Positions 1 to 64,000 of a stretch of DNA of 64,000 nucleotides are shown here, in pieces. The stretch's first letter is position 1; each line of letters begins with the position of its first letter. The notes below the pieces were generated by a model. That model was given only the letters and a program-made list of their open reading frames with translations, did not search any database and was not told the origin of the DNA. A program made the position numbers and the translations under genes. Source of the DNA: an uncultured Prevotellaceae bacterium. GTDB taxonomy: Bacteria; Bacteroidota; Bacteroidia; Bacteroidales; Muribaculaceae. The stretch covers positions 1-64,000 of the forward strand of contig ONGE01000020.1 in NCBI GenBank assembly GCA_900317325.1, read 5' to 3'.

Positions 1-154
1 CCGCCAAACTGTCAACCAAGTTTAGGCGAACGATAAAATTAGTGTAAACCAACTTAGTTAATCGCTCTCAAATCTGTCAAGTAATCTTAGGGAAAGACAT
101 CTGTTTTCAACACAATTTAAGGATTATTCATACTTTGATGTCAGTCAAAAGCAT

Positions 155-162
155 TATCTTTG
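155..162 (+). promoter_or_regulatory. -7 promoter element (TATCTTTG)
   Basis: The octamer matches the Bacteroidetes -7 consensus TAnnTTTG exactly. A TTTG at 134-137 lies 17 bases upstream as a possible -33 element. It would start a transcript about 55 bases ahead of the DUF4491 start codon at 223, and could drive the run of closely spaced forward genes that follows. Confidence 0.6.
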
Positions 163-222
163 CGGGACAATTTCGCCTGGGGTGGGCAATGGCCCCGGCA
201 TGCGGCAATTAACAATGATAGT

Positions 223-549
223 ATGATGGATTTTTTAGCGACATACAACCTGCAAGGGCTGGTACTCGGCCTGTGCTCATTCTTGATTATCGGCATCTGT
301 CACCCGATTGTCATCAAGGGGGAATACTATTATGGGCAACGGTTCAAGTGGGTATTCATAATAGTCGGCATCCTGCTGTGTGTGGGTTCGCTGCTGGTCG
401 ATAGCGTGCTGCTATCGGCTCTGATGGGCGTCGGTGCGTTTTCGTGCTTCTGGGGCATCAAGGAGATGAAGGACCAACAGGAGCGCGTGCGCAAAGGCTG
501 GTTTCCGCGCAACCCCAAGCGCACCTATCCGTGGGACAAAGAGAGTTAA
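223..549 (+). CDS. DUF4491 family membrane protein
   Basis: A 108-residue protein. Two to three hydrophobic segments are followed by a basic tail ending in a WFPRNPKR motif, which together with the internal GICHPIVIKGEYYYG stretch is characteristic of Bacteroidetes DUF4491 proteins. I place the start at the ATG at 223 (226 is a second ATG) because the longer open frame begins at a TTG lying inside the promoter element at 155-162. The function of the family is unknown; it is presumably an inner-membrane protein. The stop codon lies inside a 7-base tandem repeat that fills the spacer to the next gene. Confidence 0.85.
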   Translation: MMDFLATYNLQGLVLGLCSFLIIGICHPIVIKGEYYYGQRFKWVFIIVGILLCVGSLLVDSVLLSALMGVGAFSCFWGIKEMKDQQERVRKGWFPRNPKRTYPWDKES

Positions 550-584
550 GAGTTAGGAGTTAGAAGTTAGGAGTGAAGAGTTAC
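543..584. repeat. Period-7 tandem repeat in spacer
   Basis: Six 7-base units in a row: gagttaa, gagttag, gagttag, aagttag, gagtgaa, gagttac. The first unit contains the stop codon of the DUF4491 gene. This is one of about ten spacers in the window built on this plan, each with its own unit sequence. Confidence 0.85.
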
Positions 585-605
585 TGGCTACAAACTGAAA
601 ACTAA

Positions 606-2441
606 ATGAAGTCAAGGACCTTGACAACACTGGCGCTGATGCTGCTTGGCACGGCGATGTGTGCTGCTTACAACGTGAGCGGCACCATCACTTGTGACGG
701 AAAGGGAGTGGCCGGTGTCGCCGTGAGCGACGGCTATGAAATCGTCCTCACCAACGCCAACGGCTATTACGCGATGTCAAGTTCCAAACTCAACGGCTAT
801 GTCTTCTACTCGCTGCCCGGCGGCTACGAGCCCATGCTGGCCGATGGCTTCAACCCGCAATTCTGGGCCCAGCTCAACACGCCCGACATCACCGTCGATG
901 AGACGCATAACTTCACGCTGAGGCATGTGGACAACGACCGCCATACGGTCATCTTTGCTGCCGACACCCATCTGGCACGCCGCAACAGCGATCGCGCCTA
1001 CTTCAAGAAAGGACTCATCGCCAGTCTTAACGATGAGGTAGAACGCGCCGCCGGCACACCCGTCTATTCCATCCTGCTCGGCGACCTCACCTGGGACGTG
1101 TTCTGGACTCAGAACAATTACAACCTGAGCGACTTCATGTACGATATGGCACACTTCAACTACCCGATGACACTGTGGCCCGTCATCGGCAACCACGACC
1201 ATGATCCCAGCGTGCCTGCAGGACCCGACACCGATGTTGAAGCCGTTGCGGCATGGCGTGAAATCGTGTGTCCCAACTACTACAGCTTCAATCTGGGCAA
1301 GGTTCACTATGTGGTGCTTGACGACATCCAGTACCTGAACATCGCCTACGATGACGAGACCTATAGCGAAGGCGTCGCCGGCAGCCGCAACTACCGAGGC
1401 GCCATCACCAACGATCAGATGCAATGGCTGCGCAAAGACCTGGCGCTGGTGGACTACAGTACCCCCGTGGTGGTGTGTCTTCACATCCCCGCCTGGAGCA
1501 TCAAATCAGATTTCTCCTTCAGCCCTCGCCTGGACAACACCTACACGTTGTGCTCGCTGCTCAACAAGTATGAGCAGGCCCACATCGTGAGCGGCCACAA
1601 CCATTGCAACTACACTGCCACTCCCGCAGCCTATCCTCACGTGACCGAGCACAACGTCGCTGCCACCTGCGGCTCGCTGTGGCAGACCGCCGTTTTCACG
1701 GGTCACCACGTCTGCCAGGACGGCAGCCCCGCCGGATACATGCGCTGGACCATCAACGGCGACGACCTGCAATGGACATTCAAGGCCATCCACGAGGGTG
1801 AGCGACAGATGCGCCTGTATGACATGAACACCGTGCGCGACTACTACCGCACCAACACGGCCATGCGTGGCATCCTGCATGACTACCCCTCACGGGTGGA
1901 CTTCAGCACCATCGGTGACAACGAACTGATGGTGAATGTGTTCTCATACGCTCCCGGTTGGCACGTCACCATCAGCGAGGGCAATGAAATCATCCCTTGC
2001 CAGCGTGTCTATACCGAGGACCCGTTCCACACCCTTGCCTATGACGTCGCTTGCTACAGCACCTACGGCAACTACAGTTATTACTATGCGACGACTCCCA
2101 CGACCCACCTGTTCAAGGCCCAGGCCACCACAGCCACCGAGCCTGTCACGGTGCGGGTTGTGGACACCTTCGGCAACGTCTATCTCCAGGCCATTTCGCG
2201 CCCGCACAAGTATAACATCAACATGGAGAGGAACGAACGCATCCTTATGCCCGGTGACGTGAATGCCGACGGCGAAATCAACATCGCCGACGTGAATACA
2301 GTCATCGATTTCCTGATAAGCAGCCGTTACACCTGCCCGCTCATCCTGGCAGACTGCAACGCCGACAATGAAGTCAACATCGCCGACGTCAACATGATTA
2401 TTAACCTGATTATCAATTCATCAAAACAATTATGCGAATAG
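606..2441 (+). CDS. Secreted calcineurin-like metallophosphoesterase with C-terminal dockerin
   Basis: A 611-residue exported protein. Residues 1-20 look like a signal peptide. Residues about 22-105 form the N-terminal beta domain seen in this group ([16 protein letters not shown]...). The phosphoesterase core follows, with metal-binding motifs D120-x-H122, GD160, GNHD (195-198), H293 and GHNH (330-333). A C-terminal beta domain leads into a dockerin type I-like pair at about 550-611, with two [15 protein letters not shown]-like calcium loops. The family hydrolyses phosphomonoesters or phosphodiesters; the substrate cannot be read here. The last 10 bases overlap trmD, so the two genes are probably co-transcribed. 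Confidence 0.88.
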
Positions 2442-3109
2442 ACATACTCACCGTCATGCCCGATGCACTCGAGTCGCCGCTGCACACCTCGATCCTGCAA
2501 CGCGCCCAGGACAAAGGACTGGTCGAAATCCACGTCCACAACCTGCGGGACTGGAGCCTGCGCAAGCACCGCAAGGTGGATGACTACCCCTTCGGCGGCG
2601 AGGCCGGCATGGTGATGCAGATCGAACCCGTGTGGCGTTGCATGGAAGAGTTGAAGAGCCAGCGCGACTATGACGAAATCATCTTCACCTCGCCCGACGG
2701 CGAACAGCTCGACCAGCCCATGGCCAATGCCCTGTCGCTCAAGGAGAACATCATGATCCTGTGCGGCCACTACAAGGGTGTGGACTACCGCATACGCGAG
2801 CACTTGATCACCAAGGAAATCACCATCGGCGACTATGTGCTCACCGGCGGCGAACTGCCGGCAGCGGTCATTGCCGATGCCGTGGTGCGTCTGCTGCCCG
2901 GTGCCATCGGTGACGAGCAGAGCGCCCTGAGCGACTCGTTCCAGGACGGCCTCATCGAGGCTCCCGTCTATACGCGCCCCGAGGTGTTCAACGGCTGGCA
3001 TGTGCCTGAGATCCTGCTGAGCGGCCATGCGGCCAAAATCGCCGAATGGAAGATGCAGCAATCGCTGGAACGCACCCGTCGCCTGCGCCCCAACTTATTG
3101 AAAGATTAG
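2432..3109 (+). CDS. trmD: tRNA (guanine-N1-)-methyltransferase TrmD
   Basis: A 225-residue protein of the usual TrmD length that makes m1G37 in tRNAs using S-adenosylmethionine. It shows the N-terminal [13 protein letters not shown] strand, the [13 protein letters not shown] loop, the [11 protein letters not shown] segment and the trefoil-knot motif [16 protein letters not shown]. The ATG overlaps the end of the phosphoesterase gene by 10 bases, and a FtsB/DivIC-like gene follows after 35 bases, so the gene sits in a dense forward operon. It acts in the cytoplasm on the anticodon loop and is normally essential or important for reading-frame maintenance. Confidence 0.97.
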
Positions 3110-3144
3110 TATTTAGAAATAATAAAGATTGAAAACTTAAGAAT

Positions 3145-3453
3145 ATGGCACTTTTCAATTTAAAACGTCCCAAGTGGATACCCCGATGGGTCAACATCCC
3201 ACTGCTCATCTTCATCGCCTTTGTGGTGGTGCTGGTGTTCTTCGGCGAAAACAGTTTCGTGCGCAGCAGCAAGTACCGCAAACAAATCAACGAACTGAAG
3301 AGCCAGATCAAGAATTACGAGGACTCGGCATCGGCCTACGAGGCCAAGGTCAATGAGCTGAACACCGACAACGAGTCGCTCGAACGCCTCGTGCGCGAGA
3401 AATACGGCATGAAGCGTGTCAACGAGGAAGTTTACATCACCGATATACCCTGA
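3145..3453 (+). CDS. Septum formation initiator family protein (FtsB/DivIC-like)
   Basis: A 102-residue bitopic protein with a short basic cytoplasmic end, one transmembrane helix at about 17-37, a coiled coil at about 42-85 (KQINELKSQIKNYEDSASAY) and a short C-terminal tail with the EKYGMKRVNEEVYI pattern. This is the standard FtsB/DivIC layout. Such proteins bridge FtsL and FtsQ or their equivalents in the divisome. It overlaps no neighbour; the next start is 8 bases past the stop. Confidence 0.88.
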   Translation: MALFNLKRPKWIPRWVNIPLLIFIAFVVVLVFFGENSFVRSSKYRKQINELKSQIKNYEDSASAYEAKVNELNTDNESLERLVREKYGMKRVNEEVYITDIP

Positions 3454-3460
3454 CACCGAC

Positions 3461-3835
3461 ATGACACAGAACAAAAGGACCAACATCGCCAACATCCTGG
3501 TTATCGTGGGCATGATCATGATGATTGTGATGGCAGTGACACCGTTGCTGGTGAACCATCAACTCAACATGGAGTGGATGAGATGGATTTTCATTGCCGG
3601 CGCACTTATTGTACTGGTGGGCCGTCTCATCGACATCTACCGCGGGCCGTCGCTGCGCCTCAAGCGCCTTCACGTCATTCTGCTCTTCAGCGCCCTGCTG
3701 TATTGTGCCAGCGGATCGATGATGTTCATCTTCCAGGGCACCAACAACTGGATCGCATTTCTGCTGGCCGGTGTTATGGTCCAGCTCTATGCATCGTGGA
3801 TGATTGACCGTGAACAATCTAAAAACAAACAATAA
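3461..3835 (+). CDS. Small membrane protein of unknown function
   Basis: A 124-residue protein with four predicted membrane helices and a basic C-terminus. I choose the ATG at 3461 because the longer frame would begin inside the preceding gene. I do not recognise a named domain, though small four-helix proteins of this type next to the FtsB-like gene occur in Bacteroidales. Co-transcription with the upstream genes is likely from the 7-base gap. Confidence 0.7.
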   Translation: MTQNKRTNIANILVIVGMIMMIVMAVTPLLVNHQLNMEWMRWIFIAGALIVLVGRLIDIYRGPSLRLKRLHVILLFSALLYCASGSMMFIFQGTNNWIAFLLAGVMVQLYASWMIDREQSKNKQ

Positions 3836-3872
3836 TTTGTCGCTTTTGTGCTCAACTTGCACAAAATTTGCG

Positions 3873-3880
3873 TAATTTTG
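3873..3880 (+). promoter_or_regulatory. -7 promoter element (TAATTTTG) almost touching the coaX start
   Basis: Exact match to TAnnTTTG. The last base is only 8 bases before the coaX ATG at 3889, so a transcript started here would have almost no 5' leader. A well-spaced -33 TTG is not obvious; the nearest TTTG, at 3845-3848, is 24 bases upstream. Confidence 0.5.
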
Positions 3881-3888
3881 CGCTTTTG

Positions 3889-4653
3889 ATGATAGGTAAT
3901 CTCACTATAGACAACGGCAACACCTCGGTAAAGGTGGCTTTTTTCATCGGTACACAGATTGTGGCGACCAACCGCTTTGTGCGTCGCGACACGCGTCTGC
4001 TGGACCGCTTTATCAGCACCTACAAACCCGAAACAGCCATCGTGTGCAGTACCGCATCGAGTGCTGCCAGCCAACGTATCGAACAACTGGTTGACCAACG
4101 TTGCAACCGCGTAATCCACCTCACTCACGAGACCCCGATGCCCATCCGCCTCGGGTACCGCACCCCTCAGACGCTGGGCCGTGACCGTATCGCCACAGCG
4201 GCCGGTGCCTGGTCCATCGCTCAACGGCTTGATGCCGCCTGCGATGTGCTGGTCATCGATGCCGGCACCGCCATCACCTATGACCTGGTGAGAGCCGACG
4301 GCTGCTTTGTGGGTGGCAACATCGCTCCGGGCCTCGCGCTGCGCTTCAAGTCGCTGCACGAGCACACTGGACTGCTGCCGCTTGTCGAAGCCGATGGCGA
4401 CACCCCCGTTGTGGGCTATGACACCTTGACGGCCATTCGCAGCGGCGTGCTGCTGGGTATGCTGGGCGAAATAAAGAGCTACATCAGCGACCTCAAGCTC
4501 TCACATCCCAACCTGATGGTTTTCATGACCGGCGGCAACGGCAAGCTGCTATATAACCGACTGGGCGACGAGGACATCATTTACAACGAACATCTGGCGG
4601 CTGAAGGTCTCAACCGCATCCATTTATACAACCAAGCCAATGAGAATCGATAA
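3889..4653 (+). CDS. coaX: Type III pantothenate kinase
   Basis: A 254-residue ASKHA-fold kinase that phosphorylates pantothenate in the first step of coenzyme A synthesis. It shows the N-terminal phosphate-binding motif (L)TIDNGNTS at residues 6-13, the LGRDRIATAAGAW segment, the DAGTAITYDLV motif with its catalytic aspartate region, and a C-terminal MTGGNGKLL motif. The start at ATG 3889 puts the DNGNT motif at the expected distance; the longer frame begins at a TTG upstream of the promoter element. The 3' end overlaps the next gene by 14 bases. Confidence 0.95.
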   Translation: MIGNLTIDNGNTSVKVAFFIGTQIVATNRFVRRDTRLLDRFISTYKPETAIVCSTASSAASQRIEQLVDQRCNRVIHLTHETPMPIRLGYRTPQTLGRDRIATAAGAWSIAQRLDAACDVLVIDAGTAITYDLVRADGCFVGGNIAPGLALRFKSLHEHTGLLPLVEADGDTPVVGYDTLTAIRSGVLLGMLGEIKSYISDLKLSHPNLMVFMTGGNGKLLYNRLGDEDIIYNEHLAAEGLNRIHLYNQANENR

Positions 4654-5881
4654 AAAGATAGCATTATTCGTGCTCATCATGGTCATGTGCCATGGTGCCG
4701 CACTGGCGCAAATCGTCACCACGCCCTACTCCAAGATGGGCTACGGCATGCTCAACGACAACGTGTCGAGCATCCAACGGTCGATGGGCGGTGTGGGTTA
4801 TGCCATGAAGGGCGGTCGCATCGTCAACGTGATGAACCCCGCCTCCTATGCCAACGTGGATTCACTCACGTTCTTGTGGGATGTGGGCATCGACTTGACC
4901 AACCTGTGGAGCAAGGAGAACGACAACAAGGGATACAGCTTCGGTGGCGGCCTGGACTACCTGACCGGCCATTTCAAGGTGGCCAAGAAACTGGGTGCAG
5001 CCTTCGGTCTGCTGCCCTACTCTTCGGTGGGCTATGCCTATGGCGGCAGTATCGACGGCGGCGACGAATCGCGTAGCGGTAACGGCGGTTTCAATCAGCT
5101 GTTCATCGGTGTGGGCTACGAACCGGTCAAGAACCTGAGCGTGGGCTTCAACTTCGATTACCTGTTCGGCACGACGACCAACACCACACTCATCAATTCA
5201 ACATCGACCAGCTACTTCACGCGCAATATGAAAATGCGCGACTGGAACACCCAGATCGGTTTGCAGTACAGCCTCCCCTTGAGCAAAGGCCGCGACCTGC
5301 TGACCATCGGTGCCACCTATCAGCCCAAGAAATCCTATCACGGCGACGCTTGGGGCACCACGTTCGACAGCCAGGACAGCAAGGTTGACACCATCGGCTA
5401 CACCTCGATGAGCGGCAAATATGAGCAGCCCCACACGATAGGCGTGGGCATGAGCTACATCTATGACCGCCGACTCACCGTCGAGGCCGACTACACCTAC
5501 CAGAAGTGGAGTGATGCCAAGTACCAGCCCATCGGCGGTTTCGAGCCTCAGACTATGCAGTTCGACGACCGTTGGAAAGCGGCCGTCGGCGTGCAATACA
5601 CCCCCAACAAGCGCGGCAGCTACTTTGGCGCGATGGCGTTCAGGGCCGGCGTGTTCTACAATCATGACTACTTGAACTACAGCGGCAACAACGTGCGCGA
5701 CTACGGAGCCAGCATCGGTTTCGGCTTGCCTGCCCCCGGCAGCAAGACCTCCATCAACCTGGGCCTGGAGTGGCGTCACCGCGAGAGCAGTCCCGCGAAG
5801 CTCATCACCGAGAACTATTTCAACATCACCCTCGGTGTGAACTTCAACGAGCTGTGGTTCTGGAAGAGCCGCATCCGCTAA
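4640..5881 (+). CDS. Outer-membrane beta-barrel protein
   Basis: A 413-residue protein with a signal peptide (residues 1-23, cleavage after ALA) followed by repeated amphipathic beta strands and ending in a strand with aromatic residues (ELWFWKSRIR). The opening TPYSKMGYGMLNDN and the SMGGVGYAMKGG motif are typical of Bacteroidetes proteins related to the OmpP1/FadL superfamily. The cargo is unknown. It overlaps coaX by 14 bases and is followed 3 bases later by lptC. Confidence 0.8.
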   Translation: MRIDKKIALFVLIMVMCHGAALAQIVTTPYSKMGYGMLNDNVSSIQRSMGGVGYAMKGGRIVNVMNPASYANVDSLTFLWDVGIDLTNLWSKENDNKGYSFGGGLDYLTGHFKVAKKLGAAFGLLPYSSVGYAYGGSIDGGDESRSGNGGFNQLFIGVGYEPVKNLSVGFNFDYLFGTTTNTTLINSTSTSYFTRNMKMRDWNTQIGLQYSLPLSKGRDLLTIGATYQPKKSYHGDAWGTTFDSQDSKVDTIGYTSMSGKYEQPHTIGVGMSYIYDRRLTVEADYTYQKWSDAKYQPIGGFEPQTMQFDDRWKAAVGVQYTPNKRGSYFGAMAFRAGVFYNHDYLNYSGNNVRDYGASIGFGLPAPGSKTSINLGLEWRHRESSPAKLITENYFNITLGVNFNELWFWKSRIR

Positions 5882-5884
5882 TCA

Positions 5885-6535
5885 TTGCATCAAGCGTTGA
5901 GACACCTGCTGCACATAGTCATCACACTCACTGTCCTGCTGGCCGTGGCATCCTGCAAGGAAGATTCCACCAGCGTGGTGAGCCATTCCACCAACCCCGA
6001 GGTGGTGCCCACCATGACCAGCACCGACGTGCAGACGGTCATCAGCGACTCGGGTCACACCCGATACCGCATCGCTACCCCGGTGTGGAACATGTTCGAG
6101 GAGTCCAAGCATCCTCACTGGACCTTCCCCAAGGGGGTCACCTGTGAGGAACTTGACGATAACTACAAAACTGCCTCGACCATCAAGTGTGACTCGGCCT
6201 ACTTCGACAAGATGGAGAACCTGTGGACCCTCACCGGCAATGTGCGCATCACCAATCCCAGCGGTGATGTCGTGCTCACCGACCAGCTCATGTGGGACCA
6301 GCATGCACACCGACTGTACAGCGAGGCCTTCATCCACATCGAGAAGCAAGGCCGCATCATCGAGGGTTACGGCTATGAATCCAACGAGCGGCTCACCACC
6401 TACAAGTTGCGTCAGGTCGAGGCCATCTTCCCCATCGACGAGAGCCGCATGCCGCACCCCGGCAGCGGCAATGTCGCTCCCCGGGTGCCCCAGCCCCCTC
6501 GCCCCGCCAAACAACCCATTCAACCGACTTTATAA
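5885..6535 (+). CDS. lptC: LPS export ABC transporter periplasmic protein LptC
   Basis: A 216-residue lipoprotein with a lipobox (LLAVASC, C24) and an LptC/OstA beta-jellyroll fold: CDSAYFDKMENLWTLTGNVRI followed by a second GYGYESNERL repeat. LptC links the inner-membrane LptBFG transporter to LptA in LPS transport. No in-frame ATG precedes the signal sequence; the stop codon upstream leaves TTG at 5885 or TTG at 5897 as the start. The proline-rich C-terminus is an extension beyond the fold. Confidence 0.85.
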   Translation: MHQALRHLLHIVITLTVLLAVASCKEDSTSVVSHSTNPEVVPTMTSTDVQTVISDSGHTRYRIATPVWNMFEESKHPHWTFPKGVTCEELDDNYKTASTIKCDSAYFDKMENLWTLTGNVRITNPSGDVVLTDQLMWDQHAHRLYSEAFIHIEKQGRIIEGYGYESNERLTTYKLRQVEAIFPIDESRMPHPGSGNVAPRVPQPPRPAKQPIQPTL

Positions 6536-6555
6536 AACCAACGATACAGACAACA

Positions 6556-7839
6556 TTGGACCCAAGTTACTCAACACCGCTGATTATCGCGCTCATCGCG
6601 CTGCTGTGCTCGGCATTCTTCTCGGGCATTGAAATCGCCTTCGTGTCCTCTAACAAGGTTCGCGCCGAAATCGAGATGGCGCGCGGCGGCTTCATCAACC
6701 GCATCCTCAACATCTTCTACCGCAACCGCGAGATGCTGATCTCGACCCTGCTCATCGGCAACAACATCGCCAACATCGTCTATTCGATGGCGATGGCCAA
6801 TCTGCTCACCAAACCATTGGAGCAATGGGTGCACAACGAGGCTGCGCTGCTGCTGGTCCAGACGTTGATTGCGACGGTTATCATCCTCATCTTCGGCGAG
6901 TTTGTCCCCAAGAGCATCTTCCGCATCGACCCCAACAGGTCGTTACGCACCGCATCGGTCCCCTTGTATATGGTCTATCTCGTGCTCTACCCCATCTCAC
7001 GCTTCACCGAGTGGATGTCGGCGATGCTGATGAAACTGTTCGGCATCAAGATCGATACCTCACGCGTGAGGCTGCTCACCGTCGATGAGCTTGACGCCTA
7101 CCTGCAAGAGAACATCGACAAGCATGAGGACGAGAACAAGACCGTGGAGCGTGAGGTGAAAATCTTTGAGAACGCGCTCGACTTCAGCGACACCCGCCTG
7201 CGCGACTGCATGGTGCCCCGCAACGAGATTGTAGCCGTCGATGTCAAGGACACCACACGCGACGACCTGGTCAAACTCTTCACCCAATCGGGCCTGTCCA
7301 AGATCGTGGTTTATAAAGAGAACATCGACGACGTCATCGGCTTCATCCAGGTGAGCGAGCTGTTTGTCACCGACATAGACTGGAAAACCCGCATCAAGCC
7401 CGTCTTGTTCGCCCCCGAGAGCCTGCTGGCCCGCAAGATGATGCAGCAGCTCATGGACGAGAAACGCTCGATGGCTATCGTCATCGATGAGTTTGGCGGC
7501 ACCAGCGGCATGGTGACCCTCGAGGACCTGGTCGAGGAAATCTTCGGCGAAATCGAGGACGAGCACGACCGCAACCACCTCATTGCCCGTCAGTTGAGCG
7601 ATACAAGCTACGAATTCTCGGGACGCATGGAAATCGAGGAAATCAACGAGCGATTCCACCTCGACATCCCCGAGAGCGATGACTACCAGACGCTGGCCGG
7701 CTACCTGCTCAACGAGAACGAGGCCATCCCCAATGTGGGCGAGGTCTTTGACCTGCCGCCCTACCGCTTCACCGTCGAGCGCAAGACCGCAGCCCGCATC
7801 GAGCTCATTCGCATCGATATCCTCCCCGAGGGCAACTAA
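6556..7839 (+). CDS. CNNM/CorC/HlyC-type transporter with CBS domains
   Basis: A 427-residue protein with a DUF21 (CNNM) membrane domain at about 1-170 (FFSGIEIAFVSSNK and GNNIANIVYS motifs), a CBS pair at about 205-330 (VPRNEIVAVDV, IDEFGGTSGMVTLEDLVEEIFGEIEDE) and a C-terminal CorC_HlyC domain at about 340-425. Members handle Mg2+ or Co2+, and in Bacteroidetes they are also called GldE-like or hemolysin-like. The only plausible start is TTG at 6556, 20 bases after lptC. A T-rich stretch follows the stop. Confidence 0.9.
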   Translation: MDPSYSTPLIIALIALLCSAFFSGIEIAFVSSNKVRAEIEMARGGFINRILNIFYRNREMLISTLLIGNNIANIVYSMAMANLLTKPLEQWVHNEAALLLVQTLIATVIILIFGEFVPKSIFRIDPNRSLRTASVPLYMVYLVLYPISRFTEWMSAMLMKLFGIKIDTSRVRLLTVDELDAYLQENIDKHEDENKTVEREVKIFENALDFSDTRLRDCMVPRNEIVAVDVKDTTRDDLVKLFTQSGLSKIVVYKENIDDVIGFIQVSELFVTDIDWKTRIKPVLFAPESLLARKMMQQLMDEKRSMAIVIDEFGGTSGMVTLEDLVEEIFGEIEDEHDRNHLIARQLSDTSYEFSGRMEIEEINERFHLDIPESDDYQTLAGYLLNENEAIPNVGEVFDLPPYRFTVERKTAARIELIRIDILPEGN

Positions 7840-7928
7840 AGTGTTTTTTTTCGCGCTTTTTTGACAAAAAAAAGCACGGTTTTTACAAAAAAGTGTCAAA
7901 AAATTTGCAAGATTAGAAACTTTTGTAC

Positions 7929-7936
7929 TAACTTTG
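7929..7936 (+). promoter_or_regulatory. -7 promoter element (TAACTTTG) for tRNA-Asp
   Basis: Exact TAnnTTTG with a TTTG at 7904-7907 placed 21 bases upstream as the -33 element. It lies 20 bases before the mature tRNA 5' end. Confidence 0.75.
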
Positions 7937-7956
7937 CACCGCATTTCGCAAAACAT

Positions 7957-8033
7957 GGTGTGTTAGTTCAGTTGGTTAGAATACCTGCCTGTCACGCAGG
8001 GGGTCGCGTGTTCGAGTCACGTACACACCGCCA
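7957..8033 (+). tRNA. tRNA-Asp (GTC)
   Basis: Cloverleaf seen directly: acceptor GGTGTGT (7957-7963) pairs with ACACACC (8023-8029), discriminator G, and an encoded CCA at 8031-8033. The anticodon stem CCTGC/GCAGG encloses the loop CTGTCAC with anticodon GTC at 7991-7993. The T arm has TTCGAGT. Confidence 0.97.
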
Positions 8034-8074
8034 CGAGGGAAGTCTGAATTTCAGATTTCCCTCGTTGTTTTATC
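8034..8074 (+). terminator. Intrinsic terminator after tRNA-Asp
   Basis: A long stem CGAGGGAAGTCTGAA / TTCAGATTTCCCTCG begins at the base after the encoded CCA and is followed by TTGTTTTAT. Confidence 0.85.
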
Positions 8075-8370
8075 CCCCCAACACTTTTACCTAATATCAC
8101 ACTCGCTGGCGGAATTAGCGTTAAAAAGACTACCAGAGACAACTTCTTCATTCTATTATTGTTTCCCATATTTATCGACCTCCACTCAGTTCAAGAGGAG
8201 GCTATTACCCTAAGTTGAAGTAATATGCTCAGTTTTTGGGGTGAATTGTTGCAAATTATCACAAAGAAATATTATTTTTGTGCATTCATTAACTCGTCTT
8301 TACTGGATTCAGTAACATACAACCAAATTATAACCAATTCTCGTATAACTATCAACTAACAACATCAGCT
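8075..8370. other. Intergenic region upstream of the Omp28-like pair
   Basis: No gene is seen. It contains a short imperfect hairpin (CCTCC...GGAGG, about 8179-8203) and, near its end, the promoter at 8273-8280. The leader of the following gene is about 85 bases with no recognised riboswitch. Confidence 0.5.
8273..8280 (+). promoter_or_regulatory. -7 promoter element (TATTTTTG)
   Basis: Exact TAnnTTTG with TTG at 8249-8251, a 21-base gap. It drives the first Omp28-like gene, leaving a leader of about 85 bases. Confidence 0.65.
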
Positions 8371-10326
8371 ATGAAGAAATTATTATTCCTGCTGGCAGCA
8401 GTCATGCTGTTACCCGTGGCACTGAGTGCCCAATTGCTTAACAACCAAGAGATTCAAGCACAACGTGCACAACTGATGCCGAAGAGTCTCACACATCAGT
8501 TCAAGGCTCCTGCTCGTGCCGACCTGGCCGACAACCAGATGATTCTTGGCCACTATGACACCGATGACATTGAAGTCGGCGGTTATCTTGGCCTGACCAA
8601 TTTTGCTGGAGTCATTCCCATTGCTGTTGAGCTCACTCCCGATGAGCTCGCTATGTTCCAGGGCGGCAAGATTGTCGCCTTCAGGGTAGGCCTTTCGGTT
8701 TCTACCAATGTATCTCGTGTGTTTGTAGCACCGTCAAACGATTCCGGCCTCGGCACCTTCACCGAATGGAGCTGCAACGTCAGGGCTCAGGGATGGAACA
8801 CAATTCCCGTCGATCCTCCCTATGAGATCAATCTTGATGACGAAACCGGATTGTTCATCGGTTTTGACTACAGGCAGACCGCTACCAACTATCCCCTCTC
8901 ATACGTCGAGGTGGGAGACACCTATTATAACACCTATGCCTATCTGACCTATCAGGGCACTACCGGTTGGCTCAACATTGGAACGAACGATTACGGCAAC
9001 TTGAGTCTGCAATGTATCGTCGAGAGTGACCATTTCCCCGAATATCTCATCCAGGCCTATGGACTGTCGACAGAAAAATACATCAAGATAGGCGATGATA
9101 TCGAATTCTCATTCAATATCAAGAACGGCGGTATTGTTTCTGAAATTGGTGCCGGTGCAGTCACCTATAACGTGCTTATCGACGGAGAACAGGTTGCCAC
9201 TTTGTCCAACACCGAAGCCTTTGGCAGGGCTTATAAGTCTTTATCCGACGTTGTTTCCTCGGCAGGCCTTGCACCTGGCAAGCACACGCTGACTGTTGAG
9301 ATCGGCACCCTGAATGGCGAGCCCATCGAGAAAACCATCACCATGAACCGTGAGTTCACCATCTATGAGTTCGGTTTTGCCCGTCAGATGCACTTGGTCG
9401 AGCAGTTCACCGCTATCGGTTGCACTCACTGCCCCAAGGGTACCCACATGCTGCAACTTCTCACCGAAATGCGCAATGACATCGCTTGGGTAGCTATTCA
9501 CCAGAACTTCAATGGCACTGACCCCATGAGGACCCTGCAGTGTGATACTATCAACAATTATCAAGGTAACAGCTCATTCCCCTCGGCTTCATTCGACCGC
9601 ACTGATGGATGGGAAGAAGAGGGTGTCGTTTCTAACAGCATTGGTTATTACGCTGATTATCACCAAATGGTCGCCGAAGAATTGAGCGCCTTCTTTGACT
9701 ATCTGGGCGAGGCTCCCTCGTTTGCCACCGTCAACATCAACAGCACGATCGATCCCACAACCCGCGAGGCTGTCATCACCATCAACGGTGAACTGACCCC
9801 CGACTTTGACCAGATGCTCGGTGCCGACAGCAAGCTCACCGTCTATATTACCGAGGACGGCATCGTGAATCGTCAGTTAAATGACGGCACATGGGTACAA
9901 AACTATGTGCACAACGGTGTGATGCGCAGGGCCCTCGGCTCGGCGCTGGGCAACAACCTGAACCGTGACGGCAACAGCTACGAGAATGTCTACACCTACA
10001 CCATTCCCTCGACCTGGAACATCGACAACTTGAATGTGGTGGCCTTCATCAGCCGTCCTCTGATCAACGGACGCACCGGAGATTATACCGACCTGTTCGT
10101 CAACCAAGCCAACAAGCGCAAACTGGGCGAGTTTGACGAGCCGACGCTTCCCGGCGACGTTGACGGTAACGGCATTATCAATATCGGTGACGTGACCATG
10201 CTGATTCAATACGCGCTCACGGGCCAAGCCGATGGCATCAATCTCGATGCAGCCGACTTCACCCAGGACGGCACCGTCAACATCAACGACGTGACAACAC
10301 TGATCCAGTATGTGCTCACGCTTTAA
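8371..10326 (+). CDS. Omp28-related secreted protein with CxxC motif and C-terminal dockerin
   Basis: A 651-residue exported protein. The signal peptide is residues 1-20 (cleavage near ALSAQ). A beta-rich N-terminal half is followed by an Omp28-like, thioredoxin-related segment starting at the motif VEQFTAIGCTHCPKGT, whose CxxC could be redox-active, and running through IAWVAIHQN. The C-terminus carries dockerin-like repeats with two calcium loops (GDVDGNGIINIGDVT and a second starting DFTQDGTVNIND). Omp28-type proteins are surface or outer-membrane proteins in Bacteroidetes. It is a paralogue of the next gene; both have their own promoter and terminator. Confidence 0.82.
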   Translation: MKKLLFLLAAVMLLPVALSAQLLNNQEIQAQRAQLMPKSLTHQFKAPARADLADNQMILGHYDTDDIEVGGYLGLTNFAGVIPIAVELTPDELAMFQGGKIVAFRVGLSVSTNVSRVFVAPSNDSGLGTFTEWSCNVRAQGWNTIPVDPPYEINLDDETGLFIGFDYRQTATNYPLSYVEVGDTYYNTYAYLTYQGTTGWLNIGTNDYGNLSLQCIVESDHFPEYLIQAYGLSTEKYIKIGDDIEFSFNIKNGGIVSEIGAGAVTYNVLIDGEQVATLSNTEAFGRAYKSLSDVVSSAGLAPGKHTLTVEIGTLNGEPIEKTITMNREFTIYEFGFARQMHLVEQFTAIGCTHCPKGTHMLQLLTEMRNDIAWVAIHQNFNGTDPMRTLQCDTINNYQGNSSFPSASFDRTDGWEEEGVVSNSIGYYADYHQMVAEELSAFFDYLGEAPSFATVNINSTIDPTTREAVITINGELTPDFDQMLGADSKLTVYITEDGIVNRQLNDGTWVQNYVHNGVMRRALGSALGNNLNRDGNSYENVYTYTIPSTWNIDNLNVVAFISRPLINGRTGDYTDLFVNQANKRKLGEFDEPTLPGDVDGNGIINIGDVTMLIQYALTGQADGINLDAADFTQDGTVNINDVTTLIQYVLTL

Positions 10327-10368
10327 AGATCTCTCACCATCAGTCTAACGACTGACTGACTCAATAAT

Positions 10369-10406
10369 CGAGGGGGACAAGCCGATGATCGGGCTTGTCC
10401 CCCTCG
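10369..10406 (+). terminator. Intrinsic terminator
   Basis: A GC-rich stem (CGAGGGGGACAAGCC against GGGCTTGTCCCCCTCG) sits 43 bases after the stop, followed by TTGT. It separates the two Omp28-like paralogues. Confidence 0.85.
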
Positions 10407-10497
10407 TTGTATGCCTTGAAATTGCCTTTACTCAAACAAAATGATGAGCGATTAATAAAAAAAAGGCAAATTGAATAAAATATTCAATTATTCTCTC

Positions 10498-10505
10498 TAA
10501 ATTTG
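10498..10505 (+). promoter_or_regulatory. -7 promoter element (TAAATTTG)
   Basis: Exact TAnnTTTG. It gives the second Omp28-like gene its own transcript with a leader of about 85 bases, the same leader length as its paralogue. Confidence 0.65.
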
Positions 10506-10595
10506 TGCATTCCAAAAATATAACTACCGAGGTCGCTTGCAATTGTTTACAAACCGACAATCATTAATATATTCATCACATTAATTATCAACGAC

Positions 10596-12425
10596 ATGAA
10601 AAAATTATTATCACTCTTGATGGCAGCCCTGCTGCTGCCGTTCGCATTGGGAGCTCTGGATCTCCAGCCCAATCAGATGCTTATGGCGCATTACACATCC
10701 GATGAACTGGCCGAAACCGGTTGGGGAAAAACCTTCCTTAGCGGTGACAACATCGTGGCCACCGACATCACCTCCGACGAACTCGCTCTTTTTCAAGGCA
10801 GCAAGCTTATCGCCTTTCGTGTGGGGTTGGCCGAATCGACCCCTGTCACCCGTGTGTTTGTCATCCCTGTAGATGCCGATGGCAATCCCACCGATGAAGT
10901 CACCGAGTGGTCTTGCAACGTCTCGGACCAAGGTTGGAACCTGATTGAGCTTGAGACCCCCTACGAAATCAATTTGCCCGACGGTTACAGCCTGAGGATC
11001 GGTTTCGACTACTTGCAGGAAACCAAGAATTCCAAGCCCCTCTCGGCAGTTAAAGCGGGCACCATTTACCGCACCTTACACTTCAAGAACGGCAAATGGA
11101 TGAACTATGGCGTGAACACCACCGGTAACCTGAGTCTGCAGTGCATCTGTGAGAACGATAACTTCCCTCACTACATCCTGCGCACCAACGACCTGTACTG
11201 CACCAAGAATCTGAGAATCGGTGATGATCTCTCGTTCTCGTTCCAAGCCTATAACCTGGGAAGTGTAAAGCTCAACCCTGGTGACGTCAACTTTGAGGTC
11301 GCCTTTGATGGACAGGTCGTGGAGACCTTCAGCAACGCTGAAACGCTGACAGCCATGCCGCTCTACCTCTCGAGTACAGTCAATACAGCAGGCCTCACTG
11401 CAGGCCAGCACACCCTCACGGTGACCCCCACCACCATCAACGGAGAACCTATCGAGGATGCAACGACCTTGAGCGCCACGTTCAAGTGTTATGAGTTCGG
11501 CTACACACGCCAAATGCATCTGGTGGAACAATTCACCTCGACCAGCTGCACCTATTGCCCGGCCGGCACCGCCAACATCAAGAATCTCTCCGACATGCGC
11601 GGCGATATTGCCTGGGTAGCCATCCACGACATCCAGAATCCTAACAACCCTGATCCGTTCACAACCGCTCAAGGCGATTCGATTACCTCCTTCGAGCGCA
11701 TCGGCGGTTTCCCCGAGGGCACCTTCGATCGCTCGATGGGCATGAACGGAAACAATCTTTACGCAGTCATTTCAGGCATGCCAGCCTCAGAGATGAGCAC
11801 CTTCCTGGACTATGTATCAGAGACTCCGGCATGGGCCACCATCAACGTGAGCAGCACCTATGACCCCGAGACGCGCCAGGCTGTCATCACCATCGACGGT
11901 CAAACAGAGGTTGATTTCGATACCCGCATGGGTAGCGACAGCAAGCTCTCGGTATTTCTTACCGAGGACGGCCTCGTAGCACCCCAAGTGAGCGGTGGCA
12001 ACGACTATGTTCACAACAACGTGTTCCGCACGGCAATCGGCTCGGTTAAGGGTGTAGACTTGAACAGGACCGATAACACCTACAAGAACGAATTCACTAT
12101 CGTCATCCCCGAAGCATGGGACGCCGACAACATGAACATCGTGGCCTTCATCAGCCGCCCGATGCGCGCTAACGCACTTTCGGACCTCTATGTCACCAAC
12201 GCCAACAAGCGCAAGCTGGGCGAGAACGACCACGAACCCGCAGTGATTCCCGGTGACGTTGACGGTAACGGCACAATCAATATCGGTGACGTGACCTTGC
12301 TGATTCAATACGTGCTCTCGGGCCAAGCCGATGGCATCAACCTCGATGCAGCCGACTTCACCCAGGACGGCACCGTCAACATCAACGATGTGACATCTCT
12401 CATCGCCGAGGTGCTCAGCCATTAA
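10596..12425 (+). CDS. Omp28-related secreted protein with CxxC motif and C-terminal dockerin (paralogue)
   Basis: A 609-residue paralogue of the gene at 8371 with the same order: signal peptide (about 1-19), beta-rich half, a CxxC segment (STSCTYCPAGT), and a dockerin-like end with loops GDVDGNGTINIGDVT and TQDGTVNINDVT. The dockerin DNA is nearly identical between the two copies while the middle has diverged, so the tail may be kept alike by gene conversion. The mature protein is shorter because it lacks about 25 residues after the signal peptide. The partner of the dockerin is unknown. Confidence 0.82.
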   Translation: MKKLLSLLMAALLLPFALGALDLQPNQMLMAHYTSDELAETGWGKTFLSGDNIVATDITSDELALFQGSKLIAFRVGLAESTPVTRVFVIPVDADGNPTDEVTEWSCNVSDQGWNLIELETPYEINLPDGYSLRIGFDYLQETKNSKPLSAVKAGTIYRTLHFKNGKWMNYGVNTTGNLSLQCICENDNFPHYILRTNDLYCTKNLRIGDDLSFSFQAYNLGSVKLNPGDVNFEVAFDGQVVETFSNAETLTAMPLYLSSTVNTAGLTAGQHTLTVTPTTINGEPIEDATTLSATFKCYEFGYTRQMHLVEQFTSTSCTYCPAGTANIKNLSDMRGDIAWVAIHDIQNPNNPDPFTTAQGDSITSFERIGGFPEGTFDRSMGMNGNNLYAVISGMPASEMSTFLDYVSETPAWATINVSSTYDPETRQAVITIDGQTEVDFDTRMGSDSKLSVFLTEDGLVAPQVSGGNDYVHNNVFRTAIGSVKGVDLNRTDNTYKNEFTIVIPEAWDADNMNIVAFISRPMRANALSDLYVTNANKRKLGENDHEPAVIPGDVDGNGTINIGDVTLLIQYVLSGQADGINLDAADFTQDGTVNINDVTSLIAEVLSH

Positions 12426-12469
12426 GCACCACCCAGCTTCTCACTGAGAAACAAGAAGATACAATGATC

Positions 12470-12503
12470 GAGGGAGCAAGTTCGTCAGTGAACTTGCTCC
12501 CTC
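12470..12503 (+). terminator. Intrinsic terminator
   Basis: A perfect 14-bp stem (GAGGGAGCAAGTTC / GAACTTGCTCCCTC) with a 6-base loop, followed by TTGTTG. It ends the second Omp28-like transcript ahead of the reverse-strand tRNA-Pro. Confidence 0.85.
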
Positions 12504-12534
12504 TTGTTGATGCTTATTAGACTGGTCTGTCGTG

Positions 12535-12609
12535 TCGGGGTACCTGGATTCGAACCAGGGACTTCCTGCTCCCAAAGCAGGCGCGCTAACCGGACTGCGC
12601 TACACCCCG
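12535..12609 (-). tRNA. tRNA-Pro (TGG)
   Basis: Reverse-strand cloverleaf: acceptor CGGGGTG pairs with TACCCCG (one G-T pair). The anticodon stem CCTGC/GCAGG encloses loop TTTGGGA with anticodon TGG (12572-12574). The T arm has GGTTCGAATCC. CCA is not encoded. Confidence 0.97.
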
Positions 12610-12626
12610 TTCGGTTTTTAGCGGTG

Positions 12627-12634
12627 CAAAGGTA
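12627..12634 (-). promoter_or_regulatory. -7 promoter element for tRNA-Pro (TACCTTTG on the reverse strand)
   Basis: Exact TAnnTTTG reading on the reverse strand, with TTG at 12655-12657 giving a 20-base gap. It lies 17 bases upstream of the tRNA. Confidence 0.75.
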
Positions 12635-12709
12635 GTGCAAACCAAGAGTAATACCAAAAAAATTGCTTTTTTTTTGCCTTAAATGGGTTCAATTGTAGAG
12701 AGAATGTAG

Positions 12710-12717
12710 TAACTTTG
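12710..12717 (+). promoter_or_regulatory. -7 promoter element (TAACTTTG) for aspS
   Basis: Exact TAnnTTTG, leaving a leader of about 45 bases to the ATG at 12770. Confidence 0.65.
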
Positions 12718-12769
12718 TATGTTTGAAACGACAATAACAATAAAAAACCTATCAATACAAAATTCAACA

Positions 12770-14551
12770 ATGTACAGAACCAAGACTAACGGCGAACTTC
12801 GTCTGGCCAATGTGGGCGAAGTCGTGACTCTGGCAGGCTGGGTACAACGCACCCGCAAGATGGGTGGCATGACCTTTGTGGACCTGCGTGACCGCTATGG
12901 CATCACTCAAATCGTGTTTAACAACGAGGTGGACGCCGCCCTCTGTGAGCAGGCCAACCACTTGGGTCGTGAATATGTCATCCAGGTCGTGGGCACCGTT
13001 GCCGAGCGCTCGAGCAAGAACGCTAACATGCCCACTGGCGACATCGAGATTATTGCCAGCAAGTTGAACATCCTGAGCGAGAGCATTACTCCGCCGTTCA
13101 CCATCGAGGACAATACCGACGGCGGCGACGACCTGAGAATGAAGTACCGCTATCTGGACCTGCGCCGCAATGTCGTGCGCAAGAATCTGGAGCTGCGCCA
13201 CGATATGGCCATCCTTATCCGCAACTACCTGGATGACAAGGGCTTCCTTGAGGTAGAAACGCCCATCCTCATCGGCTCGACGCCCGAGGGTGCCCGCGAC
13301 TTCATCGTGCCCTCGCGCATGAATCCCGGTCAGTTCTATGCCCTGCCCCAGAGCCCGCAGACCCTCAAGCAGTTGCTGATGGTGGCCGGCTTTGACCGCT
13401 ACTTCCAGATTGCCAAGTGCTTCCGCGACGAGGACCTGCGCGCCGACCGTCAGCCCGAGTTCACCCAGATCGACTGCGAGATGAGCTTTGTCGATCAGGA
13501 GGATGTGCTCGAGGTGTTCGAGGGTCTGGCACGCCACCTGTTCAAGAAGGTGCGCAATGTTGACCTGCCCGAGAAGCTCGACCAGATGACCTGGCACGAG
13601 GCCATGCGCCTGTACGGCAGCGACAAGCCCGACCGCCGCTTCGGCATGACCTTTGTCGAGGTGGACGATGTGCTCAAGGGCACCGGCACTTTCCCCGTGT
13701 TCAACGAGGCTAATTACATCGGCGCCATCTGCGCTCCGGGTTGTGCCGACTACACCCGCAAGCAGCTCGACGGCCTGGTAGACTTCGTGAAGCGTCCCCA
13801 GGTGGGCGCCAAGGGCCTTGTGTATGTGAAATTCAACACCGACGGCACCGTCAAGAGCAGCATCGACAAGTTCTACGAGCCCGAGGTATGGCAGAAGCTC
13901 AAGGAGAAGATGGGTGCCAACGACGGCGACCTCGTCCTCATCATGAGCGGCGACAACGCCAACAAGACGCGCGTGCAGCTGTGCACCCTGCGCCTGGAAA
14001 TGGGCGAGCGCCTGGGTCTGAGAGACAAGAACAAATTCGAGTGCCTGTGGATTGTTGATTTCCCGCTGTTTGAGTGGAGTGACGAGGAGCAGCGCCTGAT
14101 GGCGACGCACCACCCGTTCACCATGCCCAACCCCGACGATATCCCCTTGCTCGACGAGCATCCCGAGCAGGTTCGCGCCGTGGCCTACGACTTTGTGTGC
14201 AACGGTATCGAGGTGGGCGGCGGCAGCCTTCGTATCCATGACGGCAAGTTGCAGGCCAAGATGTTTGACATCCTGGGCTTCACCCCCGAGCGCGCCATGG
14301 CACAGTTCGGCTTCCTGATCAACGCCTTCAAGTACGGTGCTCCTCCCCATGCAGGTCTGGCCTTCGGCTTCGATCGCTTTGTATCGATCATGGCCGGTCT
14401 TGACAGCATCCGTGACTGCATCGCCTATCCGAAGAACAACAGTGGCCGCGATGTGATGCTCGATGCTCCCAGCCCCGTCGACCAGAAGCAGCTCGACGAA
14501 CTCTACATCGACATCGACCGCGAGCGCCTGAAAGCAGAGAACAAAGACTGA
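12770..14551 (+). CDS. aspS: Aspartyl-tRNA synthetase
   Basis: A 593-residue class IIb synthetase that charges tRNA-Asp. It has the N-terminal OB anticodon-binding domain ([23 protein letters not shown]), class II motif 1 around [20 protein letters not shown], motif 2 with [18 protein letters not shown], the bacterial GAD insertion, and motif 3 near [18 protein letters not shown] use ATG 12770 because the longer frame begins within the promoter. A long reverse-strand open frame over the whole gene is a codon-bias shadow. Confidence 0.97.
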
Positions 14552-14558
14552 TTGAGTT

Positions 14559-14608
14559 TCTAGAGTATCTAGAACCTCTAGTTTCTCTAGAGCATCTAGT
14601 TCACTAGG
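14559..14608. repeat. Period-9 TCTAG tandem repeat in spacer
   Basis: Five 9-base units each starting TCTAG (tctagagta, tctagaacc, tctagtttc, tctagagca, tctagttca) and a final CTAGGG. CTAG is rare in most bacterial genomes, so six copies in 50 bases is striking. It fills most of the spacer between aspS and the Nif3 gene. Confidence 0.85.
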
Positions 14609-14628
14609 GCCAATCAACCGCTAAAGCA

Positions 14629-15429
14629 ATGAAAATACGAGAGATTACCGAGGCTATCGAGTGCTATGCTCCCTTGCGATTGCAGGAGGAGTGGGACAAT
14701 GCGGGCATACAGGTAGGTGACCCCGAAGCCGACATCACCGGCGTGCTCCTGTGCACCGATGCCACCGAGGCTGTCGTCGCCGAGGCCGTGTCGCGCGGCT
14801 TCAATCTGGTCATTGCCCACCATCCGCTCATCTTTCGCGGCTTGAAGAAAATCATGGGCCGCACGCCCGTGGAACGCACCGTGGCGATGGCCATCAAGCA
14901 CGACATCACCATCTACAGCGCCCACACCAACATGGACAGCGCCTGGCAGGGTGTCTCCTTCCGCATGGCCGACAAAATCGGTATGACGGGCCTTCAGTTC
15001 CTTGACGGCAACCAGGTGGACCCCTATGGCGAGAACGGCAGCACCACTGCCGGCTGCGGCGTCATCGGCGATATCGCCCCGACGCCCGCCATCGACGTCA
15101 TCAAGCGCGTGAAGGAGGCCTTCGAAGTGGGCGCCGTGCGCTACTGCGGTGACACAACGCGGATGGTCACCCGGGTCGCCCTGTGTGGCGGTGCCGGCGG
15201 ATTCCTGCTCGACAAGGCCGTCGAACTGGGTGCGCAACTCTATGTCACGGCCGACATGCGCTACCACGATTTCCTTGATAATCACCAGCGCATCGTGGTG
15301 GCTGACATCGGCCACTACGAGAGCGAACATTTCACAAAAGAGATATTTTTGGAGATTATTCAGAAAAAAAATCCTACCTTTGCAGTCGATTTCGCAAAAA
15401 ACGAAGCGAACCAAGTGAAATATCTATAA
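14629..15429 (+). CDS. Nif3-like dinuclear metal-centre protein
   Basis: A 266-residue protein of the NIF3/YbgI (DUF34) family. It has the metal-ligand motifs EEWDNAGIQVG, IAHHPLIFRG (two histidines), SAHTNMDSA and, near the C-terminus, ADIGHYESEH. Family members form toroidal hexamers with two metals per subunit, and their activity is not firmly settled (a role in cofactor repair or GTP cyclohydrolase-related chemistry has been suggested). The gene is followed by a C4 zinc-ribbon gene, a pairing conserved across many bacteria. Confidence 0.93.
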   Translation: MKIREITEAIECYAPLRLQEEWDNAGIQVGDPEADITGVLLCTDATEAVVAEAVSRGFNLVIAHHPLIFRGLKKIMGRTPVERTVAMAIKHDITIYSAHTNMDSAWQGVSFRMADKIGMTGLQFLDGNQVDPYGENGSTTAGCGVIGDIAPTPAIDVIKRVKEAFEVGAVRYCGDTTRMVTRVALCGGAGGFLLDKAVELGAQLYVTADMRYHDFLDNHQRIVVADIGHYESEHFTKEIFLEIIQKKNPTFAVDFAKNEANQVKYL

Positions 15430-15432
15430 TGA

Positions 15433-15513
15433 GCTGTTAGCCATTAGTCGTTAACTGTCAATGGTTTACACCTGAGCAGCCAAACGCTGAAAGCTAAGAG
15501 CTAAACGCTAAAA
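15433..15513. repeat. Two blocks of period-7 tandem repeat in spacer
   Basis: Block one (15433-15460): gctgtta, gccatta, gtcgtta, actgtca. Block two (15486-15513): gctgaaa, gctaaga, gctaaac, gctaaaa. The second block ends 5 bases before the next ATG. Confidence 0.8.
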
Positions 15514-15518
15514 AGTTT

Positions 15519-16289
15519 ATGGCAACACAGAAAAAAGAACTCACCGTTGAAGAGAAGCTCAAAGCGCTTTATGACCTGCAACAGAAACTCTCGGAGATTG
15601 ACGCCATCAAGACCCTGAGAGGCGAGTTGCCGCAGGAAGTACAGGACCTGGAAGACGAGATCGCCGGCCTCCAGACCCGCGTGTCGAAGTATCAGGACGA
15701 GATCGCTGCCCAGCAGGACGAAATCGCCCGCAACCGCGACATCAAGGATCAGTCCGTGGCCATGATCGAGAAGTACACCGCCGACCAGGACAACGTGCGC
15801 AACAACCGTGAGTATGACTACCTGACCAAGGAGATCGAGTACCAGAAACTGACCATCGAGCTGGCCGAGAAGAAGATGAACGAGGCCGCCCGCAAGGCCG
15901 AGGCACTGGAATTCGAGATCCAGAAGGCCAAAGAGATGTGCACCGACCGCGAACACGCACTGGAAGAAAAGAAGAGTGAGCTCAACGAGATCGTCTCCGA
16001 GAACAAGCAGAAGGAGGAGACCCTGCGCGAGAAAGCCAAGAAGCAGGAGAACAAGATCGAGGAGCGCCTCTTGACCGCCTTCAAGCGCATCCGCAAGAAC
16101 ACCCGCAACGGTCTGGGCATCGTTGTCGTTCAGCGCAATGCCTGTGGTGGCTGCTTCAACCGCATCCCCGCACAGCGCCAGATGGAGATCAAGATGCACA
16201 AGAAGGTCATCGTGTGTGAGTACTGCGGACGCATTCTCATTGACCCAGAGCTGGTAGGCATCGCCCCCGAGGATGCCAAGAACAAATAA
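15519..16289 (+). CDS. Coiled-coil C4 zinc-ribbon protein (DUF164/CdsZ type)
   Basis: A 256-residue protein. Residues about 10-185 are almost continuous coiled coil, with the NNREYDYLTKEIEYQK motif typical of the family. The C-terminus is a zinc ribbon with two CxxC knuckles (CGGCFNRIP and CEYCGRIL). These proteins bind nucleic acid or act as secretion-related factors in some bacteria; the exact role here is unknown. Its position after the Nif3 gene supports the family call. Confidence 0.9.
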   Translation: MATQKKELTVEEKLKALYDLQQKLSEIDAIKTLRGELPQEVQDLEDEIAGLQTRVSKYQDEIAAQQDEIARNRDIKDQSVAMIEKYTADQDNVRNNREYDYLTKEIEYQKLTIELAEKKMNEAARKAEALEFEIQKAKEMCTDREHALEEKKSELNEIVSENKQKEETLREKAKKQENKIEERLLTAFKRIRKNTRNGLGIVVVQRNACGGCFNRIPAQRQMEIKMHKKVIVCEYCGRILIDPELVGIAPEDAKNK

Positions 16290-16296
16290 ATCTGTC

Positions 16297-16428
16297 CTCA
16301 CGCTAGAGGCAGATCGTTGGGCGACAAGGACCCAGAGGCCGGTTCGGCCTTAGTATCGGGTTTCCTTCCTCGACAAGACACCGCAATGGCAGCAGCCCCC
16401 GTGTGGCTATGCTGCCATTGCGCTTTTT
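16297..16428 (+). ncRNA. Candidate structured RNA or complex 3' UTR ending in a terminator
   Basis: Starting 8 bases after the zinc-ribbon stop there are nested stems: CCTC/GAGG (about 16300-16313), an outer AAGG-ACCC...GGGT-CCTT helix enclosing AGGCC-GGTTC-GGCCT (about 16326-16375), and then the terminator. No promoter is obvious just upstream, so it may be a processed 3' UTR. It lacks the conserved P4 sequence of RNase P RNA and the SRP RNA core, so I do not name it. Confidence 0.4.
16382..16428 (+). terminator. Intrinsic terminator
   Basis: A 13-bp stem (CGCAATGGCAGCA / TGCTGCCATTGCG) with an inner GCC/GGC pairing, followed by CTTTTTC on the forward strand. Confidence 0.9.
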
Positions 16429-16531
16429 CATCCCCTGGTGACAAGCAACACCGGCACGACTCAACGCATATACAATCACTTCAATACATGAAAAAAACAC
16501 GCAAATATGGATAGTTTTCTGAAAAAGTTAT

Positions 16532-16539
16532 TATTTTTG
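16532..16539 (+). promoter_or_regulatory. -7 promoter element (TATTTTTG)
   Basis: Exact TAnnTTTG. It leaves a leader of about 70 bases ahead of the GYF-domain gene. Confidence 0.6.
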
Positions 16540-16613
16540 CAATCAGAAACAATGAAATTAACGCATCGTTCAGCAAAACCCGAGATTAGTGAAACCCTTA
16601 AAATATCAAAGCA

Positions 16614-17288
16614 ATGAAATACTACATCGCAGAAAACGGCCAGCAGGCCGGACCTTTTGAACCCAATGAACTGTTGCTGCACGGCTTGACCGTCAACTCG
16701 CTCGTGTGGTGCGAGGGCATGGCCAACTGGACCTCGGCCAGCCAGGTGCCCGAACTGATGGCGTTGCTGTCAGGTCAGCCCTTCAACCCCGGCCAAGTGG
16801 ATTTGCCCCAAATGCCACCCATGGGCAATCAGCCCACACAACTGCCCGAGGTGCCCCCCTTCGGCGGCACGACCCAACCGACGACTACCGGCAATCCTTA
16901 CAACCCGCAGCCGCAGGTCAACCAACCCTATGCTCCGCCTCAATACGGCCCCAGCAACAATCAGCCCAACCAGAGCCAGATGATGCCCAAGAACTGGCTC
17001 ACCGAGTGCATCATCGTCACCGTGCTGTCGGCGTTGTGCTGCTGCAACCCTATCGGCCTGTTCACGGGTATTTACTCGATTGTCAAGGCCTTTGGCTCCA
17101 AGAACAAGTACACGAGCGGTGACGTGACCGGCTCGGCAGCCGATGGTGCAACGGCCAAGAAGTGGATGATCATTACGATTGTCATTGGACTGGTGTGGTC
17201 AGCCATCCAAGCCTACCGCATGATTACAGATCCCACTTTCATGCAACAGATTCAGGAAGGCACGATGGGTTCATTGTCAGGATTCTGA
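16614..17288 (+). CDS. GYF_2-domain membrane protein with CD225-like helices
   Basis: A 224-residue protein. Residues about 2-55 form a GYF_2 (DUF4339) domain: YYIAENGQQAGPFEPNEL and LVWCEGMANWTSA. A proline/asparagine-rich linker covers about 60-122. The C-terminal part has two hydrophobic segments with the CCCNPIGLFTGIYSIVKA pattern of CD225/dispanin-type membrane anchors. GYF domains bind proline-rich peptides. The function is unknown; its arrangement matches many Bacteroidetes membrane proteins. Confidence 0.82.
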   Translation: MKYYIAENGQQAGPFEPNELLLHGLTVNSLVWCEGMANWTSASQVPELMALLSGQPFNPGQVDLPQMPPMGNQPTQLPEVPPFGGTTQPTTTGNPYNPQPQVNQPYAPPQYGPSNNQPNQSQMMPKNWLTECIIVTVLSALCCCNPIGLFTGIYSIVKAFGSKNKYTSGDVTGSAADGATAKKWMIITIVIGLVWSAIQAYRMITDPTFMQQIQEGTMGSLSGF

Positions 17289-17347
17289 CCCTATGAGACC
17301 GTGACAGGAATCACGGCACTAATCGACTACTGACTTTTGAAAAAACT

Positions 17348-17380
17348 GACGGGAGGACCATCACGGTGGTTACTCCCGTC
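17348..17380 (-). terminator. Terminator overlapping the eamA stop codon
   Basis: Stem GACGGGAG/CTCCCGTC on both sides of CACGGTGG; on the reverse strand it is followed by AGTTTTTTC. The 5' arm covers the last codons and the stop of the transporter gene. Confidence 0.75.
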
Positions 17381-18296
17381 TTGCTTGACGGGGATGGCTG
17401 TTCACGACCATCCACACACCCGTGAAGATGAGCGCCGCAGCCACGGCATGAGCCCATTGCAAGGTGGCAAGGCCCATCACGATGCTGGCGATTCCGGCGA
17501 CAAAGGGCTGCACATAGTTGTAAACGCTCACCGTTGTGGGCAACAGGCGCCGCTGGGCAAACACGACGAGCAGGAAGGTGAAGAACGTCGCTGCCGCCAC
17601 GATATACACGAGTTCGATGGTGGTCTTGGCACTCAAGCCTGGCCAGTCAATCTGCGCGATGTGAGGGGACACGAACGGCAAGATGATCAAGCTGGCGAAG
17701 GTAAACGTCCACTTGTTGAAGGTAAAAGCATCATACTTACGGATTACCCCCGAGTAATATGTCAGATAAAACGCGTAGCCCACCTGTGAGACCAGGATGA
17801 GCAGGTCGCCGCGAAAGTCGGTGGGACGGCCATCACCAGCCGTGGTGCGCGTGATGAGCAGGATCGCGCCCGCGAAACCCAAGAGGATGCCCAGCGCCCG
17901 TCGGGGCGTGATGCGCTCGTGCAGCAGGAAAGCCGACAGAATGAGCGTGAAAATGGGCATCGTGGTCAGCTCGATGGTGGCATTGATGGGCGAGGTCAGG
18001 CTCAAACCCACGATATAACCGCCCTGGGCCATGACAAAACCGAAAACACTGGCGCCCATAATCTTCAACAAGTCGCGGCGCTCCACCCGCTGCTGCGGCA
18101 CGATGAGCGAACCTGCCCAAAACAGCAAGGCCGCACCGCATATCCTGAAGGCCACCAATTGGGGCCCGGTAATGCCTCCGTTGGTGAGCACATCCTTGGA
18201 AAACGTCGCCATCAGCCCGAAGAGCACCATAGCCAACAGCATGGCGCCATGGGCCTTGAAATCCTTATTATTGCGCGAAGTGTCGTTAGTTGTCAT
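17370..18296 (-). CDS. EamA-family (DMT superfamily) transporter
   Basis: A 308-residue inner-membrane protein with ten hydrophobic helices in two EamA repeats (about 15-145 and 160-300), including the SLTSPINATIELTTMPIFT motif at the end of the first half. Members export metabolites or amino acids; the substrate is unknown. The reading direction opposes the GYF gene and the two meet tail to tail across the terminator. The promoter is at 18338-18345. Confidence 0.9.
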   Translation of the reverse strand: MTTNDTSRNNKDFKAHGAMLLAMVLFGLMATFSKDVLTNGGITGPQLVAFRICGAALLFWAGSLIVPQQRVERRDLLKIMGASVFGFVMAQGGYIVGLSLTSPINATIELTTMPIFTLILSAFLLHERITPRRALGILLGFAGAILLITRTTAGDGRPTDFRGDLLILVSQVGYAFYLTYYSGVIRKYDAFTFNKWTFTFASLIILPFVSPHIAQIDWPGLSAKTTIELVYIVAAATFFTFLLVVFAQRRLLPTTVSVYNYVQPFVAGIASIVMGLATLQWAHAVAAALIFTGVWMVVNSHPRQARRE

Positions 18297-18337
18297 TTCG
18301 ATGAGGAGAAAACGCCCGTACCGGCATTTTCAGCTTG

Positions 18338-18345
18338 CAAAATTA
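18338..18345 (-). promoter_or_regulatory. -7 promoter element for eamA (TAATTTTG on the reverse strand)
   Basis: Exact TAnnTTTG on the reverse strand, leaving a leader of about 36 bases to the ATG at 18296. Confidence 0.65.
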
Positions 18346-18358
18346 CCACAGTTTTCAA

Positions 18359-18387
18359 TAAAAAAGGGCCTCATCGGCCCTTTTTTA
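18359..18387 (-). terminator. Terminator of the VTC/Cthe_2159 operon
   Basis: A symmetrical stem AAAAAAGGGCC/GGCCCTTTTTT lies 27 bases after the stop of the dockerin protein. It could work on both strands, but only the reverse-strand operon reads into it. Confidence 0.92.
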
Positions 18388-18413
18388 TTGGATAGCTTGC
18401 TGCTTCAATCAAA

Positions 18414-19766
18414 TCAGTAAACAATCTCGACCAGCCGCTCGTCTTTGTTATTGATCGAGGTGTAACCGTCGGCGATGATGAGAGAGCCGTCCACATCAAG
18501 CGCTTTGCCATTGGGAGCGCAGCTGTAGAACGAGCCGCCGCCGATGGTAAGATTAGTGTCACATTTCACACCCTTGGGAGCCACTGTCGTCTGCTGGCCC
18601 GTCACCACGACATTGAGTTCGCCGCCGCCGAAGGTGGACGGCTGAGCCGCATTGATGCCCTTGGCATCGTTGCCGGTGCACTTGATGTTGAGCGTGCCGC
18701 CTGTCATGACCAGGTTATAGTCACACTTGACACCGGCAGCACCTGTCGAGGTCTCGTTACCCAGGGAATCCACCCCTGCAACCGAAGTGCCCGTGTTGAT
18801 GATGGTGGTGCGTCCGCCAGTGACGCAGATGAGACTGTCACAGTTCATGCCCTTAGCGCCGTCGGCAGCGATTTCCATGTTGATGACACCACCCTTGATG
18901 TGGATATAGTCCTTGGCCTTGATGCCGTGGCCGCTGGTGCTGTTGAAATAGAGCTGGCTGCCCGGGCGCACAAAGATGTAATCGTCGCTGGCCATGCAAT
19001 GCTTGCCCACGCTGTAAACGTTGAGCTGTCCCTTGCCGCTGACGAGAATCTGTCCCTCGCTGAAGATGGCCCCCTTCTGATCCTCATCACCGACCATCAC
19101 GTATTCCTGACCGTCGCGCAGGGTGTTGACCGTGCCCTCGTTCATCACCAGATAGAGCGATTTGCCGCACTGGTTGTTGACTGCTGCACCGTGGGGGTTA
19201 GTGATGTCCACACCATTGAGCTGCAACTGGAATTTCCTTTCGCTGTAGAACTTGAGCGATCCGTTGTCGGTCGTACCAGTCACGATGAACCTCACGCGTT
19301 TGGCCGCATTGGTGACGGTCACGTGAGCACCATCGACATTGACGATGACCGATGTGGGATTGCCGGTCACCGTAGCGGTCTCACCGTCAAAGGTGATGCG
19401 CACCGTGGTGGCCCAGCTGGTGTTCTCGACATAGTCGCCATAGTCAAGGGCATCCTCGTCGTCGGGGATGACCTCGGCAGGCTCTTCCAGCGGGCTGTAG
19501 TCCAGTTCAATCTCCTTGGGGATAATCTCTTCGTCGATGCCGCCGTTGAGGATGATGTCGATGAGAGCGTTCACATCGCTGATGTTCACCTCACCGTCAC
19601 TGTTCACGTCGCCGGCGCTGTCAGTATCGTCACTCAAGATCATGTCGATCACAGCATTGACATCGCTGATATTGACCTCGCCGTCACCGTTCACGTCGCC
19701 AGCCCTCGCCTCGGCACCCACGACAAACGAGAGCGTCAATATCAAAATCAGGAAAAATCTTTTCAT
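18414..19766 (-). CDS. Cthe_2159-type carbohydrate-binding protein with N-terminal dockerin repeats
   Basis: A 450-residue secreted protein. After the signal peptide (MKRFFLIL..., about 1-21) come two dockerin-like calcium loops (GDVNGDGEVNISDVN and GDVNSDGEVNISDVN) at about 22-75, then a Cthe_2159/DUF4353 beta-helix domain from about 120 (FQLQLNGVDITNPHGAA, DDYIFVRPGS, GHGIKAKDYIHIKGG). Dockerin at the N-terminus is unusual in this window, where the others are C-terminal. Start chosen at ATG 19766; the longer frame begins inside the upstream gene's end. It is a paralogue of the next upstream gene and last in the operon. Confidence 0.82.
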   Translation of the reverse strand: MKRFFLILILTLSFVVGAEARAGDVNGDGEVNISDVNAVIDMILSDDTDSAGDVNSDGEVNISDVNALIDIILNGGIDEEIIPKEIELDYSPLEEPAEVIPDDEDALDYGDYVENTSWATTVRITFDGETATVTGNPTSVIVNVDGAHVTVTNAAKRVRFIVTGTTDNGSLKFYSERKFQLQLNGVDITNPHGAAVNNQCGKSLYLVMNEGTVNTLRDGQEYVMVGDEDQKGAIFSEGQILVSGKGQLNVYSVGKHCMASDDYIFVRPGSQLYFNSTSGHGIKAKDYIHIKGGVINMEIAADGAKGMNCDSLICVTGGRTTIINTGTSVAGVDSLGNETSTGAAGVKCDYNLVMTGGTLNIKCTGNDAKGINAAQPSTFGGGELNVVVTGQQTTVAPKGVKCDTNLTIGGGSFYSCAPNGKALDVDGSLIIADGYTSINNKDERLVEIVY

Positions 19767-19779
19767 ATATACCGTCTGA

Positions 19780-20994
19780 TTAATAAGCAATTGTGATTAA
19801 CTTGGGCTGTATGTCATAGGTTTTGTAGCCCGGAGCGACACGCGTCGTGCCCGTCACCTCCATCGGATCACTGCGACGGCTGTAGCTGTAGAAGTAACCG
19901 CCCGAAATGGCGAAGTTGCCGTCGATTTTCACGCCCTTGGGCTTCTTGACCTTGCGTGTGCCCGAAGCCACCGCCTCGACCGAGCCGCCATTGATGACGA
20001 CATCACGCTTGGCATTGATGCCCTTGCCGCCGTCACCGGTGGCCTTGAGCCTGATGATGCCGGCATTGACCATCAACAAGGTGTCGCAATACAGCGATGC
20101 ACAAGTCGCGGTATCGAGCACGGCATCTACGGTCTCGATTCTTGTGTCACCGTCGCTGATGGCGACAAGGCGACCGCCGTTCACGGTCATGGGGCCACCA
20201 CTGCGAACGCCCTTGGCTCCTGCACCTGTTGTCTCGATGTTGATGACACCGCCGTCGATGATGATGCCGTCGTTGGCACGCAAGCCATCGAGGGCGCTGC
20301 TGTTGACATGGATTTTCACGCCGGGACGCAAGCGGATGTAGTCATCGCTGCGGATACCTGCACGGCCCACGGCGGTGACATCCAGTTGTCCCTTGCCGCT
20401 GAAGATGATCTGTCCCTCGCTGAAGAGGGCTGCTTTCTGATCCTCCTCATCGACCATGGTATAGGTCGGGCCGTCTTTCAGACGATTGACCGTACCCTCG
20501 GCCAGCACTACATACATCGACTTGCCGCTCTGGCTGTTGATGGCGGCACCATGAGGATTGGTGATGTCCACACCGTTGAGCAACAGCTGGAAGCGCTTGT
20601 CGCCGTAGAACTTCAACGAGCCGTCGGCCGTCGTTCCGCTCACGATAAACTTGACGGGCCCCGAGATGTTGGTGACGACCACATGGGCGCCATTGCTCTG
20701 CACTCCCACGCCCGGCACGCTGCCGCTAACAACGGCCTGTCCGCCATCAAAAGTGATGCTGATGACCTTGTTCCAGGCACTGTTCTCCACATAGTCGTTG
20801 TAGGCCGAGTCGTTCTCGTCGGTCACGGGCACATCATCGGCCTCACTCAAGGCCGAGTAATCCAACTCGATGCTGACAGGTTGCACCTGATACTGGGCGA
20901 TGATATCATCCAAGTCGGTGTCATCTTTCACACATGAGGCCATCGTCAAGGCCAATGCCGTCAACATGAGGGTATAGCGTAACAATTGCTTCAT
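19780..20994 (-). CDS. Cthe_2159-type carbohydrate-binding lipoprotein
   Basis: A 404-residue lipoprotein with lipobox LTMASC (C21), followed by a Cthe_2159/DUF4353 beta-helix domain built of short repeats such as GVDITNPHGAAINSQSGKS, GIRSDDYIRLRPG and GVRSGGPMTVNGG. Family members bind polygalacturonate-like polymers. The sequence is paralogous to the dockerin version downstream, and the GVDITNPHGAA core is shared. It starts 5 bases after the DUF2490 gene and ends 13 bases before its paralogue, so all are one operon. Confidence 0.82.
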   Translation of the reverse strand: MKQLLRYTLMLTALALTMASCVKDDTDLDDIIAQYQVQPVSIELDYSALSEADDVPVTDENDSAYNDYVENSAWNKVISITFDGGQAVVSGSVPGVGVQSNGAHVVVTNISGPVKFIVSGTTADGSLKFYGDKRFQLLLNGVDITNPHGAAINSQSGKSMYVVLAEGTVNRLKDGPTYTMVDEEDQKAALFSEGQIIFSGKGQLDVTAVGRAGIRSDDYIRLRPGVKIHVNSSALDGLRANDGIIIDGGVINIETTGAGAKGVRSGGPMTVNGGRLVAISDGDTRIETVDAVLDTATCASLYCDTLLMVNAGIIRLKATGDGGKGINAKRDVVINGGSVEAVASGTRKVKKPKGVKIDGNFAISGGYFYSYSRRSDPMEVTGTTRVAPGYKTYDIQPKLITIAY

Positions 20995-20999
20995 ATCTG

Positions 21000-21758
21000 T
21001 CAGAATTTATAAGTGTAACCCATGCCCAGAATGTGGATATTGGGGTCATCGCTGCCCTTACCGGGAATCTGATAGCGATAATAGAGTTTGAATTCATGCG
21101 TCTTCTTGAGGCTGTGAGTCACACCCAGGTTGAAACGTGTCTTATCCAGAACGTCGGTCGTGTAGAACTCAACGTTGGCAAAGGGGTCAAATTTGCACTT
21201 GGGGATGTCCCATTCGGCCTGCAGACGGCTGCGCAGCACGTTTTTCCCTTTGCCCTTCACCTCGTGGTCTTCCCACTCACCCTCGTCGAAGTCGAAGTTG
21301 TCGATCATCTTCGACGGGCGGTAGGTATACTGCCAGCGCTCACGCAGGCTCAGTTCCACGCGCCCCACCTTGTAACTGCCCGTCAGCGACACATTGAAGC
21401 GGTGTCGCGCGCCCCAGTAGCTGGGTCGCCAGTTGTTGTAACTCACGCCATCGTCCTGATAGGTGATCTTCTCGCGGTTGTTGTCGAAGAGCAGGACGTA
21501 GCCTGCGCTGGCCTTGAGCCACGGCAAGAGCTTGTAGCTGACATCGCCGGCAAGACTCAAGCGTTCGGCCGTGCGGAAGTTGTTGCGCGAACGGAATTCA
21601 ACCTCTAATCCGGCGCTCAACTTCTTGTTGAACTTGTGTGAGGCCCCTATAGTAGTTATCAACCCGGCATCGTCGGCATGCGACAATGTCGGGAATGTTG
21701 CAGTAAGCATCAGCAGCAACAGGATAACCGTCAGTTGTTTTCTTTTACATCTTGCCAT
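21000..21758 (-). CDS. DUF2490 family outer-membrane protein
   Basis: A 252-residue protein with a signal peptide (about 1-28, cleavage near SHA) and then amphipathic beta strands ending in the aromatic GMGYTYKF. Motifs such as LSAGLEVEFRSRNNF and LSLRERWQYTYRPS fit DUF2490, a predicted outer-membrane barrel. Its 5' end overlaps the DUF4956 gene by 28 bases, indicating tight co-expression with the VTC system. Confidence 0.78.
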   Translation of the reverse strand: MARCKRKQLTVILLLLMLTATFPTLSHADDAGLITTIGASHKFNKKLSAGLEVEFRSRNNFRTAERLSLAGDVSYKLLPWLKASAGYVLLFDNNREKITYQDDGVSYNNWRPSYWGARHRFNVSLTGSYKVGRVELSLRERWQYTYRPSKMIDNFDFDEGEWEDHEVKGKGKNVLRSRLQAEWDIPKCKFDPFANVEFYTTDVLDKTRFNLGVTHSLKKTHEFKLYYRYQIPGKGSDDPNIHILGMGYTYKF

Positions 21759-22471
21759 TCGTCCCTATGAATTTTCAATGTATTGTTGATGTGACTGCTG
21801 CCGCTACCGTCATTCTCGTATTCAATCTTGATGATAGCGGTGTCCTTGAGGAAATCTACCGAGCCGATGGACAACTTGTAGATATTGAGTCCCGTGCGCT
21901 TGCGCAGGTCTTCGAGCAATTCCTCGCGACGCTCGGGCGTGATGAGCTCGATGCGGTCATAGAGGATCAGTTTGCTGGCCAGATTGCGCCGCAGCACTAA
22001 CGCCTCGAAGAACCATATCAGGAGCGCAATCGCGATATTGGGCACCAACAGTTCGACAAAACTCAGCGCATCGGCCAGCGCATTGATGACCGAGAGACTG
22101 ATGACGCCGAACATATAGGACATCTCACGGACGGGAATCGTCTCGGTGCGGTATCGCAGCACGCCGAAGATGGCGAACAGTCCCAGAGCAAAGCCGATTT
22201 TCACCTTCACGCTACCCAACAAGTAGATCAGGAAGAAGATGCTCACACTGAGCAACACGAGGGTGAAGAAGTAATCGCGGCGGTGTGTCTTGCGGTAATA
22301 CAAGAAATAGACGATGAAAAACAAAACCAGCATGAAGAAGCCGAAACGCAACAGCATCTCGGTGACACCAGCAGCGTCATACCATCTAAACCCGCCATGA
22401 GCCTTATTGACGACATCTTGAACGACATCGACACCTTCTTCAAGGCCAGATAAATCTTGCAGTAATCTCAT
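21731..22471 (-). CDS. DUF4956 membrane protein
   Basis: A 246-residue protein with four hydrophobic segments (about 40-150), including FGVLRYRTETIPVREMSYMF, the diagnostic stretch of DUF4956, then a soluble C-terminal domain (about 165-240). DUF4956 proteins are consistently encoded beside VTC-domain proteins in many bacteria and may form the membrane part of a polyphosphate-related complex; that role is inferred from gene neighbourhood. It follows the VTC gene by 11 bases. Confidence 0.88.
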   Translation of the reverse strand: MRLLQDLSGLEEGVDVVQDVVNKAHGGFRWYDAAGVTEMLLRFGFFMLVLFFIVYFLYYRKTHRRDYFFTLVLLSVSIFFLIYLLGSVKVKIGFALGLFAIFGVLRYRTETIPVREMSYMFGVISLSVINALADALSFVELLVPNIAIALLIWFFEALVLRRNLASKLILYDRIELITPERREELLEDLRKRTGLNIYKLSIGSVDFLKDTAIIKIEYENDGSGSSHINNTLKIHRDEWQDVKENN

Positions 22472-22482
22472 ATATTCTGTGT

Positions 22483-23307
22483 TTAGTTTATTGTCGGTCG
22501 GGGGGACACAAGATCTTGCATCTCTACTTTCATCAGGCGCTCTATCAAGTGAAGGCGCTCCTTGAAATTGTTGCGTTTCAGCGAGGAGTTGGTCAACGCC
22601 GAGCCCATGCAGTACTTGCTGAAACCGCAGGGCTTGATTCTGAGCTCGCGCAACATCCCCAGCACGGGCGACGGCTGCAGGCCGTCACGCTTCAACTCGA
22701 TGATGGCCAGCCCGGTCAAGTCGGCCCTGCAATCGGTCTCAAGATTGTGGAACTTCAGGCTGGTATCGATGGTCAGGCGCTCGGTCTTGGCCTTGTTGAC
22801 CAGGGTGATGCGCTTGAAGTTGTTTTCCAGACGCTCGCTCATGGTCGCCGGGTCGTAGCGCAGGTGCTTGCGCAAGAACTCGTCGTAGTGCCTGAACTGG
22901 TCGTCCTGCCGCAGGAAACGTATATCATGATCGGGATTCATCGGGTCAAATCCCAACATATCGACGCGTTTCTTGCGGGTGCGGCCATGATTGTTCTTGG
23001 TCTTCACTTCCAGGAAGTTGAGACCCGAGTCAATATAGGAACGAATGCGCAGCTTCTGCCGGCCTGCATGCCCGTTCTGATGCACGATATACATGTTGTG
23101 GTCGGGCGTGTCAAAGTAGGCGGTGTAATAGCTGGCCACACGCCTGCCGTTGATCTCCTGAATACGGTAATCGTCCCTAGCCATCATCAACAGCAACCGC
23201 AGCCGGTCAACCGTCGTGACAAACTTGGTGTCGGTGCGGTTCATCAGCTTGATGCCACTCATCTCATCGAGGCTAATCGGATGGTATTTGTTGATGATGT
23301 TCTCCAA
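22483..23307 (-). CDS. VTC-domain polyphosphate-polymerase-like protein
   Basis: A 274-residue protein with the VTC catalytic core. Visible basic and acidic motifs are NRTDTKF, LRIRSYID, FLEVKTKNNHGRTRKKRV, AIIELKRDG and GFSKYCMG, which correspond to the tunnel residues that bind ATP and the growing chain in yeast Vtc4. I choose the TTG at 23307, in frame and next to a promoter, giving ENIINKYHPISLDEM before the core. ATG 23262 is the alternative. It is the first gene of the five-gene operon. Polymerase activity is inferred from family. Confidence 0.85.
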   Translation of the reverse strand: MENIINKYHPISLDEMSGIKLMNRTDTKFVTTVDRLRLLLMMARDDYRIQEINGRRVASYYTAYFDTPDHNMYIVHQNGHAGRQKLRIRSYIDSGLNFLEVKTKNNHGRTRKKRVDMLGFDPMNPDHDIRFLRQDDQFRHYDEFLRKHLRYDPATMSERLENNFKRITLVNKAKTERLTIDTSLKFHNLETDCRADLTGLAIIELKRDGLQPSPVLGMLRELRIKPCGFSKYCMGSALTNSSLKRNNFKERLHLIERLMKVEMQDLVSPRPTIN

Positions 23308-23315
23308 AACGCGTG

Positions 23316-23323
23316 CAAATATA
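23316..23323 (-). promoter_or_regulatory. -7 promoter element (TATATTTG on the reverse strand)
   Basis: Exact TAnnTTTG, with TTG at 23342-23344 about 18 bases upstream. It ends 8 bases before the TTG start chosen for the VTC gene, so the transcript would be nearly leaderless, or have a leader of about 45 bases if ATG 23262 is used. Confidence 0.6.
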
Positions 23324-23574
23324 TATATTATTAACGCAATACAAGCATTTGAATTGTAATATCTTGATTCTAAAATCAATAAAATAAGGGTATTTGTCAG
23401 TAAACCATAGTTTCTGATAAGACAATCACACACCTTGGAACGTCTCGGTTTCACTAAGCGACAGTCTCCTCATCAATGGATTGAGACAAAGCTATATATT
23501 CCTTATAAACAGGTGATTATAAAATACATGGTTATTAAAAAACACACCGTCAAGACACCTACCGTGTGACACAA
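23324..23574. other. Intergenic region behind the VTC promoter
   Basis: No coding potential is recognised. It is AT-rich and contains only the -33 side of the VTC promoter; a short reverse-strand open frame runs through it without a plausible start. Confidence 0.5.
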
Positions 23575-23613
23575 CTTCAACGATTAGCCCTATTGACAGG
23601 CTAATCGTTGAAG
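23575..23613 (-). terminator. Terminator after the DUF4923 gene
   Basis: A perfect 15-bp stem (CTTCAACGATTAGCC / GGCTAATCGTTGAAG) with a 9-base loop lies 22 bases after the stop. The reverse strand continues TTGTGTC, so the U tract is weak. Confidence 0.75.
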
Positions 23614-23634
23614 ATAATTTGTCGATTCGCTGAA

Positions 23635-24321
23635 TTAACGCATGGGGGCCATGTCAAAGCCCAGACGCACGCCGTCGAACTGCTTGCTCAGGTCGCCAAC
23701 GGTCTGCAGCGTGGTATTGCCACTGACGGCGGCCACGGCCTGCAGCACCTTCAACAGGTTCTTGCTCTCGAAGGTGAAAGCGAGGCCTTGAGTGGTGCGA
23801 GTCACATACATGTTGGTGCTCAGCAGCATCGTCTTCAACTTGATGGTTGAAGTCGACGGGTCATAGGTGTAGGTTCCGCTCACGGGAATGCCCCTGACAT
23901 AGGCCTGGAATTGGTGATCCTGAGTGAACTGGAATTGAGTGTTCTGAGAACTGATGCCCAGCGAGTTATACACGGGCAGCATCTTCTCCTTGCACGTTTC
24001 GGCAGCCACAGCACCACCGGCCTTGGCCAGCAGGTTCTCGCTGGTGAAGGCACATCCGGGCTGAGTGTAGGCCCAAGCACCGTAGAGCTCGTTTTCCTGA
24101 ACCGTGACACTACCGATAACGAGTCCCAGCAGGCCGTCGATGGTGTTTTGCGAGCCCAGGGTGCCGAGCACGCCGCCCAGCACGCTCCCAAGCACATCAC
24201 CCAGAGTACCGTTGCCTGATTCACCAGTCGTGCCGTTGCCCATTCCCATGTTGCCAAGCATCGAACAGCCGCTGCCCATAAGCAGCACCGCCGCTGCCAA
24301 AGTCATGTAGATCTTCTTCAT
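23635..24321 (-). CDS. DUF4923 family lipoprotein
   Basis: A 228-residue lipoprotein (lipobox LLMGSGC, C19). A glycine-rich segment (about 20-70, LGDVLGSVLGGVLGTLG) is followed by the DUF4923 domain: LYGAWAYTQPGCAFTSENLLAKAGGA and a lipocalin-like series of strands ending in FDGVRLGFDM. The family is confined to Bacteroidetes and has no known function. It stands alone, with a promoter at 24364-24371 and a terminator downstream. Confidence 0.85.
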   Translation of the reverse strand: MKKIYMTLAAAVLLMGSGCSMLGNMGMGNGTTGESGNGTLGDVLGSVLGGVLGTLGSQNTIDGLLGLVIGSVTVQENELYGAWAYTQPGCAFTSENLLAKAGGAVAAETCKEKMLPVYNSLGISSQNTQFQFTQDHQFQAYVRGIPVSGTYTYDPSTSTIKLKTMLLSTNMYVTRTTQGLAFTFESKNLLKVLQAVAAVSGNTTLQTVGDLSKQFDGVRLGFDMAPMR

Positions 24322-24363
24322 AGTTTTATTCGGTTATTTTTGATTTGTTTATGTCGTTTGGCG

Positions 24364-24371
24364 CAAAAATA
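24364..24371 (-). promoter_or_regulatory. -7 promoter element (TATTTTTG on the reverse strand)
   Basis: Exact TAnnTTTG, leaving a leader of about 36 bases to the DUF4923 start. It is divergent from the promoter at 24446-24453. Confidence 0.65.
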
Positions 24372-24445
24372 ATCAAATTGTGAGAAAAAAACACAATGAT
24401 TATCCAGAAAATCAACCAATCGAAGATTTTAAGAGATATTTTTAT

Positions 24446-24453
24446 TACTTTTG
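24446..24453 (+). promoter_or_regulatory. -7 promoter element (TACTTTTG)
   Basis: Exact TAnnTTTG 24 bases before the ATG of the LOG-family gene. Confidence 0.65.
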
Positions 24454-24477
24454 TGCAAATTGTAAACCGTCATTGCT

Positions 24478-25437
24478 ATGATTACCAATACCGGCTTGAA
24501 CGAACTGAAAGACATCATGGCCTATCTGGACAAGGTGCCCTATTGCGTGACCCGCAGGTCGCTCTATACTGCTGCCGAACTGTATGAGGGCTTCCAGAGG
24601 GGCAAAGAGAGCAGCTATGGCAGTTGTTTCGACGGCCGGGTATATCAGTATTATCAATACACCGGTTCTCAGGAACCCAGTGTGGAGGAATCGCTGGCAC
24701 GCAGCCTGCACGATAACGGCGTGCACATGGCGTTGAGGCACTTCTTTGAGGAACATGACTCGCGACGGTGCGTGGGTGTCATGGGCGGCCATGCGGTGCC
24801 ACGCACCGACAAGATTTACAGCGAGGTAGCACGCCTGAGCAAACGGCTCACCGAGGACGGATTCGTCATGCTGAGCGGCGGTGGCCCCGGTGCCATGGAA
24901 GCGACACACCTGGGCGCATGGATGGCCGGACGCACGGCTGCCGAGCTGGAAGATGCCTTAGCGATGCTGCTGCCCTATCCGTCCTTCAAGGACGAGGGGT
25001 GGCTGTGCTCGGCATTTGACGTCATCAAGAAATACCCGCAGGGGCAATCTGTGAGCCTGGGCATCCCCACGTGGCTCTACGGTCACGAGCCGTCAACACC
25101 GTTTGCCACCCACATCGCCAAGTTCTTTGAGAACAGCATCCGTGAAGACAACATCCTGACGCTGGCCTATGGCGGTCTCATCTACACACCCGGCAGTGCC
25201 GGCACAATGCAGGAAATCTTCCAGGAGGCAGTGCAGAACCACTACTTGTCTTACGGCTTCGCCAGCCCCATGATTTTCATGGGCAAGCACTTCTGGACCC
25301 AAGAAATCCCCATCTACCCCCTGCTTGAGCAACTGATGGAAACAGGAAAATACAAGAACCTGCTGCTCACCCTCACCGACGATATTGACGAAGTCGTCGA
25401 GGTGCTGGAACATTTCTCACACGAGAGTTCCAAGTAG
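24478..25437 (+). CDS. LOG-family (lysine decarboxylase-like fold) protein
   Basis: A 319-residue Rossmann-fold protein with the two LOG-family signatures: GGGPGAMEATHLGAW and, later, TPGSAGTMQEIFQEA (equivalent to PGGxGTxxE). An N-terminal extension of about 90 residues precedes the fold (CVGVMGGHAV starts it). LOG proteins are nucleoside-monophosphate phosphoribohydrolases, first known for cytokinin activation; in bacteria they hydrolyse AMP or related nucleotides. The larger size suggests the group annotated as Rossmann-fold nucleotide-binding proteins, so substrate is uncertain. Confidence 0.85.
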   Translation: MITNTGLNELKDIMAYLDKVPYCVTRRSLYTAAELYEGFQRGKESSYGSCFDGRVYQYYQYTGSQEPSVEESLARSLHDNGVHMALRHFFEEHDSRRCVGVMGGHAVPRTDKIYSEVARLSKRLTEDGFVMLSGGGPGAMEATHLGAWMAGRTAAELEDALAMLLPYPSFKDEGWLCSAFDVIKKYPQGQSVSLGIPTWLYGHEPSTPFATHIAKFFENSIREDNILTLAYGGLIYTPGSAGTMQEIFQEAVQNHYLSYGFASPMIFMGKHFWTQEIPIYPLLEQLMETGKYKNLLLTLTDDIDEVVEVLEHFSHESSK

Positions 25438-25674
25438 GTGGATGTGTCATCATTCATCCACCGGAATTATGACCACCATCCAGACGGGAGATCAAACAAG
25501 TCATATTTCTGACACAGCCTCGTTAATATTCAGCTCTGGGCGGGCATTGGGTTTGCCCCTCCAGTAAGCCCATTCTGTCCAAGCTATCCAGCGACCAGAA
25601 TCAAGAAACAAAAAATTTGCCGCTCCGCAACCGTTAAAGTTGGCTTAATCGCATCAGGTTTACACAATTTTTAC

Positions 25675-25682
25675 TACCTTTG
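25675..25682 (+). promoter_or_regulatory. -7 promoter element (TACCTTTG) for rpoN
   Basis: Exact TAnnTTTG 30 bases before the rpoN ATG. The 230-base region before it shows no gene. Confidence 0.6.
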
Positions 25683-25712
25683 TAGGTTAAAGCAATAAAA
25701 CCTCTATCGACA

Positions 25713-27182
25713 ATGGCAAAACAAGGACTCACACTGGAACAGACCCAGCGACAACGGCTAGCACTGGAACAGCAGCGCCTGCTGGGATTGGTGCTGGAGA
25801 AAAACGATGCCGAGATGGCCGAATACATCGACATCAAGGTTAACGAAATTCAGGCCCTGGAAAAGAAAAACGACGAGAACGACGAGCGTGACGACTACAA
25901 TAACGAGGAGGAGCGCCGTAACGACCGCAACCGCGACGAGGGCAATCGCGACGACATCGCCAGCGAAACCAGCGGTGACGACGACGCGGCGGCCTGGTAC
26001 CGTTACTTTGCCAACAACCGCAGCCGTGACGATGAGTATTACGCCCCCACAGCGGTGAGCGAGAAGACGTTGCAAGAGTACCTCGGTGACCAGCTGGGTG
26101 AACTGGAACTCGACGAGACCCAGCAGCTCATCGCCCATGCCATTGTCGGCAACCTGGAGGACGATGGATACCTGCGACGCAGTGTAGCCGAAATTGCCGA
26201 CGACGTGACGTTCAACGACGGCTTCATGGTGGACATGCAACAAGTCGAGCAGATGCTGGCCGTGGTCCAGTCGCTGGATCCTCCCGGTATCGCCGCAAGG
26301 AACCTGCGCGAATGCATGCTGCTGCAGTTGCAGCGCAAAGACCGCAGCGAGGACCTTGAGATGGCCATCACGATGGTCGATAAATACTTCGACGAGATGG
26401 CGGCCATGCGTTTCGACACCATCGGCAGGAAAATGGGTGTGGACCCCAAGCGTCTCGAGGAGGTGTTCAAGCACCAGATCAGGCGCGGCCTGAACCCTTA
26501 TCCCGGAAGTGCTTACAGCTCCCGCAGCGACAACAGCCAGCAGGTGACCCCCGACTTTGACGTGGAACTCGACGAGAACACCGGACGATTGACGGTGACC
26601 CTGCGCAACAATATCCCCACGCTGCAGATCAGCGAGAGCTATGCCCTGATGAATGAACGCTACAAGGGCGGTGACTCGTTGAGCGTCAAGGAGAACAAGG
26701 AGAAGAAACAAATCCAGGACGCCTATCAGCGTGCCAGCATGTTCATCGATGTGCTCAAGCAGCGCCAGGAGACGCTGTTCAACACCATGAGCGCCATCGT
26801 CAAGTGCCAGCAGCAGTATTTCCTCACCGGCGACGAGCGCACCCTGCGCCCGCTGGGACAACAGCAGATTGCCGAAATGATCGGCAAGGACGTGTCGGTG
26901 GTCTCCAGGGCCGTGAACAACAAGTACGTGCAACTGCCGTGGGGCATCAAGAGCCTCAAGTCGTTCTTCAGCGAGGACATCAACGGGGCGTCGCGCCACG
27001 AGGTGTATGACGACCTGAAGAAGCTGGTCGATGCCGAGGACAAGAAACACCCGATGAGCGACGACGCCCTGTGTGCCGCACTCAAGGAGATGGGCTACCA
27101 GCTCGAACGCCGCACGGTGGCCAAATACCGTGATGCACTGGACATCCCCAGCAGCACCGTCAGGCGCAAAATGGCCAAGTGA
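25713..27182 (+). CDS. rpoN: RNA polymerase sigma-54 factor
   Basis: A 489-residue sigma-54. Region I is at 1-50 (LTLEQTQRQRLALEQQRLLGLVLE); region II is a highly acidic and asparagine-rich linker at about 50-100; the core-binding and helix-turn-helix parts follow; the RpoN box is the near-C-terminal RRTVAKYRDAL. It directs polymerase to -24/-12 promoters with AAA+ activators, none of which is encoded in this window. The next gene is 46 bases downstream across a period-7 repeat. Confidence 0.95.
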   Translation: MAKQGLTLEQTQRQRLALEQQRLLGLVLEKNDAEMAEYIDIKVNEIQALEKKNDENDERDDYNNEEERRNDRNRDEGNRDDIASETSGDDDAAAWYRYFANNRSRDDEYYAPTAVSEKTLQEYLGDQLGELELDETQQLIAHAIVGNLEDDGYLRRSVAEIADDVTFNDGFMVDMQQVEQMLAVVQSLDPPGIAARNLRECMLLQLQRKDRSEDLEMAITMVDKYFDEMAAMRFDTIGRKMGVDPKRLEEVFKHQIRRGLNPYPGSAYSSRSDNSQQVTPDFDVELDENTGRLTVTLRNNIPTLQISESYALMNERYKGGDSLSVKENKEKKQIQDAYQRASMFIDVLKQRQETLFNTMSAIVKCQQQYFLTGDERTLRPLGQQQIAEMIGKDVSVVSRAVNNKYVQLPWGIKSLKSFFSEDINGASRHEVYDDLKKLVDAEDKKHPMSDDALCAALKEMGYQLERRTVAKYRDALDIPSSTVRRKMAK

Positions 27183-27185
27183 GAC

Positions 27186-27220
27186 AAGGTTAAAGGTTAA
27201 TGGTTAATGGTTAAGGCTTA
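27186..27220. repeat. Period-7 tandem repeat in spacer
   Basis: Five units: aaggtta, aaggtta, atggtta, atggtta, aggctta, filling the gap between rpoN and the PAP2-like gene. Confidence 0.85.
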
Positions 27221-27228
27221 AAGACAAC

Positions 27229-27867
27229 ATGAAACGATATACCGTCAACAAGATTATCGCGGGATCGGCCAACTTCCTGTCCACGGCACTGAGCCCGCTA
27301 CTGATGCCCACATTCGGCGTTTTTCTCGCGTTGTGGGTGTCGGTGCTTTGCCTGCTGCCTTACGGCCGACGGGTGGCGTTGCTGCTCGTGTGCATGGGCA
27401 TCACCTGCATCATCCCGCTCATCTTCCTGAGCGTGATGCGCCATTTCAAACTCGTTAGTGACTTGCACGTCGAGGTCAGGGAACAACGACTCATCCCCTA
27501 CCTGTTCACGGCGCTGTGCTATGCTGTCGCGGCCTATTACCTGTATTACTGCCATGCACCCAAGTGGTTCACCATGTTCATGGTAGGCACTACCGTCACC
27601 GTCCTGCTCATGGCGCTCATCAACCTCAAGTGGAAAATCAGCGCCCACATGGCGGGCATCGGCGGCGTTGTAGCGCTCATCTATCAGATTCACGCGATGG
27701 GACTGAGTGCATTCGACCTGTTGTGGCTGCTGTGTCTCGCTGTACTTGTGGCCGGCGCTCTGGGGTCGGCACGACTGGCCCTGAAGCGTCACAACACATG
27801 GCAGGTGCTTGCAGGTGCCGTTGTAGGCTTCTTGTGCGTATCTTTAACCATGAAACTTCTCGGATAG
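27229..27867 (+). CDS. PAP2-like membrane protein
   Basis: A 212-residue protein with about six transmembrane helices. Remnants of the PAP2 signature are seen: VREQRLIPY in place of KxxxxxxRP, ISAHMAGIGG in place of PSGH, and SARLALKRHNTWQVLAG with the RxxxxxH pattern. This suggests a lipid or isoprenyl phosphatase relative. The motifs are degenerate enough that activity is uncertain. Its location between rpoN and the isoprenoid gene ispG is compatible with undecaprenyl-phosphate metabolism, but that is inference. Confidence 0.7.
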   Translation: MKRYTVNKIIAGSANFLSTALSPLLMPTFGVFLALWVSVLCLLPYGRRVALLLVCMGITCIIPLIFLSVMRHFKLVSDLHVEVREQRLIPYLFTALCYAVAAYYLYYCHAPKWFTMFMVGTTVTVLLMALINLKWKISAHMAGIGGVVALIYQIHAMGLSAFDLLWLLCLAVLVAGALGSARLALKRHNTWQVLAGAVVGFLCVSLTMKLLG

Positions 27868-27874
27868 CCCTCAA

Positions 27875-27895
27875 GCTAACCGCTAATCGCTAATT
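27875..27895. repeat. Period-7 tandem repeat in spacer
   Basis: Three units (gctaacc, gctaatc, gctaatt) followed by an A run and the ispG ATG at 27901. Confidence 0.75.
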
Positions 27896-27900
27896 AAAAA

Positions 27901-29730
27901 ATGAATCCTTTCAACTATAAACGCCGCCGCACTGTCAGCGTTGACGTGGGCGGCATCAAGATGGGCAGTGATTGGCCCATACGCATCCAGTCAATGACCA
28001 ACACGGCCACCGACGACATCGAGGCCAGCGCGGCACAATGTCAGCGCATCGCCTATGCCGGTGGCGAATATGCACGCCTCACGGCTCAGGGCGTGAAACA
28101 GGCCAAAAGCATCGGCGAAATCTCACAGGTTCTCCGGGCTCGCGGCTGCAACATTCCGCTCATCGCCGACATCCATTTCAACCCTAAGGCCGCCCTTGCT
28201 GCAGCAGAGGTGTGCGAGGGGGTGCGCATCAACCCGGGCAACTTTGTGGACCCGGCACGCACGTTCAAGCAGCTGGAGTACACCGACGAGGAATACACGG
28301 CCGAACTGGGCCGCATCCACGAGGCCTTGCTGCCGTTCATCAAAGTGTGCCGTGAGCACAAGACGGCGGTGCGCCTGGGTGTGAACCACGGTTCGCTCAG
28401 CGACCGCATCATGAGCCGCTACGGCAACACGGCGGCGGGTATGGTCGAGAGCGTGATGGAGTTCCTGCGCGTGTTCGTTGAGCAGGATTTCCTCGAGGTG
28501 GTCATCTCGATGAAGGCCTCTAACGTCGTGGTCATGGTCGAGGCGGTGCGTCGGCTGGTCGAGGCGATGGATCGTGAGGACATGCACTTCCCGCTCCACC
28601 TGGGCGTGACCGAGGCCGGATTCGGCGAGGACGGGCGCGTAAAGAGCGCGGTGGGCATCGGTGCCCTCATGGCCGAGGGACTGGGCGACACCATACGCGT
28701 CTCGCTCAGCGAGGAGCCCGAAATGGAGATTCCCGTAGCTCACAAGTTGGTGGAGTATATCGCTCAACGCGAGGGCCACGACCCCATCGAGGGCGACTAC
28801 TGCGAGGGTTATGACCCCTTGTGCCCCGAGCGAAGGGCCACGATCGCCGTCAACGATCGCATCGGCGGCAACCAGCCGCCTGTGGTCATTGCCACCTACC
28901 GTCCCGACGAAATCGACGGTGCTGCCCTGCAACCCGACTTCTACTACAGCGGTGACGGCCTGATTGACGGTATGCACCAATTCCTCGTGCCGCTGGCCTA
29001 CTGGAAAGGCGAACGCAACGCCTATCCATTGATCACATTGGGCGAGTGGGAGCGTTGCCCGTCAACAAGCATCCGCTTCCTGCAACTGCCGGCCAGCACG
29101 CCTGTCGACCGTCTTGAATTCCTGCGGGGACGCACCGACACGGTACTGATTATCACTCCAGTGGGCAAAAACATCCCCGGCGATGAGCAGGCCATGACCC
29201 ATGCGCTTGACAGGGCTGGCATCAACTGTCCCGTCATCATGCGCAACAACTATGCCGACAGTTCCAACGAGTGGCTGCAGGTCAAGGCAGGAGCCGACCT
29301 GGGCGCCGTGATGCTCAACCGCCGTGCCGACGGCATCTGGCTGGAAGCACCCAACATCCACAACAGTGCCGATGTCGTGCGCTACGCCTTCGCCATTCTG
29401 CAGGCCGCAAGGCAGCGCATCACCTCTACCGAATTCATCTCGTGCCCGGGCTGCGGCAGGACCATGTTTGACCTGCAAGCGACCGTTCAACGCGTGAAAC
29501 AGGCCACGGCCCACCTGACCCACCTGAAAATCGGTGTGATGGGCTGTATCGTCAACGGACCCGGCGAGATGGCCGATGCCGACTATGGCTACGTGGGCGC
29601 TGCGGCAGGCCGCATCAGCCTCTACAAGGGCAAGGAGTGCATCGAGATGAACATCCCCGAAGAGGAAGCCATCGACCACCTTGTCGAACTCATCAGGCAA
29701 AACGGCGACTGGCGCGAACCCGTGAATTAG
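27901..29730 (+). CDS. ispG: 4-hydroxy-3-methylbut-2-enyl diphosphate synthase
   Basis: A 609-residue IspG/GcpE of the extended type found in Bacteroidetes and plants, with an insertion between the TIM barrel (about 1-280) and the iron-sulfur domain (about 500-609). It converts MEcPP to HMBPP in the MEP isoprenoid pathway. The [4Fe-4S] ligands are visible in SCPGCGRTMFD and GCIVNGPGEMADADYGYVG. The N-terminal VGGIKMGSDWPIRIQSMTNT is also characteristic. The start is an ATG after a period-7 repeat. Confidence 0.96.
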   Translation: MNPFNYKRRRTVSVDVGGIKMGSDWPIRIQSMTNTATDDIEASAAQCQRIAYAGGEYARLTAQGVKQAKSIGEISQVLRARGCNIPLIADIHFNPKAALAAAEVCEGVRINPGNFVDPARTFKQLEYTDEEYTAELGRIHEALLPFIKVCREHKTAVRLGVNHGSLSDRIMSRYGNTAAGMVESVMEFLRVFVEQDFLEVVISMKASNVVVMVEAVRRLVEAMDREDMHFPLHLGVTEAGFGEDGRVKSAVGIGALMAEGLGDTIRVSLSEEPEMEIPVAHKLVEYIAQREGHDPIEGDYCEGYDPLCPERRATIAVNDRIGGNQPPVVIATYRPDEIDGAALQPDFYYSGDGLIDGMHQFLVPLAYWKGERNAYPLITLGEWERCPSTSIRFLQLPASTPVDRLEFLRGRTDTVLIITPVGKNIPGDEQAMTHALDRAGINCPVIMRNNYADSSNEWLQVKAGADLGAVMLNRRADGIWLEAPNIHNSADVVRYAFAILQAARQRITSTEFISCPGCGRTMFDLQATVQRVKQATAHLTHLKIGVMGCIVNGPGEMADADYGYVGAAAGRISLYKGKECIEMNIPEEEAIDHLVELIRQNGDWREPVN

Positions 29731-29782
29731 GGGCTTGATAACAGCTTGAATCAACACGGATGCCAACAATAATAAAACAAGA

Positions 29783-30793
29783 ATGAAACCACTACTGCAA
29801 TTCATATTGCTCGTGCTGGCCGTCGCTCTTGCTTCATGCAGCAGCAACAGCTTCAAGATCGATGGCGACATCAGCAACCACGACGGAGCGCCCGTCAGGG
29901 TTATTTTCCAGGGCGACTCGGGCGTGGTCGATGAGCAAGTCAACCTGGACAAGAAAGGGCATTTCTCTTTCAAGGGCTCTTCGGCTCAACCTGTCATCGT
30001 GTGCCTGCTGGACCGCAGCAACAAGTTGCTGACCATGGCCGTGGCAACCAACGGCGACCACCTCAAGGTCAAGGGTGATGCCGCTACAGCGATGTCGGTC
30101 AAGGTAAAAGGCAACCGCCTGAACGAGGATTGGCAACTGTTCCGCAACGAACATGCCTCATTCTACACCGACCCCAACCCCAGCCGACTGAACGCCGCCA
30201 TCGAAAAATATGTGCATGAGCACCCCGAGGACATGCTCTCGACCGTCCTTCTCGTGGCCGATTACGGCGACTACAGCAATCGCGACAAGGTGGGGAAAAT
30301 GCTCAACAGCATCGACATCAAGGTGCGGCCCCAGTCGTTGACCCAAGTTTTGCCTGGCGAGATCACGCGTCGCACCAAGCAGCCTGTTCCGCGCCTGACG
30401 ACGCTCACGCTCGTCAAGCACGGGGGCGACTTCGAGGAAATCAAGCTCACCGACCGCATCACGCTCCTGTCGCTGTGGGCAAACCCTCAGCCCGACCGCA
30501 AGAGTTATGCAACGAAGATACGTGACATCCAGGAATCGCCGGAGCACAAGCTAAGCGTCATCGACATCCTGACCGAGAGCGACACCCTGCGCTGGCATCA
30601 GACCATCGCCGACGAGAATTGGACGCACTATTGGGCGCCCGGCGGGCCGCTGGAACAGGGCATCCAGCTGCTGGGGGCCAACACGATGCCTTGGTTCGCC
30701 GTTACGGACAGCACTGGCCTGGTCATCTATTCAGGACCCAGTCTGGAGGCTGCCGTCAAAAAGGCCGGTGAAGCAACAGGCCCTAAACCTTAA
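29783..30793 (+). CDS. DUF4369-type lipoprotein with thioredoxin-like C-terminus lacking CxxC
   Basis: A 336-residue lipoprotein (lipobox ALASC, C19). Residues about 25-115 form a DUF4369 beta domain (FKIDGDISNHDGAPVRVIF). A helical middle follows, and then a thioredoxin-like segment from about 210 (ITLLSLWANPQPDRKSYATKI, later NTMPWFAVTDSTGLVIY). The place where a CxxC would sit reads WANPQPD, so it is unlikely to be a redox enzyme. Its role is unknown. The stop is inside the period-7 repeat that precedes comM. Confidence 0.75.
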   Translation: MKPLLQFILLVLAVALASCSSNSFKIDGDISNHDGAPVRVIFQGDSGVVDEQVNLDKKGHFSFKGSSAQPVIVCLLDRSNKLLTMAVATNGDHLKVKGDAATAMSVKVKGNRLNEDWQLFRNEHASFYTDPNPSRLNAAIEKYVHEHPEDMLSTVLLVADYGDYSNRDKVGKMLNSIDIKVRPQSLTQVLPGEITRRTKQPVPRLTTLTLVKHGGDFEEIKLTDRITLLSLWANPQPDRKSYATKIRDIQESPEHKLSVIDILTESDTLRWHQTIADENWTHYWAPGGPLEQGIQLLGANTMPWFAVTDSTGLVIYSGPSLEAAVKKAGEATGPKP

Positions 30794-30811
30794 ACCCTAA
30801 ACTCTAAACTG
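30784..30811. repeat. Period-7 tandem repeat ahead of comM
   Basis: Four units: taaacct, taaaccc, taaactc, taaactg. The repeat overlaps the stop codon of the upstream gene and ends 7 bases before the comM ATG. Confidence 0.85.
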
Positions 30812-30817
30812 ATCATC

Positions 30818-32365
30818 ATGTTAGCGAGAACGATTGGAGCCGCCGTGCATGGCATCGACGCCATCAAAGTCGAAATTGAAGTGACCGTTGACTGGGGGTC
30901 GGGATTCATGGTCATCGGACTGCCCGACACCGCCGTCAAGGAGAGCGCCGAGCGTGTGCGATGCGCCATGCAGCAGACGGGATTCGACTTCCCGGGTAAA
31001 AAAGTGATGGTCAACATGACGCCGGCCGACATCAAGAAGGAAGGCTCGGCCTATGACCTGCCGCTGGCGGTGGGCATCCTTGCCGGTGACGAGAAAATCA
31101 ATCTCGACCGCCTGGGGCGCTATCTGCTCATGGGCGAACTCTCGCTCGACGGCAGCCTGCGGCCCATCAAGGGCGCCTTGCCGATGGCCATCATGGCCCG
31201 TGAGCTGCATCTCGACGGCTTTATCTTGCCGCGCGCCAATGCCATGGAAGCCGCCGTGGTCAACAACCTCAAGATTTATGGCGTAGACAACCTGATTGAG
31301 GTGGTCCAGTTCCTCAACGGCGAGATTGACCTCACAGCGACCGAGGTGGACACCCGCGCCGAGTTCGCCAAGGCCCAGGGTGTTTTCCCCTACGACTTCG
31401 CCGACGTGAAGGGGCAGGAAAACGTGAAACGTGCCTTTGAGGTCGCCTGTGCCGGCGGGCACAACATCCTGCTGGTGGGCAGCCCCGGCTCGGGTAAATC
31501 GATGATGGCCAAACGATTGCCATCCATCATGCCGCCGCTCACGCTGAGCGAAGCCCTCGAAACCACCAAAATCCACAGTGTGGCCGGCAAACTGCAACAA
31601 GGCACCACGCTGATGACCGTGCGCCCCTTCCGCAGCCCGCACCACACCATCTCGCCCGTCGCCCTTGTCGGTGGCGGTTCCTACCCCATGCCCGGCGAAA
31701 TCAGCCTCGCCCACAACGGCGTCCTATTTCTTGACGAGCTGCCTGAATTTTCGCGAAATGTGCTTGAGGTAATGCGTCAGCCGCTGGAGGACAGAATTAT
31801 TTCAATTTCAAGGGCGAAATATTCAACCGAATATCCCGCCTCGTTTATGCTCGTGGCTTCGATGAACCCGTGCCCGTGTGGGTATTACGGCCACCCCAAG
31901 AAGAAATGCGTCTGCAACGAGTACCAGCGCACGCATTACATGAGCAAGATTTCGGGCCCGCTATTGGACCGCATCGACCTGCAGATCGAAGTCCAGCCCG
32001 TTGATTTCGATCAGATGTCATCTAAGGCCCCAGGCGAGCCCAGCGCCGCCATCCGCCAGCGCGTCATTGCCGCCAGGATGCTCCAGGAACGCCGCTTCAA
32101 GGACGAACCCGGCATCCACTGCAACGCCCAGATGACCCCATCCCTGCTCCACAAATACGCCGAGCCCAACGCCGCCGGCCTGGAGAAGCTGAAGGACGCC
32201 ATGGAACGCATGAACATGTCGGCTCGCGCCTACGACCGCATCCTCAAAGTCGCCCGCACCATTGCCGACCTCGAGGCCTGCGCCGACGTCCTCGACCACC
32301 ACATCATGGAAGCCATCGCCTACCGCAACCTCGACCGGCCAAGCTATATGGGATCAAGTCTTTAA
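30818..32365 (+). CDS. comM: YifB/ComM family Mg-chelatase-like AAA+ ATPase
   Basis: A 515-residue protein with the N-terminal ChlI-like domain (about 1-190), Walker A GSPGSGKSMMAK, Walker B LFLDELPEF, and the C-terminal YifB domain with AYDRILKVARTIADLEA. ComM is a hexameric helicase that promotes branch migration in natural transformation. The sequence between about 31730 and 31880 uses AT-rich codons (TTT TCG CGA AAT, TAT TCA ACC GAA) unlike its surroundings. Parts of this gene recur as decayed copies at 32887, 42016 and 43598, so the gene borders an insertion hot spot. Confidence 0.95.
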   Translation: MLARTIGAAVHGIDAIKVEIEVTVDWGSGFMVIGLPDTAVKESAERVRCAMQQTGFDFPGKKVMVNMTPADIKKEGSAYDLPLAVGILAGDEKINLDRLGRYLLMGELSLDGSLRPIKGALPMAIMARELHLDGFILPRANAMEAAVVNNLKIYGVDNLIEVVQFLNGEIDLTATEVDTRAEFAKAQGVFPYDFADVKGQENVKRAFEVACAGGHNILLVGSPGSGKSMMAKRLPSIMPPLTLSEALETTKIHSVAGKLQQGTTLMTVRPFRSPHHTISPVALVGGGSYPMPGEISLAHNGVLFLDELPEFSRNVLEVMRQPLEDRIISISRAKYSTEYPASFMLVASMNPCPCGYYGHPKKKCVCNEYQRTHYMSKISGPLLDRIDLQIEVQPVDFDQMSSKAPGEPSAAIRQRVIAARMLQERRFKDEPGIHCNAQMTPSLLHKYAEPNAAGLEKLKDAMERMNMSARAYDRILKVARTIADLEACADVLDHHIMEAIAYRNLDRPSYMGSSL

Positions 32366-32443
32366 TTATCTGCCACCTTGTTGGAAGATAGCTATATGAT
32401 GGAATGTAAAATACTGATTTTTAAAATATTAATAAGGTGTTCA

Positions 32444-32475
32444 GTTGTCAAAAAATATTTGACAACTGCCTCGGA
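32444..32475. repeat. Hairpin repeat, copy 1
   Basis: GTTGTCAAA...TTTGACAAC hairpin followed by TGCCT. A close relative is at 33135-33162. The pair brackets the 133-residue gene and the first comM remnant. Confidence 0.6.
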
Positions 32476-32480
32476 CAACT

Positions 32481-32882
32481 ATGAGCAAGGCTTATAAAGA
32501 TTATTGGAAAGAGCATTTAGACGATTGTGCCCAAGTGGCTCGTGAATATTTGGCAAAACATCCACGAAACCACAAATATCGGATCACTTGCCGAGCGTAT
32601 GACGAAGATACGAAAGAGTGGCTTGAGCCCGTTCCCGTCACAATCGAACTGACTGACGATGAGTATGTGGCGGTTATGTCCTATATGCTCTCGGTTTGCT
32701 ATAACGTCACATTCAATGCAATACTATTTCACGAACCCGCAATAGCCAAGAAGATCAACGACCAAGCTATCGTTGAGATGGAAAATCATGAAGCTCAAGA
32801 CTTATGTCCCTTCATCATCCAGTTCGATGAGTTCATCCACGACCTCAACGAAATGCCAATCATAGAAGATTTCCCATTCTAA
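32481..32882 (+). CDS. Hypothetical protein, first gene behind comM
   Basis: A 133-residue acidic soluble protein that I do not recognise. It begins ATG AGC AAG GCT and has no signal peptide or membrane helix. Its codon use is more AT-rich than comM's. It lies between the genuine comM end and the first decayed comM tail, which starts 5 bases after its stop, so it probably arrived with an insertion event. No partner or operon is apparent. Confidence 0.6.
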   Translation: MSKAYKDYWKEHLDDCAQVAREYLAKHPRNHKYRITCRAYDEDTKEWLEPVPVTIELTDDEYVAVMSYMLSVCYNVTFNAILFHEPAIAKKINDQAIVEMENHEAQDLCPFIIQFDEFIHDLNEMPIIEDFPF

Positions 32883-32886
32883 AGAA

Positions 32887-33057
32887 GTCGCCCGCGCTAT
32901 CGCCGACCGCGATGGGTTGTCAAACAACTGAATAGTCTGATTTCTGATAGCATCAGCACACTGGGCCTGCGCCGACGTCCTCGACCACCACACCCAAGTT
33001 CGACATCAGCCTCATCGCAACCTCGACCGCCCCACCTACATGGGCAACGCATTGTAG
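32887..33057 (+). pseudogene. Decayed comM 3' end, copy A
   Basis: Matches the genuine comM end (32249-32365): GTCGCCCGC-CTATCGCCGACC, then about 55 unrelated bases including AAACAACTGAATAGTCTGA, then GCCTGCGCCGACGTCCTCGACCACCAC and a final CTCGACCGCCCCACCTACATGGGC ending in TAG, as in comM. It starts 5 bases after the 133-residue gene. The inserted stretch recurs in copy B. Confidence 0.75.
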
Positions 33058-33134
33058 TTTTTGCTACCTCATCAATACAAACCTATGCAAGGAAGCGCAA
33101 TTCGTTGATAACGAATGTATTGAAACAACACTGG

Positions 33135-33162
33135 GTTGTTAAGTGTTTCTTAACAACTGCCT
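33135..33162. repeat. Hairpin repeat, copy 2
   Basis: GTTGTTAA...TTAACAAC followed by TGCCTGAAA, like the copy at 32444-32475. Confidence 0.6.
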
Positions 33163-33168
33163 GAAAAA

Positions 33169-33198
33169 TTACATCAAAAGAACCGTCCCTATTTTCCT
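33169..33198 (-). repeat. Perfect 30-bp inverted repeat, left copy
   Basis: Reverse complement of 39921-39950 without a mismatch. The core is GAACCGTCCCTATTTTCC. Similarity stops sharply on both sides. The two copies bracket 6.7 kb of AT-rich DNA. Confidence 0.9.
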
Positions 33199-33253
33199 GG
33201 TCACAAAACAATACATCAAGTAATAAATACAATAGACTGGTTTTGTTGCTCTC

Positions 33254-33523
33254 CTAATCTTGTATTGGTACTTGCTTTCTTTGTTTAATAACTATGGCGT
33301 TACATTCTTTAGCATGGTCAAAAGTTGGCCTTTCAAATGGTGGTTTTGGAGTATAATCACTGCTTTTTCGAATGAGATTATAGAGTGCGATAGGAATACC
33401 TATAATAAACATTAAACTAACGGAATACGCAAACATATCGCAAATAATAAAACCAAATTCTCTATGTTTGATGATGTCAACAACTACTGTAGCGATATTT
33501 ACTATTAACAATAAACTTAACAC
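33254..33523 (-). CDS. Small membrane protein of unknown function
   Basis: An 89-residue protein with two hydrophobic segments (about 1-17 and 27-50) and a hydrophilic C-terminus. The start at GTG 33523 is uncertain because the frame stays open upstream without a convincing ATG, so the gene may have lost its 5' end at the rearranged boundary near 33580-33640. I do not recognise it. Confidence 0.45.
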   Translation of the reverse strand: MLSLLLIVNIATVVVDIIKHREFGFIICDMFAYSVSLMFIIGIPIALYNLIRKSSDYTPKPPFERPTFDHAKECNAIVIKQRKQVPIQD

Positions 33524-33580
33524 TATACAGCCGAACCAATCTGGTATTTCTTTGAGTTCCTTCGTTGAGTATTTAACAAG

Positions 33581-33604
33581 GGCAATGATATAGCTGTTGG
33601 CCCA
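33581..33604 (+). repeat. Perfect 24-bp inverted repeat, left copy
   Basis: Identical to the reverse complement of 36013-36036. At the other copy these bases form the last codons and stop of the zinc-ribbon gene (ending AMI-stop); here a short forward frame ends with the same AMI-stop, followed by a hairpin (AATGCAGTCC/GGGCTGCATT, 33615-33638). It looks like the 3' tail of a lost relative of that gene. Confidence 0.8.
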
Positions 33605-33648
33605 GCTTTTATTGAAATGCAGTCCGAATGGGCTGCATTTGCTATGTT

Positions 33649-34209
33649 TTAATACTTTCTTGAATCTAAAGCGGTTTTTAACTCATTGAGAAAAGCGTCC
33701 CACATAGGCTTATACCTATTGTCAATCTCCAAATTGTACGCATACCTATTACCCCTTTCGTGGTACTGCACCCTGCCTTTTACGAAATCAACGATAATGC
33801 CGTCACCACTGATTTGATTCTTGTTAAATGTGACAGTTCCAACCAACACAGTCTTGTTTGGCTCAAACTTTGTGATTCTCTCAAAGGTGAATAAGACGTG
33901 AGCAGGTAGCCCCATTTGGCTTCTTCCAAAGAACTTGAACGTTTGACCGATATAATTACTCAACCAATGAGATTGAACGTCAGGTTCCATGCTATCGGCA
34001 CGGCTTATGATATCATCGTTATCAACAACCTTTGTACCATTTACAGACCTTTGGAAGTTTCCGTTCTGAATGTCTTGCATTGCTCTATGTGAGGCATTGT
34101 GTATTCGGGAATATGTTGCCGCATCCATTTCATTTAAGACCTTTGATGTGGCTTCTTTTATCAATTGGTTTAGTTCGCTTTCCGTCAGCTTAATCACTTT
34201 CTTTGCCAT
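33649..34209 (-). CDS. Hypothetical protein with N-terminal LTESEL tag
   Basis: A 186-residue soluble protein. Its first 26 residues (KKVIKLTESELNQLI, then KEATSKVLNEM) match in pattern the N-terminus of the divergently transcribed neighbour at 34301, although the rest of the two proteins is unrelated. The remainder has beta-rich character (HVLFTFERITKFEPNKTVLVG). The function is unknown. The gene ends 11 bases after a hairpin that may terminate the other strand. Confidence 0.6.
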   Translation of the reverse strand: MAKKVIKLTESELNQLIKEATSKVLNEMDAATYSRIHNASHRAMQDIQNGNFQRSVNGTKVVDNDDIISRADSMEPDVQSHWLSNYIGQTFKFFGRSQMGLPAHVLFTFERITKFEPNKTVLVGTVTFNKNQISGDGIIVDFVKGRVQYHERGNRYAYNLEIDNRYKPMWDAFLNELKTALDSRKY

Positions 34210-34300
34210 GTAGTTCTTCTTTTATCCATAAATATCTATTTCTTGCAAATATACTGCAATTTTTCCAATTTACAAAGTATTTATAAGTATAAAAACATAG

Positions 34301-34909
34301 ATGAATATGAAAAGGACAATACGATTAACGGAAAGTGATTTACATAATATGGTTAGAACTGCCATCAATGAGGTGTTGGACAATATGGATGATACCGAAA
34401 AGGCTTATTGGTTAATGCAGCAGAGAGAACAAAGGCCAAACACCAAGAGTAAAAACCCCGTGAATTATAGACAGCAATTTGCACAGACATTCAACAATGA
34501 AGTTTATCCTGAAGGTAATTCGCAAGTAGGGACTAATTGGCCTGAATATAATGAGGGCGGTAAATTTAGAGTCACCAACCCAAACGGTTCTTATGCTTAT
34601 GGCGGTGCTGGTGTTGACGATAATGGAAACTTCAGAGCGTGGCAGAACGGATTTACAGCACCATCGCAGGGTAAACCTTGGGGAGACGCGATTGAAGGCG
34701 CAAACTTCAATTATTACCAAGGAAGACCACAGAATGGAACTAACGGTTTTAGTCAGAGTATTGGCACGGGCAATAAGGGACAAATGCAACCAAAAGATGT
34801 CAATATGCACCCACAATTCCAACAGATGGCGAATAAAGGCCGTACAAGATACAATCAAATTCAGCAGAAATACAATCAGCAAAGGCAATCGCAGCAGCCT
34901 CAAGGATAA
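34301..34909 (+). CDS. Hypothetical Asn/Gln-rich protein with N-terminal LTESDLH tag
   Basis: A 202-residue protein. Residues 4-30 form a tag (RTIRLTESDLHNMV, then RTAINEVLDNMD) shared with the neighbour at 33649. The rest is rich in N, Q and G and looks disordered (about 40-202). ATG 34301 and ATG 34307 are both possible. The IS1595 transposase stop is only 6 bases past this stop codon, so the insertion boundary is very close and the C-terminus may be truncated or replaced. Confidence 0.6.
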   Translation: MNMKRTIRLTESDLHNMVRTAINEVLDNMDDTEKAYWLMQQREQRPNTKSKNPVNYRQQFAQTFNNEVYPEGNSQVGTNWPEYNEGGKFRVTNPNGSYAYGGAGVDDNGNFRAWQNGFTAPSQGKPWGDAIEGANFNYYQGRPQNGTNGFSQSIGTGNKGQMQPKDVNMHPQFQQMANKGRTRYNQIQQKYNQQRQSQQPQG

Positions 34910-34915
34910 TCTATT

Positions 34916-35890
34916 CTAAGCCGCAACGCACAATCTAACCTCACTCCAACGGACAATCAAACCAATTGACTTGGCAAACATGTGGGCGAATCTCTCTGAT
35001 TCGTCCATTTTTCGTGTATTCCAACGATACACTGCCTCATCGATGTAGCCTTGCAGATGCTCGTCGCTGACATCATGGTAGCAACCCGTAATCATCCTAC
35101 GGAAATGCGACCAAAAACCCTCAATGGTATTGGTGAATATGTCCCCATTCGCGTACTGTTCAGCACCGTGATTAACGATGGCATGACCATAACCCAACTT
35201 GGTCAGACCATTATAGGCGTTCAACTCATCGGTAATAACCGTTGAACCCTCAGCAACGAACTGCTTGATAATGGGCTGCAATGTGTCCTTGTCGGTCTTC
35301 TCCACAACGAACGCGTGGACATAACTCATGGGAATTACGTCACCCTTTTCGTCTTCGATATAGGTACGCTCCATCATACCGAATACGGGGGTCTTGGTCT
35401 TGGTTGAACGGCCTTGGGTATGGGGCGTTCTCATGGATTTGTGCTTCCACTTCTCCTTGCCACCGATGTACACCTCATCGCACTCGACAACGCCCTCAAA
35501 GGCTTCCGCATCGCTCTGAGGATAAAGCAAGCGGATTTTCTGCAACATATACCATGCGCTTGCTTGGGTGATATCAAGGTCACGGCTCAACTGATGAGAG
35601 GAAACGCCCTTCTTATGGCTGCTGATTAGGTACATGGCCACGAACCACTTGATAAGCGGTAACTTGGTATTCTCGAAGATTGTGCCCACGAGACAGGAGA
35701 AGTTCTTGAGGCAGTGGTTGCAACGGAAACGTCCGTCACCACGCTTGGAGCAATGATGTGCGCCACAGTAGGGGCAAACCACGTCACCGTCAGCCCAACG
35801 TGACTCGATGATGGCCTGTTGGCACTTCTCCTTAGTGTTGAAGTAAGAAGTGAGCGAGATAATGTTATTGAACTTTGCAAAGTTAATCAT
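34916..35890 (-). mobile_element. IS1595-family insertion sequence transposase
   Basis: A 324-residue transposase that appears intact. It has an N-terminal zinc ribbon (CPYCGAHHCSKRGDGRFRC), a helix-turn-helix (GVSSHQLSRDLDITQASAWYML) and an ISXO2-like DDE domain with VECDEVYIGG, ITDELNAYNG and NTIEGFWSHFRRMI. Terminal repeats are not obvious: a weak resemblance (ATTCT-AGC) exists between 34913 and about 35975, so I do not define the ends. Confidence 0.9.
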
Positions 35891-35976
35891 GCCAATATAC
35901 CGTTTTTGTATTAAACTAATGCAAAGTTCGCGACTTTTCCAGTAAATCCGGAATATTTTTAGCTAAAGAATGCTAG

Positions 35977-36010
35977 AAAACCCGCAAACCATGTAAGATT
36001 CGCGGGTTTT
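35977..36010 (-). terminator. Terminator after the zinc-ribbon membrane gene
   Basis: Stem AAAACCCGC/GCGGGTTTT, 14 bases past the stop at 36024 on the reverse strand. Confidence 0.8.
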
Positions 36011-36012
36011 AG

Positions 36013-36036
36013 TGGGCCAACAGCTATATCATTGCC
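36013..36036 (-). repeat. Perfect 24-bp inverted repeat, right copy
   Basis: Pairs with 33581-33604. Here it covers the last four codons and stop of the zinc-ribbon gene and 11 bases beyond. Confidence 0.8.
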
Positions 36037-36461
36037 TTAACAAGTGTATTTTCGAATTCTTTACTTCGCTTTTCACAGTCATTGCAGTATTTAACAAACC
36101 CAAAAATGATTTCGTTCTTTTTACTATACATTTCGTAATGTGCTGTATATTGATCGTCGGTAACGATTTTTCCGCAAACTGGACAAACAAAACCGCCGTT
36201 TTCAATGGCCTTCTTCTTATCTATGTAAACTTTAAAGTCTTTTTCTCTACGAATGTTCTCATTGTGTTCTTTTGTTTGACTGATTGCAGTATATATAATC
36301 CAAATAATGAAACAAACGAGAGAAATAAGTAATATACTCCCTATACTGAAATTTTCTGGATGACTTGTATCTTCTTGCGCTTCATGCATATAAACAGATT
36401 GAGCCAAAGTAAGACTACTAGTTTCCAAAATTGAAAAGACAAAGCAAATGACTTTTTTCAT
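36024..36461 (-). CDS. Exported or membrane-anchored zinc-ribbon protein
   Basis: A 145-residue protein: a signal-like N-terminus (MKKVICFVFSILETSSLTLAQ), a second hydrophobic helix (about 42-62), a basic stretch, then a metal-binding module with CPVCGKIV and CNDCEKRS (about 90-130). Start chosen at ATG 36461. The function is unknown. It is part of a reverse-strand string of AT-rich genes from 39842 down to 36024. Confidence 0.6.
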   Translation of the reverse strand: MKKVICFVFSILETSSLTLAQSVYMHEAQEDTSHPENFSIGSILLISLVCFIIWIIYTAISQTKEHNENIRREKDFKVYIDKKKAIENGGFVCPVCGKIVTDDQYTAHYEMYSKKNEIIFGFVKYCNDCEKRSKEFENTLVKAMI

Positions 36462-36507
36462 GTTCTTTGTTTTATGGTGGAATAATAATATGTAAATAGT
36501 TGCCGAT

Positions 36508-36729
36508 TTAAAGTTCTGAATGATCATTATCAGAATCGCGGTCAAACACACCAGGAATATCTTCTGCTACTCCAGCGGGGCAGATATAATAATGCTCGTA
36601 GAGAGGGACATCTTTATAATGATGCTTGAGATTATATTCAGCAACCTCTCGTGAGATGAATGTAGCACAACAGAAGTCGCTGCCATCAGCTTCTACACAT
36701 CTGATTTCGTATTTCCTTTGATCTTTCAT
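36508..36729 (-). CDS. Small hypothetical protein
   Basis: A 73-residue acidic protein. The ATG at 36729 overlaps the stop of the upstream frame-shifted gene by the ATGA arrangement, so it is translated in the same operon. Two adjacent cysteines (DFCCATF) and a CPAG motif are present but no clear metal site. I do not recognise it. Confidence 0.55.
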   Translation of the reverse strand: MKDQRKYEIRCVEADGSDFCCATFISREVAEYNLKHHYKDVPLYEHYYICPAGVAEDIPGVFDRDSDNDHSEL

Positions 36730-37081
36730 ATTTCGTACATTTCTTGAAGGTCTGAGTAAAAGCCGATAAGTTGACGGCGCAGCGTGTGGTCATCTACGGG
36801 GATATCACCGTTCTTAATCTGCATAATGCACTCCGAGAGATAATCGGGCGGTGAAGTCTTAACGAGGAGAGCCAATATTGTTGCATCCTTTTATGGGGGA
36901 AGTCACCATAGCCCAGAAATTCCCACAAGAAATAGATGGGCGTTTTCAATGGCTCCAACCAGGCGGCAACAGAATGGTTCAGTTCCTTGTTCATTCCTTC
37001 AGTCCTTACCATTTTGTCTTGTTGTTCGCAAATCGAACTAACAATTTTTTTCAGCCGTTCTCTACTCGGTGTATCACTCAT
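36726..37081 (-). pseudogene. Hypothetical gene with a single-base frameshift
   Basis: The first frame reads from ATG 37081 through GYGDFPHKR and then turns to nonsense ending at 36794. A second frame takes over at about 36890 (ILALLVKTSPPDYLSECIMQ) and continues to TGA at 36726, which overlaps the next ATG. Adding one base in the AAAA run joins the two into a protein of about 118 residues. Either a recent mutation or a sequencing error in a homopolymer. Confidence 0.65.
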
Positions 37082-37096
37082 ATTAAATTACAAATA

Positions 37097-38818
37097 TTAA
37101 AATCCCATAGATTCATAATCAATATCTACACCTGGATAATCGCCTTCTGTACCATCTGTCAAAGCATCCCATCTATCACGACCATAATCATTGTCATCAT
37201 AGCGTTCAATGGGATCTTTTATATTAGGTATAAGGTCATAATAGTAAGAGAACCAGTAAATATCCTCTTTTATTTGACTCAACCTATTATTTAGGCCAGT
37301 TCTAGAGTCTTCTGCTGATATCAAGTCAGTAAAGGCTGTATCAAATATTTTAAGATTAGGTAATGTGATTCTTTTGAGGTCCTCAGCGGAATTATTCAGA
37401 CTTATTTTGAACCAGCCAAACTTAATCTCTTTAATTAAATCTTCAGTGCCGATACTATTGATTGCAACAATATCTAATTCTTCATCATATAATGAGCGAA
37501 GGTGAACAGAAGTATTGTTATCGTCGATCTCTTCTCCTGTGAAATAAAAGCCTGCTTCTGGATGGGTTATGAAAATATACTCTGCGGGTAAAATAATTCT
37601 TTCGTAATTTCTTATACCAACATAGTGTCTGATTTTATAGAGATTCCTATTGTCAACAACTACAGGTATTTTCTTTTCCTCTTTATAAAGGAGAAAATCC
37701 TTTTCAATTATTTCCACAATATCATAGAATGGAATCTGCTTACCAGTTGATATCTGAATGGATGAAACTTTTCGATCATTATTATTGTTCTTTGCAAAAA
37801 TAATACTATCTCCTTCAATCTTTACTAATCCATCAATCATTGAATCAATAGGGATATTATAAAGGTATATTTTTTTGTTATCTTCCCATCTGATATTAAT
37901 TCTGCAAATAGACCCTTTTTTAAACTGATAACGTTTACCTTTCTCATTTCTTTTAATCGTTTTTAGATTCTCGTCGAGAACTAACCAACCACCTATACCT
38001 TTATTAAACGTGTAATCATGAATGTAAATGCCATTCCATTCATCAACACATTGTGAGAATCTTTCCCATTCCCCACCAAGAAGGAAAATAAATAATTTCT
38101 TTTCCTTGTTATATTGAAAATCTGAAAATCCACCAAATATCAGTTCCCCAGATGAAGAATACAAATCATAGACTCCACTGTAATCTGTAGCATTTGAATG
38201 ATTATCATGGTATAGCATTTCACCGTTTCTACCTGCTAAAATGAAATTATCCTTAATTTTGAAACAGTCATATTTTGCCTTTATGATAATCTGCCCATCT
38301 TTATTCATACATCCCCATGTGCCATCCAAAATATTACTAAAGAATGTCCATGTTGAGTATTCACTTCCATCTTCACCATTGTAACCGAAGAAGATGAAAT
38401 CATTATTTCTTTGAAGGTGCTCATACATAGAAGAAACTATTTCGGTTCCATCATCTCCTAAAATGCCATATAATCCGGTCATATTGTTCTTTACGATTTC
38501 TCCAGACCACTTTAATGGAAGTCTTTTTGAATACTTCGTATCAACAATAATCTTCCCTGATGTATCAAGAACTCCCCAACTGTCATTGACTCTAACATCT
38601 ACAAAGCCATCTTCCCTCAATGAAATTTCATCAAAGATTATGGGGATTGTTATTGCTCCTTCACCATCTATAACTCCAACTTTGCCATTTTTCGAGACCT
38701 TTATTTTCTGCTGGATTATTTCAGCAGTATCATAGATTGGTTTAATAACAATGTTTTCATTAAAATCCTTAAAACCGATCTTATTATTCTGTATGAATTG
38801 TCTTAGATTGAATTCCAT
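37097..38818 (-). CDS. WG-repeat protein
   Basis: A 573-residue protein with several WG-type repeats in the N-terminal half: KNGKVGVIDGEGAITIPI, DSWGVLDTSGKIIVDTKY, MTGLYGILGDDGTEIV and GTWGCMNKDGQIIIKAKY. No signal peptide is seen, so it may act in the cytoplasm or depend on another route. WG-repeat proteins are common beside small unknown genes in Bacteroidetes accessory regions; some are suspected immunity or binding proteins. The C-terminal acidic region is unrecognised. Confidence 0.7.
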   Translation of the reverse strand: MEFNLRQFIQNNKIGFKDFNENIVIKPIYDTAEIIQQKIKVSKNGKVGVIDGEGAITIPIIFDEISLREDGFVDVRVNDSWGVLDTSGKIIVDTKYSKRLPLKWSGEIVKNNMTGLYGILGDDGTEIVSSMYEHLQRNNDFIFFGYNGEDGSEYSTWTFFSNILDGTWGCMNKDGQIIIKAKYDCFKIKDNFILAGRNGEMLYHDNHSNATDYSGVYDLYSSSGELIFGGFSDFQYNKEKKLFIFLLGGEWERFSQCVDEWNGIYIHDYTFNKGIGGWLVLDENLKTIKRNEKGKRYQFKKGSICRINIRWEDNKKIYLYNIPIDSMIDGLVKIEGDSIIFAKNNNNDRKVSSIQISTGKQIPFYDIVEIIEKDFLLYKEEKKIPVVVDNRNLYKIRHYVGIRNYERIILPAEYIFITHPEAGFYFTGEEIDDNNTSVHLRSLYDEELDIVAINSIGTEDLIKEIKFGWFKISLNNSAEDLKRITLPNLKIFDTAFTDLISAEDSRTGLNNRLSQIKEDIYWFSYYYDLIPNIKDPIERYDDNDYGRDRWDALTDGTEGDYPGVDIDYESMGF

Positions 38819-38916
38819 TGGATGATATAATTACTGATTCTACAATTAGTATCGTCTCATAGTTAGACCAGAAGTGTGTCGGTCCATTATCTAATGGGCG
38901 CTTCCTTGATAGAGGC

Positions 38917-39087
38917 TTAAGGCACTTGGTCTATGAATCGGACTATATTATTATCCATGTCAAAGTTTTTCTCTTCGTCAGGATAATAGTATTTCATATA
39001 ACACTTTAAGCACAAAGAGCCAGTATCATTTCTATCTTCTATTTTCCTGCCACAAAACTCGCAGTGATCAAGACCTAAAAAATTCAT
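38917..39087 (-). CDS. Small zinc-ribbon protein (56 residues)
   Basis: A short gene from ATG 39087 to TAA 38917: MNFLGLDHCEFCGRKIED, then GSLCLKCYMKYYYPDEEK. Two CxxC pairs (residues 9-12 and 26-29) are spaced like a treble-clef or rubredoxin-type zinc knuckle. It lies between two reverse-strand genes and has the same codon style, so it is probably real. Its function is unknown. Confidence 0.6.
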   Translation of the reverse strand: MNFLGLDHCEFCGRKIEDRNDTGSLCLKCYMKYYYPDEEKNFDMDNNIVRFIDQVP

Positions 39088-39125
39088 TTTTACTAACTAT
39101 TTAAAAACGTTTTAACGCGTGAAAC

Positions 39126-39842
39126 CTAGAAACGTATTCCACAATCATATCGATATTCAGTTTTTTCATCAAATGGAACAATGTCTGTGATTTTGTTGTT
39201 CTCTATTTTGATTTCTGAAAACTCGCGTATAAGGCCGAAGAAGTTACTCCAATAACAGCATGAAATATAGAACTTGCCATTACTTTCTCTAACTTCTGGA
39301 GTAAAATCAAATTTTACTATATTCTCCATAATACTTAGCCTATCTTCTTCATTAAGGGTCTTAATCTTGTGCATATCTTCTTTTACGAACAAGTAATCAC
39401 GAGCATCATAGATGGCATGACCAAATAAAGGTAAAGCACGCCACAAATTATGAAGTAGGTTTGCTTGCCATGCGCCCATACATGATTGTTCTACTTGAAG
39501 ATGGTTAAAGATATTTTCATCATTACCACCATTGGGGAGCGAAATCACAAGACAACTTTTATCTCTTGGTACTTCTGGTTTGACTATCTCAACAATAAGT
39601 CTTCCTTCTGGAAGATTAATCTTATCAAGGCATTTTAATAATGAATCATATTCTTGTTTATAAACCAAAGCGCCAAACTCTTCAGCAATAGCTATATAAT
39701 CTGCTGCAGCATTTTGCTCCCGTCCTTGAATAATAGCATGATACGCTTTTAAAGCTTCTAATTTCTTAATTTTTTCAACTTCTAATTTCAAGTGACGTTC
39801 ACGATCTATTTTCTTACGTTTGAATATATCAAATAGTCCCAT
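39126..39842 (-). CDS. Hypothetical protein
   Basis: A 238-residue soluble protein beginning MGLFDIFKRKKI, a common opening for Bacteroidetes proteins of unknown function. An N-terminal helical part (about 10-75) is followed by an alpha/beta domain with NLWRALPLFGHAIYDARDYLF. ATG 39842 is chosen over the alternative start two codons upstream. It is probably the first gene of the string 39842-36024. Nothing visible indicates a catalytic role. Confidence 0.6.
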   Translation of the reverse strand: MGLFDIFKRKKIDRERHLKLEVEKIKKLEALKAYHAIIQGREQNAAADYIAIAEEFGALVYKQEYDSLLKCLDKINLPEGRLIVEIVKPEVPRDKSCLVISLPNGGNDENIFNHLQVEQSCMGAWQANLLHNLWRALPLFGHAIYDARDYLFVKEDMHKIKTLNEEDRLSIMENIVKFDFTPEVRESNGKFYISCCYWSNFFGLIREFSEIKIENNKITDIVPFDEKTEYRYDCGIRF

Positions 39843-39920
39843 ATTCAATACTTAGTTAATAATTAATTTAAATATTTGAAATTCAATGAGTTATTTTAAC
39901 AATATATAACTGATAAAACA

Positions 39921-39950
39921 AGGAAAATAGGGACGGTTCTTTTGATGTAA
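39921..39950 (+). repeat. Perfect 30-bp inverted repeat, right copy
   Basis: Reverse complement of 33169-33198. It is also the start of repeat R1. The core GGGACGGTTCTTTTG resembles motifs I associate with REP-type elements of RAYT transposases, but no such transposase is in the window. Confidence 0.9.
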
Positions 39951-40190
39951 AATCCGCCACTATCAGTAGGCGGCTTCTGCCAAAGAACAACGGCAAATAT
40001 ACACATTATTTCACAATTGTGCCCATTTTGCTTGCATTTTTTTACTCCAATACCCTTAGTAATGCGTTATTGTCATGTATTTTGTGGTTGTGAATGTCTT
40101 AATGGTACATATTTGGTCGTTTTAGGGGCTTTATGTCTGACTTTAAGGTTGCTGCAATGGGGTAAGTTCTTCAGCTTGGATGAGCCCACC
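39921..40190 (+). repeat. Diverged direct repeat R1 (about 270 bp)
   Basis: Aligns by eye along its length with 41744-42035. Shared blocks are GGGACGGTTCT, CATTATTTCA, TTTGCTTGC, ATGGTACATAT and CTTGGATGA. It lies downstream of the TIR gene's 3' end. The 40017-40214 open frame within it is a chance frame. Confidence 0.7.
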
Positions 40191-40359
40191 ATTACCTCCT
40201 TATCTTGTTTATAATCACTCCCTAACCTATTAAATAATTGAGTTAAGGACTAAATATAAATCATAATTAGTCCCTAACATATTTGCTAGATCTAGATTTT
40301 TAGTGGACAGCAATAGGAAAAAATACATTAAATAATCGAATAACGATTATCATCTATTT
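40191..40359. other. AT-rich spacer between repeat R1 and the TIR gene end
   Basis: Contains an imperfect hairpin GTTAAGGACTA/TAGTCCCTAAC (40242-40278) and an extra TCCCTAAC at 40219-40226. No gene is seen. Confidence 0.5.
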
Positions 40360-41640
40360 TTACAATACACTTCTTCTATAACTTCTCAATATCTTATGAA
40401 CTAATGCCAGCAGCGAACAATCGTCATCATAATTACGCACCTCAATGTCCCTAAACATAAAAGGCGGAGTTTGCCGAGGTTCCTTGGCAATAATGAACAA
40501 GTCTGTGTCGGCTCCACGTGCAATACCAGCTTCAATACAGGTATTAAACCTGAATATCTTATCTTTGTTGACTTTTCCGTTGTTGACCTTTCCTCCTACT
40601 TCACAATTCAAGCATTGTTCATCACCTGTAATATCTGCAATCATAACATATGCGCTGCGAATCCTGTCAATTATCTGCTGTTGGAGGCTACCTTTATTGA
40701 TGTCTTCACCCAAAATGCAATGCGTGGCCGTAACAACACCAGCTAGATCTCTAATCAGTTCATTGATGGATTGCCTTCTACTGTCCAGATTGGTTGCAAA
40801 GAAGACATGTGGTGTTTTAGGCCGCTTCACTGTCAACAGGTTGATGTGATTCAATAGCTGTGTATCTTCTATGCTTTCGTGATCCGTTATCCTCAAGAGT
40901 GGATATTCAAAATCTTCCAAGTTCTCCACACGGGCATCTGCGAACAAAACACCTGGCAATCCGCAATCTTGTGCTTTGCAAATCTCGTCCAGGATATACC
41001 GAGATGTGTTAGATTCACCTCTGTAGGGCAATATTCCCACATAAGCCCCACATGTTTGCATAATTCGCCTTATACGGTCATCTTCATCATAAACACTGTT
41101 GTTTCCGGCATCACCGATGATTCTATATCGTTTCCGCTTGAGTTGGCGAAATACCGCATTGACTAAGTCCTGCTCCTCCTTTCTCCACGAGTAACTGACA
41201 TATACGTCTTTCTCCTGGCGCATATTTTCGGAACTACCATAAAGAGCAGCCAATATACCAAAGAACGCAACAGGAGATAGTCCTTCTTTGCAGTCAATCC
41301 ATTTATAATTGTTGAAGAATCCGGGCAGTGTACAATCATCTATTACGATGGGAATAATTGCTTTTAGTTCTTTGTTCTTTTGAAGGTCTCTTGCATAACC
41401 ATACTCATCTTGCACCCATGTTGAGTCGCATGAGTTCTTGGACAATACCACGATGAATGACTCGCTATTACCTATGTACTTTGGCAAGTCAGACAACAAG
41501 TGAGTATTCGATGTCAATTTCTTTTCATCGTACCATATATGAAACCCGGCCTTCTCAAGCAAGCTATGCAGTTTGTTCGTGAAATCAATATCCAAGCTGG
41601 AATGACTCAGGAAAATGTCGTATTTCTTATTTCTAGCCAT
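40360..41640 (-). CDS. Multidomain TIR protein (putative defence protein)
   Basis: A 426-residue protein. Residues about 4-125 are a TIR domain (YDIFLSHSSLDIDF, FHIWYDEKKL, SFIVVLSKNSCDSTWVQDEYG); the glutamate in QDEYG is at the usual catalytic position. Residues about 145-265 look like a second TIR-type fold (DVYVSYSWRKEEQDLVNAVF). The third domain (about 280-420) resembles nucleoside deoxyribosyltransferase-like or TIR-like nucleotide-binding folds (YVMIADITGD..., FNTCIEAGIARGADTDLFII). Bacterial TIR proteins usually degrade NAD+ or make signal nucleotides in anti-phage systems; that role is inferred. ATG 41640 is the chosen start. Confidence 0.8.
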   Translation of the reverse strand: MARNKKYDIFLSHSSLDIDFTNKLHSLLEKAGFHIWYDEKKLTSNTHLLSDLPKYIGNSESFIVVLSKNSCDSTWVQDEYGYARDLQKNKELKAIIPIVIDDCTLPGFFNNYKWIDCKEGLSPVAFFGILAALYGSSENMRQEKDVYVSYSWRKEEQDLVNAVFRQLKRKRYRIIGDAGNNSVYDEDDRIRRIMQTCGAYVGILPYRGESNTSRYILDEICKAQDCGLPGVLFADARVENLEDFEYPLLRITDHESIEDTQLLNHINLLTVKRPKTPHVFFATNLDSRRQSINELIRDLAGVVTATHCILGEDINKGSLQQQIIDRIRSAYVMIADITGDEQCLNCEVGGKVNNGKVNKDKIFRFNTCIEAGIARGADTDLFIIAKEPRQTPPFMFRDIEVRNYDDDCSLLALVHKILRSYRRSVL

Positions 41641-41761
41641 GATGCTTGTATTTTTTAATCTTTGAACTATCAATCAGTTCTCTCACTAACTCCTCTAATT
41701 CCATCGCAGTTCCATCCCACAAATCACTAATACCGCAGTCATAAGGAAAAACGGGACGGTT
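41633..41761 (-). pseudogene. 3' remnant of a gene upstream of the TIR gene
   Basis: An open frame ending at TAG 41633 overlaps the TIR start by 8 bases. It encodes VFPYDCGISDLWDGT then MELEELVRELIDSS and is cut off at its 5' side by repeat R2. The overlap looks like a genuine operon junction, so a partner gene may have been lost when the repeat arrived. Confidence 0.4.
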
Positions 41762-42035
41762 CTATTGACGACAATCAATCATCATCGGTAGGAAGTCTTA
41801 CACCAAAGAATGATTGCAAATTTAGTCATTATTTCATAATTACACCCAGTTTGCTTGCTTTTTTTCACTTCTATATTCCAAGATAAGTTTTGGATATGTA
41901 TCTTTATGCTATTGATCGTTTTTATGGTACATATGGCGCATGTTTCAGTGGTATTTATGTTTCAGTGGTATTTATGCTTCTGTGGGATGCTTGGAAATGG
42001 CACAAGTCGTTCCGCTTGGATGAATTGCCAGAATT
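41744..42035 (+). repeat. Diverged direct repeat R2 (about 290 bp)
   Basis: The counterpart of R1. It includes a 17-bp tandem duplication (TGTTTCAGTGGTATTTA at 41941-41957 and 41958-41974) absent from R1, and runs directly into the comM fragment at 42016. R1 and R2 bracket the TIR gene. Confidence 0.7.
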
Positions 42036-42312
42036 TTCGCGAAATGTGCTGGAAGTGATGCGTCAGCCGCTGGAAGACAGGATAATAAGTATCAGTAGGG
42101 CGAAGTATTCAACCGAATATCCAGCCTCGTTCATGCTGGTGGCCAGCATGAATCCGTGCCCGTGCTTTCGATCAAACAATTAAAACAACTTTCTATTTGT
42201 AAACAACTGATTTATCTGAGATTCCTGATAGACATCCTCATGGGAACACTCACCCGACTCCCTCATCCATCAGATGCTCGACCGCCCCACCTACCTCGGC
42301 ACCAGCCTATAA
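42016..42312 (+). pseudogene. Decayed comM fragment, copy B
   Basis: Bases 42016-42165 correspond to comM 31730-31879 with no gaps. I count 30 differences in 150 bases, all synonymous: all 50 codons give the same residues ([14 protein letters not shown]...MNPCPC). Then follow a junction stretch (42200-42235) shared with copy A and a comM terminal piece CTCGACCGCCCCACCTACCTCGG to 42312. The middle third of comM is missing. Confidence 0.85.
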
Positions 42313-42332
42313 TACAAAAAAACGGGAGTACT

Positions 42333-42377
42333 ACTTCAGATTTTCGCTGAATTTTTGAAGTAACACTTCAGATTTTC
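42333..42377. repeat. Direct repeat ahead of the DUF4143 gene
   Basis: ACTTCAGATTTTC occurs at 42333-42345 and 42365-42377 (32-base period), upstream of the promoter at 42411. It may be an operator. Confidence 0.45.
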
Positions 42378-42410
42378 TCCATTTTTCTTGCGGGTTTTAC
42401 AGTTCCTTCG

Positions 42411-42418
42411 TACATTTG
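42411..42418 (+). promoter_or_regulatory. -7 promoter element (TACATTTG)
   Basis: Exact TAnnTTTG, 21 bases before the ATG at 42440. Confidence 0.6.
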
Positions 42419-42439
42419 CGGAAACTAAATGCAGATGCT

Positions 42440-43582
42440 ATGCTTGAACGGATACTAAAATTAGAAGAGGTCAAAACAGATAGCCTATTCCTTTGGGGCT
42501 CAAGGCAGACGGGAAAAAGTACATTGTTGAAAATGCTTTTTCCTGACGCTCATGTATATGATTTGTTGAAGAGTGACGTGCGTATGGCGTTGCAACTGCG
42601 TCCATCGCAACTGCGCGAGGAATGCGAACTGCTTGACGATGGTGAATTGATTATCATTGATGAGGTGCAGAAGGTACCTGCTTTGCTTGACGAAGTACAC
42701 TGGCTTATTGAGAATAAAAAACAGAGGTTCATTTTAAGTGGCTCAAGTGCCCGTAAACTGCGACGCAGCGGAGCTAACCTCTTAGGCGGTCGCGCACTCA
42801 GGCAGACGCTCTTTCCGCTGGTGAGTGCCGAGGTTCCAGACTTTGACCTCAACCGTGCTCTGAACCATGGCATGTTGCCCAGCCACTACCTGATGGAGAA
42901 TCCCACCATGAGGGTTCAAGCCTACATTGGCGATTACCTGCAGCAAGAAATCGTCGAGGAGGCTATCGTTCGCCGCCTTGATGCTTTCACAAGATTCCTG
43001 CAAGTGGCGGCACTGAGCAACAGTGAGATTGTCAACTATACCAATATCGCCCAAGATTGCGGCGTCTCATCAAAAACGGTTAAGGAATACTTCTCCATTC
43101 TTGAAGAGACTATGCTGGGATTCTTCTTGCCTTCCTACACTAAGGTGGTAAAACGCAGGGTTATCCAGTCTCCTAAGTTTTACTACTTTGACGTTGCTAT
43201 ACCCAACCATCTACTTCACCGAATCCCTCTACAGCCAGGCACCGACGTTTATGGTCATGCACTTGAGCATCTTGTCATCCAAGAGTTGCGTGCCTTTATG
43301 TCTTACCGCCAGCCATTGAAATCACTTTCCTATTGGCACACGCTGGACAACAAATATGAGGTGGATGCTGTCCTCGGTGATGCAGAGGTTGCCATTGAAG
43401 TAAAATCTTCCAAGAATGTCGGTTCGCATGATACCAAAGGACTGAAAGCCTTCAGTGAAGAATATCCCGAAGCTAAGTTGTACCTTCTTTCGCTTGAAGA
43501 CCGGCCCCGCAAGTTCAATGGCGTGGAAGTATGGCCCGTTGAACAATTCTTTAAACGCCTTTGGTCCGGCAAGATTATTTGA
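42440..43582 (+). CDS. AAA-family ATPase with DUF4143 domain
   Basis: A 380-residue protein with Walker A GSRQTGKST (20-28), Walker B LIIIDEVQK, the LSGSSARKLRRSGANLLGGRA loop and a C-terminal DUF4143 domain with SILEETMLGFFLPSY and the nuclease-like VDAVLGDAEVAIEVKSSKN motif. Such proteins are frequent in Bacteroidetes mobile regions. The function is not established. ATG 42440 is chosen because the longer frame begins in the promoter element. The third comM remnant starts 15 bases past its stop. Confidence 0.9.
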   Translation: MLERILKLEEVKTDSLFLWGSRQTGKSTLLKMLFPDAHVYDLLKSDVRMALQLRPSQLREECELLDDGELIIIDEVQKVPALLDEVHWLIENKKQRFILSGSSARKLRRSGANLLGGRALRQTLFPLVSAEVPDFDLNRALNHGMLPSHYLMENPTMRVQAYIGDYLQQEIVEEAIVRRLDAFTRFLQVAALSNSEIVNYTNIAQDCGVSSKTVKEYFSILEETMLGFFLPSYTKVVKRRVIQSPKFYYFDVAIPNHLLHRIPLQPGTDVYGHALEHLVIQELRAFMSYRQPLKSLSYWHTLDNKYEVDAVLGDAEVAIEVKSSKNVGSHDTKGLKAFSEEYPEAKLYLLSLEDRPRKFNGVEVWPVEQFFKRLWSGKII

Positions 43583-43597
43583 CCGCAGCCTCTGGGG

Positions 43598-43702
43598 GTC
43601 GCCCGCACCATCGCCGACCTCGAAGGCCTGCGCCGACATCCTCGAGCACCACATGATAGCTCGACAGCTGCCTTAACGCAATCTCGACTGGCCAATTATT
43701 GG
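43598..43702 (+). pseudogene. Decayed comM 3' end, copy C
   Basis: Matches comM from GTCGCCCGCACCAT through GCCTGCGCCGACATCCTCGA to a disrupted end CTCGACTGGCCAATTATTGG. It includes an extra G that breaks the frame. It marks the right border of the accessory island. Confidence 0.75.
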
Positions 43703-43853
43703 CAGGTGTCAAGGTTGGGGGTGATGGAACGATTTTTGCAGTGTGTTAAGTAACATGGTGAATATAATGAGGTGTTGCATGATAGGGTTTAATAAGTGGT
43801 TCTGACCTTCAGGCAACATTGAAAACGGATTACAGGGACCTGGCAATAGTATT

Positions 43854-44537
43854 ATGAAACGAGAAGAAACATATATTCCTTACAAGGAAAGAACACCTAA
43901 GGAGTTGCGCCGGGACATCAATCTTAAGGCCGAGAAGCTGTTTCTCAAGAATGATAAGTATGGCCTGCTCTTTTTCGCTTTGGCTTTCTTTGGGCTCGTG
44001 GCTCTGCACTTGTACTGCACGACGAATGTGTATATGTGGCTAGGGTTCTTGGTGGAAGGATTCATCTTGGCTGGGGGCATATTTTTCTTCAAGACCTATT
44101 CTTCGAAGAATGATAAAATTCGCCAGGTCGTTTGGGCTGTGGCAATCTTCGTGTGCATAGTTCTAGAATGGCAAGAAAAGACGAATGTGAATTGGCTGTT
44201 AGGTGCCATTATGGTGGGGACAATCGTCGTGGTGATCGCTGTTTTCTTCAAAATCAATCAAAGAATGGTCAACGACATGAATCTCGCCCCAAACCCCAAG
44301 CGGCTTCTTCCTATTGCCAAGAGGCTGAAAAGAAGTTTCCAGTTAAGGAATTTCATTTGCCTTGCCCTGCTGTTGTGGCTTCCTTTCCTGACCATCGATG
44401 AGTTTCTTGATGGATGGGTGTTTGGATACTTGCTCATTTCATTTCTGGTCTGTGCTCTTTTCGGTAACCGGGATTTCTGGATTGATTCCTCATTTAATGA
44501 CGACTTGGACGAATTGGAGTACAGATTCGAAGAATGA
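43854..44537 (+). CDS. Membrane protein of unknown function
   Basis: A 227-residue protein with about six hydrophobic helices and a long cytoplasmic N-terminus (KREETYIPYKERTPKELRRD). It ends in an acidic tail (DDLDELEYRFEE). I do not recognise the family. Codon use is intermediate between the island and the chromosome. It is convergent with the acyl-CoA synthetase gene, sharing a terminator. Confidence 0.7.
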   Translation: MKREETYIPYKERTPKELRRDINLKAEKLFLKNDKYGLLFFALAFFGLVALHLYCTTNVYMWLGFLVEGFILAGGIFFFKTYSSKNDKIRQVVWAVAIFVCIVLEWQEKTNVNWLLGAIMVGTIVVVIAVFFKINQRMVNDMNLAPNPKRLLPIAKRLKRSFQLRNFICLALLLWLPFLTIDEFLDGWVFGYLLISFLVCALFGNRDFWIDSSFNDDLDELEYRFEE

Positions 44538-44579
44538 GTTCAGGGCTTAGGTTAGTTTGAATCAACCTAAGCCCTGAAC
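44538..44579. terminator. Bidirectional terminator
   Basis: A perfect 16-bp stem (GTTCAGGGCTTAGGTT / AACCTAAGCCCTGAAC) lies between convergent genes. Confidence 0.8.
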
Positions 44580-44597
44580 TATAAAACTTGAATTTCT

Positions 44598-46217
44598 TTA
44601 TTTGTAGAGGAAGCGTTTGATGGTCTTTTTGGGCGTTTTCTCGAAGGGTTTCTCCATCATTTCCACTTTGAAGATTTTGCTGTAGTTGGGCAGGGACTTG
44701 TTGGCGGTCTCACGGATGAGTGCGGGGATGGAGGCTTTGGTCGCCTCGTCCATATCCTCGGGCAGCTCGGAATATACCAGCGCCGTGATCTTGCCCTCGC
44801 GGTCCACAACAAGGCATTCCTCGACATACTGGCAATTGGCCAGCACGGCCTCTACCTCCTCGGGGTAAATGTTCTGGCCCGACGAGTTGAGGATCATCGA
44901 CTTGATGCGGCCGCGGATGAAGATGTTGCCCTTCTCGTCGATGATGCCCAAGTCACCGGTGCGGAACCAGCCATCCTCGGTGAAAGCGGCCTCAGTGGCC
45001 TCGGGATTCTTATAGTAGCCTGTCGTCAGGTTGCGGCCACGGGCCTGGATTTCGCCAGGGATGTGATGCGGATCTTCGGAGTCGATGCGGAGCTCATGAA
45101 CCGGCTTGCCGCACGAGCCCGGCACAAACTTCGTCCACCATTCATAGCCCAGCAGCGGACAGGCTTCGGTCATGCCGTAGCCCACGGTATAGGGCAGTCG
45201 CATCTTCTTGAAGCAGCGCTCGGCCTCGGGGTTCAACGCTGCACCACCCATGATGAAGCATCGCACACCACCACCGAAAGACTCGATCAACTTCTTGCGG
45301 GCAGCCCGATAGACCAATTTGTTCAGGCCGGGAATCGCCAATGCGGTTTTCGCCTTCTCCAACGCGGGCTTGATGGCATTGGCGTAGATTTTCTCCATGA
45401 CCAGCGGCACGGTGACCACCATATAGGGTTTGATGTCCTGCATCGCCTTGAGCAGCGTGGTGGGCGACGGCGTCTTGCCCAGGAAATACACGGTGACGCC
45501 ATCCACGTTGGGATGGATGAACTCAATGGCCAGGCCGTACATGTGGGCCAAGGGCAGCATCGAAACCACAGTCTCGCCGGGGCGGTTCGGGAAATGGGAG
45601 TTGGCGAAATCGTCGGTGTCCGACATGGCATTATAGGTGAGCATCACCCCCTTGGGGTTGCCCGTGGTGCCCGAGGTGTAATTGATGATGGCCAGGTCGT
45701 CGCCATTGTCGTCGGGGTAGGACACTTGCTCGGGGTACAAGCCATGAGGATACTGCTGCGCGAAAGCCTTCTTGCGGTTTTCCCAGCTATCGGCCACAGT
45801 CTTATCTTGGGACCAGAGCAGATTACCGTCCTTGAGATTGATGGCCGCCTTGAGGTTAGGCATCTCTTCGGGTTTCTGTTTTACCCAGATGTCATCATCA
45901 ACAAACAGCACGACACTGTCCGAGTGGTTCGTGAGGATAGATACCGTGTCAGGGTGAAAGTCAGCCAGGAGCGGCACGGCCACACAGCCATTGACATTGA
46001 TTCCCCAAAAGGTCATCGCCCACCGGGCACAATTGCGTCCGCACAGGGCGATTTTGTCTCCCTTGCCGATTCCTGCCGTGGAGAAAAAGATGCGGAACTG
46101 TTCAACGTTCGTGGCTAGATTAGCATAGGAAAACGTATCTCCATTATAATCACACAGGGCATTTTGGGTCCAATGCTTGCGTACTGTGTCTTCCAAATTC
46201 TTAAGATAGTGCCTCAT
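44598..46217 (-). CDS. AMP-dependent synthetase (long-chain acyl-CoA ligase type)
   Basis: A 539-residue adenylate-forming enzyme. It shows the P-loop NYTSGTTGNPKGVM, motif GYGMTEACPLLGYE, the adenylate-binding YYKNPEATEAAF, GWFRTGDLGIIDE and the late INS-GQNIYPEEVEAVL signature. It activates a carboxylic acid to acyl-CoA through acyl-AMP; chain length cannot be read. ATG 46217 is chosen. The gene has a promoter at 46265-46272 and stands alone. Confidence 0.93.
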   Translation of the reverse strand: MRHYLKNLEDTVRKHWTQNALCDYNGDTFSYANLATNVEQFRIFFSTAGIGKGDKIALCGRNCARWAMTFWGINVNGCVAVPLLADFHPDTVSILTNHSDSVVLFVDDDIWVKQKPEEMPNLKAAINLKDGNLLWSQDKTVADSWENRKKAFAQQYPHGLYPEQVSYPDDNGDDLAIINYTSGTTGNPKGVMLTYNAMSDTDDFANSHFPNRPGETVVSMLPLAHMYGLAIEFIHPNVDGVTVYFLGKTPSPTTLLKAMQDIKPYMVVTVPLVMEKIYANAIKPALEKAKTALAIPGLNKLVYRAARKKLIESFGGGVRCFIMGGAALNPEAERCFKKMRLPYTVGYGMTEACPLLGYEWWTKFVPGSCGKPVHELRIDSEDPHHIPGEIQARGRNLTTGYYKNPEATEAAFTEDGWFRTGDLGIIDEKGNIFIRGRIKSMILNSSGQNIYPEEVEAVLANCQYVEECLVVDREGKITALVYSELPEDMDEATKASIPALIRETANKSLPNYSKIFKVEMMEKPFEKTPKKTIKRFLYK

Positions 46218-46264
46218 ATTCTTCAAGTTATTTCAATTCTATATGCTAATTCATCTAATTATCA

Positions 46265-46272
46265 CAAAGGTA
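46265..46272 (-). promoter_or_regulatory. -7 promoter element (TACCTTTG on the reverse strand)
   Basis: Exact TAnnTTTG, leaving a leader of about 40 bases before ATG 46217. Confidence 0.65.
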
Positions 46273-46481
46273 CAACAAATCATTGAGAAAATGCTTATTA
46301 ATGACTGAAAAATTTGTATTTATAATAAGGATTGCATATCCCAGCCCTCTTGTCAGGGCCATAGAGAACCCTACCAGATGGCTTACACATCCACGACAAC
46401 CGGTTGCCCCGAGAAGTGCGTGACGCGACCGGTAGTGAGTTGATAATCGGGCGATAATTTGGCTAATTATGGAAAAACTTT

Positions 46482-46489
46482 TAACTTTG
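46482..46489 (+). promoter_or_regulatory. -7 promoter element (TAACTTTG)
   Basis: Exact TAnnTTTG with TTTG at 46458-46461, a 20-base gap. It leaves a leader of about 55 bases. Confidence 0.7.
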
Positions 46490-46551
46490 TGGCACTTTCC
46501 TAGTCTAAGGGATACAAAACGTGAGAAAAAATCAAACAAGGAGATAAGATT

Positions 46552-46983
46552 ATGAAACAGTTCAGATTATACATCATGGTCGCTGTGCTGGCTCTGGCTG
46601 GCATCATGACGACCGGAGCAAGCGCTCAAGTGCTGCGTGACGCCGACTTCAACAGCATCGGCCGCATCAACGGCAACGGCGTGGTGCGCAACCAGAGCAT
46701 GCACTCAATCGGGTCGTTCGATGCCGACGGCACCATCCGCACTGCCGACGGCAAGGCTGTGGGAGTGATCAAGCAGCTGGAAATCTTTGACACCGAGGGC
46801 GTTCGCATCGGCTACATCAACACCGACGGCACCGTGCGTGACGGCGAGAGCAACGTGCTGGGCTACATCAGCATCAACGACGGCAAGGTGACCGATGCCG
46901 AGAAAAAGACCATCGGTTTTGCCCGCGGAGTGAGGGTTGACTGGATTGCCTGCTACTACTTCTTCGGTTTCTTCGGGAAATAA
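46552..46983 (+). CDS. Small secreted repeat protein
   Basis: A 143-residue protein with a signal peptide (about 1-25, cleavage near ASAQ) and about four short repeats of the form G-x-I-x(2,3)-DG-x-V/I (for example IGRINGNGVV, IGSFDADGTI, IGYINTDGTV, LGYISINDGKV). It ends with the aromatic WIACYYFFGFFGK. The repeat suggests a small beta structure at the surface or in the periplasm. The family is not named by me. Confidence 0.75.
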   Translation: MKQFRLYIMVAVLALAGIMTTGASAQVLRDADFNSIGRINGNGVVRNQSMHSIGSFDADGTIRTADGKAVGVIKQLEIFDTEGVRIGYINTDGTVRDGESNVLGYISINDGKVTDAEKKTIGFARGVRVDWIACYYFFGFFGK

Positions 46984-47103
46984 CGACAATCGATAAGCAA
47001 TAAGGAAAACAACCGATACGATAAGCGCAATCATCCACCGCGAACGATTGTCTGGTTTTTATTGTATTTCGTGTCTTCCTTATTCATCTGTTGATGACGA
47101 TCA

Positions 47104-48213
47104 ATGAAGAAGATACTATTGACGACGGCTATTGCGCTGCTGGCAGCGGGTAGCCTTTTTGCACAAATGCCGACCGACTCGCTGTTGAGGCGCTATGCCG
47201 CAGGAATGCTCATGGTGGGCTTCAAGGGCGACAGCGTGACCGAGGACTGCGATGCGGCCCGCTATGTGCGCGACCTGAAGGTGGGCGCCATCGTGCTGTT
47301 TGACATCGATGTGACAGGAGACGCCACACTGGGGTCACGCAATATCACCAGCAAGGAACGCCTCAAGCGCATGACCGCCCAACTGCAAGCCTGGGCCGAC
47401 TATCCCCTGCTCATCGCCACCGACCAGGAAGGCGGCCGAGTAGCCCGTCTGAAGCCTCAATACGGCTTCCTGCCCACCGTGACAGCCGAGTACCTGGGCA
47501 CCGTGGACAATGAGGACACCACACGCCACTATGCCGCACAACTCGCCCGCGAGATGCGCGAGAGCGGCGTGAACGTGAATCTGGCACCCGTGGTCGATGT
47601 CTTGAACCACGACTGTGCTGCCGTGGGCCACTACAACCGCTGTTTTTCGACCGACCCGCAGGTCATCGCCCGTCATGCCAGCTGGTTCATCGACGAGTGT
47701 CACCGCGAGGGCGTGTTGTGCACACTCAAGCACTTCCCCGGCCACGGCAACGCCATCGACGACTCACACTACGGCTTTGTTGACGTGACCAACGGCTGGA
47801 CGCCCCAGGAGCTGGAGCCCTTCAGGATGCTGATTGATGCCGGCAAGGCCGACCTGATCATGACCGCCCACCTGTTCAATCGCAATATTGATGACGAGTA
47901 CCCCGCCACCCTGTCGGCCAAGACCATCAACGGCCTGTTGCGCAACGAGATGGGCTATGACGGCGTGGTAGTGACCGACGACCTGTACATGCAGGCCATC
48001 CGCAACAATTACAGCATTCCCACAGCACTGGAACTCGCCATCAATGCGGGAGCCGACCTCATCTGTGTGGGTAACAACATCAGCACCGGATTCGAGGCCG
48101 ACCGTCCTTTCAAACTTGTGGACATGATCGTCAACTCGGTCAAGGAGGGACGCATCCCCTGGGAACGGCTGCAAGAGTCGCACGACCGAGTGGCGAGGGT
48201 GTTTAGACGTTAG
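47104..48213 (+). CDS. Glycoside hydrolase family 3 protein (NagZ-like)
   Basis: A 369-residue exported enzyme with a signal peptide (about 1-20). The catalytic motifs of family 3 N-acetylglucosaminidases are present: ATDQEGGRVARL, NVNLAPVVDV, the KHFPGHGNAIDDSHYG loop with the catalytic Asp-His dyad, and the nucleophile aspartate in VVVTDDLYM. It likely removes GlcNAc from muropeptides. The next gene is an LD-carboxypeptidase, so the pair probably acts in cell-wall turnover. Confidence 0.92.
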   Translation: MKKILLTTAIALLAAGSLFAQMPTDSLLRRYAAGMLMVGFKGDSVTEDCDAARYVRDLKVGAIVLFDIDVTGDATLGSRNITSKERLKRMTAQLQAWADYPLLIATDQEGGRVARLKPQYGFLPTVTAEYLGTVDNEDTTRHYAAQLAREMRESGVNVNLAPVVDVLNHDCAAVGHYNRCFSTDPQVIARHASWFIDECHREGVLCTLKHFPGHGNAIDDSHYGFVDVTNGWTPQELEPFRMLIDAGKADLIMTAHLFNRNIDDEYPATLSAKTINGLLRNEMGYDGVVVTDDLYMQAIRNNYSIPTALELAINAGADLICVGNNISTGFEADRPFKLVDMIVNSVKEGRIPWERLQESHDRVARVFRR

Positions 48214-48258
48214 GAATTAGGAATTAGGAGTTAGAAATTAGACAATTAGACAATTAGA
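48210..48258. repeat. Period-7 tandem repeat in spacer
   Basis: Seven units: ttaggaa, ttaggaa, ttaggag, ttagaaa, ttagaca, attagac, aattaga. The first unit contains the stop codon of the GH3 gene; the last ends 3 bases before the next ATG. Confidence 0.88.
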
Positions 48259-48261
48259 GAT

Positions 48262-49299
48262 ATGAAAAGAATAGTCCTTACAACCTTGATTACAATCATG
48301 GCTACCGTTACTGCTATGGCATGCGGCAAGTGCCTCATCATGCCTGCCGCACTCAAGACCGGCGACAAAATCGCCATCATCATGCCTGCCGCACTCAAGA
48401 CCGGCGACAAAATCGCCATCATCTCGCCGGCCAGCACGCCTGGCGACCAGAATCCCCAACGTGCAGCCGCCACATTGCGTGCCTGGGGCTTTGAGCCTGT
48501 TATCGGCCAAAATGTACTCACCAAGTACCACAGCTATGCCGGCACCATCGAGGAGCGCTGCAGCGACCTGCGTTGGGCACTCAACGATCCTGACATCAAG
48601 GCCATCGTGTGCTCCCGCGGCGGCTATGGCTCAGCCATGCTGCTCGACCCGATGACCCATGAGGACTTCAAGCGTCACCCCAAGTGGATTGTGGGCTACA
48701 GCGATATTACCGCCCTGCACAGTGCGATGGTGTGCAGCGGCGTGATGAGTCTCCACGCCAACATGGGCGGCGCCCTGGGCGAGCGCGGAGCCACCGACAG
48801 CATCAACCTGATGCTGCTCAACGTGCTGACGGGCAAGCTGCCGTGCTACAGTGTTCCCGCCCATCCGTTGAACAAGATGGGTACGGCACGAGGCATCGTC
48901 ATCGGCGGCAACATGGCCGTGTTCACCAACATCGGCGGCAGTGCCGAATGGGACTTCCTGGACCGTGACAACATCAAGGGCAAGGACATCATCCTGTTCT
49001 TTGAAGACGTGAGCGAGAGCATGCCGCGCGTCAACAGCATGCTGCAGCAGCTGCGCCTCAAGGGCGTGCTTGACCAGGTCAAGGGCATCATCGTGGGCCG
49101 TTTCACCGAGTATGAGCCTCGCGACGGCTACACCGACATGAACGAGATGCTGAGCGAGACCTTGAACCGCTACAACATCCCCGTTTGCTACGACTTCCCC
49201 GCCAGCCACGACGAGAGCTGGAACTACCCCATGATCGAGGGCTGCCCAGCCACTCTCGAGGTCACCCCTGGTGGGGTCACCCTGCAATTCGGCGAATAA
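48262..49299 (+). CDS. LD-carboxypeptidase (LdcA family) with duplicated N-terminal segment
   Basis: A 345-residue peptidase of family S66 with a signal-like N-terminus. The nucleophile motif GYSDITALH (serine), SRGGYGSAML and the FEDVSES and PASHDESWNYPM segments carrying the remaining catalytic residues are present. It cleaves the LD bond between meso-diaminopimelate and terminal D-Ala in tetrapeptides. The first strand of the fold is duplicated: MPAALKTGDKIAII appears twice in tandem because of a 42-bp duplication at 48336-48419. Confidence 0.9.
   Translation: MKRIVLTTLITIMATVTAMACGKCLIMPAALKTGDKIAIIMPAALKTGDKIAIISPASTPGDQNPQRAAATLRAWGFEPVIGQNVLTKYHSYAGTIEERCSDLRWALNDPDIKAIVCSRGGYGSAMLLDPMTHEDFKRHPKWIVGYSDITALHSAMVCSGVMSLHANMGGALGERGATDSINLMLLNVLTGKLPCYSVPAHPLNKMGTARGIVIGGNMAVFTNIGGSAEWDFLDRDNIKGKDIILFFEDVSESMPRVNSMLQQLRLKGVLDQVKGIIVGRFTEYEPRDGYTDMNEMLSETLNRYNIPVCYDFPASHDESWNYPMIEGCPATLEVTPGGVTLQFGE
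48336..48419. repeat. 42-bp perfect tandem duplication inside the LD-carboxypeptidase gene
   Basis: Two adjacent identical copies (48336-48377 and 48378-48419), in frame, adding 14 residues. Confidence 0.92.
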
Positions 49300-49311
49300 G
49301 GGCAATAAAGT

Positions 49312-49347
49312 CTTTAAGGACTTTAAGGACCTTAAGGACCTTAAGGT
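49312..49347. repeat. Period-9 tandem repeat in spacer
   Basis: Four units: ctttaagga, ctttaagga, ccttaagga, ccttaaggt. Confidence 0.85.
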
Positions 49348-49377
49348 CTTAGAAAAACAACAAAAACTATAACTGCT

Positions 49378-49920
49378 ATGACCAGGACAGACAAACTGTT
49401 GATTCTCGGCATCGTGGCGGTGCTGGCGTTAGTCGGCATCCACGCTTTCTTGTCGGTGGACTTTGTGAAAAATGGCCGCAAAGTCATCTCTCGCGTGGAA
49501 CTCAAGAATCTGGACCCAGCCAACAACGGCATCAACATCGAGGTGACCCAACCATGGATCAATCGCAACAAGGAGCTGGCCTTTAACGTGGGCGAGCCCG
49601 ACGAGCGCGACTTCGACCGCTTCGACGTCACACGTTGCCTGCTGCAATGCGCCCAGCAGCTGGGCGACCGCGACTTCAGCCGCATCTACCTGTGCAACAA
49701 GGGCAACCGCCTGTACTACATCATGGCGGCCGACTTCAAGCAGTTGGGTGAGCAATACCAGACCGGTCAGACACTGAACACCATCAGCCTGTATGTGAAC
49801 CTGCCGCAGGTGGCCTACACCCTCAACGACAGCCTCGCCTTTCCCGCGCACGACGGCGTGCTGGGCAGCCTGTCGGATGCCCAGGACTGGAATACCATGA
49901 TGTCCAATCTGCTGAAATAA
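49378..49920 (+). CDS. Hypothetical protein with N-terminal membrane anchor
   Basis: A 180-residue protein with one hydrophobic segment at about 6-26 (KLLILGIVAVLALVGIHAFL), basic residues before it, and a soluble alpha/beta domain after it. The family is unknown to me. It ends 8 bases before the nadK end on the opposite strand, so the two genes are convergent. Confidence 0.65.
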   Translation: MTRTDKLLILGIVAVLALVGIHAFLSVDFVKNGRKVISRVELKNLDPANNGINIEVTQPWINRNKELAFNVGEPDERDFDRFDVTRCLLQCAQQLGDRDFSRIYLCNKGNRLYYIMAADFKQLGEQYQTGQTLNTISLYVNLPQVAYTLNDSLAFPAHDGVLGSLSDAQDWNTMMSNLLK

Positions 49921-49928
49921 AAAACTGC

Positions 49929-50804
49929 TTATTGCTGGCCCTGCTGACCTGTACCCCACAGGAGTTTCTGTCGCAGGGTGCTGGCAAAGTTGTTGCCCTG
50001 GAGCTGCACCACACGGGCACAATAGGAAGCCCGCTTGATGGTCAAGGTGGAGCCCGTGGGACATAACGTCACCTCGCCGTCGATACTCACCTCGTAGTGG
50101 GTGGCACGCGAATGTGTCCTCACCTCAATCTCGCTGTCGTCACGCACCACCAGGGGGCGCATCGTCAACGAGTGCGGCGAGATGGGCGACAGTACCAAGC
50201 ACGAGGTTGTGGGTTCCAGGATGGGTCCGCCAACGCTCATATTGTAAGCCGTCGAGCCTGTCGGCGTGCTCACGATAAGGCCGTCGCCGCGATAGGTAGT
50301 GAGTTCACGGCCGCGCAGTGTGGTCTCCATGTCGAGCATCGACGAGGTCTCGTGCCTCAAGATGGCCACCTCGTTCAAGGCCCAAGGGTGCGATATATCG
50401 GTGGCATCGCAACTCACCTGCAGCATCGTACGCTCCTCGATACGGTAGTTTCCTGCCAGCACATCGTCAATCACGTTGCCGCGCCTGTCAAGGTTACCCG
50501 CGGTAAGATAGCCCAGATGCCCCAAGTTGATGCCCAGGATGGGCATTCCTTGTCTCGATACCCACATCACCGTGGTCAGGAACGTACCGTCACCGCCCAG
50601 CGACAGCGCCATATCGGCATCAGGCACTTCGCTGGCATCGAACGCTGCCAAATCCAATGCCTCTTGTCCGGCCGAAAGGTAGTCGTAAAACTCACGCTCG
50701 ACGGCAACCTCCACGCCACGCGCCTGCAAGTGCTCGATAAGTCCCAGCACATCGGTGACATCACCCCTCTGATAGGAATTCCCGAATATCACAACTCTTT
50801 TCAT
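49929..50804 (-). CDS. nadK: NAD kinase
   Basis: A 291-residue enzyme that phosphorylates NAD+ to NADP+. It shows the GGDGT motif in LSLGGDGTFLTTV, the NLGHLGYLT strand, the NE-motif in LNEVAILR and the glycine-rich DGLIVSTPTGSTAYNMSVGG signature. I choose ATG 50804 because the longer frame begins upstream of the promoter element at 50810-50817, which nearly touches this ATG. The gene is convergent with the unknown anchored protein. Confidence 0.95.
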   Translation of the reverse strand: MKRVVIFGNSYQRGDVTDVLGLIEHLQARGVEVAVEREFYDYLSAGQEALDLAAFDASEVPDADMALSLGGDGTFLTTVMWVSRQGMPILGINLGHLGYLTAGNLDRRGNVIDDVLAGNYRIEERTMLQVSCDATDISHPWALNEVAILRHETSSMLDMETTLRGRELTTYRGDGLIVSTPTGSTAYNMSVGGPILEPTTSCLVLSPISPHSLTMRPLVVRDDSEIEVRTHSRATHYEVSIDGEVTLCPTGSTLTIKRASYCARVVQLQGNNFASTLRQKLLWGTGQQGQQ

Positions 50805-50809
50805 GGTGG

Positions 50810-50817
50810 CAAAATTA
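50810..50817 (-). promoter_or_regulatory. -7 promoter element (TAATTTTG on the reverse strand) almost touching the nadK start
   Basis: Exact TAnnTTTG with TTG at 50838-50840 (20-base gap). Only 5 bases separate it from the nadK ATG, so the mRNA should be leaderless. Confidence 0.65.
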
Positions 50818-50934
50818 GTGCAAGGTGAGAGAAATGCCAAATTTATTTGGTAATTTCCGAACCGCAGCCTAATTATACAAAAAGGCAACAACAGTTTTTG
50901 CGTTCACATAGACACACAATCCGAAAAAAACATC

Positions 50935-50942
50935 TAAATTTG
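50935..50942 (+). promoter_or_regulatory. -7 promoter element (TAAATTTG)
   Basis: Exact TAnnTTTG, 22 bases before the ATG of the PhzF gene. Confidence 0.65.
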
Positions 50943-50964
50943 TGACAACAAAAAAGTTAACTAT

Positions 50965-51813
50965 ATGAAGTACTATATTGTCGATGCTTTTACGAGTGAG
51001 GCGTTCGGGGGAAATCCCGCAGGCGTGGTACTGCTGGGCCAAGACGGGACCTTCCCCAGCGACAGGTTGATGCAACAGGTTGCCGCCGAGTTGCGCTACA
51101 GCGAGACGGCCTTTGTGCGCCAAGACGGCCCATGCGAGTTCACAGTGCGTTACTTCACCCCGGCAGGCGAGGTCGACCTGTGCGGCCATGCGACAATTGC
51201 CACCTTCGGCACGCTGCGCCACGAGCGCATCATCCCCGATGGTGCCATGTGCATGAACCACACGCTGGCGGGTGATCTTGAGATCAATGCAGGCGAACAG
51301 GTGATGATGCAAATGGCGAGTCCTCGCGCCATCGAGAAGAAGATCGACACCGACAGCCTGTGCAGCATCATGGGTTCAGCGCCAGTGCCTAACGCAGGCC
51401 TGCCCATTGAAATCATCTCCACCGGTTTGCCCGATATCATCCTGCCCGTGGCCGATGTGGAATCACTGAACCGCCTACGTCCCGACATGGATGCTTTAGC
51501 CCGGATGAGCTGCGACCTCGACGTGACGGGAGTACATGCCTTTGCCATCGCTGATGACGGCTACACGGCCCATGTGCGCAATTTCGGGCCTCGATACAAC
51601 ATTCCCGAGGAGAGTGCCACCGGCACCGCCAATGGCGCTTTGACTCACTACCTGCACCGTAACGGCCACCTCTCCTGCCCCACCACGTGCCGTTTCCTGC
51701 AAGGCGAAGCCATGGGACGCCCCTCGGTCATCACCACCACCATTCAACAGGACGGCTCCATCCGCGTGGGCGGACAGAGCCGTATCATCGCCATAGGCGA
51801 TTTGTTGGTCTAA
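50965..51813 (+). CDS. PhzF-family isomerase
   Basis: A 282-residue protein with the PhzF fold in two halves: N-terminal VDAFTSEAFGGNPAGVVLL, the ELRYSETAFV motif with the conserved glutamate, the RYFTPAGEVDLCGHATIATF signature and the C-terminal ESATGTANGAL. Members isomerise or epimerise small metabolites; the substrate is unknown. The gene is divergent from nadK with separate promoters, and convergent with cstA. Confidence 0.93.
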   Translation: MKYYIVDAFTSEAFGGNPAGVVLLGQDGTFPSDRLMQQVAAELRYSETAFVRQDGPCEFTVRYFTPAGEVDLCGHATIATFGTLRHERIIPDGAMCMNHTLAGDLEINAGEQVMMQMASPRAIEKKIDTDSLCSIMGSAPVPNAGLPIEIISTGLPDIILPVADVESLNRLRPDMDALARMSCDLDVTGVHAFAIADDGYTAHVRNFGPRYNIPEESATGTANGALTHYLHRNGHLSCPTTCRFLQGEAMGRPSVITTTIQQDGSIRVGGQSRIIAIGDLLV

Positions 51814-51826
51814 TAATCAAACAGGT

Positions 51827-53383
51827 TTAGAGGGCTTGGCCCTTGCGGTCTTTTTTGAGCCAGAGGGCGAACCAGACCACTGAGATCAGGATGACAGTAA
51901 GCACGGTCCAGGGGATGAGTTCGCTGAGGCCGAAGGCCTGAGGCGACGCCACGAGGAAAGATGTGCACACCACTGTCATGAACACGGCAGGAATCAGCGT
52001 GATGATATAGGCCTTGCGGTTGCGGGCCAGATAGACAGTGATCATCCACAAGGTAAATACCGACAGGGCCTGGTTAGACCAGCCAAAGTACTGCCACAAC
52101 ACATTGAAACCGTTGGGGTTCTCCATTTGCCAGATGAGCAGCAACAGCGAAGCGACGAACAGGGGAACACTGATCGACAAGCGACGCACCATGCTCTTCT
52201 GCTCGTAGTGCAAAGCCTCGGCAATGATGAGGCGTGCACTGCGGAATGCCGTGTCACCACTCGTGATGGGGGCAGCAACCACGCCCAGCACAGCCAGCGT
52301 GCCGCCAAAAATACCCAGCCAACCGCTGCACACCAAGTTCACCACCTGAGGCGCCGTAAAGTACTGTATCAGCGTCTTGCCGTCGGCCAGTTGCACCTGT
52401 GCCATAAACTCATTGACTTGCTCGGGGTCGACCACTTCCTTCCAACCGCCATAATAGAAGAAGTAGGACGAAACAGTAGCCCAGATGAGCGCCACAAGTC
52501 CCTCGGTAATCATCGCGCCGTAGAACACGGGCCTTGCCAGACGCTCGCTCTTGAGGCAACGCGCCATGAGCGGGCTCTGCGTGGCGTGGAAGCCGCTGAT
52601 GGCACCGCAGGCAATGGTGATGAACAGGCAGGGGAAGATGGGATTCTTCTGCAAATAGCCGGTGACACCCAGAATGTCCTGGCCATTGACCTCCTGCTTC
52701 TGCATCCACGAGGTCAAGTCACCCATGTTCCACAGTTCGGGCAACTGCGGCATCTTCACGAACAGGCCCACCAGCAGTCCTGCAGCCATTACCAGCAATG
52801 CAATGGCGAACAGCGGGTAAATCCTGCCGATGATCTTGTCGATAGGCAACAACGTGGCGACCACATAGTATGCGAAGATAATCACAATCCACAGGATGGC
52901 CTGAGCCATCATGGAATCTTTGGGGAACATGCCCGAGAGGATGAGCGCGGGACTATAAACAAACACGGCACCCACCATCATCAGCAGCAGCACGGTGAAG
53001 ACAAGCATCACGACCTTGGCTCCGCTGCCCAGGTACTTACCAATGAGCGTGGGCAGGTTGGCACCGTCATGCCTCAACGACAGCATACCGCTCATGAAAT
53101 CGTGCACCGCACCGGCAAAGATGCAACCCAGCACAATCCACAGGTAGGACGCGGGGCCGAACCACATACCCATGATGGCACCGAAGATAGGTCCTGTTCC
53201 AGCGATATTCAGGAACTGGATCATAAACACTTTCCACGTGGGCAAAGCCACATAATCCACACCGTCGGCCAGACGCAACGCCGGTGTCTCGCGGTCATCG
53301 GGACGCATCACGCGCTCCACAATGGCTCCATACACCAGATAGCCCAACATCAGGGCCACAAGGCTGATAATAAAAGTTATCAT
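51827..53383 (-). CDS. cstA: Carbon starvation protein CstA-type permease
   Basis: A 518-residue inner-membrane protein with about 14 helices. Characteristic stretches are VDYVALPTWKVFMIQFLNIA, GTGPIFGAIMG, GAISGFHATQSPLMARCL and a C-terminal NPNGFNVLWQYFGWSNQALS. CstA proteins take up pyruvate or peptides during carbon limitation. It is monocistronic, with a promoter at 53412-53419. Confidence 0.94.
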   Translation of the reverse strand: MITFIISLVALMLGYLVYGAIVERVMRPDDRETPALRLADGVDYVALPTWKVFMIQFLNIAGTGPIFGAIMGMWFGPASYLWIVLGCIFAGAVHDFMSGMLSLRHDGANLPTLIGKYLGSGAKVVMLVFTVLLLMMVGAVFVYSPALILSGMFPKDSMMAQAILWIVIIFAYYVVATLLPIDKIIGRIYPLFAIALLVMAAGLLVGLFVKMPQLPELWNMGDLTSWMQKQEVNGQDILGVTGYLQKNPIFPCLFITIACGAISGFHATQSPLMARCLKSERLARPVFYGAMITEGLVALIWATVSSYFFYYGGWKEVVDPEQVNEFMAQVQLADGKTLIQYFTAPQVVNLVCSGWLGIFGGTLAVLGVVAAPITSGDTAFRSARLIIAEALHYEQKSMVRRLSISVPLFVASLLLLIWQMENPNGFNVLWQYFGWSNQALSVFTLWMITVYLARNRKAYIITLIPAVFMTVVCTSFLVASPQAFGLSELIPWTVLTVILISVVWFALWLKKDRKGQAL

Positions 53384-53411
53384 TGTCTAAATTATTGCAT
53401 AATAATGAGTG

Positions 53412-53419
53412 CAAAAGTA
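53412..53419 (-). promoter_or_regulatory. -7 promoter element (TACTTTTG on the reverse strand)
   Basis: Exact TAnnTTTG with TTG at 53439-53441 (19-base gap); leader about 22 bases. Confidence 0.7.
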
Positions 53420-53484
53420 CAACTATTTCCCAAAAGCGCAAACACAGTAACCTAAATGATGCCCCCAAATCACAGAAAAAGACA

Positions 53485-53512
53485 GCCGCCGCATCTTTCA
53501 CGACGCGGCGGC
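53485..53512 (-). terminator. Terminator of the first SusC/SusD operon
   Basis: Stem GCCGCCGC/GCGGCGGC, followed on the reverse strand by TGTCTTTTTCTG, about 110 bases past the SusD stop. Confidence 0.8.
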
Positions 53513-53555
53513 AGCCATCTATTTTGTTGTTATCTAGAGGCAGAAGGAAAAAGTC

Positions 53556-53576
53556 TCTAACCTTTAACCTCTAAAC
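53556..53576. repeat. Period-7 tandem repeat in spacer
   Basis: Three units: tctaacc, tttaacc, tctaaac, between the terminator and the large hairpin. Confidence 0.7.
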
Positions 53577-53578
53577 TT

Positions 53579-53611
53579 CAATGGCGTCAAGCGTGACGCT
53601 TGACACCATTG
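53579..53611. other. Strong inverted repeat after the SusD stop
   Basis: CAATGGCGTCAAGCGT pairs with ACGCTTGACACCATTG, leaving one unpaired base in the middle and one mismatch. No U tract follows, so it may stabilise or process the mRNA rather than terminate it. It begins 9 bases after the SusD stop on the reverse strand. Confidence 0.7.
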
Positions 53612-53619
53612 AATAAAAC

Positions 53620-55296
53620 TTACCAACCGGGGTTCTGGCCAATCTCGGGATTCAGGTTGCGCTGATCGTCGGGAATGGGGAACAGGTTGTACTTGGGATC
53701 CCACTTGCGGGGAGCACCGTTGTTCGAGCAGTTGATGTAACCGTCGGGGTCAACATTGATCTCGTCAAGGCTGATGGGAGCATATCCGAGAACGTATGCA
53801 CCACGGCACAGGTTAGGATTGTTGTCGGTGTCGAGCAACGAGAGCTGGTTCCAACGCAGCAGCGAGAAGTAGCGGTCGTTCATGCAGTACATCATCTCGA
53901 CGCGGCGCTCACGGCGAACCTCCCAAATGATGGGGCTAACGCCCATGTTGTTGGCGGGATCGGCCTCAACGCTGGTCAGCAGGTGGGGCATGCTCACGCG
54001 GTCACGCAGCAGGTTGATGGACCTGTCGAGGTCGTTCTGGGTGATGGTACCCAGCTCGGCGCAAGCCTCGGCATAGTTCAACAGGATCTCGGCATACCAG
54101 AAGATGGGAGCGTCGGTCCAGTTACCATAGGTGCTCTGACGGTTGGTGTTGTCGATCAGGTTGGTATCGAACAGGAATACACCATAACCCGTCGAAGCGG
54201 TGGACTGGAGAATCTTGTCCACCTGAGCGCTCAGGCGCGGGTCGCGGTTAGCGAGCACGTTGCTGATGTCGATGTGGGGAGCCTCGCCCAGACCAGAGTT
54301 GTCGTCGAGCGTGACAATAGTACCGTGGTCGGTCTTGTTCAGAGCGGTGGTAGCCAGGGGCTTACCATCCTTGAACAGGTAGCTGTCGAAGGCATCCTTG
54401 GTCATACCGTTCACCTGGGTAGAACCGCAAGTGTAGTCAATGGTACCGTGAGCAAAGGTGCTCTGGATGTACTTCTTGTACATGATCATCTCATTGTTAC
54501 CGGCCAGGTCAAGCGAGTTGAAGTTAGCCTGGTAGTTACCGTTCAGGCTGAACTTGCCCGAGTTCATGATCTGCTCACAAGCGTTCTTGGCCTCGGTGAG
54601 GTACTTGTTGGCGCGGTCATTGTTCTTGGTCACATACTTGCTGTAGTCGCCCTCATACAGGCAAACCTCGGCCTTCATGGCCAGAGCAACCCACTTGTTG
54701 AAAGCGGTGCGCGAGTTGTCATTATCAGTGATGTTGGTGCAAGCGTAATTCAGGTCCTCAAGCACCTTGTCCATCACGTTGTTGCGGGGCTGACGGGGAC
54801 CATACAGAATCTCAGTGTCATTGGGGTCAAGCACCTTGTCCACCCAGTAGCAGTCACCATAGCTGCGAACGAGCTTGTAGTGCTGCCATGCGCGGTACAG
54901 GCGACCGATACCCAGCCAGTTGGCCTTCTTGGCCTCGCTCATCGTCGATACGGTGGGCACGGCTTCAATCAGGGTATTGGCGCGACGAATCTCCACATAG
55001 GGCGTGTTCCATGCAGCAGCGCTACCGGGAACGTTCATATAGGTCCACTTGGTGATACCCGTGGATGCCTGGTCGTCGTTCAGCGTGTTGAAGTAGTAGT
55101 CACCACTACCGCTGCCATAACCCGTGAAGGTGTTATAGAAGTAGTTGGCGAACAGCTGGACGTTGGTCTCACTGGTAAAGTAGTTGTCCTTGGTAAACTG
55201 ATCATAGGGATCAGTGTCGAGAACATCATCGCACGATGCCAGCGACAGCAGGACAACACCCAGTCCACACAGTATAATTGATTTGAAAAGTTTCAT
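53620..55296 (-). CDS. SusD/RagB-family nutrient-binding lipoprotein
   Basis: A 558-residue surface lipoprotein (lipobox LSLASC, C22). It has the RagB/SusD features: the helical TPR-like N-terminal half (AKKANWLGIGRLYRAWQHYKLVRSYGD), the later AEILLNYAEACAELG and the C-terminal WEVRRERRVEMMYCMNDRYFSLLRW. It forms the lid of the SusC transporter at 55404. The substrate is unknown. Its first 29 bases are identical to the start of the second SusD gene at 63503. Confidence 0.95.
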   Translation of the reverse strand: MKLFKSIILCGLGVVLLSLASCDDVLDTDPYDQFTKDNYFTSETNVQLFANYFYNTFTGYGSGSGDYYFNTLNDDQASTGITKWTYMNVPGSAAAWNTPYVEIRRANTLIEAVPTVSTMSEAKKANWLGIGRLYRAWQHYKLVRSYGDCYWVDKVLDPNDTEILYGPRQPRNNVMDKVLEDLNYACTNITDNDNSRTAFNKWVALAMKAEVCLYEGDYSKYVTKNNDRANKYLTEAKNACEQIMNSGKFSLNGNYQANFNSLDLAGNNEMIMYKKYIQSTFAHGTIDYTCGSTQVNGMTKDAFDSYLFKDGKPLATTALNKTDHGTIVTLDDNSGLGEAPHIDISNVLANRDPRLSAQVDKILQSTASTGYGVFLFDTNLIDNTNRQSTYGNWTDAPIFWYAEILLNYAEACAELGTITQNDLDRSINLLRDRVSMPHLLTSVEADPANNMGVSPIIWEVRRERRVEMMYCMNDRYFSLLRWNQLSLLDTDNNPNLCRGAYVLGYAPISLDEINVDPDGYINCSNNGAPRKWDPKYNLFPIPDDQRNLNPEIGQNPGW

Positions 55297-55314
55297 ATTA
55301 TTCTGTTTTTGTTA

Positions 55315-55392
55315 TAAGTCTTAAGTCTTGAGTTTTAAGTTTTTGAGTATCGTTTCTCACGCATCTCTAAACTCTAAACCCTAAACTCTGAA
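55315..55392. repeat. Two blocks of period-7 tandem repeat between susC and susD
   Basis: Block one (55315-55345): taagtct, taagtct, tgagttt, taagttt. Block two (55365-55392): ctctaaa, ctctaaa, ccctaaa, ctctgaa. Confidence 0.82.
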
Positions 55393-55403
55393 CTTGATTA
55401 AAC

Positions 55404-58400
55404 TTACTTCACGATGATCTCACAGATGGATACACGGTTCCAGCTCAGTTCATCAAACATTTCGCTGATGCCCTGACCCTGGGCGTTGATGCGCTTGGCA
55501 TCAATACCATACTTCTTCACGAGCATATCCTTCACGCTGGCGGCACGACCCTCAGCGAGCTTGATATTGTGGTCGGCAGGACCGTCCTTGGAGGCATAGC
55601 CGTTGATGGTGCAGTTAGCCTCGGGATGGCTCTTCATGTAAGCGGCGATGCGCTCAACATTGGGCTGCTGGTCGGTGCCGATAGCCGTCTTGTTCACGGG
55701 GAAGTGAACCAGGATGGTCATGTACTGCAGTGACCTGTCAATCATGTTGGTCTTGCTCTTCAGGCAGTCGTTGAGGTCCTTCTGGAGCTGGTTAGCACGG
55801 TTGTTGGCAGCGTTGAGCTGGTTCTGCAGGTCAGCAAGGCGGGTATTGTAGCTGTTCTCGGCATCGGCGAGCTGGGCGCGCAGGTCATTGATCTGAGCGT
55901 TCAGGGCGCTGTTGTCGGCGGGAGCAGCAATGCCAGAGCGGCTGTTGCTGCCGAAGGTCAGTTGCAGACCTACACTGTAGGTGCGCATGATAGGATCGGT
56001 ACGACCCCAAACACCGTTACCATAGCTACCCACACCGGTGTTGATCTCGGGATCCAGACCGGTACCATTGCTGTGGTTGATGATGTCGAACAGGTTATCG
56101 GTCGAAGCATAGATGCGCAGTTTCTCGATGAGCACCTTGCGGGTCAAGTGCTGAGGCAGCGTGTAACCCACGGTGATGTTCTTCATGCGCAGGTAGCTCA
56201 TGTTCACCAGATACTTGCTCTGGGGATAGAAGTTGAACTTACCCAGATCAAGAATGTCGCTCGAAGCGGTACCACGGCCAGCGCCACCAGCCCACATGCG
56301 GGGGAATTTGGCGTTCTGGTCAATAACATGGTTGGCATAGTCGGCCTCGGTAACATAATCGGTCTGGTTGACGTAGATAGCGTCGGCACCACGCATGAAC
56401 GGCATCACGAATGCCGACTGGGTCCACATGTCGCGCTTGCCCACACCCTGCAGGTAGAAGTCAACGTCGAAGCCCTTCCAGGCAGCGCCCAGACGCAGTG
56501 AGTACTGATAGCGCGGGGTGAAGTTACCGATGCGCTTCAGGTCACCGTGATCATCGGGAGTTCCCTTACCCCAATCGATGACGCCGTCACCGTTCAGGTC
56601 CTTGAACTTGATGTCACCAGGGCCGTAAACGAAGCCATTGGACTGCAGCTTGGTCTGGTTGGCGACACCCTGCTTGTAGGTACCATCGTCATTGAAGTCG
56701 CTGAAGTCGAAGTAGCGGTCGGTCTCAAAGCCCCAGATCTCGCCATACTGCTTGCCGGAGTAGTTGGTGTTGATCATGTTGTTGCTGTCCCACTTGGTGA
56801 TCTTGGTCTTGTAGTCACTCACGATGGCGGTAGCATAGAAATCAACATTGCCGATGCGGTTGCGGTAGTCAACGCTGACTTCCCAACCACGGGTGCGCAT
56901 ATCACCAGCGTTCTCCCAGGCGGCGCTTGCACCGATAACCGATGGCAGAGCCTTGCCAGGAGCGAGCATATCCTTGTTCTCGCGCTGATACCAGTCGGCG
57001 GTCACGTTCAGGTGGCCGTTGAAGAAGGCTAGGTCAAGACCCACGTTGAGGGTATGAATCTTCTCCCAGGTCAGAGACTCAGAAACCATCTTGGGTGAAC
57101 CGAAGAAGTCAAGCAGCAAGTCATTGCCGCCCAACCAACTAACCTTGGTGCTGTTCTTACCATAGTCCCTGTTCTTCTCCATGGTCTCGAGGAACATGTA
57201 CTGACCTACCTCCTGGTTACCAATCATACCATAAGATGCACGTATCTTGGCATTGCTGATGGTATTCTTGATGGGAGCCCAGAATGCCTCCTCGCTGATG
57301 CGATAACCAATCGATGCCGAGGGGAAGAACGCCCACTGATCCTTCTTGGGGAACTTGCTCGAGCCGTCGTAGCGGCCGTTGAGCTCGATCAGGTAGATGC
57401 CCTTGTAGTCATAGTTGATGCGGCCAAAGAAGCCTGCCGAGCCCCAATGGTCGTGACGGTGGGTGTAGCTGTAGTCCTCGTTGGTCAGAGCCAGCTCGGG
57501 CATGTTCAGGTCCTGAAGGCCGTGGCGCTCGTAGTAGAGGTACTCATACTCATACTTATCCACATTGGCACCCACCTTGAGGTTAAAGTTGTGGGCATCC
57601 TTGATTGACTTGTGGAAGTCGAAGTAGCCGTTGGCTACGTGATTCTGAGCGACGCTGCGATCGGTCTCGATAAAGGTCGAACCCGTGATATCGACAGGAC
57701 GCTGGGGATTCAGACCCCACGTGTTATACACAACCGAGGGAAGGCCAATGCCCTTGTAGCGGGTGTTGCGCTGGATGAAGGTGTAGTCGGCATTGAAGGT
57801 CAGGCCAAAGCCAAAATCGATCTTGGCAAATGCGCCCAGGCTCATGTTGTTCATCTTGTAGTAGCAATCACCACCGGTGTTGCGGCCACCGATCATCGTG
57901 CGGGCGTCATACTTCTCACCGTCGTTAGGATCCTCGAAGTAGCCGTAGGGGCCGAAGAACGAACCCCAGCGCCACAGGTACTGATAGGTACCTGCACCGC
58001 GCTTGTAGGGGGTGTTATAGGTTCGGTCCACATAGCTGATGCGGGTACCCAGCTCCAACCAATCGGTAGCGCGCACCGACACGTTGGAAGTAACGTTGTA
58101 CTTGCGGAACTTGTCGGGGTTGAAGTTCATCAACGACTGCTTCTGGTTATAACCTACCGAAGTGTAGAAGTTGATGCGGCCCGAGTTGCCGGTAACGCTC
58201 AGGTTGTGGCTCTGTGAGGGAGCATGGTTGTTGAAGATGATGCCGGGCACATCCCAGTTGGCATAGTAACCGTTCTCATCATAGTCGTCACCATAGACCA
58301 TCTTGCGATACTTGTCCTTGATGTCACCATGCTTCTTGATCCAGTTGTTGATACCATTCTGGAAGGCCTCGCTGTCCATGTACATACCGAAGAGCTCCGA

Positions 58401-59264
58401 GGCAACGCCCATGCGGTGGTTCACGTCGTTAAGGGCGCCCACCTGGGTAGGAACGTTGGGATAATCGGGCAAGGTGGTAGCCTGGCTCCAAGCGAAGTTG
58501 TTGTTGTAGCTTACCCTGACGTTGTCCTTCACGTGGGCGGTCCTGGTGGTGATCAATACCACACCGAACGCTGCACGCGTACCGTAGATCGAGGTCGAGG
58601 CAGCATCCTTCAGGACGCTGATGTTCTCGATATCGGCGGGGTTCAGGTCACCCAGACTTTCTACAGGAACACCATCCACGATGTACAACGGGTTGGAAAT
58701 ACCGTCGTTAGACAGCGTACCGATACCACGGATAACAATCGAAGGATCGGCACTGATGTCACCGTTGGCATTCAAGATCGTCAAGCCGGGAACGGTACCC
58801 TGCAGGGACTTACGAACGTCGGTCTCGGACTTGGAACCGAGCACCTTGTCAACGTCCACGGTGCTCACAGCACCGGTCAGGTTGGCCTTGCGCTGCGTAC
58901 CGTAACCCACGACTACGATCTCATCGAGATGGGCGTTGTCCTCGGCGAGAACGACGCGCATGCCGCTGGCGGCGCGCACGGTCTGCGTTTTGTAGCCGAT
59001 AAACGAAATCTGAAGCTTAGCGTTGGGGCTAGCTTTGAACGAGAAGTTACCGTCCACATCGGTCGATGTGCCACGGGTCGTTCCAACCTCGACAATGCTG
59101 GCGCCGATGACGGGTTCTCCCTGTTCATCGACAACGCGGCCTGTCACAATGCTGGTGGCGGAATTAGCCGGCACCTGGGGCGCAGGTGCTGCAAAGGCCT
59201 GACTGTTGTAGCCAGCGCCGCACAGCATCAACAAAGCGCCCAAAAGAGCTAAATGTCTTTTCAT
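55404..59264 (-). CDS. SusC/RagA TonB-linked outer-membrane transporter fused to a coiled coil and OmpA domain
   Basis: A 1286-residue protein. After the signal peptide come a carboxypeptidase-like beta domain (about 40-112, VTGRVVDEQGEPVIGASIVE), the TonB box region (DEIVVVGYGTQRK), the plug and a 22-strand barrel to about 1108. Residues about 1118-1171 are a coiled coil (INDLRAQLADAENSYNTR). Residues about 1178-1286 are an OmpA-like peptidoglycan-binding domain (INGYASKDG, LAEGRAASVKDML, RINAQGQGIS). A C-terminal OmpA domain is not part of a normal SusC. ATG 59264 is chosen. The SusD partner follows 107 bases later. Confidence 0.93.
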   Translation of the reverse strand: MKRHLALLGALLMLCGAGYNSQAFAAPAPQVPANSATSIVTGRVVDEQGEPVIGASIVEVGTTRGTSTDVDGNFSFKASPNAKLQISFIGYKTQTVRAASGMRVVLAEDNAHLDEIVVVGYGTQRKANLTGAVSTVDVDKVLGSKSETDVRKSLQGTVPGLTILNANGDISADPSIVIRGIGTLSNDGISNPLYIVDGVPVESLGDLNPADIENISVLKDAASTSIYGTRAAFGVVLITTRTAHVKDNVRVSYNNNFAWSQATTLPDYPNVPTQVGALNDVNHRMGVASELFGMYMDSEAFQNGINNWIKKHGDIKDKYRKMVYGDDYDENGYYANWDVPGIIFNNHAPSQSHNLSVTGNSGRINFYTSVGYNQKQSLMNFNPDKFRKYNVTSNVSVRATDWLELGTRISYVDRTYNTPYKRGAGTYQYLWRWGSFFGPYGYFEDPNDGEKYDARTMIGGRNTGGDCYYKMNNMSLGAFAKIDFGFGLTFNADYTFIQRNTRYKGIGLPSVVYNTWGLNPQRPVDITGSTFIETDRSVAQNHVANGYFDFHKSIKDAHNFNLKVGANVDKYEYEYLYYERHGLQDLNMPELALTNEDYSYTHRHDHWGSAGFFGRINYDYKGIYLIELNGRYDGSSKFPKKDQWAFFPSASIGYRISEEAFWAPIKNTISNAKIRASYGMIGNQEVGQYMFLETMEKNRDYGKNSTKVSWLGGNDLLLDFFGSPKMVSESLTWEKIHTLNVGLDLAFFNGHLNVTADWYQRENKDMLAPGKALPSVIGASAAWENAGDMRTRGWEVSVDYRNRIGNVDFYATAIVSDYKTKITKWDSNNMINTNYSGKQYGEIWGFETDRYFDFSDFNDDGTYKQGVANQTKLQSNGFVYGPGDIKFKDLNGDGVIDWGKGTPDDHGDLKRIGNFTPRYQYSLRLGAAWKGFDVDFYLQGVGKRDMWTQSAFVMPFMRGADAIYVNQTDYVTEADYANHVIDQNAKFPRMWAGGAGRGTASSDILDLGKFNFYPQSKYLVNMSYLRMKNITVGYTLPQHLTRKVLIEKLRIYASTDNLFDIINHSNGTGLDPEINTGVGSYGNGVWGRTDPIMRTYSVGLQLTFGSNSRSGIAAPADNSALNAQINDLRAQLADAENSYNTRLADLQNQLNAANNRANQLQKDLNDCLKSKTNMIDRSLQYMTILVHFPVNKTAIGTDQQPNVERIAAYMKSHPEANCTINGYASKDGPADHNIKLAEGRAASVKDMLVKKYGIDAKRINAQGQGISEMFDELSWNRVSICEIIVK

Positions 59265-59702
59265 AAGCACGTTTTAATTTGTTAATATTAGTTGATAATT
59301 CAGTAAGTTTTGCTATCGTAAAATGTCGTTATACGCCTCCCCAGCGTATTTCGGCTTGTATTTTTATTTTTTAACAAAGTGCAAAATTCAATAATTTTTT
59401 TGAAATAGCCAAAAAAAGAGGGCAGATTTTACAATTACAAATGTTAAAAACCACAAAAATCTGTATAAGACATATAAATTAAGTCAAAAATTCTACTGTT
59501 TTCGGTAGGGGTTGCGTCATTTTTTCGTGCAATTGTTTGGTCATGTGAATTTTTGTTTGCAAATTTGCCTACTTTTAAGCCGCTTTAGCTAAAGCTAATT
59601 ACCACTAGCCGTTAGCTAGAATCTGCTGAAAAGTGCATAGCGACAAAAGAAAATTAAGTCAATTAATTTCAATTTTTTATAAATTTATTAAAGCAAGTGC
59701 GT
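59265..59702. other. Divergent regulatory region between two Sus systems
   Basis: A 438-base AT-rich region. No exact TAnnTTTG is found toward either gene; the best forward candidate is TACTTTTA (59570-59577). A palindromic CTTTAGCTAAAG and several GCTAA repeats lie at 59582-59620. These two operons may use an alternative sigma factor, and no ECF sigma or anti-sigma gene is present in the window. Confidence 0.5.
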
Positions 59703-62700
59703 ATGAAAAAACAATTAGCACTGTTGGCCGCCCTGGCAATCGCCTGCGGAGCACCGGCTGGGATGACATCGTTCCCCAGCACGGGTTTCACAGCCGAGGC
59801 CCAGGCCAACAAAGTCTCTGGCGTCATACGTGACGCCCAAGGTGAGCCCCTCATCGGTGCGACCGTCAAGGTCAAGGGTACCAATCGCGGTACCGCCACC
59901 GATGTCGACGGCAAGTATTCAATCAACGCCAACCGAGGCGACGTCCTCATCGTGTCCTACATCGGCAGCAAGCCCATGGAAGTAACCGTGGGTAGCGGTG
60001 TCATGGACATCGACATGCAGGCCAACGACCAAGTCCTCGACGAGGTTGTTGTAACCGCACTCGGTATCCGCAAGGACAAGAAGTCGCTGGGTTATGCAGT
60101 CGACGACTTGAAGGCCGATGAGCTGATGCGCAACAAGAGCGCCAACGCCATCAACTCCCTCTCGGGTAAGATTGCTGGTGTAAACATCACCCAGTCCTCT
60201 GGTGCTGCCGGTTCGGGCGCCCAGATCATCCTGCGTGGTGGTACCTCTGTTGCCGAGAACCGCGACTCTCAGCCGCTGTTCGTTGTGGATGGTGTCATCT
60301 ACGACAACTCGGCAGGTATTGTCGGCAACTCGGCATTCGACGGTATGATGAACAGTGCAACCACTTCTTCCAACCGTGTGATGGATATCAACCCCGAGGA
60401 TATCGAGAGCATGTCAATCCTGAAGGGCCCGGCCGCATCGGCGCTCTACGGTTCGCGTGCTGCCAACGGTGTTGTGATGATCACCACCAAGAAAGGTAAG
60501 GAAGGCCACACCGAGATTAGCTTCTCGGGTAAGATGATTGCCTCGATGGTCAAGGACCTGCCCAAGACCCAGAATCAGTTCGTGCGCGGTTACATGACCG
60601 ACATGTACAACGACGCTGGCAAGTGGACCGGTCTTGAGATCAAGGACGACAGCTACAACTCATGGGGTCCCAAGCAGAATGTTCCCTTCTATGACAACCT
60701 GAAGAACTTCTTCGATACGGGTATCATCTGGGACACCAACCTGAGCGTTAGCGGTGGTACTGCCAACAACAACTTCTTCCTGAGCGGTTCATTCTACGAT
60801 CAGGACGGTATCGTTCCCACCACGGGCTACACCAAGACGACCTTCCGCTTCAACGGTGAGCAGAAGGTGGGCAAGTTCACCTTCGGCGCCAACGCTGCCT
60901 ACAGTGATGCCCGCACGGTGAAGACCCTGACTGGTGCTGCGCTCTACGGTTCCAGTGGTACTGGTGCCCTCTATGCAGCCTACAACTGGGCTCCCAGCGA
61001 TGACATGCGCCACTACCTCAACGACGACGGCACGCGCTATCGCATGTTCGGTGACCAGTTCCAGCCCTGGGACGAGCGCGACAACCCCTACTGGATTGTC
61101 AACAAGAACAAGATGACCGATGACACCGAGCGTTTCACCGGTAACTTCAATGTGAAGTGGGATATCTTCGACTGGTGGTGGCTGAGCTACCGCATGGGTG
61201 TCGACAGCTATACCACCCAGAGCCACAACGAGATCGCTCCCGGTGGCGCCATCAAGCAGATCTGGCAGCGCGGTATGTTGAGTGACAACATGTACAAGTA
61301 TCGCTACCTGAGCAACAACTTGATGTCGAACTGGAACAAGCAGTTCGGTGACTTCAACATCAACCTGATGTTGGGTGGATCGACCGACTACACCAAGACC
61401 CGTCGCGACTATGAGTCGGCTTGGAACTTCGCAGTAGCTAACTTCTTCAGCTACGAGAACGCCAGCGATGCCGACAAGAAGTTCTCGCACGGCAGCAGCA
61501 AGAAGCGCATGGTATCGGCCTTCGGTGAGTTCCGCATCGACTGGCGCAACGCCATCTTCCTGACTGTTACCGGCCGTAACGACTGGGATTCGACCCTGCC
61601 CAAGGACAACTGGAGCTACTTCTATCCCAGCGTGAGCGGCGCTATCGCCTTCACCGAGCTCTTCCGTGAGAGCCTGCCCGACTGGTTCTCATTCGGTAAG
61701 ATCCGTGCCAGCTGGGCCGAGGTAGGTAAGGGTACCAACCCCTATGTTACCAACACCTATCTGTGGCCTGTGGGCACCTACCTGGAGGGTATGGTCGGTC
61801 TGGGTAACACATGGACCCGCGGTAACCCCTATCTGAAGCCCGAGCGCACCCGTTCGACCGAGGTTGGTCTGGAGTTGCGCTTCATCCAGAACCGCTTGAA
61901 ATTTGATGTGGCTTACTACACCAACAACTCGTTTGACCTGATTCTGCAACCCCGTGGCCCGCAGTCAACCGGTTACATCTTCTGCTCGGTTAACTCTGGT
62001 GACGTTTACAACAAGGGTCTTGAGATCAGCCTGAGCGGTACCCCCGTTCAGCGCGAGAACTTCATTTGGGAAACCGGTATCAATGTCTATGGCAACCGTG
62101 GCACCGTGGGTGACCTGGTTAACGGTATCGACGTTATGTACCTGACCGACGTACAGTATGGTGGCGCCAAGGCTGCCAGCTACAACCATGGCAACTTCAT
62201 GGGTATCGACGGTACCAAGTGGAACCGCACCAGCGATGGCAAGCTCATCCTCGACAAGAACGGCTTCCCCACCACCGACAGCAAGGCCTATGAGGTCGGC
62301 GACCGTGAGGCCAAGTTCCAGGGTGGTTGGAACAACACCTTCACCTTCTTCAAAAACTGGACCTTCAACATGTTGTGGGAGTTCCGTTATGGCGGCGACG
62401 TCTTCAACGGCACCAAGTATGCCATGTCGATGAGCGGCGTGAGCAAGCTCAGCGGCGACTGGCGCAACGAGTCCCTCACCATCGATGGTGTGATCGACAC
62501 CGGTAACAAGGATGCTAACGGCAATCCTATCTATCAGGACGTGAGCAACACCTGGACTGCTGACAAGAACTATACCTTCAACGGCAACGAGACCAGTGGC
62601 TACAACATCATCAAGAGCTACTACACCGGTGCTTACAACTACGAGGTTCGCAACTGGATCACCTACGTGAAGAGCCTGCGCCTGCGCACCATCTCGCTGA

Positions 62701-63470
62701 CCTACGATGTTCCCCGCACCCTGCTGGCCCGCACCAAGTACATCAAGCGTGCTGCCATCACGGCTTCGGCCAACAACCTGTTGCTGTTCACCAACTACGA
62801 CGGTGATCCCGAGGTAGCTGCTTCGGGTGCCGGTATCGGTGGTTCGTCTTCGGTAGGCTTCGACTACTGCGGTGTTCCCGCTACCCGTTCCTATGCTATC
62901 GGCGTTAACCTCGTCTTCGGTACCGACCTCACTGCTCCCGCTCGCGTGAACACTGCCGAGCTCGAGCTCCTCAACGGCCAGATCAACGACCTGCGCAACC
63001 AGATGGCTAACGCTCAGAACGCCAGCAACGCCCGCATCGCACAGCTCGAGAGCGACCTCGCTGCTGCCAACCGTGCACTGGCCAACTGCAAGAACGACCT
63101 GAATGCTGCCAAGAACAAGCCCGCAACTGTAGTTGACAACAGCAAGCAGTACATGAACGTGCTCGTTCACTTCCCCGTGAACAAGACCGCCATCGGTGCC
63201 GATCAGCGTCCCAACGTTGAGCGCATCGCTGCTTACATGAAGAGCCATCCCGAGGCTACCTGCGAAATCAAGGGTTACGCTTCGCCCGAGGGCAATCAGG
63301 ACAACAATATCAAGCTCGCTAACGGCCGTGCCGCCAGCGTGAAGGATATGCTCGTCAAGAAGTATGGTATCGCTGCCAACCGCATCAAAGCCGATGGCCA
63401 GGGTATCAGCAAGATGTTTGACGAATTGAGCTGGAACCGTGTTTCCATCTGCGAAATCATCGTTAAGTAA
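59703..63470 (+). CDS. SusC/RagA TonB-linked outer-membrane transporter fused to a coiled coil and OmpA domain (second copy)
   Basis: A 1255-residue protein with the same order as the copy at 55404: signal peptide, CarboxypepD_reg-like domain (about 38-115, SGVIRDAQGEPLIGATVKV), plug with TonB-type LDEVVVTALGIRKD, barrel, coiled coil (about 1084-1140, INDLRNQMANAQNASNAR) and OmpA domain (about 1147-1255). By direct comparison 90 of the last 109 residues match the first copy, far more than in the barrel. ATG 59703 is chosen. The next gene encodes its SusD. Confidence 0.93.
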   Translation: MKKQLALLAALAIACGAPAGMTSFPSTGFTAEAQANKVSGVIRDAQGEPLIGATVKVKGTNRGTATDVDGKYSINANRGDVLIVSYIGSKPMEVTVGSGVMDIDMQANDQVLDEVVVTALGIRKDKKSLGYAVDDLKADELMRNKSANAINSLSGKIAGVNITQSSGAAGSGAQIILRGGTSVAENRDSQPLFVVDGVIYDNSAGIVGNSAFDGMMNSATTSSNRVMDINPEDIESMSILKGPAASALYGSRAANGVVMITTKKGKEGHTEISFSGKMIASMVKDLPKTQNQFVRGYMTDMYNDAGKWTGLEIKDDSYNSWGPKQNVPFYDNLKNFFDTGIIWDTNLSVSGGTANNNFFLSGSFYDQDGIVPTTGYTKTTFRFNGEQKVGKFTFGANAAYSDARTVKTLTGAALYGSSGTGALYAAYNWAPSDDMRHYLNDDGTRYRMFGDQFQPWDERDNPYWIVNKNKMTDDTERFTGNFNVKWDIFDWWWLSYRMGVDSYTTQSHNEIAPGGAIKQIWQRGMLSDNMYKYRYLSNNLMSNWNKQFGDFNINLMLGGSTDYTKTRRDYESAWNFAVANFFSYENASDADKKFSHGSSKKRMVSAFGEFRIDWRNAIFLTVTGRNDWDSTLPKDNWSYFYPSVSGAIAFTELFRESLPDWFSFGKIRASWAEVGKGTNPYVTNTYLWPVGTYLEGMVGLGNTWTRGNPYLKPERTRSTEVGLELRFIQNRLKFDVAYYTNNSFDLILQPRGPQSTGYIFCSVNSGDVYNKGLEISLSGTPVQRENFIWETGINVYGNRGTVGDLVNGIDVMYLTDVQYGGAKAASYNHGNFMGIDGTKWNRTSDGKLILDKNGFPTTDSKAYEVGDREAKFQGGWNNTFTFFKNWTFNMLWEFRYGGDVFNGTKYAMSMSGVSKLSGDWRNESLTIDGVIDTGNKDANGNPIYQDVSNTWTADKNYTFNGNETSGYNIIKSYYTGAYNYEVRNWITYVKSLRLRTISLTYDVPRTLLARTKYIKRAAITASANNLLLFTNYDGDPEVAASGAGIGGSSSVGFDYCGVPATRSYAIGVNLVFGTDLTAPARVNTAELELLNGQINDLRNQMANAQNASNARIAQLESDLAAANRALANCKNDLNAAKNKPATVVDNSKQYMNVLVHFPVNKTAIGADQRPNVERIAAYMKSHPEATCEIKGYASPEGNQDNNIKLANGRAASVKDMLVKKYGIAANRIKADGQGISKMFDELSWNRVSICEIIVK

Positions 63471-63502
63471 TGATCAACTGACTTTAAAAAACAGATATAA
63501 TT

Positions 63503-64000
63503 ATGAAACTTTTCAAATCAATTATACTGTGCGGCTTGGGCGCTGCGATGTTATCGCTGACCTCTTGCAACGACTGGCTTGACGTGAACGTTGACCCCGA
63601 TAGCCCTTCGGCCGAGTCCACAACCTACGACCAGCGTCTGGCGCACATTCAGTTTTATACCAACAGCGGTCTGCAGTTTGGTGCATGGCGCACCACGATG
63701 GCTATGGGTGACTGGACCCGCAGCAGCAGCAATGGTGGTACTTATATGCAGGCCTCTTATTGGCATCCCGTTGATGGTCAGGTAACTACCGTCTATCAGT
63801 GGTGGTTTGTTGGCGCTTATGCCAACGTGCCCGACATGATCGCTAAGGCCGAGGCCGCCGAGAACTGGCAGTTTGCCGGTGCCGGTTATCTGATCAAGGC
63901 TTATGGCTTCATGGCCATGGCCGACCTCTACGGTGAGATGCCTTACACCCAGGCAGGTGCTGAGCCCGCTACCCCCGAGTATGACACGGGCAAGACCATC
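63503..64000 (+). CDS. SusD-like lipoprotein, 5' part (runs off the window)
   Basis: The first 166 codons are present. The signal peptide and lipobox (MLSLTSC, C22) are followed by DWLDVNVDPDSPSAESTTYDQ and a helical region with GAGYLIKAYGFMAMADLYGE, as in the SusD-like_2 branch. The first 29 bases, including ATG, are identical to the first SusD gene although the mature proteins differ, so the signal region was copied between the two loci. No stop is seen before 64000. Confidence 0.9.
   Translation, partial: MKLFKSIILCGLGAAMLSLTSCNDWLDVNVDPDSPSAESTTYDQRLAHIQFYTNSGLQFGAWRTTMAMGDWTRSSSNGGTYMQASYWHPVDGQVTTVYQWWFVGAYANVPDMIAKAEAAENWQFAGAGYLIKAYGFMAMADLYGEMPYTQAGAEPATPEYDTGKTI

Follow-up and report, generated by a model that had tools for sequence, protein, structure and literature searches.

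A tandem array of cargo blocks bordered by displaced comM 3' ends suggests mobile comM-tail cassettes in uncultured rumen Muribaculaceae

The analysed window comprises 64,000 nucleotides (positions 1-64,000 of contig ONGE01000020.1, assembly GCA_900317325.1) of an uncultured Prevotellaceae bacterium that is assigned to the Muribaculaceae in GTDB. Between comM and acs it contains an array of approximately five cargo blocks with decayed comM pieces as borders (Table 1). The first-pass annotation had described the DNA between the comM copies as AT-rich, which was borne out by a GC content of 33-49% in the island compared to 58-62% upstream of comM (1-kb windows).

Table 1 Features of the comM locus. 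The table indicates the feature, its position in the window, the strand and the supporting evidence or remarks.
Feature	Position	Strand	Evidence or remark
comM (YifB/Mg-chelatase-like ATPase)	30818..32365	+	Open frame, intact, 515 codons; array anchor
Codon 281, junction of displaced ends in the second group of the genus	31658..31660	+	27-bp end before it absent from this window
Codons 303-306, junction of displaced ends in the window's group	31724..31735	+	Aligned junctions
Almost invariant comM tail end, codons 481-511, proposed exchange block	32258..32350	+	Common to genuine and displaced copies
Cargo 1, 133-aa protein, first block behind comM	32481..32882	+	ORF; no Pfam match at E 0.01
Displaced comM end A	32885..33057	+	Approximately codons 476-515 with filler
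Conserved left end behind tail A, terminating in inverted repeat arm	33058..33201	+	Matches in relatives
Cargo 2, small proteins, WG-repeat protein and 240-aa protein	33254..39848	.	ORFs, Pfam
IS1595-family transposase, separate IS within cargo 2	34916..35890	-	PF12762 E 1.3e-45
WG-repeat protein (cargo 2)	37097..38818	-	
240-aa protein (cargo 2)	39126..39848	-	
Right end copy 1, terminal CTTGGATGA	39918..40183	+	Before the TIR gene
Cargo 3, TIR-domain protein, 437 aa	40360..41673	-	PF13676 E 1.8e-26; PF08937 ThsB_TIR E 5.9e-5
Right end copy 2, immediately 5' of displaced comM end B	41743..42013	+	One of the set of 41 ends
Displaced comM end B	42014..42312	+	Codons 303-355 (42014-42165), filler, then last codons
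Cargo 4, AAA_14/DUF4143 ATPase, 388 aa	42416..43582	+	PF13635 E 8.5e-32; PF13173 E 1e-18
Displaced comM end C	43581..43702	+	Overlaps the stop of cargo 4
227-aa membrane-like protein, cargo 5 or ancestral neighbour	43854..44537	+	No Pfam match
acs, AMP-binding enzyme, conserved right border	44598..46226	-	PF00501 E 1.5e-63

The three decayed copies of the comM 3' end that had been noticed from the sequence alone are real, and all of them have the orientation of comM. A blastn search with comM (30818-32365) as query and positions 32366-44600 as subject recovered end B at 42026-42164 (84%, E 3e-37), end C at 43581-43695 (81%, E 6e-21) and end A as two matches at 32964-33044 (83%, E 1e-15) and 32885-32912 (86%, E 1e-3). 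End B starts at approximately codon 303 of comM (Walker B motif LDELPEF). A and B do share the filler (AAACAACTGA..TCTGA..CTGATAG) that had been taken to relate them to each other, though it is not limited to this window. Filler of this type also occurs within displaced comM ends of nine further loci (L034, L035, L037, L043, L045, L051, L055, L063 and L087) and therefore marks an old, derived lineage of comM tails. At least two blocks make up the 9-kb stretch from A to B, previously seen as one unit. A candidate fourth comM remnant at 40174-40213 was dropped, as only the right end 5' of it is secure.

The conserved left end is located directly 3' of a comM end in G026, G035 (twice) and G184 as well (81-99% identity). 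Inverted repeat arms at 33169-33201 and 39918-39950 enclose a block of 6.8 kb. Right end copy 1 is followed by at most a few comM bases, and two other loci (L087 and L105) have the same end with the same next bases. The stretch 41743-42164 has three matches in its own genome (itself, comM and right end copy 1), all of which lie at the comM locus.

We compared the locus with 101 genomes of the genus (rumen Muribaculaceae MAGs), which gave 84 census loci; most of these genomes are bins from metagenomes, and some of the arrays are located at the end of a contig. The first 300 amino acids of comM had a match in 88 of the 101 genomes, and acs is positioned 3' of comM in 21 of the 84 loci. Overall, 85 displaced comM 3' pieces were detected in 41 of the 84 loci. 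Displaced pieces are present in 36 of the 56 genomes with at least 4 kb downstream of comM and in 19 of the 21 acs-bounded genomes. Matches to the tail end number 65 in 38 of the 84 loci, and all 65 are on the comM strand. Six genomes contain nearly complete displaced ends with 93-97% protein identity to the comM of the window. Relatives carry other cargo between their comM-tail copies, and this cargo differs between sister species. The family of the 227-aa membrane-like protein is represented by seven ORFs in 6 of the 21 acs-bounded islands. The 400 nt 3' of the comM stop form 17 clusters in 24 genomes, while the acs end forms a single cluster in 19. This argument for turnover downstream of comM is weakened by the approximately 300 nt 5' of comM, which are also variable (13 clusters in 24 genomes). 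No fully empty comM-acs junction was found among the relatives, in which the shortest interval (1,187 bp, G199) holds one truncated block.

The displaced pieces have recurrent start codons. Among the 85 pieces, 25 start at codons 285-306, 14 at 270-284, 27, which are short tails, at 450-482 and 19 elsewhere. Displaced gene ends that begin at a fixed point beside a conserved element end were thus found, yet 46 of the 85 pieces start elsewhere; the 27 starts at codons 450-482 and the 19 scattered ones are not predicted by a strictly site-specific model. In the second group of the genus, the codon-281 junction is preceded by a 27-bp end (CCCACCACATAATCGTATACTTGTGCC). With up to three mismatches this end occurs at 26 sites in 17 of the 101 genomes, with no matches in the control or in the window's own genome, and in 24 of the 26 sites comM follows directly from approximately codon 281. 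The ends at codon 303, picked by their last 34 bp, comprise 41 sites in 77 loci. Outside these selecting bases, at -110 to -40, their conservation is 0.56-0.75 compared to a background of approximately 0.38. comM follows in 33 of the 41 sites and is lacking behind the other 8. The exact form was detected at 22 sites in 18 of the 101 genomes (control matches 0), and comM adjoins it in 9 of the 10 sites retrieved.

Synonymous differences at codons 481-510 amount to 0.10 in the window's group, 0.19 in the rest of the genus and 0.63 in other genera. Judged by these sequence comparisons, a tail of approximately 100 bp is near-invariant at synonymous sites in this genus only, which could also reflect a DNA-level constraint of another kind. 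The comM end is normal in 70 of the 78 judgeable genomes (64 by rule, 3 by eye and 3 re-anchored) and in 15 of the 21 acs-bounded genomes. In the remaining 8 of the 78, including G201 (308 aa) and G199 (429 aa), the frame is altered after codon 303.

Single blocks have moved between species. A 2,346-bp block is 99.74% identical between L047 and L055, whose comM codons 1-290 are only 82.9% identical, and a 2,619-bp block is 98.05% identical between L038 and L094, with 80.0% over the same codons. The borders of the moved blocks lie inside the comM tail, and one moved cassette has as its right border a short comM tail without the codon-303 end. An irregularity at codon 478 in the L055 comM, considered as a recombination scar, is a 7-bp tandem duplication. 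The window and its sister species L034, which has different cargo, share 96.1% of comM over nt 1-900 and 80.1% over codons 304-360. The change point near codon 300 (2lnLR 46), placed at codon 308 (294-320) or 296 (290-317) depending on the length used, fits a replacement of the resident comM end. In a second sister pair (L035/L037) the change occurs at codon 263 (254-270), with no more than a further step near codon 308.

We propose, with a probability of roughly 65%, that the array consists of mobile comM-tail cassettes whose insertion replaces the end of comM. This estimate covers the cassettes and the end replacement, and the first two explanations considered below are alternatives for the underlying mechanism. 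A cassette would begin with the 3' part of comM and continue behind the stop codon with one or a few cargo genes; its full form would add a short conserved end abutting comM codon ~303 (281 in the other group). Upon insertion at this codon, the resident comM 5' part would be joined to the incoming 3' part and comM would be rebuilt, while the old 3' part and older cargo would be pushed downstream and then decay. The recurrent starts and conserved ends suggest that the founding insertions were site-specific, catalysed by an enzyme no longer carried. Later reshuffling probably occurred by RecA-dependent recombination between comM tails (codons ~478-511), as suggested by the movement of a cassette bordered by a short tail and by breakpoints within tails. 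The benefit of the array is probably that defence-like genes can be collected there without much cost to ComM.

The earlier idea that insertions recurred at the 3' end of comM, and that each of them brought in or displaced a comM end, is supported by the fixed start codons, the cargo of sister species and the block movement. That the pieces are not derived from comM, or that the arrangement is ancestral and fixed, does not hold against the relatives. Several observations count against the cassette reading: the 20 of 56 genomes without a displaced piece, including G176, the sole single-contig genome of the 101; the 8 of 41 codon-303 ends without comM behind them; the change earlier than codon 303 in L035/L037; and the altered comM in 8 of 78 genomes, which indicates that the gene is not always cleanly rebuilt.

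As for the mechanism, a serious contender, which we rate a little short of even odds, is that there is no dedicated system and RecA-dependent homologous recombination acts alone, once the comM 3' end had been duplicated by chance and could serve as a portable homology arm. A comM end with a neighbouring gene would enter by transformation or transduction and recombine with any comM tail, so that cargo would accumulate and tails would be homogenised. This would account for breakpoints scattered over the comM 3' part, for the scattered starts of short tails, for the homogenised codons 481-510 in this genus alone and for the moved cassette with a short-tail right border. The window tail also folds no better than shuffled sequences (z -0.06 and 1.02 for both strands; one sequence) and is thus not an integron-type hairpin site. 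Furthermore, no recombinase was found in the arrays. In agreement with the first-pass annotation, which saw no integrase, the arrays contain no tyrosine or serine recombinase among the matches listed. For PF00589 (189 matches in 26 genomes, some of the weakest left out), none of those listed falls on island coordinates, and none of the 13 in the window's own genome is on the comM contig. PF00239 and PF07508 have no match on island coordinates, and a phmmer search with nine seed ORFs from the own genome and two integrase fragments gave no match among 530 island ORFs. What recombination by RecA alone leaves unexplained is why there are two distinct recurrent starts and why a separate conserved non-comM end accompanies each.

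With more reservation, we consider that ordinary site-specific elements with a tyrosine or large serine recombinase may have used comM as attachment gene, and that the arrays may be remnants now moved only in trans by intact relatives. The conserved ends are sharp, and serine recombinase genes adjoin comM pieces in five IMG/VR contigs (L109, L110, L112, L136 and L137). In three of these (L110, L136 and L137) the comM piece starts at codon 278-281, as displaced pieces in the second group of the genus do. In another genus, a truncated tyrosine recombinase (PF00589 E 1.2e-13) is present in a comM island (L173). However, at the sensitivity used no such recombinase was detected in the arrays of this genus. 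PF07508 was found in only 9 of the 101 genomes and never on a comM contig, and in L137 the recombinase gene flanks the comM piece at its codon-356 end rather than at its codon-281 end. As a rule, large serine recombinases split their target and carry no replacement gene end, and the short-tail cassette moved without a conserved end at its right border. The codon-303 end had no exact match in IMG/VR. Matches to the comM 3' part covering nearly the whole query reached at most 62% identity in IMG/VR (shorter pieces up to 89%), 67.5% in plasmid records and 64.6% among the 15 of 23 phage records listed, with one further record in the 80-90% band; the best near-full matches therefore identify no carrier.

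An ancestral comM duplication that decayed in place and received cargo by unrelated insertions would explain that the displaced pieces are decayed and in tandem, but is highly improbable given that blocks are shared at 99.74% and 98.05% identity by species whose comM 5' parts are 80-83% identical, that sister species differ in cargo and that six genomes contain almost full-length displaced ends (93-97% protein identity). Tn7-like targeting as for AbaR in Acinetobacter shares the target gene and the defence cargo of A. baumannii comM islands (PMC11472951), but is hardly credible because 70 of 78 genomes have an intact comM, the borders are comM copies and no Tn7-type (Tns/Tni) transposition protein is among the 25 of 74 cargo Pfam families listed (60 cargo clusters).

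It is conceivable, though on balance unlikely, that the arrays represent a new kind of gene-cassette system in which the 3' coding end of the core gene comM serves as recombination site, with an enzyme, or RecA alone, working in trans. If so, the comM end would be the passport of the cassette, and capture would regenerate the core gene. ComM of other bacteria is described as a helicase for recombining foreign DNA (PMC11472951), and the array may thus sit in a gene whose product helps to build it.

The locus is probably a site of gene exchange in uncultured rumen bacteria, with much defence-like cargo and a target gene that mostly keeps working. Cassette spread without an own recombinase and core-gene ends as portable homology arms can now be tested. 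The conserved ends, of 27 bp at codon 281 and of ~40-110 bp at codon 303, can serve as exact probes in a search for the carrier or enzyme that is missing, and a list of candidate defence genes is supplied by the arrays. No account of comM-tail cassettes or of a Bacteroidales comM hot spot was found in the literature searched, which included few subscription papers.

Integron cassettes are small tandem cargo blocks behind a fixed anchor, bordered by repeats of ~100 bp in one orientation. The comM arrays share the tandem blocks, the anchor and the ~100-bp repeats in one orientation (65 of 65 tail ends on the comM strand). In contrast to integrons, no integron integrase was found nearby, the repeat shows no unusual fold (one sequence), cargo genes occupy both strands and the repeat itself belongs to the coding region of the anchor gene. 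Integrative elements and CIMEs insert at gene 3' ends, as exemplified by e14 in icd with its carried 3' end and a displaced, decaying old end, and CIME-type accretion is in tandem and leaves remnants without recombinase. All of these features recur here, whereas the comM arrays differ in that they are present in 19 of the 21 bounded genomes of one group, exchange blocks singly between species and have no autonomous member found here. The five viral contigs do carry a recombinase, and three share the comM start at codon 278-281; their relation to the cassettes is putative.

The ssrA-specific islands of Dehalococcoides are a major source of strain diversity, and 16 of 31 have an integration module while 15 of 31 have none (PMC3146451). 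They likewise place many islands with diverse cargo, partly without integration module, at one conserved single-copy gene. However, their target is a tmRNA gene, whereas here it is a protein gene with a carried coding piece of at most ~640-700 bp, and the arrays examined yielded no integration gene. In Acinetobacter, AbaR-type islands and other insertions make comM an insertion hot spot (PMC7253598, PMC11472951), and according to one report comM is disrupted in 22% of strains and defence genes are among the cargo (PMC11472951). The parallel to AbaR drawn earlier thus extends to comM as target and to defence genes as cargo, and ends at the fate of the gene: AbaR-type islands disrupt comM, while in the genus studied here it is mostly intact with its 3' end probably replaced.

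The first-pass annotation had reported three decayed copies of the comM 3' part in one orientation, set in AT-rich DNA downstream of the genuine gene. Both points were confirmed: pieces A, B and C lie within 12 kb after comM, their main comM matches are far above chance expectation, and the DNA between them has a GC content of 33-49% in 1-kb windows compared to 58-62% upstream of comM. The array between comM and acs consists of about five cargo blocks. comM is followed by a gene for a 133-aa protein, tail A and a conserved left end with an inverted-repeat arm, and then by approximately 6.6 kb containing small genes and the genes for a WG-repeat protein and an IS1595 transposase. A first copy of the right end (39918-40183), a TIR gene and a second copy of the right end (41743-42013) precede tail B, the ATPase gene, tail C, a gene for a 227-aa protein and acs. 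A 33-nt inverted repeat (97%) at 33169-33201 and 39918-39950 flanks a 6.8-kb block, and resembling arms recur in the arrays of four other genomes (G026, G032, G035 and G184). A conserved filler rich in AACAACTG, which takes the place of the mid-tail after comM codon ~355, is present at 42166-42267 and in displaced ends of eight compared loci (L034, L035, L037, L043, L045, L051, L055 and L063), and is common to several species.

Coordinates of the comM array in the window and of serine recombinase genes adjoining comM pieces on IMG/VR contigs
Sequence	Feature	Position	Strand	Remarks
Window	comM, intact, 515 codons	30818-32365	+	anchor of array
Window	piece A, decayed comM 3' part	32885-33057	comM orientation	main comM match E 1e-15
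Window	piece B, decayed comM 3' part	42014-42312	comM orientation	starts at codon ~303 (Walker B motif); match E 3e-37
Window	piece C, decayed comM 3' part	43581-43702	comM orientation	match E 6e-21; overlaps stop of AAA_14/DUF4143 ATPase gene
Window	acs, AMP-binding enzyme gene	44598-46226		right border of array
L109	serine recombinase	8119-9651	-	at comM codon 215; PF00239, without PF07508
L112	serine recombinase	7914-9701	-	at comM codon 215; PF00239
L110	serine recombinase	2187-4043	-	at comM codons 278-356, on codon 278-281 side
L136	serine recombinase	8114-9895	-	at comM codons 278-356, on codon 278-281 side
L137	serine recombinase	6264-7931	+	at comM codons 278-356, on codon-356 side

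In a first survey of 61 genomes, 57 of which had a comM match, many genomes had partial copies near the intact gene that started at codon 303/304, whereas others had a start at codons 278-281. Six genomes carried displaced ends that were nearly complete, running from codon 301/304 to approximately codon 515, with a protein identity of 93-97%. The named records for these loci are mostly rumen MAGs labelled Muribaculaceae, Prevotellaceae or Bacteroidales. A census covered up to 18 kb downstream of comM in 84 genomes. Where comM was followed by 4 kb of sequence or more (56 genomes), a displaced piece was present in 36 and absent in 20; it was found in 19 of the 21 genomes in which acs was reached and in 17 of the other 35. 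All 65 displaced tail-end matches in the census loci are on the comM strand. An exception to this pattern lies outside the array in genome G018, where a tail piece (L172:5088-5273, G018:C3:195084-195272; codons 452-513, 84%) is located on the opposite strand, 25 kb from comM.

Displaced pieces called by tblastn (E up to 0.01) numbered 85 in 41 loci; their start lies within codons 285-306 for 25 pieces, within codons 270-284 for 14 and within codons 450-482 for 27, with 19 starting elsewhere. In the window's group of genus members, the start at codon 303 is preceded by a conserved end. We gathered 41 of these ends from 77 loci via their last 34 bp, the conservation of which is therefore partly a matter of choice; positions -110 to -40 show a conservation of 0.56-0.75 against a background of about 0.38, and comM follows in 33 of the 41. 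The exact form was located 22 times, distributed over 18 of the 101 genus genomes, with zero control matches, and adjoins comM in nine of ten loci fetched. A second group of the genus uses a start at codon 281 after CCCACCACATAATCGTATACTTGTGCC; this end (26 sites in 17/101 genomes, zero control matches) immediately precedes comM in 24 of its 26 sites. Weak comM similarity extends some codons upstream of the clean start in both groups, which suggests that the conserved ends may be altered comM sequence. Just past the junction, codons 303-320 come in no fewer than three strongly divergent nucleotide versions across the genus (EFSRN, EFNRS and EYPKS), found in genuine and displaced copies alike, and these possibly represent different site types. 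The recurrent starts and conserved ends point to founding insertions that would have been site-specific, each bringing a spare comM 3' end.

Blocks of nearly identical sequence were found in loci with divergent comM genes. A 2,346-bp block holding a gene for a SocA/Panacea-type antitoxin (Pfam run on the L063 copy) occupies the second position after comM in L047 and the first in L055; its two copies are 99.74% identical, while comM codons 1-290 of this pair of loci are only 82.9% identical. Similarly, the copies of a 2,619-bp block in first position in L038 and second position in L094 share 98.05% identity, with comM at 80.0%. On both sides, the identity of the blocks ends within the comM tail or at the tail end. 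The 400 nt downstream of the comM stop formed 17 clusters among 24 genomes, compared to one cluster among 19 at the acs end; since approximately 300 nt upstream of comM are variable too (13 clusters among 24), the upstream stretch serves as a weaker control than the acs end.

The tail itself is nearly invariant. In 24 genomes of the window's group, synonymous differences amount to 0.10 at codons 481-510, compared to 0.32-0.49 at codons 1-360 and 0.20-0.31 at codons 361-480. The 51 other genus members show 0.19 versus 0.34-0.58, and 13 comM genes from other genera 0.63, the same as in the rest of the gene. This near-invariance is thus genus-specific and located in a stretch common to nearly all cassettes (comM 3' part plus cargo). 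Either frequent exchange or a constraint at the DNA level could account for it; no unusual fold was detected in the tail of the window's copy.

Two close pairs also pointed to exchange of the 3' part. The comM genes of the window and L034 are 96.1% identical over nt 1-900 and 80.1% over codons 304-360, and their cargo does not align. The change point was placed at codon 308 (294-320; 2lnLR 46) using the first 1065 nt, and at codon 296 on 1300 nt (290-317) and on 1530 nt (221-317), which fits the codon-303 junction. For L035 and L037, the change at codon 263 (254-270), followed by a second step around codon 308, indicates that the exchange began upstream of this junction. comM integrity could be judged in 78 of 84 loci, the other six being too short. 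A normal end was found in 70 (64 by rule, three by eye and three re-anchored), and in 15 of the 21 acs-bounded genomes. The remaining eight, all from the window's group, have an altered frame past codon 303: the reading frame ends after 308 aa in G201 and after 429 aa in G199, while G205, G195, G049, G024, G017 and G055 have another C-terminus, which in G024 (L055) results from a tandem duplication of 7 bp around codon 478. It follows that exchange in this zone is not clean in every case, and an insertion may on occasion come at the expense of ComM.

The cargo is partly, not wholly, defence-like. Among the domains encoded by sixty clusters taken from 21 bounded islands are TIR, AAA_14, RhuM, LRR, sulfate permease and RND transporter (among 25 of 74 families), and some clusters match the PADLOC models PDC-S01, S05, S11, S23, S27, HEC-09, bSEFIR and ThsB (among 25 of 88). 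Genes for Panacea-type antitoxins and for HNH, FRG and YhcG nucleases are present as well.

Recombinase genes were sought in 26 genomes, where none of the PF00589 matches listed (from 189 in total, the list lacking some of the weakest) and none of 22 PF00239 matches fell within a comM island. PF07508, matched in 9 of 101 genomes, was likewise not found in the islands. The window's own genome has 13 PF00589 matches, none on the comM contig, and a phmmer search with nine seed ORFs from its putative recombinase loci retrieved nothing among 530 island ORFs. Outside the genus, which contributes 7 of the 119 family genomes surveyed (comM 3' part in 111; E 1e-6), extra comM pieces occurred in three of 112 genomes (G101, G132 and G111) and two long copies in one (G087). 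The comM island of G101 (Muribaculaceae genus g21) contains a truncated tyrosine recombinase (PF00589; L173:7062-7571) along with a displaced end that starts at codon ~383, and in Prevotella P5-108 a displaced end starts at codon ~382. Furthermore, five IMG/VR contigs carry serine recombinase genes (all with PF00239, four of them with PF07508 as well) adjoining comM pieces at more than one conserved point of the gene; in three of the contigs (L110, L136 and L137), the piece starts at codon 278-281. comM thus looks like a standing, repeatedly used target of such site-specific elements. One of the borders on these contigs falls at the codon-281 junction used by the second group, and this coincidence, which is one of position, supports a site-specific origin of the cassettes. 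A recombinase acting in trans in both founding and reshuffling is nearly as likely as our preferred reading, in which site-specific founding would have been followed by present-day reshuffling via the common comM tail, with RecA as the simplest agent. Tail-based reshuffling is suggested by the breakpoints, the absent recombinases and the movement of a cassette with only a short tail as its right border.

According to published work (PMC11472951, PMC7253598), ComM is a helicase aiding recombination of heterologous DNA, and its gene is interrupted in Acinetobacter by AbaR and other elements, some with CBASS or Zorya. Cassettes based on the comM tail were not described in the literature searched; the nearest published pattern found there is that of the ssrA islands in Dehalococcoides (PMC3146451).
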